Assembly: GCA_947474435.1 (NCBI GenBank)
Contig: CANJII010000008.1
Location: 64,139-102,684, forward strand
From: Chitinophagaceae bacterium
Lineage (GTDB): Bacteria > Bacteroidota > Bacteroidia > Chitinophagales > UBA10324
Direction: 5' to 3'
DNA: 38,546 bases
Shown piece after piece: positions 1 through 38,546 of the stretch (the stretch's first letter is position 1; every line of letters begins with the position of its first letter). The notes under the pieces were generated by a model. That model was not told the origin of the DNA. It searched no databases and was given only the letters and a program-made list of their open reading frames with translations. A program made the translations under genes and the position numbers.

Positions 1-1
1 C

Positions 2-1474
2 ATTCTGGCAAGTCAGAAAAATCCATTTGACCCGATGGAGAAAGCAATTTTAAAATTGGGTGAAATAAAATTGGCTAAAACTGAGCATCTGCACAATGAT
101 TGGCAGTTGCTGAAAGAATATCCGTTGTCGTCAGAGCTGCTTGCCATGTCGCATGTGTTTCATGAACCTGTGAAAAATGAATTTGTGATTGCCGCCAAAG
201 GTTCACCAGAAGCAATTTTGGAATTGTGTCAGTTGAATGAATCGGATGAAGAAGCATTGAAAAAAAATATTTCGCAACTCGCATCTGAAGGTTATCGTGT
301 ACTCGGAGTTGCAAAATCAAAAACACATTCCGAAAAATTTCCGGAAGAGCAACATGATTTTCATTTTGAATTTCTCGGGTTGCTTGGCTTGGAAGATCCG
401 TTGCGCGAATCGGTGATTGAAGATTTAAAATCGTGCTACGAAGCAGGAGTGCGTGTAATAATGATTACCGGCGATTATCCGGTAACGGCACAAAACATTG
501 CACGGCAAATGGGTTTAAAAAATCCGGAAGAAATTTTAACCGGTCACGAGTTGAATGAAATGAATGAACTCATACTCCGCGAAAAAATTCGAAACACGAA
601 CATATTTGCCCGCGTAGTTCCCGAACAAAAATTAATGATTGTAAATGCACTGAAAGAAAACGGGGAAATTGTGGCCATGACCGGCGATGGAGTAAATGAT
701 GCACCCGCATTGAAAGCAGCACACATCGGAATTGCCATGGGACAACGCGGTACTGATGTGGCGCGTGAAGCATCATCATTAGTTTTATTGGATGATCTGT
801 TTTCATCCATCATTGACGCCATCAGATTGGGAAGACGGATTTATGACAACATGCAAAAAGCTATGGGATATATTTTTTCGGTACATCTTCCAATTGCAGG
901 ATTGACATTGATTCCTGTTTTATTTATGGGAATGCCAATCGTGATGTTTCCGTTGCACATTGCTTTTCTCGAGTTAATCATTGACCCTGCAAGCACATTG
1001 ATTTTTGAAGGGGAGGAAGAAGAAAAAAATATTATGCAACGACCGCCGAGAAAAAGAAATGAAAAAGTTTTCGGCTTGCAGCGGGTCATCATCAGTTCAA
1101 TTCAGGGTATTTTTGTTTTGATCATTACACTCAGTGTTTACTTCATTTCAATAAATATGAAACTGGCAACCGATGAAGTTCGCGCTCTGACTTTTACCAC
1201 ATTAATATTTTCAAATCTTGGTTTGATATTGATTAACCGTTCATGGACACGAACCATCATTGAAACTTTCCGCGAAAAAAATAAATCAGTTAAATGGGTG
1301 ATAGGTGGCGGTTTAATTTTTCTTTCGGTGGTTTTATATGTTCCGTTTGTACGCCGATTTTTTCATTTTAATATTCTTCACTTGACCGATCTGTTTATTT
1401 GTATCGGTGCAGGAATCATCAGCATCATCTGGTTTGAACTGTTTAAAATCATCAGACGCCGTTACAAATATTAA
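2..1474 (+). CDS. P-type (type II-like) cation-transporting ATPase, C-terminal part, 5' truncated by window
   Basis: The reading frame is open from the first in-frame codon at 2, so the start, the actuator domain and the phosphorylated DKTGT motif lie outside the window. What is present begins in the nucleotide-binding domain (a KGSPE motif near nt 197) and runs through DPLR, MITGD, and the hinge TGDGVNDAP near nt 680, which closes the P domain. Six hydrophobic segments (M5-M10) follow, the full C-terminal membrane set of type II ATPases. In M6 the motif is ELIIDP where SERCA has NLVTDG: the Asp is kept but the Asn and Thr ligands are replaced, so Ca2+ specificity should not be assumed. Role by family: ATP-driven efflux or uptake of a cation across the inner membrane. 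It converges on the next gene with only 7 bp between stop codons. Confidence 0.93.
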   Translation: MLASQKNPFDPMEKAILKLGEIKLAKTEHLHNDWQLLKEYPLSSELLAMSHVFHEPVKNEFVIAAKGSPEAILELCQLNESDEEALKKNISQLASEGYRVLGVAKSKTHSEKFPEEQHDFHFEFLGLLGLEDPLRESVIEDLKSCYEAGVRVIMITGDYPVTAQNIARQMGLKNPEEILTGHELNEMNELILREKIRNTNIFARVVPEQKLMIVNALKENGEIVAMTGDGVNDAPALKAAHIGIAMGQRGTDVAREASSLVLLDDLFSSIIDAIRLGRRIYDNMQKAMGYIFSVHLPIAGLTLIPVLFMGMPIVMFPLHIAFLELIIDPASTLIFEGEEEEKNIMQRPPRKRNEKVFGLQRVIISSIQGIFVLIITLSVYFISINMKLATDEVRALTFTTLIFSNLGLILINRSWTRTIIETFREKNKSVKWVIGGGLIFLSVVLYVPFVRRFFHFNILHLTDLFICIGAGIISIIWFELFKIIRRRYKY

Positions 1475-1481
1475 TATCAGG

Positions 1482-2189
1482 TCACTTCACCTCATCAGCA
1501 TCCGCACTGAAACGAAAACCTAGCCGCTTGCCGGTTTGTTGCGATTGTATTCCCTGCATTTCTATTTTCTGATTGATGGTTAATTCTTTCACCATGTCAT
1601 AAGGCGGAACCAGTAAATCAAAATTCAAAGTATAAAGAATGGACGATTCAATTACATCCTGAATGTGTGTGGAATCAAGAACCAGGTTTTCAAAATCATT
1701 GTATAAAAATCCGAGTTGTCGTTTTCCTTCAATGAAAAAATGTTTGTCCTTGTTCACGAATATCCGTGCAATCATATAACCAACATCATGATTGCGATTG
1801 TATTTAAATGAATCGCTCAGAAAATTATAAATCTGAATCATGCCGCAATGTGCGCGCATCGGGTCTTCCTGAATGTATGGTAAACGCCAGATGTAATGGT
1901 CCTGATCGAAAGTAAATACATTGGAGTGCTGCGCATAAATCACCATCTCGTCATTCAGTTTCATCTCCGCTTCAAATTGCCCGATGTCGGAATATTGTAA
2001 ATCAATTTTGATATTACTCTTCACTAAAGTATAAGCAAGGTCACTTTGTGTTTTGCGCAACAGGTTTTTAAACTCATGGAATACTTCGTGAGTAGTGGCA
2101 GCAACTTGTTTTATCACCTGACCTTTCACCCGAAGATTTTCGATTATGAGGTCTCTTGGTGTTTGTGGTTGTTTTTTGTTTTTGGGCAT
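1482..2189 (-). CDS. Conserved hypothetical cytoplasmic protein (235 aa)
   Basis: I do not recognise a named family. The protein has a basic, Lys/Gln-rich N-terminus and no signal peptide or membrane segment. The centre (residues about 60-170) mixes aromatic residues and charge in the manner of a folded alpha/beta domain. It includes an HSNVFTFDQDHYIW stretch, which suggests a sensing or binding fold rather than low complexity. The ATG at 2189 is the first start in an open frame. Codon use matches its neighbours. It lies on the minus strand downstream of the small lipoprotein gene (23 bp gap), so the two may share a transcript. The function is unknown. Confidence 0.75.
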   Translation of the reverse strand: MPKNKKQPQTPRDLIIENLRVKGQVIKQVAATTHEVFHEFKNLLRKTQSDLAYTLVKSNIKIDLQYSDIGQFEAEMKLNDEMVIYAQHSNVFTFDQDHYIWRLPYIQEDPMRAHCGMIQIYNFLSDSFKYNRNHDVGYMIARIFVNKDKHFFIEGKRQLGFLYNDFENLVLDSTHIQDVIESSILYTLNFDLLVPPYDMVKELTINQKIEMQGIQSQQTGKRLGFRFSADADEVK

Positions 2190-2212
2190 AACACATCAAC
2201 TATTTTTATTAA

Positions 2213-2755
2213 TCAATCTTCCATTTTTTTAAAATGAGTTTCATAAGAATTCCCGTCGAAATCAGAGGTCAACCATAATTCTTTATTTGTAAGTTTTGTT
2301 AAACGCCAGGTTTCTTGCAAGTAATAACCATTGATATTATAATCAAAAGTATTATTGATTGTAACTGGAATATTGCCTTCAGGCTTATTACAAATTGGAT
2401 AATTATAACAAGGATAATGCGACCAGAATAACATTTCCTTATTATTATTTGATAATGTTACATTAGTTTGATAAACTGCAAAAGATGAAAGAAAATAAAT
2501 TGTAATTACTCCTTCAAAGTCTAAATTATTTTTTTTCACAGTCTGTTTTGAAACAAATGAGAAAAAGTAAAAGTCAGTTTTTAGAGTATCAACATCGGTT
2601 GAAACTATAATTGAATTTACCATTGCAGATTCTATTTTCCAATTTCCATTTATCCTTTTTAAAAACGAGTTTGGAACAATAAATGGATTTTCTTCATATC
2701 GCTTACACCCCAAAAAAAATATTAAAACAACTATGATGAAGTATATTTTTTTCAT
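2213..2755 (-). CDS. Small predicted lipoprotein (180 aa), lipocalin-like in outline
   Basis: The N-terminus is a short lysine start, a run of hydrophobic residues and a lipobox ending FFLGC with the modified Cys at residue 17, so it should be a lipoprotein. The mature part is beta-rich with alternating polar and aromatic residues. A segment near residues 33-45 (NGNWKIESAMV) resembles the opening strand of lipocalin-like proteins of Bacteroidota, but no diagnostic motif is present. It sits 22 bp downstream of the proS stop codon on the same strand and may be read through from it. It is noticeably more AT-rich than proS, as is common for fast-evolving lipoproteins. The ligand and role are unknown. 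Confidence 0.7.
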   Translation of the reverse strand: MKKIYFIIVVLIFFLGCKRYEENPFIVPNSFLKRINGNWKIESAMVNSIIVSTDVDTLKTDFYFFSFVSKQTVKKNNLDFEGVITIYFLSSFAVYQTNVTLSNNNKEMLFWSHYPCYNYPICNKPEGNIPVTINNTFDYNINGYYLQETWRLTKLTNKELWLTSDFDGNSYETHFKKMED

Positions 2756-2777
2756 TGAGAAATTAATTCAAAACTAA

Positions 2778-4253
2778 TCAATACGCTTTAGCAAACAGCA
2801 CTCGTTTGTGTGAAGGGTTTCCTGTGAGAATGCACTTTCCTTCTTCGGCATGTGCATTCAACTCAATGCAGCGGATGGTGGCTTTTGTTTTTTCTTTAAT
2901 CTTCAATTCGGTTTCTGAAGTTCCATCCCAATGAGCAGAAACAAATCCGGTTTTGTTTTCAAGCACATCCACAAATTCTTCCCATGTATCAGTGCGTGTA
3001 ATGTGTTCATCACGGTAGTCCAATGCTTTCTGAAAAATATTTAACTGAATTTGTTCTAACAGGTGTTCCACTTTTGTTGTGAGGTCTGTAAACGAGTAAG
3101 TATGTTTTTCTCCGGTGTCGCGGCGTGCAATTTCTACAGTTCCGTTTTCAATATCACGAGGCCCCATTGCAATGCGAATCGGTACTCCCTTCATTTCGTA
3201 CTCGGCAAATTTCCAACCCGGTTTTTGTTTATCATCATTGTCGTACTTCACACTGATTCCTTTTGCTTCCAATGACTTTTTTATCTCGGTTGCTTTTTCA
3301 TTTATCGTTGCGAGTTGTTCTTCGGTTTTATAAATCGGAACAATCACAACTTGTATCGGCGCGAGTTTCGGAGGAAGAATTAATCCTTTATCATCAGAGT
3401 GCGCCATGATGAGCGCACCAATCAATCGCGTGGAAACTCCCCACGATGTTGCCCAAACAAATTCTGATTTATTTTCCTTCGTAACAAACTTTACATCAAA
3501 AGCTTTCGCAAAATTTTGTCCGAGAAAATGTGAAGTGCCTGCCTGCAATGCTTTTCCATCCTGCATCAATGCTTCAATGCAGTAAGTATCTTCTGCTCCG
3601 GCAAATCGTTCGTTCGCTGTTTTGTATCCCTTGATTACAGGAATCGCCATCCACTGTTCTGCGAAGTCGGCATAAACACCAAGCATCTTCATGGTTTCTT
3701 CCACTGCTTCTTCCTTTGTTGCATGTGCAGTGTGACCTTCCTGCCATAAAAATTCTGCAGTGCGCAAAAACAATCTTGTGCGCATTTCCCAACGAACCAC
3801 ATTCGCCCACTGATTTATCAGCAATGGCAAATCGCGATAAGAAGTAATCCAGTCTTTGTAAGTATTCCAGATTATGGTTTCGGAAGTCGGGCGTACAATT
3901 AACTCTTCTTCGAGTTTCGCATCGGGGTCAACGATGATTCCTTTACCGTCAGGAGAATTTTTTAAACGATAATGTGTAACCACTGCACATTCTTTCGCAA
4001 ATCCTTCAACATGCGCGGCTTCCTTCGACAAAAAACTTTTCGGAATGAAAAGCGGGAAGTAGGCATTCACATGTCCGGTTGCTTTGAACATATCATCCAA
4101 TGTTCGTTGAATTTTTTCCCAGATGGAATAACCGTACGGTTTAATAACCATACAACCCCGAACTGCAGAGTAATCTGCCAGTCCACCTTTAATGACAAGG
4201 TCGTTGTACCACTGCGAATAATCCTGTGCTCTGCTCGTTATTTCTTTACTCAT
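2778..4253 (-). CDS. proS: Prolyl-tRNA synthetase, archaeal/eukaryotic-type
   Basis: This class II aminoacyl-tRNA synthetase charges tRNA-Pro with proline in the cytoplasm. The family is clear from [10 protein letters not shown] with an AxHVEGF stretch, the RPTSE motif (about residue 121), [14 protein letters not shown] (motif 2), [14 protein letters not shown] in the proline-binding area, and [10 protein letters not shown] followed by HSDDKGL-LPPKLAP (motif 3). There is no bacterial-type insertion (editing) domain between motifs 2 and 3. The protein ends in FAKAY with a terminal Tyr, as usual for the short ProS type at about 490 residues. The C-terminal Zn-domain region keeps few cysteines. 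The ATG at 4253 gives the canonical N-terminus. It is transcribed divergently from the Tyr/Gln-rich lipoprotein gene. Confidence 0.97.
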
Positions 4254-4444
4254 GATTTAAGTTTGGCATAATGTTGGAAAACAGCTGATGAAATTCTACT
4301 GTTTTCTGATTTGAAGGCGCAAATTGAAGAATTATTTTCGAATCAATTTCAAAAGCAGTGAATAAAAACAAAATTAATTTTCAGATTAATAACCGAACTT
4401 TAAACCTTGATAATTTTTTTATCTCAAACATTAAATCAAAAGCC

Positions 4445-6361
4445 ATGAAAACGATTGGTGAATTCACTTCCGAAAAAACGATAGCAGTAAGCAAAAATAT
4501 TTTTGGCTTATTTATTCTATCTGTAATGCTTGCTTCGTGCAGCACAACCGGACAGGTTTCAAAAACACCTGATGATTTGTATTACAGTCATGCCGACCGC
4601 CAGAGTAATCAGGATAAAGTGAATCAGTATGACGCGGCTCCTCCTGTTCAGCAAGAGCAGCAACAACAACAACAGCAGGAATATGTAACTGATAACAATC
4701 AGAACTACGATACAAATACTGATAACAATAGTCAGCGTTCAGAAACTGACGCCAACGGAAATACTTACATCACCAATAATTATTATGATGGAAGCACCAG
4801 CTATGCTTATGATGATGATGATTATTACTACACCAGGAATATCCGCAGATGGTATTCGCCTTACAACGGATATAATTATTACAGCGATATTTATTGCAAT
4901 CCTTACTGGTATTCTTACAGTCCTTCTTATTATTCCTACTATCCCGGTGGATTTTCTTTCTCAATAAGTTTTGGAAATTATAATCCATGGTGGGGTTGTG
5001 CTTACAACAACTATTATTCTCCATGGTACAGTAATTATTATAATCATGGATATTACAATTATGGTTATCCATATTATGGATATGGTTGCGGAAACGGATA
5101 TGGTTATGGCGGTTATGGAAACGGATATTATAACGGGTATAACAATGGTTACTGGAATGGATACAACGACGGTTACTATGGAAACTATTATGGCTACGGA
5201 AATAATAATTACAATAACTACTACAATCCTTCTTATTACTACAGCAACGATACTTACTACGGTTCGCATTCCTATTTTGGCGGAAACACATCGAACACTA
5301 CTTATGAAACCGGTGGTTTAGGTGGAAAAACTGAAGAGACAGTTGATCATAATAACGGATTGGTTTCTCCAAGTCAGGGACAGATTTCTAACAATTCAAA
5401 TATTCAATCGAATACTGTTAGTTCACCAACTAAAGTAACTGACGCCGGAAATTTCTCAGGTAAAACTGAAGTACAGAATCAATCGCTGAATCCAAATTCA
5501 ACTACAAAACCATTGAACAATTCACAGATTCAAAATCAGCAGTTAAATTCGAATAGCAGCAACAAGTTAGACCAGCAGCAAACTCAACCTTCCAATTCAA
5601 CCACCAAACCGTTGAATAATTCTCAGATGCAAACTCAACAGCAGAATTCAAATTCTTCGAATACAAAACCTGTTCAGCAACAACAGCAAACACAGCAACC
5701 ATCCAATTCAAATTCGCAGTGGAGTAAGCCAACTCAACAGAATCAGTCACAAACTCAACAGCCAACACAGCAGCAAAATAACAGTCAGCCAAAATATACC
5801 GCACCTCAACAACAAAACAGTGCGCCTAAATACACAGCACCACAACAACAAAATAATTCAACTCCCAAGGTGATACCCCCAACACAAACGCCACAGCAAA
5901 AAACTCCGAAGCAAACTTCTTACAGCAACGGATACAATTTTCAGTCGGATTCAAATAATGGTGCTCTACAAAATTCTTACTCTCAAAAACCAACTTATCA
6001 GAATAACAATAACTCCGGAAATCAATCTCACAATCAATCGCAGCAAAATCATTCCGGTAATAATAATTCGAATCAACAATCACAACAATACAGTAAGCCT
6101 TCGAACCAAAGTTCAAATAATAATTACAGTGCACCGAAAGTTCAGCAGCAAAATTCTGCTCCGAAATATTCAGCGCCTCAGCAACAAAACTCAGCGCCAA
6201 CTTACAACAAGCCATCACAGAGTTCTTCAAACAATTCACAGAGCAATTCCGGAAGCAGTTATAAAAGTTCATCTTCAAACAATTCAGGAAGTAGTAATAA
6301 ATCTTCCTCTTCTTCCTCATCAGGAGGAACCAAGCCTTCATTCGGAAAAAGCCCTAAATAA
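4445..6361 (+). CDS. Tyr-rich and Gln/Asn-rich low-complexity lipoprotein (638 aa)
   Basis: The start is placed at the ATG at 4445 rather than the upstream GTG at 4358. The 4445 start puts a signal peptide at the N-terminus, with lipobox MLASC and Cys at residue 32. The mature protein has three zones. Residues about 45-105 are polar and Gln/Asn-rich. Residues about 106-282 are dominated by Tyr, Gly and Asn, with many YY, YGYG and NGY units and an IRRWYSP stretch. Residues about 300-600 are Gln/Asn/Ser/Pro-rich with degenerate internal repeats (NSTTKPLNNSQ twice, PKYTAPQQQN and SAPKYSAPQQQN). The tail is Ser/Gly-rich. This composition resembles prion-like or adhesive matrix proteins. The FadL-like porin gene follows after 25 bp, so they are probably one operon. 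No enzymatic domain is visible. Confidence 0.85.
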   Translation: MKTIGEFTSEKTIAVSKNIFGLFILSVMLASCSTTGQVSKTPDDLYYSHADRQSNQDKVNQYDAAPPVQQEQQQQQQQEYVTDNNQNYDTNTDNNSQRSETDANGNTYITNNYYDGSTSYAYDDDDYYYTRNIRRWYSPYNGYNYYSDIYCNPYWYSYSPSYYSYYPGGFSFSISFGNYNPWWGCAYNNYYSPWYSNYYNHGYYNYGYPYYGYGCGNGYGYGGYGNGYYNGYNNGYWNGYNDGYYGNYYGYGNNNYNNYYNPSYYYSNDTYYGSHSYFGGNTSNTTYETGGLGGKTEETVDHNNGLVSPSQGQISNNSNIQSNTVSSPTKVTDAGNFSGKTEVQNQSLNPNSTTKPLNNSQIQNQQLNSNSSNKLDQQQTQPSNSTTKPLNNSQMQTQQQNSNSSNTKPVQQQQQTQQPSNSNSQWSKPTQQNQSQTQQPTQQQNNSQPKYTAPQQQNSAPKYTAPQQQNNSTPKVIPPTQTPQQKTPKQTSYSNGYNFQSDSNNGALQNSYSQKPTYQNNNNSGNQSHNQSQQNHSGNNNSNQQSQQYSKPSNQSSNNNYSAPKVQQQNSAPKYSAPQQQNSAPTYNKPSQSSSNNSQSNSGSSYKSSSSNNSGSSNKSSSSSSSGGTKPSFGKSPK

Positions 6362-6386
6362 TTTTAATCACTACTAAAAAATCTTT

Positions 6387-7880
6387 ATGAAAAAGATTCT
6401 TACAGCCATAAGTGTGTCTTTACTTCTCTCCAATTTTGTTGTTGCTCAAACCGATGAAGATGCCATTCGGTATTCGCAATTGATGTATGGCTCAAGCGGA
6501 AGAGGTCTTGGAGCCGGAAGCGCATTTGGCGCATTGGGTGGCGATTACAGTTCGCTCGTGATTAATCCGGCTGGTGTTTCTATTTTTCAGAATAGTCAGT
6601 TTTCTTTTTCGCCATCATTTCTTTCCATCAAAAGCAATAGTTTGTTTACCGGAAATTCTGTTGACGACCACAAATACAATTTTAATGTTTCGGGTTTCGG
6701 ATTTGTTTGGGTGAAACAGATAGAAGAAAAAGAAAACCGTAAATGGCGCAACCTGAACTTTGCTTTTGGTGGAAATCGCATCGCCGGTTTTCATAACAGT
6801 GTTTATTATTCCGGATTTAATCCATCATCAAGCCTTGCCGAAAAATTTGTTGAAAGCGCAAATGCATCACAGGTTTCAACCGGCGATATTGAAAATGCTT
6901 TTCCTTTTGATGCAGGTCTTGCCTACAATACTGCTTTGTTGCAATACGATTCTGCCACAGGTTACTGGGCACTAACAGAAGGTGGTCAAGTTAAGCAAGA
7001 ACAATCATATACCACAAGAGGCGGTATGACTGAATATGCGTTTACCATGGGCGCAAATTATAATGACCGGTTGTACCTGGGTGCTTCTCTTGGATTAATT
7101 GATGTGAATTATAATTTCAGTTCTGATTATACTGAAACAGATTCAAACGACAGCATTACATATTTCAAATCATTTAACTACAATCAAAGCCAGCACACAA
7201 GTGGCGCAGGTGTTGATTTGAAATTCGGATTGATTGCACGGCTGAATGATTATGTTCGGATAGGTGGTTCGGTTCACAGTCCGTCATTTTTATTTATGCA
7301 CGACCGTTATAACAGTTCCATGAAAACTGTGTTAGATGATACACTCGGAACTTTTGATTCATCATCGCCAGATGGTTCGTTTGATTACAACATTACCACC
7401 CCGTGGAGATTGAATGGAAGCCTTGCACTTACTTTTAAAAAATATGGATTCCTGTCAATGGATTATGAATTTCTCGATTACAGCGAAGCATTTTTTTCTT
7501 TCAATAGTGGAAATTCTACTGATGATAAGAGTTATGAAAATTCATTAAATCAAACCATCAGTAAAAAATATGGCTCTTCATATAACATCAGATTGGGTGG
7601 CGAAGCTGTTATTGATATTGTTCGTTTACGATTAGGTTATGCATTGTACGGAAGCCCATTTAAACCGGATGTGGCTGTTGCAGGATTTGATAATAAAGCA
7701 ACAGTTTACAGCGGAGGAATAGGAATAAAAGAAGATGGATATTTTATTGACCTTGGTTTTGCGCGAACAAAATCAGCATCATTTCTTCAGCCATATTCAT
7801 TAACCGGAGTTGATGTTCCTGGAGTGAAGCTGAATTCTTTCTCCAATCAATTCACTTTTACTATTGGATGGAAATGGTGA
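6387..7880 (+). CDS. OmpP1/FadL/TodX-family outer-membrane beta-barrel transporter
   Basis: A signal peptide (MKKILTAISVSLLLSN then VVAQ) is followed by the N-terminal hatch-like segment typical of Bacteroidota FadL relatives: a GSSGRGLGAG...GALGGDYSSLVINPAG pattern at about residues 34-66. The rest is a series of amphipathic beta strands with aromatic girdle residues, ending with a C-terminal strand FTFTIGWKW whose terminal aromatic is typical of barrel proteins. At 497 aa it fits the family. The family moves hydrophobic compounds such as fatty acids or hydrocarbons across the outer membrane; the substrate here cannot be read from sequence. It lies 25 bp downstream of the Tyr/Gln-rich lipoprotein gene, which suggests joint expression and possibly a shared place at the outer membrane. 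Confidence 0.88.
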   Translation: MKKILTAISVSLLLSNFVVAQTDEDAIRYSQLMYGSSGRGLGAGSAFGALGGDYSSLVINPAGVSIFQNSQFSFSPSFLSIKSNSLFTGNSVDDHKYNFNVSGFGFVWVKQIEEKENRKWRNLNFAFGGNRIAGFHNSVYYSGFNPSSSLAEKFVESANASQVSTGDIENAFPFDAGLAYNTALLQYDSATGYWALTEGGQVKQEQSYTTRGGMTEYAFTMGANYNDRLYLGASLGLIDVNYNFSSDYTETDSNDSITYFKSFNYNQSQHTSGAGVDLKFGLIARLNDYVRIGGSVHSPSFLFMHDRYNSSMKTVLDDTLGTFDSSSPDGSFDYNITTPWRLNGSLALTFKKYGFLSMDYEFLDYSEAFFSFNSGNSTDDKSYENSLNQTISKKYGSSYNIRLGGEAVIDIVRLRLGYALYGSPFKPDVAVAGFDNKATVYSGGIGIKEDGYFIDLGFARTKSASFLQPYSLTGVDVPGVKLNSFSNQFTFTIGWKW

Positions 7881-7886
7881 ATGGGA

Positions 7887-7921
7887 AAGTTATAAGTTGA
7901 TTTGTTGATTAGTTATTAGAA
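7887..7921. repeat. Degenerate 7-bp-periodic array (about five units)
   Basis: Directly after the porin stop codon the sequence keeps a 7-bp rhythm, with units such as AAGTTAT, AAGTTGA, ATTAGTT and ATTAGAA. It is the least regular of the arrays listed here and, being AT-rich, could arise by chance. It is included because the phase holds over five units and the location (gene end) matches other copies in the window. Confidence 0.4.
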
Positions 7922-7944
7922 ATACAGATTACAGGAATTGAATC

Positions 7945-7982
7945 CCCGTTTTGCATTTGCCGAACGGGAGTTTCTATTTTTA
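7945..7982 (+). terminator. Probable Rho-independent terminator of the lipoprotein-porin operon
   Basis: CCCGTT at 7945-7950 pairs with AACGGG at 7963-7968 across a 12-nt loop, followed by a T-rich stretch (7971-7982). The stem is short but GC-rich for this genome and lies about 65 bp after the porin stop. Confidence 0.5.
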
Positions 7983-8031
7983 TGAAATGATGTATTAAGA
8001 AATAATTTTCCTGTACTAAACTTTCTTTCTC

Positions 8032-8052
8032 ATTTTGCATCCAATGCAAAAT
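8032..8052. promoter_or_regulatory. Perfect 9-bp inverted repeat just before the arylsulfotransferase-like gene
   Basis: ATTTTGCAT at 8032-8040 and ATGCAAAAT at 8044-8052 are exact reverse complements separated by CCA, ending 9 bp before the start codon at 8062. It could be an operator for a dimeric regulator or an RNA hairpin over the translation start. No T-run follows, so it is not a terminator. Confidence 0.45.
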
Positions 8053-8061
8053 TCCCTTATT

Positions 8062-9741
8062 ATGAAAAAAAATATTAGCCTGCTGATTCTTGTTTCTTTT
8101 TTTTTTAGTTTGAGATCAACGGCACAAACAATTGGGTTGATGCAACACGATTCAGGAACCATTGATACGGGTTATGTTTTGTTTTCACCAATTGCTTCAA
8201 CAAAAACTTTTTTGATAGATAAATGCGGCAAAGAAGTTCATGAATGGAACAGCACTTATCGCCCGGGTCAGGCTGTTTATTTATTGCCTGATGGAAATTT
8301 GCTGCGAACAGGAAATACCAACAACACCACTTTTGTTTCAGGTGGACAAGGAGGTATAATTGAAAAAATTGACTGGAACGGAAATGTAATCTGGAGTTAT
8401 ACTATTTCAAGCAATACAGAATGCCAACATCACGATATAAAATCATTGCCCAATGGAAATGTACTTGCAATTGTTTGGGAAAGTAAAACTATAGCTGAGG
8501 CAATTGCTGAAGGCAGAGACCCATCGTGGATGCCGAATACATTGTGGAGTGAAAAAATTATTGAACTGCAACCAGTGGGCAGCGACAGCGCAAACATTGT
8601 GTGGGAGTGGCATGTGTGGGATCATTTGATTCAGGAATTTGATTCAACAAAAAATAATTTCGGTTTGGTTGGTCTGCATCCTGAATTGCTGCACCTGAAT
8701 TTTCCGGGAATTGGTTTAGCAAATTATGATTGGCTGCACATGAATTCAATTGATTACAGTCCGCAATTGGATCAGGTGCTTTTAAGTTCGCATAACTTCA
8801 ACGAAGTTTGGATTATTGATCACAGCACAACTACTGCAGAAGCGGCTTCGCACACAGGTGGAAATTCCGGTAAGGGCGGAGATTTATTATATCGTTGGGG
8901 AAATCCACAGACTTATAACAATGGATTAATGCCTGATAAAAAATTATTCGGTCAACACAATGCGCATTGGATTACTTCAGGTTTACCTTACGAAGGAAGT
9001 ATTCTCGTTTTTAATAATGGCGCCGGAAGACCTGCCGGAAGTTTTTCTTCCATTGATATTATTACTACTCCCGTAAATGCGCAAGGCGAATACAATCAGA
9101 CATTACCAAATGCACCCGCAAGTTTAACATGGACATATGAAGCGCCGACTCCAACAGATTTTTATTCTTCAAATATTTCGGGCGCACAGATTTTTGAAAA
9201 TGGAAATGTGCTGATTTGCTCAGGTGCGAAAGGAACATTTTTCGAAATTGATTCAGCAAAAAATACAGTTTGGAAATATATCAATCCCATTGGAGCAACT
9301 GGCGCAATGACACAGGGTACAACAGCTTCACAAAACAATTGTTTCAGAGCAGAATTTTATCCGATGAATTTCAGTGGCTTCGTTGGTCATTCATTAATTG
9401 CAGGATTGCCGCTTGAAATAAATCCATTGCCATACACTTGTGAATTAGATACTGCAACTAATACAGGAGTTGGAATCAAAAATGTTTTTTCTTCAATCAA
9501 TGATTTTATTATTTATCCGAATCCATCAAATGGTGAATTCAAATTATTCAGTCTTGATATTGATTGGGAAAATGCTGAAATAAAAATTTATGATTTATCA
9601 GGTAGAGAAATTTTTCTTCCGGCTATTCTTTCAAATTCAGAAATTCAGTTTAATTCAATATCATTGAATAGTGGAATTTATTTTATCTCCATTTTTTCAA
9701 AAGGAGAAATTTATCGAAGCAAATTTGCAATTGCTGAATAA
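8062..9741 (+). CDS. Arylsulfotransferase (ASST)-like secreted protein with T9SS sorting domain
   Basis: The ATG at 8062 is preferred over an upstream in-frame TTG at 8035 because it begins the signal peptide (MKKNISLLILVSFFFS, cleavage after TAQ). The body (residues about 20-470) shows the beta-propeller pattern of arylsulfotransferases: repeated PDGNLL, IIEKIDWNGNVIW and LPNGNVLAIVWE blades, HMNSIDY, LSSHNFNEVWIIDHST, and HNAHWI near residue 300. Family members transfer sulfate between phenolic compounds, but many Bacteroidota homologues are uncharacterised. The last ~75 residues (IYPNPSNGEFKL onward, with DLSGREI and GIYFISI) are a T9SS type A sorting domain, so it should cross the outer membrane and be surface-attached or released. 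It stands alone between the porin operon and ubiD. Confidence 0.88.
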   Translation: MKKNISLLILVSFFFSLRSTAQTIGLMQHDSGTIDTGYVLFSPIASTKTFLIDKCGKEVHEWNSTYRPGQAVYLLPDGNLLRTGNTNNTTFVSGGQGGIIEKIDWNGNVIWSYTISSNTECQHHDIKSLPNGNVLAIVWESKTIAEAIAEGRDPSWMPNTLWSEKIIELQPVGSDSANIVWEWHVWDHLIQEFDSTKNNFGLVGLHPELLHLNFPGIGLANYDWLHMNSIDYSPQLDQVLLSSHNFNEVWIIDHSTTTAEAASHTGGNSGKGGDLLYRWGNPQTYNNGLMPDKKLFGQHNAHWITSGLPYEGSILVFNNGAGRPAGSFSSIDIITTPVNAQGEYNQTLPNAPASLTWTYEAPTPTDFYSSNISGAQIFENGNVLICSGAKGTFFEIDSAKNTVWKYINPIGATGAMTQGTTASQNNCFRAEFYPMNFSGFVGHSLIAGLPLEINPLPYTCELDTATNTGVGIKNVFSSINDFIIYPNPSNGEFKLFSLDIDWENAEIKIYDLSGREIFLPAILSNSEIQFNSISLNSGIYFISIFSKGEIYRSKFAIAE

Positions 9742-9806
9742 AAATTATTTCGGAGTTTATTTTATCTGAAGTAAGCATTTCGTATTTGATTTCTCATTTT
9801 TGCGTT

Positions 9807-9848
9807 CAGATTTCAGTTAGAAATCTCAATTCATAATTCTAAAATCTA
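9807..9848. repeat. 7-bp-periodic array in the ubiD 5' leader (six units)
   Basis: Six contiguous heptads fill 9807-9848 and end 4 bp before the UbiD start codon. Examples are CAGATTT (9807), AAATCTC (9821), AATTCTA (9835) and AAATCTA (9842). The phase is unbroken. If transcribed, it would form most of the 5' untranslated region. Confidence 0.6.
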
Positions 9849-9852
9849 AAAA

Positions 9853-11808
9853 ATGTATTCCTCTCTCAGAGATTTTATAAAACAACTTGAAGATGCTGGC
9901 GAACTTGTTCGCATTAAAGAACAGGTGAATCCTGAATTAGAAATTACCGAAATCACAGATCGCATTTCAAAAAATCATGGACCGGCTTTGTTGTTTGAAA
10001 ATACCGGAACCGGAATTCCGTTTCTGATCAATGCATTTGGTTCTGAGAAAAGAATGTGCATGGCGCTAGGTGTAAATCATCTCGATGATGTAACACTTCG
10101 GATTGAAACACTTTTCAAAACGCTGATGAAACCGAAGGATAACATCATTGAGAAATTGCGCATGCTTCCGCAACTTTCACAAATGGCTTCGTGGATGCCG
10201 AAAGTAGTGAGAAGAAAAGGTGCGTGTCAGGAAGTGATAAATATGAATCCCGACATCACAAAATTTCCGGTGATGAAGTGCTGGCCCGAAGATGGCGGAC
10301 CATTTATTACACTACCTGTGATTCATACAAAAGACCCGAACACAAATATCCGCAATGTCGGTATGTATCGTATGCAGGTTTTTTCGTCCACTGTTACAGG
10401 CATGCACTGGCACAAGCACAAAGTTTCTGCGCGCCATTTTCAGGAGTATAAAAAACTCGGAATAAAAATGCCGGTTGCAGTTGCGCTCGGCGGCGATCCG
10501 GTTTATACTTATTGTGCCACTGCTCCGCTGCCCGATAATATTGATGAATACATGCTCGCCGGTTTTCTGCGAAATAAAAAAGTGGAACTGGTGCAATGCA
10601 TTACGCAGGATGTACAGGTGCCTGCCGATGCAGAAATAATTATTGAAGGGTATGTTGACCCGATGGAAGAAAATATATTGGAAGGTCCATTCGGTGATCA
10701 TACCGGTTATTATTCGCTTGCCGATTTCTATCCGAAGTTTCACATCACTTGCATCACGCATAGAAAAAATCCGATTTATCCTTCCACAATAGTTGGCATT
10801 CCTCCGCAAGAAGATGCATGGTTAGGAAAAGCAACGGAGCGAATTTTTCTCGCACCAATTAAAATGACCATGATTCTGGAAATAAAAGATATGGAATTGC
10901 CCATTGAAGGTGTGTTTCATAACCTCACCATTGTGAAAATAAAAAAAGAATATGCAGGGCAGGCAATCAAAGTTACGAATGCAATGTGGGGCGCAGGACA
11001 AATGATGTTCAATAAAATTCTGGTGATTGTGGATGAAGACATTGACATACACGATTACAAAAAAGTAGCGCAGATAATTTCAGAAAATGTTGATCCGCAA
11101 CAAGACATTTATTTTTCGCAGGGACCAATGGATGTCCTCGATCACAGTTGCAGTAAATTTTCGTTCGGAGGAAAAATGTGTGTGGATGCAACACGGAAGT
11201 TGCTGGAGGAGTTACGGGTTACGGGTTTGGAGTTTCGGGTTGATGACTCCTATAGGATTGATTCAAAAAAATTGATGAGCGATTTTTCGGAAATTGTTCA
11301 GGTGAATGATTCGTTACTTTCATTGGGAATTTCAATGGTGTTTCTTTCGGTTCAGAAAAACCGAAAAAATCATTTGAAGGAATTGAGTGAATCGCTTTTC
11401 AAAAATTCTGAATTGAATAAAGTGAAGTTTGTGATTTTTCTGGAAGCGAATGTTGATTGCTCTGATTTGAAAGATGCTGTGTGGCGGTTCACCAATAATA
11501 TTGACCCGCGGCGAGATAGTTTTATTGTTGAGCAGATACTCGATTACAAACCAAGCACAATAACAGTTGTTGGTGAAAACACCAACAACGGAGGCGATGG
11601 CATTTCACACATCGCATTCGATGGTACACGCAAAACAAAGGAGTTCGATAACTTCGATCGCGACTGGCCTAATATTTTAGCCATGGATGAAAAAACAATT
11701 CAATTAGTAGATGAAAAATGGGAGCGATACGGATTAGGGAAATTCATTTCATCACCATCGTTGAAATACAGAAAACAGCTTTATAAAGGCGGAGCAGTAG
11801 CGGAATAG
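9853..11808 (+). CDS. UbiD-family prenylated-FMN-dependent decarboxylase (651 aa)
   Basis: UbiD enzymes decarboxylate aromatic or unsaturated acids using prenylated FMN, often in quinone synthesis. Signatures: an N-terminal LRDFIKQLEDAGELVRI, GMHWHKHK near residue 183, and EGPFGDHTGYYS near residue 277. The Arg/Glu-rich catalytic area follows, and the late segment VWRFTNNIDPRRDSFI is typical of the long Bacteroidota subtype. Role by family: menaquinone-pathway or aromatic acid decarboxylation; the substrate is not decided here. The protein seems some tens of residues longer than the long forms I recall. Around residues 453-465 the coding DNA is a 7-bp-periodic array that encodes an in-frame stretch (LRVTGLEFRV) after KLLEE. 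The ATG at 9853 matches the family N-terminus. No UbiX gene is nearby. Confidence 0.9.
   Translation: MYSSLRDFIKQLEDAGELVRIKEQVNPELEITEITDRISKNHGPALLFENTGTGIPFLINAFGSEKRMCMALGVNHLDDVTLRIETLFKTLMKPKDNIIEKLRMLPQLSQMASWMPKVVRRKGACQEVINMNPDITKFPVMKCWPEDGGPFITLPVIHTKDPNTNIRNVGMYRMQVFSSTVTGMHWHKHKVSARHFQEYKKLGIKMPVAVALGGDPVYTYCATAPLPDNIDEYMLAGFLRNKKVELVQCITQDVQVPADAEIIIEGYVDPMEENILEGPFGDHTGYYSLADFYPKFHITCITHRKNPIYPSTIVGIPPQEDAWLGKATERIFLAPIKMTMILEIKDMELPIEGVFHNLTIVKIKKEYAGQAIKVTNAMWGAGQMMFNKILVIVDEDIDIHDYKKVAQIISENVDPQQDIYFSQGPMDVLDHSCSKFSFGGKMCVDATRKLLEELRVTGLEFRVDDSYRIDSKKLMSDFSEIVQVNDSLLSLGISMVFLSVQKNRKNHLKELSESLFKNSELNKVKFVIFLEANVDCSDLKDAVWRFTNNIDPRRDSFIVEQILDYKPSTITVVGENTNNGGDGISHIAFDGTRKTKEFDNFDRDWPNILAMDEKTIQLVDEKWERYGLGKFISSPSLKYRKQLYKGGAVAE
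11211..11245. repeat. 7-bp-periodic array inside the ubiD coding sequence (five units)
   Basis: Five exact-phase heptads: GTTACGG at 11211 and again at 11218, then GTTTGGA, GTTTCGG and GTTGATG. The heptad frame (7) is not a multiple of 3, so the repeats are read in all three codon frames, which argues against origin by protein-level repetition. The units match those at 19991-20025 read on the other strand (TACGGGT and TTCGGGT). Confidence 0.7.
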
Positions 11809-11825
11809 AAAAGGAAATGTTGGAT

Positions 11826-11856
11826 CTACCTACCGCAAACTGCCTGCTGCAAACCG
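11826..11856. repeat. 7-bp-periodic array after ubiD (four units plus a partial)
   Basis: Heptads CTACCTA (11826), CCGCAAA (11833), CTGCCTG (11840) and CTGCAAA (11847), with a partial CCG, start 18 bp after the UbiD stop codon and run into a T-rich stretch. The region is GC-richer than the intergenic average. It may act at transcript ends, but no clear hairpin is seen. Confidence 0.6.
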
Positions 11857-11864
11857 ATTTTTTT

Positions 11865-11882
11865 GTTAACCTTTACTTAACA
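11865..11882 (+). promoter_or_regulatory. Pho-box-like direct repeat upstream of the response regulator gene
   Basis: GTTAACC (11865) and CTTAACA (11876) share a TTAAC core and are spaced 11 bp start to start (7-4-7). This is the geometry of PhoB/PhoP-type direct repeats. It lies about 32 bp upstream of the -7 element, a suitable position for activation or autoregulation. Confidence 0.45.
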
Positions 11883-11913
11883 TTAATCATCTCAGCCACA
11901 TTCTATACTCCAT

Positions 11914-11921
11914 TACTTTTG
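11914..11921 (+). promoter_or_regulatory. Bacteroidota -7 promoter element (TACTTTTG) of the two-component operon
   Basis: A perfect TAnnTTTG followed by C. The response regulator ATG is only 7 bp downstream, so the transcript would be leaderless or nearly so. No good TTTG is present at the usual -33 spacing, which fits an activator-dependent promoter. Confidence 0.5.
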
Positions 11922-11928
11922 CCCGCAG

Positions 11929-12609
11929 ATGGAAAAAAATAATTTCAAAATATTAGTGGTGGATGATGAACCGGATATTGTCGAGTTCATTGCTTACAAT
12001 CTGAAGAAGGAAGGATACGATGTATGTACCGCCAATGATGGGTTAGATGGAATTAAAATTGCTGAAAAAGAAAAACCTGATTTAATTATTCTCGACATCA
12101 TGATGCCGCGACTTGATGGAGTGGAAACCTGTGAGCATCTTCGTCGCAATCCGATGTTTAAAAATACTTTGATTGTTTTTCTCACGGCGCTTGGTGATGA
12201 GCAATCAGAAATTAAAGGACTGAATGCCGGAGCTGATGATTATATAGTTAAGCCGATCAAACCCAAATTATTATTATCAAGAATTAATGCACTGTTAAGA
12301 AGATTGCAACCTTCAGAAGTGCCAGGAAAAAATCAAATCGGTGATTTTATTATTGACATGGAACAATATCTCGTGCATTATAAAAACGAACATTACTCAC
12401 TGCCACGAAAAGAATTTGAACTGCTGAATCTACTGACCTCAAAACCCGGTAAAGTTTTTCATCGCGATGAAATTCTGAATAAGGTTTGGGGTACTGAAGT
12501 AATTGTAGGCGACCGGACAATTGATGTTCATATCCGGAAACTGCGTCAGCGTTTTGGAGATGATCACATCGTAACAGTTAAAGGAATCGGATACAAATTC
12601 GATTCGTAA
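11929..12609 (+). CDS. OmpR/PhoB-family response regulator
   Basis: This is a cytoplasmic DNA-binding regulator of a two-component system. The receiver domain spans residues about 6-120. It has the acidic pair D12-D13, the phospho-acceptor D56 (in LIILDIMMP), a Thr in FLTAL and the conserved Lys in YIVKPIKP. The C-terminal winged helix (about 133-226) shows LPRKEFELLNLL, GKVFHRDEILNKVWG, RTIDVHIRKLRQR and KGIGYKF, the standard OmpR/PhoB trans-activation fold. At 226 aa it is full length. The histidine kinase gene follows after 56 bp. The TTAAC direct repeat upstream and the PhoB-like sequence make phosphate or envelope control possible, but no pst or pho genes are in the window to confirm it. 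Confidence 0.93.
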   Translation: MEKNNFKILVVDDEPDIVEFIAYNLKKEGYDVCTANDGLDGIKIAEKEKPDLIILDIMMPRLDGVETCEHLRRNPMFKNTLIVFLTALGDEQSEIKGLNAGADDYIVKPIKPKLLLSRINALLRRLQPSEVPGKNQIGDFIIDMEQYLVHYKNEHYSLPRKEFELLNLLTSKPGKVFHRDEILNKVWGTEVIVGDRTIDVHIRKLRQRFGDDHIVTVKGIGYKFDS

Positions 12610-12665
12610 TTAATCGTTAGTTAATTGATTCGTTTCATTCAATCTCTCTTTGCAGATTTGCGTAA

Positions 12666-13694
12666 ATGAAAAATCCAAGACCATCTATACTCTCATTATA
12701 TTCAAGTTTTGCAGTTGCTGTAATTTCTGCCTTGGTGGCAATAATGATTTCAGTTAATTGGGTAGATATTTTAATTATTTTCGTTTCAGTATTTATCGTT
12801 GGATACATCGTATTTTTTTATGTTTTGCAGATATTTATTTACCGGAAAATAAAATTGGTTTACAAATCCATTCATCATTTGAAAGCCGGAAAAGAAGAAC
12901 CTACATTAAAAGAAAGATTAAATGAAGATCCGCTCGAAATGGTGAACAAAGAAGTGATTGAATGGGAACACGAGAAGGTAATAGAAATTGAACAACTCAA
13001 AAAACTTGAAGTTTATCGTAAAGAGTTTGTGGCAAATGTTACACACGAATTAAAAACTCCGCTCTTCAGCATTCAGGGATACATTCATACTTTGTTGGAT
13101 GGCGCGTTGGAAGATGAAGCAGTAAATAAAATGTTTCTGGAAAAAGCTTCGCGCAATGTTGACCGGCTCACCAATCTGATTGCTGATCTGGAAGTGATCA
13201 CACAATTAGAATCAGGTAGTTATAGTCTGGAGCAAGAAGTATTTGACATTCACATGCTCACACAAGATGTTTTTGATTCGTTGGAATTTAAAGCAAGTGC
13301 ACGGAAAATTTCGTTATCATTTAAAAAAGGTTGCGACCAGCCATTTTATGTTTTTGCCGATAAAGAAAAAATCCGACAGGTATTAATTAATCTCCTCGAC
13401 AATTCAATCAAGTACGGAAAAGAAAGCGGAAACACCATTATAAGTTTTTATGAAATGGATGAAAACCTTTTGATGGAAATTACCGATGATGGAAATGGAA
13501 TTGATGAACACCACCTCATTCGTTTATTCGAGCGATTCTATCGTGCCGACAAAAGTCGCTCGCGCGATATTGGCGGAACCGGTTTGGGATTATCAATTGT
13601 AAAACACATTGTTGAAGCGCACAATCAAACCATTAATGTGCGAAGCACGGTTGGAGTTGGAACCACTTTCGGGTTTACTCTTTTGAGGAAATAA
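12666..13694 (+). CDS. PhoR-like membrane sensor histidine kinase
   Basis: The sensor partner of the preceding regulator. Two hydrophobic segments (residues about 10-31 and 34-58) lie almost back to back, leaving little or no periplasmic domain, so it probably senses within the membrane or through partners. After a charged linker come the dimerisation box NVTHELKTPL with His127, the N box (INLLDNSIKYG), the G1 box (DDGNGID), the F box (FERFYRADKSRSR) and the G2 box (GGTGLGLSIVKHIV). No PAS domain is seen. The length of 342 aa agrees with short PhoR-like kinases of Bacteroidota. A TTTGC-containing stretch just before the ATG might act as a weak second promoter. Confidence 0.92.
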   Translation: MKNPRPSILSLYSSFAVAVISALVAIMISVNWVDILIIFVSVFIVGYIVFFYVLQIFIYRKIKLVYKSIHHLKAGKEEPTLKERLNEDPLEMVNKEVIEWEHEKVIEIEQLKKLEVYRKEFVANVTHELKTPLFSIQGYIHTLLDGALEDEAVNKMFLEKASRNVDRLTNLIADLEVITQLESGSYSLEQEVFDIHMLTQDVFDSLEFKASARKISLSFKKGCDQPFYVFADKEKIRQVLINLLDNSIKYGKESGNTIISFYEMDENLLMEITDDGNGIDEHHLIRLFERFYRADKSRSRDIGGTGLGLSIVKHIVEAHNQTINVRSTVGVGTTFGFTLLRK

Positions 13695-13824
13695 TTTCAA
13701 TAAGTTTCGTTAAAATATATTATTCAACTAATTTTTTGCATTCAACTTGAATTCAAATTTCCATTTGTCATTGCTTTGTCAAAATCCAATTGAATGATTT
13801 AAGTTATAAGCATTAGGGATTATA

Positions 13825-13845
13825 CAGAGGTAAATTTGCCCTCTG
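13825..13845 (+). promoter_or_regulatory. Promoter (-7 TAAATTTG) enclosed by an inverted repeat, hmu-like operon
   Basis: A perfect TAnnTTTG at 13831-13838, followed by C, lies exactly between CAGAGG (13825-13830) and CCTCTG (13840-13845), which are reverse complements. A dimeric repressor bound there would cover the polymerase contact. The first gene starts 18 bp further on. Heme/iron-dependent repression is an inference from the operon content. Confidence 0.5.
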
Positions 13846-13862
13846 AAAAAACAAAAACCACA

Positions 13863-15131
13863 ATGAAAAAATTACTTACACTTTCTGTTGTTCTCCTCAC
13901 TTCAGTAAGCATTTATGCCCAAACTGCTGTTTACGATTCAGTTATTATGGGAGCAGGATATGCAAATCAGGTTTGGTATAATATGACCAGCGGTGAAGTG
14001 TCGCAAACACCAAATAATAACTGGGACCTTGCATTTACTACTTACTTTATGGGCGCAAGTGCCTACATCAATTCAGCACAAGGTGTTGCGCTTTATGCCA
14101 TTCCGAATACTGACATTTCAGGATTTGCAACAGTAATTGATACAACAGGATATGAAGGCTGGCAATCATTAAATAATTCTGATACCACCTGGAACAAAGG
14201 AGCCTTTAATCAGAACATGGGAAATTTCCCGAATTATGGTTGGGGAACTTATGATAATGTAACACATGAAGTTACAGGCGACTCTTTGTTTTTAGTGCGT
14301 ACCGGAATGAACCCGAATTATGAATTCAAAAAATTATGGGTAATAAAAAAAGATGTCAGTGGAAACTGGATTATCAGATCTGCAAATATTGATAACAGCA
14401 ACGATGTAACCGACACCATTTTGTACAGCAGTTATTCAGGAAAAAATTTCTCTTATTATTCTTTGAGCAATCAGGCAGATTTAAATCGTGAACCCTTAAC
14501 TACAGATTGGGATATAACTTTTGCCCGTTATACAGCAAATGTTTTAACTACCTCCTGCATTCCGGCAACAGGATATTTTTCAGTAACAGGAGTTTTGCAA
14601 AATAAAAAAGTAGTAGCCGCACAGGCCGATGGCGAAGATTTTTCCACCGTTGATTTTGCAAGTTATCAAAGCCAGTTGGATTCAAATATTTCTACCATTG
14701 GTTTTGATTGGAAGTGTTCTGGGGTGCTTACAGCTAATGTTGTTTACTTTATTAAATCAAATTCAGCAGAAATCTGGAAAGTACAATTTACTGAACCCGC
14801 ACCAACCGGTGCAACCGGAAAAATATTTTTTATGAAAGAATCGTTGGCAACCGGAATTTCTCCATTGAATGAAACAATAAATTCAATTTCTGTTTATCCG
14901 AATCCTGCTACTGGTAATGCATCACTCATTGTTGATGCAAAAAAATCAGGCACTGCATCATTCAGCATTTTCAATACTGTTGGTGCGTTGATTGATAATC
15001 AATCAACATATTTGAAACAGGGAATGAATGTTATTGCAATAAATACCGAATCGCTTGCTAATGGAATTTATTTCATTAACAATTCAAATGAAAAAAATTC
15101 AGAAGTATTGAAATTAATAATTGCCCGATAA
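13863..15131 (+). CDS. HmuY-family heme-binding protein with T9SS sorting domain (422 aa)
   Basis: HmuY proteins capture heme at the cell surface and pass it to a TonB-dependent receptor. The domain is recognised by the V-MGAGYANQVWY opening near residue 20 and two blocks NNWDLAFTTY and TDWDITFARY, which the lipoprotein paralogue two genes downstream also has (SWDLAFETS, KWDILFTRY). The start is the ATG at 13863, which begins a clean signal peptide (MKKLLTLSVVLLTSVSIYAQ); an upstream TTG at 13836 falls inside the promoter. Residues about 345-422 (VYPNPATGNASL onward, GIYFINN near the end) are a T9SS type A sorting domain. That predicts export through T9SS instead of lipid anchoring. It is the first gene of a three-gene operon, with a 23-bp gap to the receptor. 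Heme specificity is inferred. Confidence 0.88.
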   Translation: MKKLLTLSVVLLTSVSIYAQTAVYDSVIMGAGYANQVWYNMTSGEVSQTPNNNWDLAFTTYFMGASAYINSAQGVALYAIPNTDISGFATVIDTTGYEGWQSLNNSDTTWNKGAFNQNMGNFPNYGWGTYDNVTHEVTGDSLFLVRTGMNPNYEFKKLWVIKKDVSGNWIIRSANIDNSNDVTDTILYSSYSGKNFSYYSLSNQADLNREPLTTDWDITFARYTANVLTTSCIPATGYFSVTGVLQNKKVVAAQADGEDFSTVDFASYQSQLDSNISTIGFDWKCSGVLTANVVYFIKSNSAEIWKVQFTEPAPTGATGKIFFMKESLATGISPLNETINSISVYPNPATGNASLIVDAKKSGTASFSIFNTVGALIDNQSTYLKQGMNVIAINTESLANGIYFINNSNEKNSEVLKLIIAR

Positions 15132-15154
15132 AAAATTGGTGAAATACTAAGTTG

Positions 15155-17377
15155 ATGAACCGGATTAAAACAATTGGATTTTTTTTATTGTCGCTTGTAA
15201 CCGTTGTGCAAACTTTTGCGCAACAGCAAGCGACAATAAAAATTTTTGATTCTCAAAATCATCAGCCATTAACAGGAGTTGTAGTTGTTGCAGAAAATAT
15301 TTCCAACAAGCAAATTGTTGGAATTTCTGATGAAGATGGATTATCAAAACTGCAGATTCTTCCACCGTGTTCAATTACCCTTCACTTTATCGGATACAAT
15401 GAAATGAAATTTCAGTTGATTGGAAATGATACCACAATAAACCTTTCTCCGGCTGAAAATAATTTGAATGAAGTGGTTGTAACCGGCGAATACAATTTAA
15501 CAACAAGTGATAAATCGGTTTACAATATTCGGGTGATTGATGCGAAAGAAATTGAAGCCAAACAATCAAGCAGTCTGGCTGATTTATTAAATACACAATT
15601 GAATATCCGGTTGTCGCAAGACAATATTCTCGGAACAGGTTTAAGCATAAACGGATTGAATGGTCAGAACATAAAAATTCTGATTGATGGTGTTCCGGTT
15701 ATCGGAAGAGAAAACGGAAACATTGACCTCTCTCAGATTTTATTATCAACTGTTGAGCGGATTGAATTGATTGAAGGCCCCATGAGTTCGATGTACGGAA
15801 CTGATGCTATTGGCGGATTGATTAACATCATCACCAAACAAAGTTCAAAAAACACATCTGAAGGAAATGCAAATGCGTTGTATGAATCTGTTGGCCGTTA
15901 TAATTTTGATGGAAATGTTTTTTTCAAAATGGGTTCTGATCATTTCTCGGCCAACGGAGGACGAAATTTTTTCGATGGGTTCAGTAATCCTGATACCGGA
16001 AGATGGCAGCAATGGAAACCTTATGAACAACATTTTTTCGGATTGGCTTATGGTTTGAAATCTCGATTTACCGATTTGCAATTGAAGGCTGATTACTTTC
16101 ATCAAACATCACAAAACAAAGGCGAAGCTGTAATTACTCCTTATGAAGCATATGCATTTGATGAATATTATTTAACCGACCGTTGGAATATTACTTTGTT
16201 GCAATCGGTTCGACTTACACACAATCTGAAATTGGATTTAACGAATGCCTTTTCAAATTACAGCCGCATCAGAAATACTTACCGCAAAGATTTGGTTTCG
16301 CTTACTCAGGAACTAATTCCACTAACAAGCATGCAGGATTCAACTTTGTTTGAAGCATTTGCGTTCAGAGGAAGTATCAGTAAAGTATTAGCAGTAAATA
16401 ATTTCAGTTACCTCGCAGGTTACGATATCAATATTGAAAATGGAAGCGGACAAAAATTATTGAATCATAAACAGGCAATAGAAGATTATGCTGCCTTCGG
16501 AAGTTTGCAATGGAAAATAAATAAATTCACTTTGCGCCCGGCGCTTCGGTATGCTTTCAACACACGCTATTCTGAACCCATAATTCCATCGTTGAATTTT
16601 GTTTTCAATGCAAATAATAATTGGGCGTTGCGTTTAAGTTACTCACGCGGATTCAGAGCACCATCATTAAAGGAAATGGATTTATATTTTGTAGATGTCA
16701 ATCACAACATTCATGGAAATCCTGATTTGAAAGCCGAAGATTCACATCACTTTTTATTTTCAACTAACTACACTAAAAAAATTGAGCAGTCTGTTATTCA
16801 ACTTAAAGGAGCACTTGCTTACAACAACATTCACAACATCATTACACTTGCGCTTACCAATTCTTCGCAACTGTTTTACACTTACATCAACATTGATAAT
16901 TATCAAACGGCTGTTGGTTCCATTGAAGCCGATTATCAATTTCAATCATTCAGTTTCAACAGCGGATTTTCGTTAACCGGTCTGTACAATTCACTTTCAG
17001 CAACAGATAATTCTGTTCCTAAATTTTCCTATTCACCTGAATGGAACTCTCAACTTTCATTCGAACTGAAAAAACTGAACATGCAAATGAACATTCAGTT
17101 GAAAGCCACCGGAACAACACTTGGTTATGCGTTGGATGACAGTTCAAATGTGTATCAAAACCAAATCAGTTCGTACACCATGCTGGATGCCGGAATGACA
17201 AAAAATTTTCTGAAAAAAAGAATTTCAATTTCATTTGGCGGAAAAAATTTATTGAATGTGGTGAACATCAACAGCACTCTTGTTGGTGGAATTCATTCTG
17301 ACAACAACGGAACTGTTCCTAACAGTTGCGGACGATTTGCTTACATTAAACTTGCTTTTAAATTTTACAATCAATAG
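15155..17377 (+). CDS. TonB-dependent outer-membrane receptor, probable heme receptor (HmuR-like, 740 aa)
   Basis: This protein imports its ligand across the outer membrane using TonB energy. The ATG at 15155 is used; a TTG directly before it is less likely. After a signal peptide ending FAQ comes a carboxypeptidase-regulatory-like beta domain (about 25-90). A plug domain follows (about 110-235) with ILIDGVPVIG, VERIELIEGPMSSMYGTDAIGG and INIITK, and then a 22-strand-type barrel to the C-terminal phenylalanine-rich strand. FRAP at residues 500-503 and NPDL at 522-525, with His517 and His520 between them, form the FRAP/NPxL box with histidine known from heme receptors such as HmuR and HemR. 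HmuY genes lie 23 bp upstream and 17 bp downstream. Ligand: heme, with good but indirect support. Confidence 0.9.
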   Translation: MNRIKTIGFFLLSLVTVVQTFAQQQATIKIFDSQNHQPLTGVVVVAENISNKQIVGISDEDGLSKLQILPPCSITLHFIGYNEMKFQLIGNDTTINLSPAENNLNEVVVTGEYNLTTSDKSVYNIRVIDAKEIEAKQSSSLADLLNTQLNIRLSQDNILGTGLSINGLNGQNIKILIDGVPVIGRENGNIDLSQILLSTVERIELIEGPMSSMYGTDAIGGLINIITKQSSKNTSEGNANALYESVGRYNFDGNVFFKMGSDHFSANGGRNFFDGFSNPDTGRWQQWKPYEQHFFGLAYGLKSRFTDLQLKADYFHQTSQNKGEAVITPYEAYAFDEYYLTDRWNITLLQSVRLTHNLKLDLTNAFSNYSRIRNTYRKDLVSLTQELIPLTSMQDSTLFEAFAFRGSISKVLAVNNFSYLAGYDINIENGSGQKLLNHKQAIEDYAAFGSLQWKINKFTLRPALRYAFNTRYSEPIIPSLNFVFNANNNWALRLSYSRGFRAPSLKEMDLYFVDVNHNIHGNPDLKAEDSHHFLFSTNYTKKIEQSVIQLKGALAYNNIHNIITLALTNSSQLFYTYINIDNYQTAVGSIEADYQFQSFSFNSGFSLTGLYNSLSATDNSVPKFSYSPEWNSQLSFELKKLNMQMNIQLKATGTTLGYALDDSSNVYQNQISSYTMLDAGMTKNFLKKRISISFGGKNLLNVVNINSTLVGGIHSDNNGTVPNSCGRFAYIKLAFKFYNQ

Positions 17378-17394
17378 ACTTTAATTTATAAACG

Positions 17395-18447
17395 ATGATT
17401 TTGCGCTTTCGATTTTTATTTTTTGCTCTTATGGTTTCTCTGTTCGCATCTTGTTTTAAAAAAGATGAAGCAATTGTTTTACAACCACCCGGAAATGTTG
17501 AAGTGGACCAGGTTGCAATGGGTGCTGATTATGTGAATCAGATTTATTATCAGCTATCAACAAAGGAATCCTTTGTAAGCGACCACAGAAGTTGGGATTT
17601 AGCTTTTGAAACTTCAACTTCCGGATATCATATCTGGATAAATGGCAGCAATCAGATTTTTGTAGCTAATACATATAATTCAAATTTCAATTACATCAAT
17701 GACACCATCGGAGCAAACTGGAAATGGGATGCAAGCAGTTGGCATAAAGATTCTACTGCAATAGGAGATTGGGTAAACACAAATCCACCGGATCCTACTG
17801 TTGCTTCTGAAATTCCATTTAATTCAGCTCCAGGAAAAATTGAGGAAATGGAAGCATCTACAGGAGTTTATCTGATTGACCTTGGCCCTGATATGGCTGC
17901 TACTGAAAGATTTAAAAAGGCAGTGTTTGAAACAGTTGATCATTTTCAATACACATTTAAGTATTCCAATTTAGATAACTCTGATTTGCATGAAATCACT
18001 ATTCAAAAAGAACCTGCCTATGCTTATACTTATTTTAGCATTCGCAACAATAATCAGGTTGTTTATCCCGAACCCATAAAACCAAAATGGGATATTTTAT
18101 TTACACGATACCGTACCATTTTATATTCAGGGGGCACCATGCTTCATTATCCTGTAACAGGAGTTTTAATTAATCCGGAAGGATACAGTGTTGCAATAGA
18201 TTCAACAATTGAATTCAGTACAATTGATTATGCATTCGCAAAAAATTTAAACTATCAATCCAATCGCGATGTGATTGGCTATAACTGGAAACACTATTTA
18301 TTTACACCACCTTTATATGAAGTTTCGTCATACATAAATTATATTATTAAAGATAACAAAGGCTATTACTGGAAACTTCATTTCATTGGATTTAATAATG
18401 ATCAGGGAGTTAAAGGGTATCCGCAATTTGAGTATCAGCGGTTGTAA
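17395..18447 (+). CDS. HmuY-family lipoprotein (350 aa)
   Basis: A second hemophore-like protein in the same operon. The signal peptide ends in lipobox LFASC (Cys20), so it is lipid-anchored, in contrast to the T9SS-exported paralogue. The HmuY pattern is clear: VAMGADYVNQIYYQL near residue 40, HRSWDLAFETS, KPKWDILFTRY, and YNWKHYLF-type aromatic strands near the end. Homology to the first gene runs along the whole domain. It has no C-terminal sorting domain. Its last 38 bp overlap the 3' end of the oppositely oriented KirBac gene, so the two transcripts are antisense there and no separate terminator fits between them. Role: periplasm- or surface-facing heme capture or relay (inferred). Confidence 0.86.
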   Translation: MILRFRFLFFALMVSLFASCFKKDEAIVLQPPGNVEVDQVAMGADYVNQIYYQLSTKESFVSDHRSWDLAFETSTSGYHIWINGSNQIFVANTYNSNFNYINDTIGANWKWDASSWHKDSTAIGDWVNTNPPDPTVASEIPFNSAPGKIEEMEASTGVYLIDLGPDMAATERFKKAVFETVDHFQYTFKYSNLDNSDLHEITIQKEPAYAYTYFSIRNNNQVVYPEPIKPKWDILFTRYRTILYSGGTMLHYPVTGVLINPEGYSVAIDSTIEFSTIDYAFAKNLNYQSNRDVIGYNWKHYLFTPPLYEVSSYINYIIKDNKGYYWKLHFIGFNNDQGVKGYPQFEYQRL

Positions 18448-19405
18448 TTAACTCGGGCAGCTCTGCATGTTCAAAATCAGAAATACGATCAAGGTAATGA
18501 TGCGTGTATCCAGCTGCCTGATTGATTTCGAAATTTCGGATAAATTTTGCACCCCATATAATTTCATCAAAGCGATACGAAAACCGTGTGTGCACATGCT
18601 GCGAAAAAGTTTCGTCATACGCTTTTATAAAAACAAGAATCTCTACATCAGCTTTTTCTAAATCTTCTTTTGTCCATCCATATACCGGGCTCTTTTCATT
18701 TATCGGATGCACGATTGTCCACGACAAAGGAAAGAAGCGAATCATTTTCACTTCCAGTTCCATTGGATAAAATCTCCGTATCGGGCCGCCGGGTTCTTCA
18801 TTCATTAATGATATTGTAACCGACACTTCCACTTCGTTAAGAATATTGCGGCGCATGTTGGCAATGCGAAACATTAAACCTCGCTGTGTGATTTTATAAG
18901 GAGCCATTAATGCAATGGCACTATGAATAATTTTTGCCTGAGGTCTGCTGAATCTTCCATAAAGTAAACCGGTTGCCAATGCAAATGATAACAAACCAAC
19001 CAGCGATTCAACAGCGGCTACAGCACTCGCCCAAAAACCATGCGGACTGATTCTTCCATAACCAACAGTAGTGAGTGTTTGCGCACTGAAGAAAAATGCA
19101 TCCAAACATTTTGTTGACTCCGAAGTCATATCTGTTCCCGGAAAATGATTGGCGCCAATGAAAAAATAAATGGTGGCAAAAAAAGAATTGATAATTAAAA
19201 AACCAATGAACACCATCACACTGAATTTTGCCCAAGGCATCATGATGAGGTGATTGTAAATATCATAAGAACGGAAAAACGGAAGCCCGATGTTCTTTAC
19301 ATTGAAATCGCCATTCTCATTTACGGCGCGGTTGCGCTGCGCATTATTACTGAACCCGCTGTCGGTAATTTCTTTTTGATTTTGCGGAGATGATTTTTTA
19401 CTCAT
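18410..19405 (-). CDS. KirBac-type inward rectifier potassium channel
   Basis: This is an inner-membrane K+ channel subunit (tetramer by family). Residues about 60-82 form the outer helix. The pore helix and selectivity filter TTVGYGR are at 112-118. The inner helix spans about 125-150 and contains Glu133, followed by the gate region FSRPQAKI. The cytoplasmic half has the immunoglobulin-like Kir domain: GLMFRIANMRRN, EVEVSVTISL, FYPMELEVKMIRFFPLSWTIVHPI and YRFDEIIWGAKF are hallmark strands. At 331 aa it is complete; the N-terminal 40 residues are polar. It is last in a minus-strand series after gyrB and the PepSY-like gene (46 bp gap). It converges on the HmuY lipoprotein gene with a 38-bp overlap. 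Confidence 0.95.
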   Translation of the reverse strand: MSKKSSPQNQKEITDSGFSNNAQRNRAVNENGDFNVKNIGLPFFRSYDIYNHLIMMPWAKFSVMVFIGFLIINSFFATIYFFIGANHFPGTDMTSESTKCLDAFFFSAQTLTTVGYGRISPHGFWASAVAAVESLVGLLSFALATGLLYGRFSRPQAKIIHSAIALMAPYKITQRGLMFRIANMRRNILNEVEVSVTISLMNEEPGGPIRRFYPMELEVKMIRFFPLSWTIVHPINEKSPVYGWTKEDLEKADVEILVFIKAYDETFSQHVHTRFSYRFDEIIWGAKFIRNFEINQAAGYTHHYLDRISDFEHAELPELITTADTQIADTL

Positions 19406-19451
19406 GATATTTTATTAAGTAGAATAAAATTAAAATACTTTTTATAAGGTT

Positions 19452-19934
19452 TTATTCCTCCTCCACTTTACTCACAAAATTTCCATCGGCATCAAAAGAA
19501 TAGGTGAAAATTCTGCCAGTGTTTCTTACTAACGAATAATATTCAATCCCTTTCCGGGTTTCTGATTTATAATAGCCGGTAATTTTTCCACCGGCAGTAT
19601 TTGAAGTGAGATAAGTAATTGCAGCAACAGGAAATTCTTCAGGTTTCAGTTTCGTATCGGTGCTTATCCAGTCGCCCATCGCCATGGCATATAATACAGT
19701 AACAGAATGTTTGTCTAATGAAAAAGTAGTTTCCAAAAATCCGGGACCTGGTTGAATCCAAACTACAGCACCTGCAGTTGGAAATTTTTCAGCAAAATGT
19801 TTCTTAACTGTTTCCGGAATCAGTTTGTTGTCTATCGGAAGTTGTGCGAAACACTTCGATGAACTCAGTATGACAAACAATATGAAGAGTGAAAAACTAA
19901 GGACTAAGAATGCACTAAGGAGTTTTGGGTTCAT
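19452..19934 (-). CDS. Secreted PepSY-like domain protein (160 aa)
   Basis: The start is taken at the ATG at 19934 (MNPKLLSAF), which gives a standard signal peptide with cleavage after CFA. An ATG 36 bp further upstream at 19970 would add a charged leader. The mature part (about residue 30 on) has the outline of the periplasmic PepSY-like family of Bacteroidota: IPETVKKHFAEKFPTA near the start, then AVVWIQ, W-STDTKLKPEEFP and a terminal DADGNFV. The function of the family is poorly known (binding or inhibition rather than catalysis). The first ~30 codons are written in repeat-like DNA (see repeats at 19851-19875 and 19896-19960). This is odd, and the signal peptide may be recently acquired. 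It lies 92 bp downstream of gyrB. Confidence 0.72.
   Translation of the reverse strand: MNPKLLSAFLVLSFSLFILFVILSSSKCFAQLPIDNKLIPETVKKHFAEKFPTAGAVVWIQPGPGFLETTFSLDKHSVTVLYAMAMGDWISTDTKLKPEEFPVAAITYLTSNTAGGKITGYYKSETRKGIEYYSLVRNTGRIFTYSFDADGNFVSKVEEE
19851..19875. repeat. REP-like dispersed repeat fragment
   Basis: The segment reads CTTCG at 19854 and CTCAGTATGACA at 19864. It resembles a short dispersed repeat (CTTCGAC...CTCAGTATGACA) that I recall from many bacterial genomes. Here it encodes the end of the PepSY-like signal peptide (SSSKCFAQ region). Recognition is from memory and a genome count is needed. Confidence 0.4.
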
Positions 19935-19960
19935 GGTTTCGAGTTTTGAGTTAGTTACGC
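19896..19960. repeat. 7-bp-periodic array across the start and signal-peptide codons of the PepSY-like gene (about nine units)
   Basis: Heptads in near-continuous phase: ACTAAGG (19896) and ACTAAGA (19903), then from 19919 GGAGTTT, TGGGTTC, ATGGTTT, CGAGTTT, TGAGTTA and GTTACGC to 19960. The start codon at 19932-19934 lies within it. The later units are complementary in type to those at 19991-20025, so the two arrays can pair over about 12 bp. Confidence 0.65.
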
Positions 19961-19990
19961 GCTTCGGCAAATTTATTTCAGTTTATAAAA

Positions 19991-20025
19991 ACCCGAAACA
20001 ACAAACCCGAAACCCGTAACCTGAA
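19991..20025. repeat. 7-bp-periodic array between gyrB and the PepSY-like gene (five units)
   Basis: ACCCGAA at 19991 and 20005, with ACAACAA between them, then ACCCGTA (20012) and ACCTGAA (20019). The array ends 1 bp before the gyrB stop codon. Read on the minus strand it gives TTCGGGT/TACGGGT units, the same words as the array inside ubiD. Confidence 0.7.
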
Positions 20026-20026
20026 A

Positions 20027-21991
20027 TTAAATATCAAGCTTTGCATACTTCGCATGCTTCTCAATAAATTCTCTGCGAGGCGGGACATCGTCGCCCATCA
20101 GCATTGAGAAAATATGGTCCGACTCAGCGGCACTTTCAATAGATACCTGTTTCAATGTGCGTGTTTCAGGATTCATGGTGGTTGACCACAATTGTTCAGC
20201 ATTCATTTCTCCAAGACCCTTGTATCTCTGAATGCCAACTGAATCATCTTTTCCTCCACCAATTCGAGCCACGGCAGCTTTACGGTCATCATCGTTCCAG
20301 CAATATTCCTGTTCTTTTCCTTTCTTCACTAAATAAAGCGGAGGCGATGCGATATAAATGTGTCCGCGCTCAATCAGCAATTTCATGTAGCGGAAAAAGA
20401 AAGTAAGAATCAAAGTAGTGATGTGACTTCCGTCCACATCAGCATCCGTCATGATTATGATTTTATGGTAACGGAGTTTATCAATGTTCAATGCTTTGTC
20501 ATCTTCTTTTGTTCCGATACTCACACCCAATGCTGTGAAAATATTTTTTATTTCCTCGTTGTCGTAAATCTTGTGCTCCATTGCCTTCTCAACATTCAGA
20601 ATTTTTCCGCGCAATGGAAGTATCGCCTGAAATGCACGGTTACGACCTTGCTTGGCTGTACCACCCGCCGAATCTCCTTCGACTAAATAAATTTCACATT
20701 GAGAAGCATCGTTGTTTGAACAGTCGGCAAGTTTGCCGGGCAATCCACTTCCCGACATTCCGTTTTTGCGCTGAACCAATTCTCTCGCTTTGCGCGCAGC
20801 ATTTCGTGCAGTGGCTGAAAGAATTACTTTGTTCACCATCATCTTCGCCTCCTTCGGATTTTCTTCAAGGAAATGAGTAAGGAAATCGCTGACAGCAGAA
20901 TCTACTATTCCGGTTACTTCAGAATTACCGAGTTTCGATTTTGTTTGACCTTCAAATTGTGGTTCAGGAACTTTGCATGAAACAACAGCCGTTAACCCTT
21001 CACGGAAATCATCTCCGGTTACTTCAAAATTTAATTTATCTAATAATTTATTCTTATCGGCATAGGATTTAAACACGCGGGTAATAGCGCGACGAAAACC
21101 TGCAATGTGAGTTCCGCCTTCAATGGTGTTGATGTTGTTTACATATGAAAATACATTCTCGGTATAACCGGTGTTGTACTGCATGGCCACTTCCACAATC
21201 ACATTATCCTTTGTGCCTTCCATGTAAATCGGTTCAGCATTCATTGCCTCACGAGTGCCATCGAGATATTTTACAAACTCTTTCAATCCCAATTCAGAAT
21301 AAAATCTTTCGCTGAACACATTTCCGTTCTCATCAATATTTCTTTTATCAGAAAGAGTAATTGCAATTCCACGATTCAAGAAAGACAACTCGCGCATACG
21401 AGTTGCAATAGTATCATACTTGTATTCCAGAATTTTGAAGATGGAACCATCAGGTACAAAAGTTACTTCGGTTCCTGTTATAGCAGCATCGCCAACCACT
21501 TTAACCGGATACAAGGGTTTACCGATTTCATATTCCTGCATCCACTCTTTTCCATCACGAAAAACACGAACCGTAAGGTGGCTCGAAAGTGCATTCACAC
21601 AACTCACGCCTACACCATGCAATCCGCCAGAAACTTTATAAGTGTCTTTATCAAATTTTCCTCCGGCATGCAGCACAGTCATCACCACCTCAAGCGCGCT
21701 TTTATTTTCGCCTTTGTGATGTCCGGTTGGAATACCACGACCATCATCCAACACGGTGATTGAATTATCTTCATTGATGGTGACGAAAATATTTTTGCAA
21801 TATCCCGCCAGCGCTTCATCAATCGAATTGTCAACTACTTCGTAAACTAAATGGTGTAAACCGCGAAACCCGATGTCGCCGATATACATTGCCGGGCGCA
21901 TCCGAACTGCTTCTAAACCTTCGAGAACCTGAATGTTCTCCGCCGTGTATTCACTTGATTTTTTCTTTTCCAAAGTTGCTTCTTCTAACAT
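20027..21991 (-). CDS. gyrB: DNA gyrase subunit B
   Basis: The ATPase subunit of gyrase, which introduces negative supercoils with GyrA. The order of domains is complete. The GHKL ATPase begins near residue 20 with LEAVRMRPAMYIG and contains VYEVVDNSIDEALAGY, DDGRGIP and GGLHGVGVS. The transducer domain follows, with QTKSKLGN. The Toprim domain has YLVEGDSAGG, LRGKILNVEKA and MTDADVDGSHI. The protein ends with QRYKGLGEMN and PPRREFIEKHA. At 654 aa it is the short Bacteroidota form without the long E. coli insertion. The ATG at 21991 is preceded by a TAnnTTTG element. A 7-bp-periodic array begins 1 bp after its stop codon. gyrA is not in the window. Confidence 0.98.
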   Translation of the reverse strand: MLEEATLEKKKSSEYTAENIQVLEGLEAVRMRPAMYIGDIGFRGLHHLVYEVVDNSIDEALAGYCKNIFVTINEDNSITVLDDGRGIPTGHHKGENKSALEVVMTVLHAGGKFDKDTYKVSGGLHGVGVSCVNALSSHLTVRVFRDGKEWMQEYEIGKPLYPVKVVGDAAITGTEVTFVPDGSIFKILEYKYDTIATRMRELSFLNRGIAITLSDKRNIDENGNVFSERFYSELGLKEFVKYLDGTREAMNAEPIYMEGTKDNVIVEVAMQYNTGYTENVFSYVNNINTIEGGTHIAGFRRAITRVFKSYADKNKLLDKLNFEVTGDDFREGLTAVVSCKVPEPQFEGQTKSKLGNSEVTGIVDSAVSDFLTHFLEENPKEAKMMVNKVILSATARNAARKARELVQRKNGMSGSGLPGKLADCSNNDASQCEIYLVEGDSAGGTAKQGRNRAFQAILPLRGKILNVEKAMEHKIYDNEEIKNIFTALGVSIGTKEDDKALNIDKLRYHKIIIMTDADVDGSHITTLILTFFFRYMKLLIERGHIYIASPPLYLVKKGKEQEYCWNDDDRKAAVARIGGGKDDSVGIQRYKGLGEMNAEQLWSTTMNPETRTLKQVSIESAAESDHIFSMLMGDDVPPRREFIEKHAKYAKLDI

Positions 21992-22028
21992 GTTTTTATT
22001 GTTAAAATCCGGTTTTTATGATTGTGTT

Positions 22029-22036
22029 CAAAAGTA
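22029..22036 (-). promoter_or_regulatory. Probable gyrB -7 promoter element (TACTTTTG)
   Basis: Perfect TAnnTTTG on the minus strand, 37 bp upstream of the gyrB start codon. A TTCG, one base from the TTTG consensus, lies 20 bp further upstream. Confidence 0.45.
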
Positions 22037-22195
22037 GTTTTTTCATTCTTATAAAACGAATGAAAAGCAGTATTGATGAAGCTTTATTTATTCACTTTGT
22101 GTGTTGAAAAGTTGGGTGAAAAAAGTTGGTGCGTATAACACATTTTTGGTGGCACGATTCTTAATGAACAGACCTGAAAAAACTAAAATAAAATC

Positions 22196-22750
22196 ATGAA
22201 AAAATTTCGCTCTATACTTTTAATGCTTGTTTTGCCATCACTTGTTTTTGCTCAAAAAAATAAACCTGTTGCTCCTGTTTTACCTATGGATGCTGAAACT
22301 AATTTGGTCAGTTACAATGGCGTGGTTGATGCTACGGGAGTTACTCAAAAGGAGATGTATGCCCGTGCAATAAAATGGGTAAAAGAATATTATCCCATTC
22401 CAAGTTCTGTATTCCAAGTTCAGGATTCAATAAATATGAAAATTGTTTGCAAAGGAAAATTTGATGCAAAAAGAACTTTGAAAAACGGAACACAACAAAC
22501 GGGAGAGAGGATACTTTACAATTTAACTATTCAATTTAAAGAAGGAAGATACAAGTATGAAATTACTAAGGTATTGATACAAGGCGCTACCAGTATTGCA
22601 ATTGAAAAATACTTTGATGAAAATGACCCTGCCGCCGAAGACCATTTTGCAACTTTAACATCAGTAGATGAAAACCTGACCAACATTGCCAACTCTCTTA
22701 AAACAAGAATGGAACAACCAAGTGTTAAGGTAAAGAAGGATGAGTGGTAG
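22196..22750 (+). CDS. Secreted DUF4468-like protein (184 aa)
   Basis: A signal peptide (MKKFRSILLMLVLPSLVFAQ) is followed by the arrangement seen in Bacteroidota DUF4468 (TBP-like fold) proteins. This comprises an LPMDAETNLVSYNGVV opening, then MYARAIKWVKEYY, GKF, a Thr/Gly linker, and the pair YNLTIQFKEGRYKYEI(T). The role of the family is unknown. The gene is divergent from gyrB (204 bp between starts) and has its own terminator at 22773. The protein ends in a short Lys-rich tail after the folded domain. Confidence 0.8.
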   Translation: MKKFRSILLMLVLPSLVFAQKNKPVAPVLPMDAETNLVSYNGVVDATGVTQKEMYARAIKWVKEYYPIPSSVFQVQDSINMKIVCKGKFDAKRTLKNGTQQTGERILYNLTIQFKEGRYKYEITKVLIQGATSIAIEKYFDENDPAAEDHFATLTSVDENLTNIANSLKTRMEQPSVKVKKDEW

Positions 22751-22772
22751 AATATAAATTTAAAAATGATTG

Positions 22773-22806
22773 AAACGGCTTAGAAATTTCTGAGCCGTTT
22801 TTATTT
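22773..22806 (+). terminator. Rho-independent terminator of the DUF4468-like gene
   Basis: AAACGGCT (22773-22780) pairs perfectly with AGCCGTTT (22793-22800), with a 12-nt loop and a T-run to 22802. It sits between two convergent genes; the minus-strand side has a weaker T-rich tail and may also terminate there. Confidence 0.85.
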
Positions 22807-23547
22807 CTAAGGATTTAAAATTTCTGAAAGCGGTTTAAACTCTTTCGAAGTTTCAATCACCTGCTGAATAACTTTTCCTTTCTGTTTAAAAACTTTAAAC
22901 GCATGAGCATCTTTCTTGCTCGTTAATATTTTATACGAATCAGTATTCCTGATTTCAATTGCGGAACAATCATCGCACGCAATTCCAACACCGCCCTTCT
23001 TCGAAATCATTTTTCTGAAATGCGCATCGCGCTTCTCCTTCAAATAATGCGGACAAAAAGTAGTATCAACCAAATCCAATCCTTTCACCCGAATGTGTTC
23101 CCATTTTTCAGGGTGATAATAAAACATCGAATCGCTGTGCCCGAACTTAAACCAGCAGATTGCACCGGCACTTGTTCCCGCCATAATGGTTCCATTGTTC
23201 CATGCTTTCTTCAGTAAAACATCAACTCCCAATAATCGCCAGCGGCGCATCATCTTCAAAGTATTTCCACCACCAACATAAATGATATCGGCTCTTTCAA
23301 TTTTATCGTGAATTTCTTTTTTCGAAACTTTTCGCTTCAACATAAATAAGACTTCAGGTCGGCAACCTAATTTATCGCCATAAACTTTCTGAAAATTTTC
23401 CCAATACAATGGGTCATCGCTTGATGCAGTTGGAATAAATAACGCACGCGGATTTTTCTTTCCTGTTAATTTAACAATATGCTCATCAATTGACCGAGTG
23501 AAGCCTTCAATCATGCTGCCCCCGCCAATCGCAACGATTGTGCGCAT
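22807..23547 (-). CDS. Peptidase E-like (family S51) protein, cyanophycinase/dipeptidase E fold
   Basis: This is a class I glutamine amidotransferase-like serine peptidase, presumably cytoplasmic. Key features: an N-terminal VAIGGGSMI, IPTASSDDP, the YVGGGNTLKMMRRWR turn and the nucleophile elbow GTSAGAICWF, with Ser at about residue 125. CPHYLKEKRDAHFRKM supplies the conserved histidine region and GVGIACDDCSAIEI follows. By family it cleaves Asp-X dipeptides or is an uncharacterised relative; cyanophycinase proper has other neighbours. At 246 aa it is slightly longer than E. coli PepE. A tiny membrane-peptide gene lies 38 bp upstream on the same strand. Confidence 0.9.
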   Translation of the reverse strand: MRTIVAIGGGSMIEGFTRSIDEHIVKLTGKKNPRALFIPTASSDDPLYWENFQKVYGDKLGCRPEVLFMLKRKVSKKEIHDKIERADIIYVGGGNTLKMMRRWRLLGVDVLLKKAWNNGTIMAGTSAGAICWFKFGHSDSMFYYHPEKWEHIRVKGLDLVDTTFCPHYLKEKRDAHFRKMISKKGGVGIACDDCSAIEIRNTDSYKILTSKKDAHAFKVFKQKGKVIQQVIETSKEFKPLSEILNP

Positions 23548-23585
23548 TAAATGATAGTGGTGATTTCTGAAAATATAATTATTGA

Positions 23586-23678
23586 CTAACTACCGTTGTA
23601 GTCCAATTGTTGAAAAGTGATAGTCATTATGATGATGAAACCAAGTATGGCTGCAAAAATCCAAAGTGCTTTTTTCAT
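23586..23678 (-). CDS. Candidate 30-residue single-pass membrane peptide
   Basis: A short frame with ATG at 23678 encodes a Lys-Lys start followed by about 17 hydrophobic residues (LWIFAAILGFIIIMTI) and a polar tail ending DYNGS. The layout is that of a small bitopic inner-membrane protein. It reads in the same direction as the peptidase E gene, which starts 38 bp downstream, so co-transcription is possible. Short length makes chance possible, but the composition is too regular for random AT-rich DNA. The function is unknown. Confidence 0.5.
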   Translation of the reverse strand: MKKALWIFAAILGFIIIMTITFQQLDYNGS

Positions 23679-23802
23679 TTTTATTATTTTCTTTTCGCGA
23701 CAAAAATAACAATCAATGTTTCATGAGAAAGAGCTGATTAGAATTTCTTTTATAAACATTAAAAGGCAGGGTTTTTAACAATTACTATTTAGAAAATATT
23801 CT

Positions 23803-23832
23803 TTTGGTTATGTAACAATAACACTTAACTTG
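23803..23832 (+). promoter_or_regulatory. Tentative promoter for the giant surface protein gene
   Basis: TTTG at 23803-23806, a 19-bp spacer and TAACTTG at 23826-23832, an imperfect -7 element. The spacing is as expected for Bacteroidota. It implies a long 5' leader of about 90 bases. Confidence 0.35.
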
Positions 23833-23929
23833 TCGGCGCTTAATTATTTTATCCATTTAAATATACGGGGTAAACTCAATTTAACTTGAAAAAGTTTTCT
23901 GAAAAATTAACGACTAAAAACTCTAAAGC

Positions 23930-26900
23930 ATGAAAAAAATCTACAAAGAAAAGATTAGAACAATTAGAGAAATTTACTGCTTCATTCCGGTGAAAATTAT
24001 TTTCTTTTTGTCTGCATTAATGGTTTTGTTGCAGTTGAATGTTGCGAAAGCACAAACCTATTGCACACCCGTTTTTTCTTTTTCTGCATGCGCATTTGGG
24101 TTAAATGATTTCTGGATTACAAGCACCACTTTTGGTACATTAAATTTTACAGGCGGCACTTGCAATGCTGCAGCAGGATCTTTTCAGTTAATGGCTGCCA
24201 CCGGAAATGTAACACAAGGACAAACCTATACCTTAACCGCTACCAGAAATGGAGCCACTTATCAGGATAACATTTCTGTTTGGATAGATTGGGACCACTC
24301 TGGAAGTCCATTTACTGGTGCAAGTGAGTATGTTTTAAATCAAACGAATGCAGCTGCAGCAAGTAATATATTTAGTGCAAGTGTTACCGTTCCTGCAGCC
24401 GCCACAATCGGATTAACAAGAATGCGTGTAATGGTAAACTATTTTCCTGGCGGAAGTACATTGGCAAACACCGGTTGTTCACCAGGAGATCAATCTCAGG
24501 GAGAGACTAAAGATTTTAATATTACAGTTCTTGCTAGTGCAGCTTGCTCCGGCACCCCTGTTTCATTACCGGTTGCACCTTCTGCTCCTTCAATATGTTT
24601 AACTGTATCAACCAATATTGTACTTACTCCTGATGCATCAGGTTATACCTATCAATGGCAACAATCAAATGCTGCAGGTGGTACTTATGTAAATGTAGTT
24701 GGTGGTACAAATCCAACTACATCAACTTATACTACTCCAATTGGTTCAGCTCTTCCATATTTTCCAACTTATTACAGATGTTATGTTACATGTACAGCTT
24801 CGGGAATAACTACAGCTTCGCAAGTTTCAACAGTAAGCCTTTCATCTTTTCTTAACTGTTATTGTACTCCAACTTTTGCGGTAGCAAATGGTGCAGCAAG
24901 AGGAATTACTAATGTTACATTAAATGGTTCGCCCACCATCAATAATAACAGCGCTTGTAATAATGTTGCCCCCTACTATACACTTTATACAGGTGCAAGT
25001 CCAGTTTCGAATGCAGGATTAATTGCAAGCACAGCTTATACCTTAAATGTAAAAGTTGGTAGTGCCGCAACTGCTCAACATCGTGGTGCTGCATGGATTG
25101 ATTATAACCAAAATGGGGTATTTGAAACAACAGAATATCTTGGCACATTTGGTCCTTTAGCAGCAAACGCTATAGGTACAATAAATTTTACAGTACCTGC
25201 AGGGGCAATTTCAGGAACTACAGCAATGCGAGTAATTGGACGATTTGGAACTGCAGGAACCGTAACTAATGTTCAACCATGTGCAGCTTTTGCCGGTACT
25301 TTGGCAGCAGGCGGTTCAGGTGAATGTGAAGATTACCGTGTGATAATTTCTGCTAATTGTACAGTACCAGCAACACAAGCCTCAGGTTTTGTAACTGATG
25401 CAAACCCAACTACAACTTCATGTTCTGTAAAGTTTACAAGAGGTAATGGCGATGGTGGAATGTTAGTAGTTTGTAAAGCTGGTTCAGCTCCTACTGCACC
25501 TACACCTGGTACTGCCTATGGTAGTCCTAATGCTAATATTACCGGAGGAGGTAGCACAACAGCAGCAGGTTCATTTGTAATTTATAATTCTAATACTCCT
25601 GCTTCAGGTCAGGTAACCTTGCCGGCAACTAATTTAACTCCAGGTATAACCTATTATTTTGCAGCTTATGAATGGAATGCTGCTGGTAATTGCTATAATG
25701 TAACAAACCCTCCGAATGGAACTTGTGTTATACCATTATGCATTCAGCCAACAATTCAAGTTTCAGGATTAACTGTTCCAACAATTTCCAATACAACAGC
25801 TATTTTTAACTGGACCATTGGCAATGGCAATAAAACACTTATTATTTTAAGACAAGGTTCTGCAGTAAGCGGCGCTCCTGTTTTAACCACTACCTATACC
25901 GACAATCTGAATTTTAATTTTGGTTCACCTGCCGGAAGTTCACTTGGTTCAGGTAATGTAATGTTTGGTGATGCTGGTGCTAACAACGCTGCTACCGCCA
26001 CTATTACAGGATTATTACCAAGTACTCAATATTATTACTCAGTTTATACATATTTTTCTGCATCCCATTGTTATTATCTTACATCTCCTTTAATCGGCAA
26101 CTTTACAACAACCTCCTGCTCGCCTACAATACAACCAACCATTCCGGTTATTTTATGTGCGACAAATACGACAATGAATTTATCATTTATTCGTGGAAAT
26201 GGAAATAGAGCAATAGTGGTAGCTCGTGCGGGATCAGTCGTAAATGCCGACCCGGTTTATAATACAAGTTATACTGCGAATTCTGTTTTTGGAAGTGGCT
26301 CGCAAATAGGCACAGGTAATTTTGTTGTTTATGATGGTAATACAACAGGAACTGTTATTATTCCAGTAACAGGTTTAATAGCAGGAACTACTTATTATTT
26401 TCAAATTTATGAATACAATACTTCTCCAAATTGCTATAACATTATTGCACCTGCAACTATAAGTTCTGCAACCAACGGGGGCTTTTATTTATCAAGCACT
26501 ACCACTCAAAACGCTACCAATACTGCTGCAGGGGCTTTAGCTCAGGATATTGTCAAGCTTACTATTGTTACCGGAGGAAATTTAACTCAGGCAGTTTTTT
26601 TAAACTCTATAACTTTTACAACTGATGGTTCTACCAGTGTTGTAGCAGATGTTACCAATGCAAAAGTATTTTACACGGGCAACAGCAATGTTTTTTCAAA
26701 CGCAACTCAATTTGGAAATACATTTATTACTAATCCGGCATTTCTTATTGTAACAGGAAATTTTGCCTTATTAACGGGGAATAATTATTTCTGGATTGCT
26801 TATGATGTAAAGTCTACGGCGGTTGGAGGGCATGTTTTAGATGCGACTGTTACATCATTTAATATTTCAGAAAATGGTGTGTCGTCTGATAAAACACCAA

Positions 26901-29551
26901 CAGTAACCATACCTGCTGGTAGTCGACTGATTCCTTTGTCGGGCACTTGCCCTATAGCAACCCCTGACCCAAGATGTAATTTCGCCGGATGTAATACTTC
27001 ATGCTGTCAAGGAGAAAATATTACAAATATTACATTTGGAACAACAACCAGTACCGCTGGTTATGGTTGTAATTCTGTTACAGGTTACGACGATAAGACT
27101 GCTACGAATGTATTTACTGTTAGCGAAGGTTCAACTTACCTGTTATCTGAAACAGATGCGCAATGGTTTAGTATCGGTTACCAATGGTGTGTATGGATAG
27201 ATTGGAATGGGAATGCCGATTTACGCGATGCAGGAGAAAGGTATCCATCAGGAACCGCAACTATCAGTTCATTTGGAAGCTCTTCACAAAGTATTACTAT
27301 TCCAATTGGTGTAACAACTGGCAATCATACAATGAGAATTTGGTTTCAGGAAAGCAGCTATCCACCTGACGCTTGTCCATATAGAACTACAAGAGCACCT
27401 CTTAGTACAGGTATAGGTCAGGTAATTGATGTAACAATTGTTGTTTCTAATGCATCTGGCGGAGCACCCAGCGGGGGAGGAGCAGTATCATGTGCTACCT
27501 TAGCTCCATCTATTTCAACTCCAATTATTTATGCACTTAACGCAGCACCAAGTCAATTAACTGCTACTGGTACTAATTTACTTTGGTATTCAAATGCAAC
27601 TGGTGGAGTAGGATCTTCCACAGCACCAACCCCTTCTACAAGCATTTCTGGAACAACCGCTTATTATGTTTCTCAAACAAATTCCGTTGGATTACCCGTT
27701 TGCGAAGGACCCAGAACACAAATTGCTATCATGGTAAATGCAGCGCCCCTTCCTTCGGCTCCAGTTGCAACAGCAACACAACCGACTTGTTCAACTATTC
27801 TTACAGGAAGTATTTTATTATCAGGTTTACCATCTTCAGGAAGTTGGACCATTAATCCAAATTCAATTACAGGCTCAGGTACTACAAATTTAATATCACC
27901 GGTAGCTATTGGTGGTCCATATAGTTATACTGTTACCAATGCGGCGGGTTGTATATCTGCGGCTTCAAATGTTGTAACTATAGTTGCAGGTCCAGTAATT
28001 TTAGCCGGTCATTGGGTAGGAGGTGTAAGTACTGATTGGAATAATCCTGCAAATTGGTGCGATGGTGTTCCAACTTATACTACCGATGTCACTATACCTT
28101 CAAGTGCTCTTACTCTTTTTGATCCATTAATTGATTTAGGAGCTGTTGCAAAATGTAAAAATTTAACCATTAAGAATAGTGCTATACTGTCAATCGCTTC
28201 GAACATTTTAGATATGAAGGGTGATTTAATTGTAGAACCTTTGGGTATTTATGATCATTCTGGAGGTTTATTAGAGTTAAGTGGAATAGTAACTCAAACC
28301 ATTCCGGATATTACTTGCTATGATCTTAAAATTAATAACTCTGCCGGTGTAATAATCAGTGGTGATGTTTATGTTACAAATTCTTTAAATTTATTTAGCG
28401 GAATTGTAAGTACCGGTGGAAGCATATTGCATGTTACAAATCCAATTCAGACCGCAGTATATGGGTTTAGCAATTTAAATTATATTAATGGCAGATTGAT
28501 TCGGTATATAAATACAACAGACCCGTTTGATTTCCCAATTGGTGATGCTGTAAATTATGAATTGGCAACTGTGACTGTAAATAATTTAGCTCCTGTACAA
28601 TACTTGTTAGGGGAATATTTTAGTGATAATTCTTTTTGCTCACCTATTCCAAATTTTGGTGGCGGTCCATTTGTTAATGGCTCTCCTATAACCAATATAC
28701 TGGATGCCGGCTTCTGGACAATTACCCCCGATAATCAACCAAGTTCAGGTACTTATGATATTCAAATAAACGAAAGTGGTGCATCAAATAATCCAGGTAC
28801 TGCTGCATACTGTGCAGTGATTAAACGCGACGATTGTTTTTCTCTTTGGCAATCGCTCGGCATTCATAACAATGCTACGCAAAGTATTAATAGCGGAGTT
28901 GTCACTGCTGTTAGAACTGCATTAACATCTTTTTCTGATTTTGGTGTTGGGTTTGGCGGAAGTGTTTTGCCAATACAACTTTCAAATTTCACTGCTGATT
29001 ATTATGATAATAATTTGAATTCAATTTTGAAATGGACCACAGCTTCTGAATTGAATTGCAATTATTATGATTTGGAAGTTTCAACTGAACTTGCACACGA
29101 TGGTGGATTTGTTTTCAGAAAGATTGGACAAGTTAATGGAAACGGAACATCATTGATTTCGCATGATTATAGTTTCGTTGATCGTGAATTAAACAAAGCC
29201 GGAACAAGATATTACCGATTGAAAGAAGTTGATATTAACGGAGAAGTTTCATATTCGCAAATTGTATCTCTTATGTTTGGCACTGAGCCGGTGATTCTAT
29301 CAACACTGTATCCAAACCCGACCAATCATTTTATTAACTATGAATTAATTTCTTTGGGAAATAACGGAGCAAAAATTTCCATCACCAATTTATTAGGTCA
29401 GGAAATGTTTGCTGAACAATTGAAATTAAAAGATGGAATTAATAAACTGAATGTTAATGTTGAAACTTTACCGGAAGGCATTTACTTCATTAATATTTGT
29501 CCGTCAGGTAAAACAGAGATTCACCATAAGTTTGAAAAGTATACTGAATAG
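23930..29551 (+). CDS. Giant multidomain T9SS-exported surface protein with GEVED and BNR-associated domains (1873 aa)
   Basis: An exported protein likely displayed on or released from the cell. After a long signal region (cleavage near AKA-QTYC, residue 42) the order is as follows. GEVED-like module 1 (about 43-200, VWIDWDHSGSP). An Ig-like segment. GEVED 2 (about 311-474, AWIDYNQNGVF then GECEDYRV). Three fibronectin-III-like repeats (about 475-850), each with an R/IGNGN-type core and a TYYF strand. A BNR-associated N-terminal type domain (about 853-1004, NYFWIAYDVKSTAVGGHVLDA). GEVED 3 (about 1005-1174). Ig_7-like domains. A GHWVGGVSTDWNNPANWCDG domain (from about 1360). A T9SS type A sorting domain (about 1793-1873, LYPNPTN). 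Many Cys pairs. Adhesion or polymer binding is likely; no catalytic motif was found. It is a single-gene unit with its own terminator. Confidence 0.92.
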   Translation: MKKIYKEKIRTIREIYCFIPVKIIFFLSALMVLLQLNVAKAQTYCTPVFSFSACAFGLNDFWITSTTFGTLNFTGGTCNAAAGSFQLMAATGNVTQGQTYTLTATRNGATYQDNISVWIDWDHSGSPFTGASEYVLNQTNAAAASNIFSASVTVPAAATIGLTRMRVMVNYFPGGSTLANTGCSPGDQSQGETKDFNITVLASAACSGTPVSLPVAPSAPSICLTVSTNIVLTPDASGYTYQWQQSNAAGGTYVNVVGGTNPTTSTYTTPIGSALPYFPTYYRCYVTCTASGITTASQVSTVSLSSFLNCYCTPTFAVANGAARGITNVTLNGSPTINNNSACNNVAPYYTLYTGASPVSNAGLIASTAYTLNVKVGSAATAQHRGAAWIDYNQNGVFETTEYLGTFGPLAANAIGTINFTVPAGAISGTTAMRVIGRFGTAGTVTNVQPCAAFAGTLAAGGSGECEDYRVIISANCTVPATQASGFVTDANPTTTSCSVKFTRGNGDGGMLVVCKAGSAPTAPTPGTAYGSPNANITGGGSTTAAGSFVIYNSNTPASGQVTLPATNLTPGITYYFAAYEWNAAGNCYNVTNPPNGTCVIPLCIQPTIQVSGLTVPTISNTTAIFNWTIGNGNKTLIILRQGSAVSGAPVLTTTYTDNLNFNFGSPAGSSLGSGNVMFGDAGANNAATATITGLLPSTQYYYSVYTYFSASHCYYLTSPLIGNFTTTSCSPTIQPTIPVILCATNTTMNLSFIRGNGNRAIVVARAGSVVNADPVYNTSYTANSVFGSGSQIGTGNFVVYDGNTTGTVIIPVTGLIAGTTYYFQIYEYNTSPNCYNIIAPATISSATNGGFYLSSTTTQNATNTAAGALAQDIVKLTIVTGGNLTQAVFLNSITFTTDGSTSVVADVTNAKVFYTGNSNVFSNATQFGNTFITNPAFLIVTGNFALLTGNNYFWIAYDVKSTAVGGHVLDATVTSFNISENGVSSDKTPTVTIPAGSRLIPLSGTCPIATPDPRCNFAGCNTSCCQGENITNITFGTTTSTAGYGCNSVTGYDDKTATNVFTVSEGSTYLLSETDAQWFSIGYQWCVWIDWNGNADLRDAGERYPSGTATISSFGSSSQSITIPIGVTTGNHTMRIWFQESSYPPDACPYRTTRAPLSTGIGQVIDVTIVVSNASGGAPSGGGAVSCATLAPSISTPIIYALNAAPSQLTATGTNLLWYSNATGGVGSSTAPTPSTSISGTTAYYVSQTNSVGLPVCEGPRTQIAIMVNAAPLPSAPVATATQPTCSTILTGSILLSGLPSSGSWTINPNSITGSGTTNLISPVAIGGPYSYTVTNAAGCISAASNVVTIVAGPVILAGHWVGGVSTDWNNPANWCDGVPTYTTDVTIPSSALTLFDPLIDLGAVAKCKNLTIKNSAILSIASNILDMKGDLIVEPLGIYDHSGGLLELSGIVTQTIPDITCYDLKINNSAGVIISGDVYVTNSLNLFSGIVSTGGSILHVTNPIQTAVYGFSNLNYINGRLIRYINTTDPFDFPIGDAVNYELATVTVNNLAPVQYLLGEYFSDNSFCSPIPNFGGGPFVNGSPITNILDAGFWTITPDNQPSSGTYDIQINESGASNNPGTAAYCAVIKRDDCFSLWQSLGIHNNATQSINSGVVTAVRTALTSFSDFGVGFGGSVLPIQLSNFTADYYDNNLNSILKWTTASELNCNYYDLEVSTELAHDGGFVFRKIGQVNGNGTSLISHDYSFVDRELNKAGTRYYRLKEVDINGEVSYSQIVSLMFGTEPVILSTLYPNPTNHFINYELISLGNNGAKISITNLLGQEMFAEQLKLKDGINKLNVNVETLPEGIYFINICPSGKTEIHHKFEKYTE

Positions 29552-29572
29552 TTTTTTTCTGTAATGAAATTT

Positions 29573-29616
29573 AAAACAAAACCCGAATCAAAAATTTTGA
29601 TTCGGGTTTTGTTTTT
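29573..29616. terminator. Strong bidirectional terminator with a 21-bp perfect stem
   Basis: 29573-29593 and 29595-29615 are exact reverse complements with a 1-base centre. The core is ACCCGAATC/GATTCGGGT, flanked by A-rich DNA on one side and T-rich DNA on the other. It is placed between convergent genes ending at 29551 and 29641 and should stop transcription from both sides. Confidence 0.92.
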
Positions 29617-29640
29617 TAAGAAAGTTTTTACGAAAAAAAA

Positions 29641-30678
29641 TTAATCCAATCCACTAAGAAATTTCATGGTATCAATATTATCTGCATAATCATTAAGGGT
29701 TGGTTCCTGCGATTGCCCGAATGGAATAAAATTGTTGTGTTCAATTTGTAATGGATTACCCACAATACATTGAATTTCATTTTCACTTGATTTTAATTTT
29801 TCCTGCAAATCTTTTTCTGAAGAATAAAATTCATAATGAATAGTTGCTACTCTTGAAGTTATCTGTTGCTTTTCCTGAAGAATTAAAAACTCATTGGCAA
29901 AATGAGGAGTTTTATTCATTAGCAAAATAGTACAGTTATAATCGAAATTATTTTTGTACTTGTTGTGCTGAATAATATCAGAATAAAATTCAAGGCCTTT
30001 ATAAATTGTTGTGGGATCAAATCCATCGGGCAAATAAAATTTTGAAACATTCCGGCAACCCAAACCAAAGTATCTGAAAATATCTTTTCCAAGTGCCAGA
30101 ATTTCGTCGCTTGATTCGTTTCCGGTTAGCACTGCTACCGAGCTTCTGCCTGCGCGAATAATGTGTGGTTTGTTTTTAAAATAATATTCAAAGTATCGTG
30201 CGGAGTTGTTGCTACCGGTTGCAATAATTGCATCAGCGTCATTCAACCGTTCAATAAAAATTGTTTTCCCAACAAACACCGAAGAAATATTTTCCAATTG
30301 CTGTATCAGAAAGGGGAGGAGTACCTCATCTTTCGACGAAAGTTTTACCAACCCAATGTTTCCACTCATCCACACACATAATAAATCATGAAAGCCTACG
30401 AACGGAATATTCCCGGCCATAACTAAACCAATTTTTTTTGCGTGCACATTTCGGAACTCATAATTTGAAATCCATGCTTCCAGTTTTTCTTTCCGCAAAT
30501 AATTATTCGCAATGGCACGAAGCATTATTTCCTGATTCTCAACAGTGAACCAGTTGTTTTTATAATAAGCTTCCATCATTTTTTCTTTCAACTCACCGGG
30601 GAAACTCAAAATGTATTCAGCAAGAAGGCTGAGCCCATGAATCAGCGTTGTATTTTTATTTTCAATATTTTTAATCAA
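29641..30678 (-). CDS. LuxC-family acyl-CoA reductase (345 aa)
   Basis: This family reduces acyl-CoA or acyl-enzyme to aldehyde with NADPH; in luminous bacteria LuxC feeds luciferase, but Bacteroidota homologues have no known light role. Markers: KIGLVMAGNIPFVGFHDLL, the nucleotide-binding entry (about residues 82-100), VKLSSKD, IIATGSNNSARYFEYYF, and the active-site Cys in FGLGCRNVSKFYLP near residue 208. The family N-terminus (long helical region before WFT) is only complete if the TTG at 30678 is used, since the next ATG would remove 32 residues. The gene is divergent from a ferredoxin gene, with 66 bp between starts. In Bacteroidota this pairing is recurrent, suggesting that the ferredoxin and reductase work in one redox process. 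Confidence 0.88.
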   Translation of the reverse strand: MIKNIENKNTTLIHGLSLLAEYILSFPGELKEKMMEAYYKNNWFTVENQEIMLRAIANNYLRKEKLEAWISNYEFRNVHAKKIGLVMAGNIPFVGFHDLLCVWMSGNIGLVKLSSKDEVLLPFLIQQLENISSVFVGKTIFIERLNDADAIIATGSNNSARYFEYYFKNKPHIIRAGRSSVAVLTGNESSDEILALGKDIFRYFGLGCRNVSKFYLPDGFDPTTIYKGLEFYSDIIQHNKYKNNFDYNCTILLMNKTPHFANEFLILQEKQQITSRVATIHYEFYSSEKDLQEKLKSSENEIQCIVGNPLQIEHNNFIPFGQSQEPTLNDYADNIDTMKFLSGLD

Positions 30679-30704
30679 TGGCTATGATATTTTTTTTTAC
30701 CGCC

Positions 30705-30712
30705 TATTTTTG
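30705..30712 (+). promoter_or_regulatory. -7 promoter element (TATTTTTG) of the ferredoxin gene
   Basis: Perfect TAnnTTTG followed by C in the 66-bp divergent intergenic region, 32 bp before the ferredoxin ATG. No good -33 TTTG was found at the usual distance. Confidence 0.5.
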
Positions 30713-30744
30713 CAGCGCTCAAAACTAATTCAAAGAAAAAAATC

Positions 30745-31092
30745 ATGGCGATAAAAATCACAGAAGAATGTATCAATTGCGGCGCGTGCGAACCTGAATG
30801 TCCGAACAATGCAATTTATGAAGGAGGAGCCGAGTGGGCTTTTGCCGATGGAACAACAGTAAAAGGAATGGTTACTATGACTGATGGCTCTCAGATTGAT
30901 GCCGATCAGCGCAATGCACCTGTTTCTTCTGACTTGTATTTTATTGTTCCTGATAAGTGTACCGAGTGTACCGGTTTTCATGAAGAGCCGCAATGTGCTG
31001 CGGTTTGTCCTGTTGATTGTTGTGTTCCTGACCCCGACCATGTTGAAACCAAGGAACAATTGGGAGCTAAGAAAGATAAAATGCACATCTGA
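30745..31092 (+). CDS. 2[4Fe-4S] dicluster ferredoxin (115 aa)
   Basis: This is a small cytoplasmic electron carrier. Cluster 1 ligands: C-INCGAC-EPECP (CxxCxxCxxxCP, residues about 9-20). Cluster 2: KCTECTGFHEEPQCAAVCP (CxxC, then an 8-residue gap, then CxxxCP, residues about 72-90), the longer loop of the Allochromatium/YfhL-like type. About 50 residues without cysteine separate the two sites. At 115 aa it is longer than clostridial ferredoxins. It is divergent from the LuxC-type reductase and followed by a clear terminator, so it is monocistronic. The partner enzyme is not proven. Confidence 0.94.
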   Translation: MAIKITEECINCGACEPECPNNAIYEGGAEWAFADGTTVKGMVTMTDGSQIDADQRNAPVSSDLYFIVPDKCTECTGFHEEPQCAAVCPVDCCVPDPDHVETKEQLGAKKDKMHI

Positions 31093-31117
31093 TTTTTTCG
31101 GGTGTATAAGAATCAAG

Positions 31118-31148
31118 GCCGTTCTGATAACAATCGGAACGGCTTTTT
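31118..31148 (+). terminator. Rho-independent terminator after the ferredoxin gene
   Basis: GCCGTTCTGA (31118-31127) pairs with TCGGAACGGC (31134-31143), with one G-T wobble and a 6-nt loop, followed by TTTTT. It lies 25 bp after the stop codon. Confidence 0.88.
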
Positions 31149-31169
31149 CATTTTTGCTATTTATAGAAT

Positions 31170-32429
31170 ATGAGTCAACCCTCTAAAGAAAAAAAACACG
31201 AGCCATTTGCCTCGCTGAATTTTGTTGAGTTCCGGTATTTTTTGCTCTATCGATTTTTATTTACTGTGGCCATAAGAATGCAGGGAGTAATTGTCGGATG
31301 GCAGATATATGAAAACACACATGATCCGCTCTCATTAGGCTTAATTGGTTTGGCTGAAGCAGTTCCTTATGTGATTTCTTCTTTTTTCTCTGGACACACA
31401 GCCGATGTGGTTAATCGAAAAGTATTGATGGTTTGTTTCACCGTTGTTTTTTTATTCTGTGCAACTGCACTCACAATTTTCACTTTCAACAACAGCTCTT
31501 TCTTACTTACTTATGGAGTGTTTCCTGTATATGCTATAATTTTTATTTCAGGAATTGCAAGAGGATTTTTAGCTCCCGCAGTTTCAGCATTGTTTGCTCA
31601 GATTGTACCTCGCGAACATTATGCAAATGCTACAGCATGGAATAGCAATACCTGGCAAACGGCAGCAGTAACAGGCCCTGCATTTGGAGGATTAATTTAT
31701 GGTTTCGCCGGGGTTACGAATGCGTATTTATGTGTTGTGAGTTTAATTGTTCTGGCTTTTGTTATGACTTTTAAAATAAAAAGGCATCCACTACCAATCC
31801 GGAAAAAAATTGAACCATTAATGGAAAGTCTTGCTACCGGAATCCGGTTTTTGTTCAATACAAAATCATTGTTAGCAGCTATTACCCTTGACTTATTTGC
31901 GGTGTTGTTCGGCGGTGCAGTTGCCATTTTACCAATGTTCGCTCACGATATTTTAAAAGTCGGGCCGGAAGGCTTGGGATTTTTAAATGCAGCGCCTTTT
32001 CTTGGATCAGTTATTATGGGAATTGTGCTTGCCTATATTCCTCCATTAAAAGAAGCTGGAAAATGGTTGCTGTACTGTGTGGCGGGTTTTGGAATTGCCA
32101 CCATTTTATTTGCATTCACTACCAACTTTTATCTCGCATTTTCGCTTTTATTAATTGCAGGTATGTTTGATTGTGTGAGTGTAATTATCAGAGGTACTTT
32201 GCAGCAATTGTTAACTCCGGATGAAATGCGCGGAAGAATTTCTGCACTCAATAATATTTTTATCGGCTCAAGTAACGAATTAGGAGCATTTGAATCCGGT
32301 GCAATGGCAAAATTAATGGGCCTCATTCCATCTATCATTTTTGGTGGAAGTATGTCGTTAGTTGTGGTTTTATTTTCATCTATTAAGTTTCCGGAATTAA
32401 GGAAATTGAACCTGCGTGAAATCCGGTAA
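31170..32429 (+). CDS. MFS transporter (MFS_3/EntS-like subgroup, 419 aa)
   Basis: This inner-membrane secondary transporter has about 12 hydrophobic segments. Features: FRYFLLYRFLFTVAIRMQGVIVGWQIYE at the start, as in the enterobactin exporter-like group; the inter-helix loop GHTADVVNRK between TM2 and TM3 (MFS motif A variant); GIARGFLAPAVSALFAQIVP; and LTPDEMRGRISALNNIFIGSSNELGAFESG near the end, highly typical of MFS_3 proteins. By family it exports siderophores, macrolides or other small compounds; the substrate here is unknown. It starts 21 bp after the ferredoxin terminator and is probably transcribed on its own from a TTTTTG-containing region. Confidence 0.9.
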   Translation: MSQPSKEKKHEPFASLNFVEFRYFLLYRFLFTVAIRMQGVIVGWQIYENTHDPLSLGLIGLAEAVPYVISSFFSGHTADVVNRKVLMVCFTVVFLFCATALTIFTFNNSSFLLTYGVFPVYAIIFISGIARGFLAPAVSALFAQIVPREHYANATAWNSNTWQTAAVTGPAFGGLIYGFAGVTNAYLCVVSLIVLAFVMTFKIKRHPLPIRKKIEPLMESLATGIRFLFNTKSLLAAITLDLFAVLFGGAVAILPMFAHDILKVGPEGLGFLNAAPFLGSVIMGIVLAYIPPLKEAGKWLLYCVAGFGIATILFAFTTNFYLAFSLLLIAGMFDCVSVIIRGTLQQLLTPDEMRGRISALNNIFIGSSNELGAFESGAMAKLMGLIPSIIFGGSMSLVVVLFSSIKFPELRKLNLREIR

Positions 32430-32575
32430 AATCCTGAATTATATCTTTCAGTTACCCCTTCAGTAATAAATATTCCAGCTTCAATTAATTTTATGCAACA
32501 TTATACCTATTAGTAGGTAATAAGGTCTGTTTTTAACAGCCTTTTGATAATTTTTTTAGAAAACAGATACTACTT
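32430..32575. other. Non-coding gap with a short inverted repeat (32504-32519)
   Basis: A 146-bp stretch between the MFS gene and the first small gene. It holds TACCTA/TAGGTA arms with a TTAG spacer at 32504-32519, a possible operator about 57 bp upstream of the small gene. No other feature was found. Confidence 0.35.
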
Positions 32576-32749
32576 ATGTTCTACTTCTCCTACCTCGAAT
32601 GCAACAAATCAAACGAAAGCACTTTTGCAGTTTCTCTTCATCCATACAAAGTTTTTCAGGTAGAGGCAGAGGCCGATGATTATTCATATAGTGTTAATCA
32701 CGCACCCAATATGGATTTTGAATTATACAAACTCATAATGAGTAACTGA
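32576..32749 (+). CDS. Candidate small protein (57 aa)
   Basis: An intact frame with ATG at 32576 and TGA at 32747. The product is soluble-looking, mixed acidic and aromatic (LHPYKVFQVEAEADDYSYSV in the middle), with one Cys. No homology is recognised. It is followed after 35 bp by a second small gene on the same strand. Codon use is compatible with neighbours, but the short length and lack of a known family leave doubt. Confidence 0.4.
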   Translation: MFYFSYLECNKSNESTFAVSLHPYKVFQVEAEADDYSYSVNHAPNMDFELYKLIMSN

Positions 32750-32784
32750 TTTCGGCGTTATGCTTTCAAATTAAATTTTTTGAT

Positions 32785-32964
32785 ATGCCACAAACACTTT
32801 TTAATCCAATAGAATCTTCAACAGAAAGATTTAGTGAGGTAAATAAAAAAAGAAGTTACATCTCACGAGTTATGAATGCTTATGGCAAAATTGAAATGAC
32901 CATTTTCTTTGTGCTTTTTATAGCTATAGTTGTGCTGGTTGTGGCGCATAATTTTGTTGATTGA
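32785..32964 (+). CDS. Candidate small membrane protein (59 aa)
   Basis: The ATG at 32785 starts a polar, basic N-terminal half (about 36 residues, with KKRSYISRVMNAYGK) followed by one strong membrane segment (MTIFFVLFIAIVVLVVA) and a 5-residue tail. This is a tail-anchored-like bitopic layout with a positive-inside N-terminus. It probably forms a unit with the 57-aa gene upstream. It sits exactly where a sugar permease would be expected beside XylG, but it is on the opposite strand and far too small to be one. The function is unknown. Confidence 0.55.
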   Translation: MPQTLFNPIESSTERFSEVNKKRSYISRVMNAYGKIEMTIFFVLFIAIVVLVVAHNFVD

Positions 32965-32994
32965 ACAATTTACAAAACAATATTTATTAATTCT

Positions 32995-34527
32995 TCAGGT
33001 TACCAATTGATGAGCGGCATTCATTAGTTCTTCTTGTGATGCTCCACTTTGAAATTCTCCCGATATTTTTCCTTCATGCATTACAACAATGCGATGGCTC
33101 ATACCAATTACTTCCTGCAAATCTGATGACACCATAATTATTGTCAAACCATCATTTACCAAATGATTCATTAATTCATAAATTTCAGTTCGTGCGCCAA
33201 TATCAATTCCGCGGGTGGGTTCATCTAATAAAAGCAATTTCGGTGCAGCCATTAAACATTTTCCAATCACTGTTTTCTGTTGATTTCCTCCTGATAAATT
33301 TTGAAGTGATTGTTCAACGGAGTTTGTTTTTATAGAAAGTTTCTGAATAGATTCCAGTGTTTGTTTCAATTCTTTTCCGGAAGAAAGAATTCCATTTGAA
33401 GAAATATTTTTCAGTGTTGAAAGATTCAAATTGAAGCGAATGCTTTCAGGTAAAACCAAACCCAATCGTTTGCGGTCTTCACTCACCATTACAATTCCAT
33501 TGGCAATGGCATCGGCAGGTGAATTGAATTTCACCAATGATTGATTGAAGAAAAATTCTCCTTCGCGTTTTCCATTCCATGCACAGGCAATTCCCATCAG
33601 TAGTTCGGTGCGACCACTCCCCATTAAACCAGCAATGCCAAGTATTTCTCCTTTATAAACTTTCAGATTGACTGATTCAATTTTCTTTTTGTTGTATGAA
33701 TCGGAGAGCGAAAAATTTTTCAACTCCAATACTATTTCAACAATGTCTTTTATGTTTTGGTCAAGTGAATGATTTAAAATATTTTTTGGAAACAACTCTT
33801 TTATTTCTCTTCCAACCATTAATTTAATTATTTCATTAACAGAAATTTCTTTCAAAATTTTAGTTGCAATAAATTTTCCATCGCGAAGCACAGTCACTCT
33901 TTTGCAAAGTAATTTTATTTCGTGTAACCGATGACTAATGTATATAATGGTTACCCCATTCAGCTGTAACTCACGAAGCAGATTAAATAATTTTTCAACT
34001 TCAGTTTCTGTTAAGGCAGTTGTTGGTTCATCCAAAATCAGAAGCCGCGCATTTTTATTTAATGCTTTTGCAATCTCCACCAATTGTTGTTCGCCAATGC
34101 CCAATTCACTCACTTCTGTTTCAGGCGAAATGGTTAAGCCAATCTGTTCCAGTATTTTTTTTGAGGCAGAATGAATTTTATGTTGTTGAATAATTCCAAG
34201 CTGTGAAATTTCCTTTCCAAGAAAAATATTTTCGGCCACACTCATTGATTTCACCAATGAAAGTTCCTGATGAATAACGACTACTCCAGCTGCTTCTGCT
34301 TCATGAATATTTTTAAAATGAATTTCATTTCCATCTATAAAAAAATGGCCCTCATAATTTCCATAGGAATAAACGCCGCTCAGAATTTTTATCAGCGTTG
34401 ATTTTCCTGCACCATTCTCGCCACAAACTGCATGAATTTCTCCATGCTCAATAGCAAAAGAAATTCCGTTCAGCGCATGAACACCGCCAAACTGTTTGCT
34501 TACATTTTTTATTTCCAGAAAACTCAT
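32995..34527 (-). CDS. Sugar ABC transporter ATP-binding protein, XylG/RbsA-like (two ATPase domains)
   Basis: This is the cytoplasmic ATPase of a carbohydrate uptake (CUT2) transporter. Domain 1: Walker A GENGAGKSTL near residue 36, signature LGIGEQQLVEIAKAL and Walker B LLILDEPTTAL. Domain 2 has the degenerate Walker A of this family (GLMGSGRTELL), signature LSGGNQQKTVIGKCL and LLLLDEPTRGIDIGA. At 510 aa it is complete. Its ATG overlaps the stop of the upstream binding-protein gene by 4 bp (ATGA), so translation is coupled. No permease gene follows downstream: the next 30 bp lead to a convergent small gene. Xylose is the likeliest sugar from the partner, but this is inferred. Confidence 0.93.
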   Translation of the reverse strand: MSFLEIKNVSKQFGGVHALNGISFAIEHGEIHAVCGENGAGKSTLIKILSGVYSYGNYEGHFFIDGNEIHFKNIHEAEAAGVVVIHQELSLVKSMSVAENIFLGKEISQLGIIQQHKIHSASKKILEQIGLTISPETEVSELGIGEQQLVEIAKALNKNARLLILDEPTTALTETEVEKLFNLLRELQLNGVTIIYISHRLHEIKLLCKRVTVLRDGKFIATKILKEISVNEIIKLMVGREIKELFPKNILNHSLDQNIKDIVEIVLELKNFSLSDSYNKKKIESVNLKVYKGEILGIAGLMGSGRTELLMGIACAWNGKREGEFFFNQSLVKFNSPADAIANGIVMVSEDRKRLGLVLPESIRFNLNLSTLKNISSNGILSSGKELKQTLESIQKLSIKTNSVEQSLQNLSGGNQQKTVIGKCLMAAPKLLLLDEPTRGIDIGARTEIYELMNHLVNDGLTIIMVSSDLQEVIGMSHRIVVMHEGKISGEFQSGASQEELMNAAHQLVT

Positions 34528-35531
34528 TTGTTGTAAATCTCTTTTTCAGTATGATAACCATCTTTTACAACTGTTTCCATCATTTTCGTTTTATCAACCG
34601 TAACCGGATCAATCAAAATGCTTGGAATATCTTTTTTTCCATTCGGTACAATTTTATAAGCTTCACTCACGACCTCATTTCTTATAATTTGTAATGCCGC
34701 AACTGCTGCAGCTTCAGCCATCAACTTCAGCGGCTTGTAAACAGTCATTGATTGAGTACCTGTAATTACCCTGATGCAGGCAGAGAGTTCGGCATCTTGT
34801 CCGCTCACTAAAACTTTTCCATCGAGTTTCTGTTCCTGCAATGCCTGAATGGCTCCGCTTGCTGTTCCATCATTGCTGGCAACAATTGCAGTAATGTTTT
34901 TTTCTTTCGTGAGTGCATTCTCAACATGCTTCATGGCTTCCATCGGTTGCCAATCAGCAGCCCATTGGTCGGCAATAATTTTTATTAAACCGGAATCAAT
35001 ATATGGTTGCAAAATTTTCATTTGACCTTTATGATAAAGCAATGCATTATTATCGGTTGGTGAACCACCAATGAGAATATAATTTCCATGCGGCGCTTTG
35101 CTAACTAAATATTCGGCCTGCATTTCACCAATCCGTTCATTATCGAACGACACATATAAATCCAAATCACAATCGCGAATCATTCTGTCATATGCAATTA
35201 CGCGAATGCCATGCTTGTGTGCATTGTCAACTATAGTTGAAGCAATTTTTCCATTGTGCGGAACCACCACCAATACATCGGCTCCGCGTGCAATCATGTT
35301 TTCAGCCTGAGCAATTTGTAATTCATCGTTTCCGTTACAGGCCTGCACCAATACTTCGCACCCAAGCGCCTGAGCTTTAGAAACAAAATAATCGCGATCG
35401 TGTTGCCACCGTTCTTCTTTCAGAGTTTCTAATAAAAAACCAATAACCGGCTTTGATTTTTTTTCAGTTGAATTACAAGAACACAGAATAATTAAACTTG
35501 AAAGGAAGAAGTAGAAATGTTTTTTGCTCAT
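34524..35531 (-). CDS. XylF-like sugar-binding lipoprotein
   Basis: A solute-binding component of the same ABC system, and a type I periplasmic binding protein (LacI-like fold). It has a signal peptide with lipobox ILCSC (Cys19), a KPVIGFLLETLKEERWQHDRDYF opening typical of D-xylose-binding proteins, IARGADVLVVVPHNG, and VIAYDRMIRDCDLDLYVSFDN. GGSPTDNNALLYHKGQM, IVASNDGTASGAIQAL and VSGQDAELSACIRVITGTQSMTVYKPL follow. Strong similarity in layout to XylF supports xylose, yet the ligand is not proven. It is a lipoprotein rather than free periplasmic. It is first of the two-gene unit, overlapping the ATPase gene by 4 bp. Confidence 0.92.
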   Translation of the reverse strand: MSKKHFYFFLSSLIILCSCNSTEKKSKPVIGFLLETLKEERWQHDRDYFVSKAQALGCEVLVQACNGNDELQIAQAENMIARGADVLVVVPHNGKIASTIVDNAHKHGIRVIAYDRMIRDCDLDLYVSFDNERIGEMQAEYLVSKAPHGNYILIGGSPTDNNALLYHKGQMKILQPYIDSGLIKIIADQWAADWQPMEAMKHVENALTKEKNITAIVASNDGTASGAIQALQEQKLDGKVLVSGQDAELSACIRVITGTQSMTVYKPLKLMAEAAAVAALQIIRNEVVSEAYKIVPNGKKDIPSILIDPVTVDKTKMMETVVKDGYHTEKEIYNK

Positions 35532-35588
35532 GGATTTTCAAAGCTGAAAAATAACATCAGAACAAAGTGAAAACGATTTCAATATTGA

Positions 35589-35619
35589 TTTGCATAAGTG
35601 ACTTGTGAAATTATCTTTG
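35589..35619 (+). promoter_or_regulatory. Canonical Bacteroidota promoter of the tRNA-Lys gene
   Basis: TTTG (35589-35592), 19-bp spacer, TATCTTTG (35612-35619): a perfect match to the -33/-7 consensus. The tRNA begins 50 bp downstream. A GCGCTCC/GGAGCGC inverted repeat (35619-35625 and 35659-35665) spans most of the leader. Confidence 0.82.
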
Positions 35620-35669
35620 CGCTCCGCAAAAACAAAGATTGATTTTTCGATTGATGTTGGAGCGCTGAT

Positions 35670-35742
35670 GATTCCGTAGCTCAGCTGGTAGAGCATAACA
35701 CTTTTAATGTTGGGGTCTTGGGTTCGAATCCCAACGGGATCA
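35670..35742 (+). tRNA. tRNA-Lys (anticodon TTT)
   Basis: A 73-nt cloverleaf. The acceptor stem GATTCCG pairs with CGGGATC (one G-T pair). The D arm is GCTC-AGCTGGTA-GAGC. The anticodon arm is TAACA-CTTTTAA-TGTTG with anticodon TTT. A 5-nt variable loop follows, then the T arm TTGGG-TTCGAAT-CCCAA. Discriminator base A. The 3' CCA is not fully encoded (CC then T), so it is added after transcription. The segment directly downstream contains accessory genes, and tRNA 3' ends are common integration sites. Confidence 0.97.
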
Positions 35743-35756
35743 CCTCCTAATTTATG

Positions 35757-35795
35757 AAAGCCTTGATGTCATTGCACTTCAAGGCTTTTTTATTT
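35757..35795 (+). terminator. Terminator of the tRNA-Lys transcript
   Basis: AAAGCCTTGA (35757-35766) pairs perfectly with TCAAGGCTTT (35779-35788), with a 12-nt loop and a T-run. It starts 15 bp after the tRNA. Confidence 0.9.
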
Positions 35796-35800
35796 TGCCT

Positions 35801-35824
35801 ACATACACTTTTACATACACTTTT
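35801..35824. repeat. Exact tandem direct repeat, 2 x 12 bp
   Basis: ACATACACTTTT occurs twice back to back at 35801 and 35813, immediately after the tRNA terminator and before the excisionase-like gene. It could be an arm-type binding site for an integrase or excisionase, or a trace of replication slippage. Confidence 0.7.
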
Positions 35825-35887
35825 GATTTTTTCAGAAGTGCAATGCATACTTTCCAATTGTTTATATTGAGGGAAAGCATTTGCAGG

Positions 35888-36196
35888 ATGAACGATACAC
35901 ATAAACCACTTTACTCTCTTTCAGTCAACGAATTTGTACAACTTCTAAATAAAACAGTGGCTGAAGCATTAATTCAAATTCCAAAAGAGACCAAAAATTC
36001 AGATGATACTGGTGTAACAGTTAACATAAAGGAACTGGCTGAAATGTTCCATTGCTCAGAAGTCACAATTTTTAATCACAGAAAAAAAGGTTGGTTGCCA
36101 CGCCCTTATCAAATGGGAAGAAAATTAGTTTGGGATAAAGCAGAAATACTTGAATTTCTCAAAACACCTGTTAATAGAAGGAAGGTGAAAATTTAA
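35888..36196 (+). CDS. Helix-turn-helix (excisionase/AlpA-like) DNA-binding protein (102 aa)
   Basis: A small DNA-binding protein. The C-terminal half has the MerR/excisionase-type winged helix: VNIKELAEMFHCSEVTIFNHRKKGWLPRPY, then MGRKLVWDKAEILEFLKTP. This matches the topology used by Xis and AlpA factors that direct integrase or prophage excision. The N-terminal 45 residues (LYSLSVNEFVQLLNKTVAEAL) look like a helical dimerisation or partner segment common in Bacteroidota HTH genes. The start is taken at the ATG at 35888; longer in-frame extensions run through the direct repeats and lack a convincing start. It stands right after tRNA-Lys, with no integrase gene seen in the window. It likely belongs to an integrated element. 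Confidence 0.75.
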   Translation: MNDTHKPLYSLSVNEFVQLLNKTVAEALIQIPKETKNSDDTGVTVNIKELAEMFHCSEVTIFNHRKKGWLPRPYQMGRKLVWDKAEILEFLKTPVNRRKVKI

Positions 36197-36278
36197 TTCG
36201 TGAACAATTTTCTAAATCCACCCAAGATTATTATCTCGTTTCATCAAATTTTATCAAGCCTCATTTAGGTAAAACTAT

Positions 36279-36644
36279 CTAAACAGGTATTTTTAATATT
36301 TCCATTTCATTTATTTTGGGCGGATAAGGGAATAAAACATCGAATAAAAGATCTATGGAATTCTGAATGCGGTTAATATTTGTTTTTGTTTCGGATACTA
36401 ATTTTGTTTCAACCTTTATTTTTTGAAACTCAAATATTGCGAATTCAAGAAGCTGTCCGATTTCCGTATATTCTACATATAATAAAATTTTGCTGAAGGA
36501 TTTTGACACTTTAAATTTTAATTCATCAATGCATAATTTTATTTCTTTAATTAAATATTCAAGGTATCTAACTTTTAATTCAAAATTCTTTTTTTCAACA
36601 AAGTATATACTGGCGGCTAATTTAGGCACATCAAAATCTTTCAT
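36279..36644 (-). CDS. Hypothetical accessory protein, helical (121 aa)
   Basis: I do not recognise it. The sequence is Lys/Glu/Leu/Ile-rich with long amphipathic stretches (residues about 15-60 and 62-105) that suggest a helical bundle or coiled coil. It has no signal peptide or membrane segment. The ATG at 36644 is the first start. It is oriented opposite to the surrounding accessory genes and 102 bp from the divergent 85-aa gene. AT-rich and orphan-like, in keeping with mobile DNA. Confidence 0.6.
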   Translation of the reverse strand: MKDFDVPKLAASIYFVEKKNFELKVRYLEYLIKEIKLCIDELKFKVSKSFSKILLYVEYTEIGQLLEFAIFEFQKIKVETKLVSETKTNINRIQNSIDLLFDVLFPYPPKINEMEILKIPV

Positions 36645-36746
36645 TTTATCAGGTTTTATTTTTCATTTATATATCTGAATACCTTCTCAGCATTTCATTT
36701 TATAAAAATATTTCCATGAAAGATTTGCGTCTATACTCGCTGACAA

Positions 36747-37004
36747 ATGCAGATCATGATTGACATCAAAAAAGGTAAGCTCATCATAACAATCAAGCGT
36801 GAGTCACCTGAGAAATTCCTTATTCAACTTAATCAGTCGTTACTCAGTTCAGTGCAACGGATGGCAAACAGTGAGGCAGTCTTTAATGATCCCGATACAA
36901 TATCTGACATGGATATTTTTATTGAAATGCACAAAGAACTTTCCCTTTCTTTGATACAATTAGAAAAGGTTTTTCCGAAAGACAAAATTAAATTAAGTGA
37001 ATAG
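36747..37004 (+). CDS. Hypothetical accessory protein (85 aa)
   Basis: Unrecognised. The N-terminus begins with beta-like alternating residues (IDIKKGKLIITIKRE), followed by two helices with Leu/Gln repeats (FLIQLNQSLLSSVQRMA and MHKELSLSLIQLEKVF) and an acidic tail. It is small and soluble. ATG at 36747; a second ATG three codons on is possible. It overlaps the next gene by 8 bp, so they are translationally coupled and may encode interacting proteins (inferred). Confidence 0.6.
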   Translation: MQIMIDIKKGKLIITIKRESPEKFLIQLNQSLLSSVQRMANSEAVFNDPDTISDMDIFIEMHKELSLSLIQLEKVFPKDKIKLSE

Positions 37005-37551
37005 CAGAACAGTTTTCTTAATCATCGAAAATTCAGAAGTGAAATTCTATACCGATGGATTTTACTTTAATCATTTAGATAAATTCATTTCTGTAGATGA
37101 GGCGCTCGATATTTTATTATTTGTGCGTGGTGATAAAAATGCAAACTGCGTTTTCATTGATAATGAACAATGCTCACCTGAATTGGAAGAGTTTAAAAAC
37201 CCTATTACACTTAAAAGGTTGAATGAATTTATCAGTGAAGAATTTCATGTTGAAGAATTCAAGTTTAAACTGAGCAATGGAATTAAAGTAAGTCAACCAA
37301 TGTGGGATGATTTATTATTTGTCGGTGCATTAAACAATCTTAATCAAATTGAAGATGTTATGATAAAGTCAGGACTATCATCTGACAATATTTTATTTAT
37401 TAAATCTAATTCAGGTAAAATTATCCAAATTGACAACGACGGAATCCCAATTTTAAAAACTGATTTTAAAAATTTGGATGAATACTTTGAGTATAAGTAT
37501 GAAAAAGTTAATGCAGAGATGATTGCTCTGATAACTCAAAATGAAATTTAA
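36997..37551 (+). CDS. Hypothetical accessory protein (184 aa), GTG start overlapping the previous gene
   Basis: Unrecognised. An in-frame stop codon lies directly before the GTG at 36997 and no other Met occurs for about 100 residues, so the GTG start is well supported; it overlaps the 85-aa gene by 8 bp. The protein is acidic and mixed alpha/beta (RTVFLIIENSEVKFYTDGFY, LKRLNEFISEEFHVEEFKF), with a conserved-looking core PMWDDLLFVGALNNLNQIED. No membrane segment or known catalytic motif. The two-gene arrangement with small partner first resembles toxin-antitoxin or paired phage/ICE genes, but nothing specific supports that. Confidence 0.62.
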   Translation: MNSRTVFLIIENSEVKFYTDGFYFNHLDKFISVDEALDILLFVRGDKNANCVFIDNEQCSPELEEFKNPITLKRLNEFISEEFHVEEFKFKLSNGIKVSQPMWDDLLFVGALNNLNQIEDVMIKSGLSSDNILFIKSNSGKIIQIDNDGIPILKTDFKNLDEYFEYKYEKVNAEMIALITQNEI

Positions 37552-37560
37552 CAACTAAGG

Positions 37561-37818
37561 TTATTTCGGTAACTTGAAGTTGAACATTTCATTGGGTTGC
37601 ATATCGAGTGTTCGCATTAATACAAAAATTGTACTTAGCGATGGATTGATTTTCACCGTTTCGATTCTTGCAATCTGACTTAGGGTGATACCGGATTCAT
37701 CCGATAGTTTTTCTTGTGTATATCCTTTGTCCTTCCTTACTTTTTTCAACTGAGTAGCAAAAGCAGCGAGTCCTTTTTCATCAAAGATGGTAACTCGTTT
37801 ATACTGCTTCCTTTTCAT
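37561..37818 (-). CDS. XRE-family helix-turn-helix regulator (85 aa)
   Basis: A Cro/C1-type repressor. The HTH_3 domain covers residues about 20-80: QLKKVRKDKGYTQEKLSDESGITLSQIARIE with the recognition helix, then INPSLSTIFVLMRTLDM. The N-terminal 20 residues are basic and polar. Regulators of this size usually control a mobile-element switch or their own promoter. An imperfect palindrome at 37852-37869, 34 bp upstream of its ATG, may be the operator. It converges on the 184-aa gene, whose stop is 9 bp away, and diverges from the truncated lipoprotein gene. Confidence 0.88.
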   Translation of the reverse strand: MKRKQYKRVTIFDEKGLAAFATQLKKVRKDKGYTQEKLSDESGITLSQIARIETVKINPSLSTIFVLMRTLDMQPNEMFNFKLPK

Positions 37819-37851
37819 GATGGAAAAGTCAGTAGTCAGTTAGAATAAAAT

Positions 37852-37869
37852 TATAGCGTATATGCTATA
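37852..37869. promoter_or_regulatory. Candidate operator for the XRE regulator
   Basis: TATAGC and GCTATA arms with a 6-bp spacer in the 137-bp divergent region between the XRE gene and the lipoprotein gene. Size and position fit a HTH dimer site. Confidence 0.45.
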
Positions 37870-37955
37870 TTATGAGTTCGACAGTTACTTTCACCTGATT
37901 ATTTTTTCGCATTTAAAATCATTTAAGAAATTCTCAACTATTTAAAAACAAGATT

Positions 37956-38398
37956 ATGAAATACCCCTTTATTCATTTGCTTTTTCTCTTAGTGTTTATG
38001 TTTTCGTGTAATACCAATCCTTCAAATAAAAAACTAACCGATACAAATAATAATCCTTCGTCTGACAATGAACCTGTTAATATTAATGAACAACAGAAGC
38101 CGACAATAATGGTAATTCCATCCGACGCATTGCTTAACAGACTTGAATGTCTTACACAAATTGATAATCAAGGTTCACCTTCATATATCCGGGATTATCA
38201 AAAAGCATTTATTGAAGAGAGTGATTTAAAATTTGCCATAGCCGAAATTCAATCTCAGTTTGTAAAGGCTGGATTTCCGTTGGAAGATTTAGAGCAAACA
38301 TTGAAATCTATCCAAGACAATAATGCAGTCGATAATGTTGATGGCAAACAAAAAGATGCAAAGACTTTGCTACTTAATACTGCAAGACCTGATATAAT
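37956..38398 (+). pseudogene. DUF6175-like lipoprotein gene, 3' end removed by an IS21-family insertion
   Basis: The frame opens with a signal peptide and lipobox (LVFMFSC, Cys18), then an Asn/Pro-rich linker. The body resembles the N-terminal part of DUF6175 proteins as I recall them: KPTIMVIPSDA near residue 49, DYQKAFIEESDL, GFPLEDLEQTLKSIQ and NTARPDII. In that family the domain continues far beyond the DII motif. Here similarity stops at about nt 38398, and the remaining frame to 38438 is read out of the IS end. So the gene is truncated and likely non-functional unless a shortened form is used. The family name is from memory and moderately sure; the truncation is well supported by the repeats that follow. 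Confidence 0.65.
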
Positions 38399-38546
38399 TG
38401 GAAAATCCGGTGATACTGACCACCTGAAACCGATTTAAACTGACCACTGAAAACCGGAGCAAACTGACCAGCAGAATCCGGTTCAAACTGACCACCCTTT
38501 TTAACATGTTGTGTGTGTAAGATTCTGTCATAGGCGACGGCAAGGG
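38399..38546. mobile_element. End of an IS21-family insertion sequence (runs off window)
   Basis: From about 38399 (a TG dinucleotide, as expected for an IS21 terminus) the DNA changes to GC-richer sequence. It contains regularly spaced ACTGACCA motifs, the hallmark of IS21-type multiple terminal repeats bound by the IstA transposase. No istA or istB coding sequence is reached before the window ends at 38546, so orientation is unresolved. The exact boundary could be anywhere from about 38399 to 38411. Confidence 0.72.
38415..38494. repeat. Four ACTGACCA motifs at exact 24-bp spacing (IS21-type terminal repeats)
   Basis: ACTGACCA begins at 38415, 38439, 38463 and 38487. Between copies, CCGG or CCGA sits 15 bp into each unit (38430, 38454, 38478). 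A further CCGG at 38407 marks a partial outermost unit. Confidence 0.93.

Follow-up and report, generated by a model that had tools for sequence, protein, structure and literature searches.

The genome of this Chitinophagaceae bacterium and those of some of its relatives hold a class of short, often degenerate arrays with a 7-bp period that exceeds chance, and multi-unit blocks of such arrays recur at unlinked places and across several species. The arrays are a Bacteroidota version of a repeat class known in Xanthomonas, cyanobacteria, and Beggiatoa. We consider it probable that they are dispersed heptad-periodic elements, mainly selfish or neutral, that spread by the copying of blocks followed by slippage or recombination. 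Heptamer repeats are known from scattered bacteria without an agreed cause, and this lineage makes their mode of spread testable between close relatives.

A genome-wide class of heptad arrays

With up to three mismatches allowed, TTTCGGGTTTCGAGTTT has 110 matches in this bacterium's genome (G000), against 14 for the reversed control. A local scan for lag-7 similarity agrees: after removal of low-complexity segments, real and shuffled sequence gave 21 and 3.5 segments in G000 (per 439 kb), 24 and 6.0 in G004 and 21 and 3.0 in G005 (two of the five congeners, G001-G005), and 67 and 0.5 per 387 kb in G035, a relative from another family, some of the G000 and G035 stretches having been chosen at sites of known matches. 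An earlier note, made from the window (the whole analysed stretch of 38,546 nucleotides), had supposed that such arrays are dispersed through the genome, and these counts bear it out. The literal form of its test, the mean 7-bp autocorrelation of intergenic DNA, has a small local peak at 14 but none at 7; the class is therefore hidden from that test, and a local scan is needed. This flat mean, together with two stretches in the window that are by themselves within chance, is what might be said for reading the arrays as chance or A+T-rich low-complexity DNA, but for the class as a whole that reading, to which we give next to no credence, is refuted by the excess over shuffles, which persists with low-complexity segments removed, and by the 110 matches against 14.

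Arrays have a median length of 33 bp (quartiles 30-42, n = 133), or about four to six units, and many unit families occur side by side in one genome. In TTTCGGG arrays the GGG runs are regularly spaced, as would suit a selected non-B DNA structure such as the G-quadruplex, a role proposed for GGGAATC repeats (PMC4692102). The same genomes, however, hold families without GGG (TTAGCTG, GTGAATG, AATCTGC, AAGACAC, and CTTGATA), so non-B DNA is most improbable as a general cause. Other periods are also elevated over shuffles: lag 8 in G000 (10 against 4.0) and G035 (18 against 0.5), lag 9 in G035 (14 against 0.0), and lag 22 in G000 (10 against 2.0). Across Bacteroidota, a dominance of 7 bp was not seen at 80 gyrB loci, where lags 7, 8, and 9 gave 14, 16, and 13. 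Direct inspection of the sequence and a tandem-repeat scan found no set of identical repeats separated by differing spacers of uniform length, in line with the earlier exclusion of CRISPR.

Arrays in the window and at orthologous sites

Six stretches of the window had been put forward as 7-bp arrays. Three are clear, recovered by the local scan at 9777-9851 (score 14), 11211-11241 (14), and 19989-20026 (13), where block-wise Markov shuffles lead us to expect 4.7 segments per 439 kb at the threshold score of at least 12, or about 0.4 per window; the lag-7 self-match of the corresponding stretches as first delimited is 0.60 (9807-9848), 0.71 (11211-11245), and 0.68 (19991-20025), and it is 0.50 for each of the other three. 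The first array, degenerate and on the plus strand, spans the delimited stretch and ends 1 nt 5' of the ATG (9853) of a ubiD-family decarboxylase gene (9853-11808), whose product has a TIGR03701 match above the cut-off. The second (plus strand), built of TTACGGG and TTTCGGG units, lies in a variable linker of this gene and translates in frame as ELRVTGLEFRV. The third, a TTTCGGG array on the minus strand, adjoins the stop codon of gyrB (20027-21991, minus strand) on its 3' side, and the words TACGGGT and TTCGGGT, as previously remarked, are visibly common to the ubiD-family gene and the minus strand by gyrB. The fourth, a TTTTGGG/TTTCGAG stretch at 19896-19960 that spans the start codon (complement of 19932-19934) of a minus-strand gene (19452-19934), is weaker and falls under the scan threshold. 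Two stretches did not stand by themselves: the weak ACTGCCT-like stretch 3' of the ubiD-family gene (11826-11856, plus strand; lag-7 score of the gap, 4) is alone within chance, as is 7887-7921 (plus strand), whose self-match is higher at lag 8 (0.56) than at lag 7 (0.50), so that it is unconfirmed as a 7-bp array and not counted among them.

The TTTTGGG/TTTCGAG units of 19896-19960 are opposite in orientation to the AAACCCG units of 19989-20026, and between these opposed arrays lies TAAATTTG (19968-19975, minus strand), a candidate -7 promoter box by its resemblance to that of Bacteroidota. An inverted alignment of the two arrays reaches a score of 15, where 20 control places average 9.2 and one of them scores 25. 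An Rfam search of the window returned one tRNA and nothing else.

Comparison of orthologous regions, which the earlier note had suggested, found arrays present, absent, or of a changed unit family among the congeners. The array within the ubiD-family gene is common to G002, the two copies differing by substitutions, which leaves the earlier description of the class as "actively" spreading unsupported. At the same linker a different lag-7 array (score 14) is present in G004, G005 has a CCTCCCC/GGGGAGG palindrome, and G001 and G003 have neither. The gap 5' of the gene holds a shorter array in G005 (score 12) and none in G003 (4), and the gap orthologous to 11826-11856 scores 15 in G004 (ATTGTCA units), 13 in G005 (GTGAATA units), 3 in G003, and 5 in G001. 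On the 3' side of gyrB, all five congeners have a lag-7 segment scoring at least 12 within 200 nt, four of these being A+T-rich. Besides the ubiD-family gene, arrays lie in frame within valS and nrdA: ValS has 885 residues in G000, against 875 in the aligned proteins of G001, G003, and G004 and 878 in that of G005, and in NrdA the linker of G000, G004, and G005 exceeds that of G003 by about 40 residues.

Recurrence of multi-unit blocks

Related units were expected elsewhere, and they are found: units are shared between sites because whole multi-unit blocks recur. The 26-bp block at 19991-20016 is repeated exactly at another place in G000 (C4:136255) and in G005 (C19:11019). ACCCGAAACAACAAACCCGAAACCCG is found at 19 places with up to three mismatches, three of them exact, in five of nine genomes (control 0), and the 30-mer CTTGATACTTGATACTCGCTACTTGATACT has 55 matches in G035, 52 in the genome G048, and none in five other genomes (control 0). 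Some block matches, among them G000 C1:137399 and several overlapping ones in G048, are perfect arrays and do not reproduce an odd unit order. Among 29 fetched copies with called borders, a border lies within 20 nt at the same end in 17 and at the other end in 1. Four paired 30-mers and their spacers are alike mainly at the arrays, with some further heptad-like similarity (L304/L310), and thus have no clear common body.

These blocks bear on whether the arrays could have grown only locally, by polymerase slippage on chance 7-bp repeats at each site with no movement between sites, an account of heptanucleotide repeats that goes back to Mrazek (2007, as quoted in PMC4679880 and PMC4692102). Sites and species do differ in unit family, and there are long near-perfect arrays (AATAACC in L171, 1-84; TCTTGTG in L179, 95-173), but local growth does not readily yield an irregular block that recurs at unlinked places and that two species share, or a 30-mer that keeps the same odd third unit across tens of copies, and we regard it as unlikely. 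Under block copying followed by slippage or recombination, a block copied to a new place would be the origin of a new array, whose units might then expand, contract, and homogenise; copies may survive mostly at gene borders and in variable protein linkers, and single copies might be taken up into leaders, the surroundings of start codons, or hairpins at 3' ends.

Gene borders, polarity, and inverted partners

With borders from a simple custom gene caller, 77 of 124 intergenic arrays lie within 15 nt of a start or stop codon, compared with 2230 of 6718 random intergenic placements (33%; p = 8e-11). Stop-side arrays are as frequent as start-side ones; of the 42 intergenic arrays sampled in G000, 20 have a start no more than 15 nt away, and six of the 20 are near a stop as well. 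The earlier statement that every array is at a gene edge or has invaded a gene holds for most of them, the exceptions being intergenic arrays more than 15 nt from a border (7 of 42 in the G000 sample, 32 of 62 in G035). The strand richer in C than in G reads into the adjoining gene (23:2 on the start side and 8:31 on the stop side; pooled, p = 1.4e-8), with no polarity in G004 (1:1 and 2:1). Random border placements show the same lean, so the polarity is partly background, to which selection against G and structure by start codons may add.

An inverted partner within 250 bp that aligns better than 30 random places was found for 26 of 158 arrays, with about five expected. Where a block has inverted copies, they form distinct arrays with some 80-170 bp between them. 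Pairs of the CTTGATA block that lie close together are -/+ in 11 of 14 cases and +/- in none, in a count that took in all 55 matches of G035 and 23 of the 52 of G048, the others being lone or overlapping on the same strand. Inverted partners thus characterize a minority of arrays only, and we rejected them as a general rule.

Proximity to borders, polarity, the excess of inverted partners, and the predicted fold of the gyrB gap in the window (z of -2.4, with 4 of 200 shuffles equally good) could all be accommodated if the arrays were selected RNA elements, start-side arrays providing the context of a leader or a ribosome-binding site and those on the stop side forming hairpins at 3' ends or terminators, a functional role of the sort that MacGregor (2015, PMC4679880) suggests for TAACTGA repeats. 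We find this quite unlikely as a general account, since 132 of 158 arrays have no inverted partner and 14 have a direct one, in the gyrB gap the stem is predicted to form from an edge of 19896-19960 and not from its TTTCGAG units, unit families are changed or absent at orthologous borders, 25 of 67 arrays in G000 are within called coding sequence, and composition upstream of 703 start codons has no period-7 phase, only an A-rich region. Arrays might also act as Rho loading sites for transcription that comes into genes from elsewhere, or those on the stop side might pair in trans with those on the start side. A lineage in which unit families are many, blocks recur, arrays are polar at gene borders, and essential enzymes carry in-frame copies disfavours any explanation tied to a single unit, such as a G-quadruplex or one RNA-binding motif.

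Relation to known repeats

The earlier note had allowed that such arrays might already be described, and the kind is indeed in print (PMC4692102, PMC4679880). Nearest are the GGGAATC and GGGGA(C/T)T heptamer repeats of Xanthomonas and Nostoc (Rehm 2015, PMC4692102). The Xanthomonas heptamers have an architecture in common with our arrays: they comprise about four units, lie near genes with the G strand upstream on the non-coding and downstream on the coding strand (compare the pooled bias above, absent from G004), and form convergent inverted pairs like those of the CTTGATA block, pairs being few in Nostoc. The units read here are different ones, many families coexist, most of them without GGG, the host belongs to Bacteroidota, and there are in-frame arrays in valS and nrdA and copied blocks of odd unit order.

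The TAACTGA direct repeats of Beggiatoaceae, some Cyanobacteria, and five Bacteroidetes (MacGregor 2015, PMC4679880) are likewise heptamer arrays. Those repeats often lie a few nucleotides 5' of a start codon, oriented one way, and in some cases within ORFs; other heptamers accompany them in some Bacteroidetes, and relatives lack them. They differ in having one dominant unit, and the arrays of this lineage in the prominence of paired blocks and of arrays on the stop side. The unit itself shows no enrichment, TAACTGATAACTGA having five G000 matches with up to one mismatch against four for the reversed control and no exact match in nine genomes, and we rejected membership in this group.

Seven is the preferred unit length of long simple sequence repeats in many genomes (Mrazek 2007, as quoted in PMC4679880 and PMC4692102), and heptanucleotide repeats are cited for the cyanobacterium Calothrix (PMC4692102). 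Several heptanucleotides per genome are a shared feature, but those repeats, as the quoting passages have it, are perfect or near-perfect tandem copies, whereas many arrays here are degenerate. The cyanobacterial heptanucleotide repeats of Calothrix go by the name STRR. Rickettsia palindromic elements insert in frame at tolerant places of conserved protein genes, as the arrays appear to have done in ValS and NrdA when congeners are compared; they are palindromic and longer, and this description sets them apart from arrays that are by sequence direct heptads.

A candidate copying agent

REP/RAYT systems (PMC3733652, PMC6006769) also consist of short multicopy intergenic repeats, often oppositely paired and sometimes within genes, and this genome has Y1 transposase genes; REPs are palindromic, however, and the arrays direct tandem heptads, and in the sequence inspected no transposase gene had arrays on its flanks. 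Strong Y1 genes are at C23:47407 and C83:3532 in G000, at C1:82217, C2:178217, and C10:667434 in G035, and on C39 and C44 in G048. An uncorrected correlation with solitary Y1 (HUH) transposase genes points to a possible agent. It is a doubtful but specific suggestion that heptad blocks are copied into single-stranded DNA at gene borders by a low-copy IS200-like Y1 transposase that has no insertion sequence of its own, in what would be a palindrome-free counterpart of REP/RAYT. If so, the heptamers of Bacteroidota and Cyanobacteria, perhaps with those of Xanthomonas and Beggiatoaceae, would be one mobile system, which would also seed leaders, 3' hairpins, and protein linkers. Reverse transcriptase was rejected as the agent, RVT_1 occurring in 2 of 15 genomes and being absent from G000. 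A Y1 motif search of 361 sequences found one class-2-like gene, in L174, and the sole lag-7 array of L174 scoring at least 11 (13426-13455) lies about 10 kb from it.

Abundance and period of the heptad arrays

As the earlier note had proposed, the 7-bp-period arrays form a class dispersed through the window's own genome (G000; 3.52 Mb, 98 contigs): TTTCGGGTTTCGAGTTT has 110 matches with up to three mismatches versus 14 for the reversed control, and filtered segments of self-match at a 7-bp shift (lag 7) number 21 in a 439-kb sample (rule-chosen stretches plus the window) versus 3.5 in two block-wise Markov shuffles. At a tolerance of two mismatches, seven of 60 relatives have 14-43 matches, the control being clearly lower, and most have 0-3. 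Real and shuffled lag-7 segments per 400 kb are 24 and 6.0 in congener G004 and 21 and 3.0 in congener G005; G035, from another family of the order, has 67 and 0.5 in 387 kb, with 2 of its 20 stretches chosen at known matches. Lags 14 and 21 are also elevated, as are triplet lags (expected from coding DNA), lag 8 (10 real to 4.0 shuffled in G000, 18 to 0.5 in G035), lag 9 in G035 (14 to 0.0), and lag 22 in G000 (10 to 2.0); lags 5, 10, and 11 show no excess in the same shuffle comparison, staying at about chance level. At 80 Bacteroidota gyrB loci (L204-L283, 600 kb), segments at lags 7, 8, and 9 number 14, 16, and 13, and 5 of the 14 at lag 7 come from congeners. Since these lags are about equal, dominance of period 7 is a trait of some lineages, not of the whole phylum. 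In one of these loci, L266, ATTCCGG-type arrays at 2785-2808 and 2858-2881 run in opposite orientations.

Arrays have a median length of 33 bp and belong to several unit families: TTTCGGG/TTTCGAG, TTAGCTG/TTAGCAA, GTGAATG, AATCTGC, CTGCCTA, and others in G000, and AAGACAC, GGACCAT, CTTGATA, AATAACC, and GTTACGG in G035. Their architecture is shared with Xanthomonas heptamers and partly with Nostoc repeats (Rehm, 2015; PMC4692102). TAACTGA repeats near starts are also on record (MacGregor, 2015; PMC4679880), a unit with no enrichment in our search of these genomes. Heptad repeats as a kind are thus already in print, and those described here are a variant with other unit families, on which the open-access searches listed no paper for Chitinophagales.

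Arrays in the window and inside genes

Six 7-bp stretches had been claimed in the window, a 38.5-kb piece of this Bacteroidota genome (C8:64139-102684). Three of them, 9777-9851, 11211-11241 (inside the ubiD-family gene), and 19989-20026 (beside gyrB), stand out clearly when self-match is scored per lag and in a local scan at lag 7. The stretch at 19896-19960 is weak, with units of 19989-20026 in opposite orientation; 7887-7921 fits an 8-bp period better than 7, and 11826-11856 is not above chance, its orthologous gap in G004 and G005 holding strong arrays of other units. Other repeats in the window are 36-bp tandem repeats (5780-5853 and 6244-6312) in a Gln/Asn/Tyr-rich ORF (4448-6361) and a 24-bp tandem repeat close to the window end (38415-38496).

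The presence/absence and unit change for which the earlier note had looked to close relatives are seen at the ubiD-family linker, the gap 3' of that gene, and the 3' side of gyrB. The linker has a TTTCGGG-family array common to G000 and congener G002, an array built from different units in G004 (score 14), and neither array nor palindrome in congeners G001 and G003. In G005 (L073), an in-frame palindrome, CCTCCCCAAAGGGGAGG, occupies the site of the window's 11211-11241 array, so the same linker accepts unrelated repeat elements. The 3' gap has three different units in G000 (weak), G004, and G005, and no array in G001 and G003.

In-gene heptad arrays of G000 in valS (L033 6957-9614), nrdA (L141 4927-5541), L038 6233-7513, and L037 9421-10548 translate into NSKPETQNPKPET-like or EFRVSGFEFQV-like peptides; among the proteins with such stretches are one with a type 9 sorting domain and one resembling glycosyltransferases. 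The ValS array encodes LQTKTLNSKPETQNPKPET in G000, whose protein has 885 residues; the aligned length is 875 for the G001, G003, and G004 proteins, and the G005 one has 878. In a ribonucleotide reductase alpha subunit, G000, G004, and G005 have some 40 more residues in the C-terminal linker than G003, and G001 has a still shorter one. ValS and the ubiD-family protein score above the NCBIfam cut-off, the reductase fragment below family cut-offs.

Gene borders and polarity

With genes called by our own hexamer-based caller, a 0.92-Mb sample of G000, some stretches of which were chosen at known matches, kept 67 arrays, 42 intergenic and 25 in called coding sequence; 35 of the 42 have a start or stop no more than 15 nt away, versus 752 of 2342 random intergenic placements. 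That all arrays sit at gene edges or inside genes is true of most: at scores of at least 12, 77 of 124 intergenic arrays pooled from four genomes are near a border (random placements, 2230 of 6718), by genome 29/33 in G000, 11/16 in G004, 7/13 in G005, and 30/62 in G035.

Among intergenic arrays adjoining exactly one border, ties excluded, C outnumbers G on the sense strand in 23:2 on the start side and 8:31 on the stop side (p 1.4e-8); the C>G strand points into the gene from both ends. Random placements lean alike but less (622:352 and 361:470; p 0.0025 and 0.0045). The signal is carried by G000 (11:0 start, 2:10 stop) and G035 (7:1, 3:18); G005 has 4:0 and 1:2, and polarity is absent in G004 (1:1, 2:1). 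One of 30 CTTGATA 30-mer copies examined is in called coding sequence; the same end lies within 20 nt of a gene border in 17 of the other 29 (12 starts, 5 stops) and the opposite end in 1, the copies not being independent since some are neighbors or at the same gene in G035 and G048 (a further genome searched). Selection against G and structure close to starts, the insertion process, or a combination of the two may account for the polarity.

Recurring blocks and a candidate copying agent

ACCCGAAACAACAAACCCGAAACCCG, with its odd AACAACA unit, is exact at the window's gyrB side, G000 C4:136255, and G005 C19:11019, and with up to three mismatches recurs at 19 places in five of nine genomes (no control matches), among them the window's ubiD array and some plain regular AAACCCG arrays. 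At the same threshold, CTTGATACTTGATACTCGCTACTTGATACT has 55 matches in G035, 52 in G048 (part of them overlapping windows of longer regular arrays), and none in the control or five other genomes searched; 11 of 14 close pairs are -/+ at 82-170 bp, three same-strand, and none +/-. Blocks recur, arrays lie in frame in tolerant linkers, and relatives lack them at the same site. Most likely, blocks are copied to new sites and then reshaped by slippage, the copies surviving mainly at gene borders.

Y1 transposase genes are a lead, and only a lead, to the copying agent. All 10 genomes in which TTTCGGG, the only unit family counted, is abundant or moderately abundant carry strong Y1_Tnp matches (near-full-length, at least 75 bits), versus 21 of 50 others (p 0.0009); the figures are 7 of 7 versus 24 of 53 at a stricter cut (p 0.011) and 5 of 5 versus 4 of 11 in family f1 alone (p 0.034). 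These p values ignore ancestry and follow cut-offs set after seeing the data. Y1 subclass 1.2 has low copy number, generally lacks IS ends, and is mostly found in Cyanobacteria and Bacteroidetes (PMC6006769); it is a candidate class for these genes. A class-2-like (RAYT-like) Y1 gene lies in G035 (L174, C5, near 3604-3822), with no lag-7 array close by, the only one listed in that stretch being at 13426-13455.

The gyrB gap

The window's GyrB is nearest to named records BJGQ01000031.1 (99%; MAG, Bacteroidota bacterium), CANIPU010000006.1 and JAHEZG010000065.1 (98% and 97%; Chitinophagaceae bacterium MAGs), and two Chitinophaga pinensis-labelled MAG records (97% and 94%). On the minus strand, the gyrB stop is followed by the TTTCGGG array, a TAAATTTG box, CTCAAAA/CTCGAAA units, and an ATG. 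The box, between opposed arrays, resembles the Bacteroidota -7 promoter box. RNA of the gap folds better than shuffles (z -2.4); in the predicted stem, the array on the gyrB side pairs with the edge of the second stretch rather than with its TTTCGAG units. All congeners carry a lag-7 segment scoring at least 12 within 200 nt 3' of gyrB, though of differing kinds: by sequence, CTGCCTA-type units in G002 and A+T-rich segments in the other four, two of them also raised at lag 6. In the orthologues of window 19851-20040 in G001, G003, G004, and G005 (L095, L096, L098, L099), the gene after gyrB has an A+T-rich inverted repeat with a period of roughly 7 that surrounds its start codon and is made up of its leader and the sequence coding for its signal peptide.
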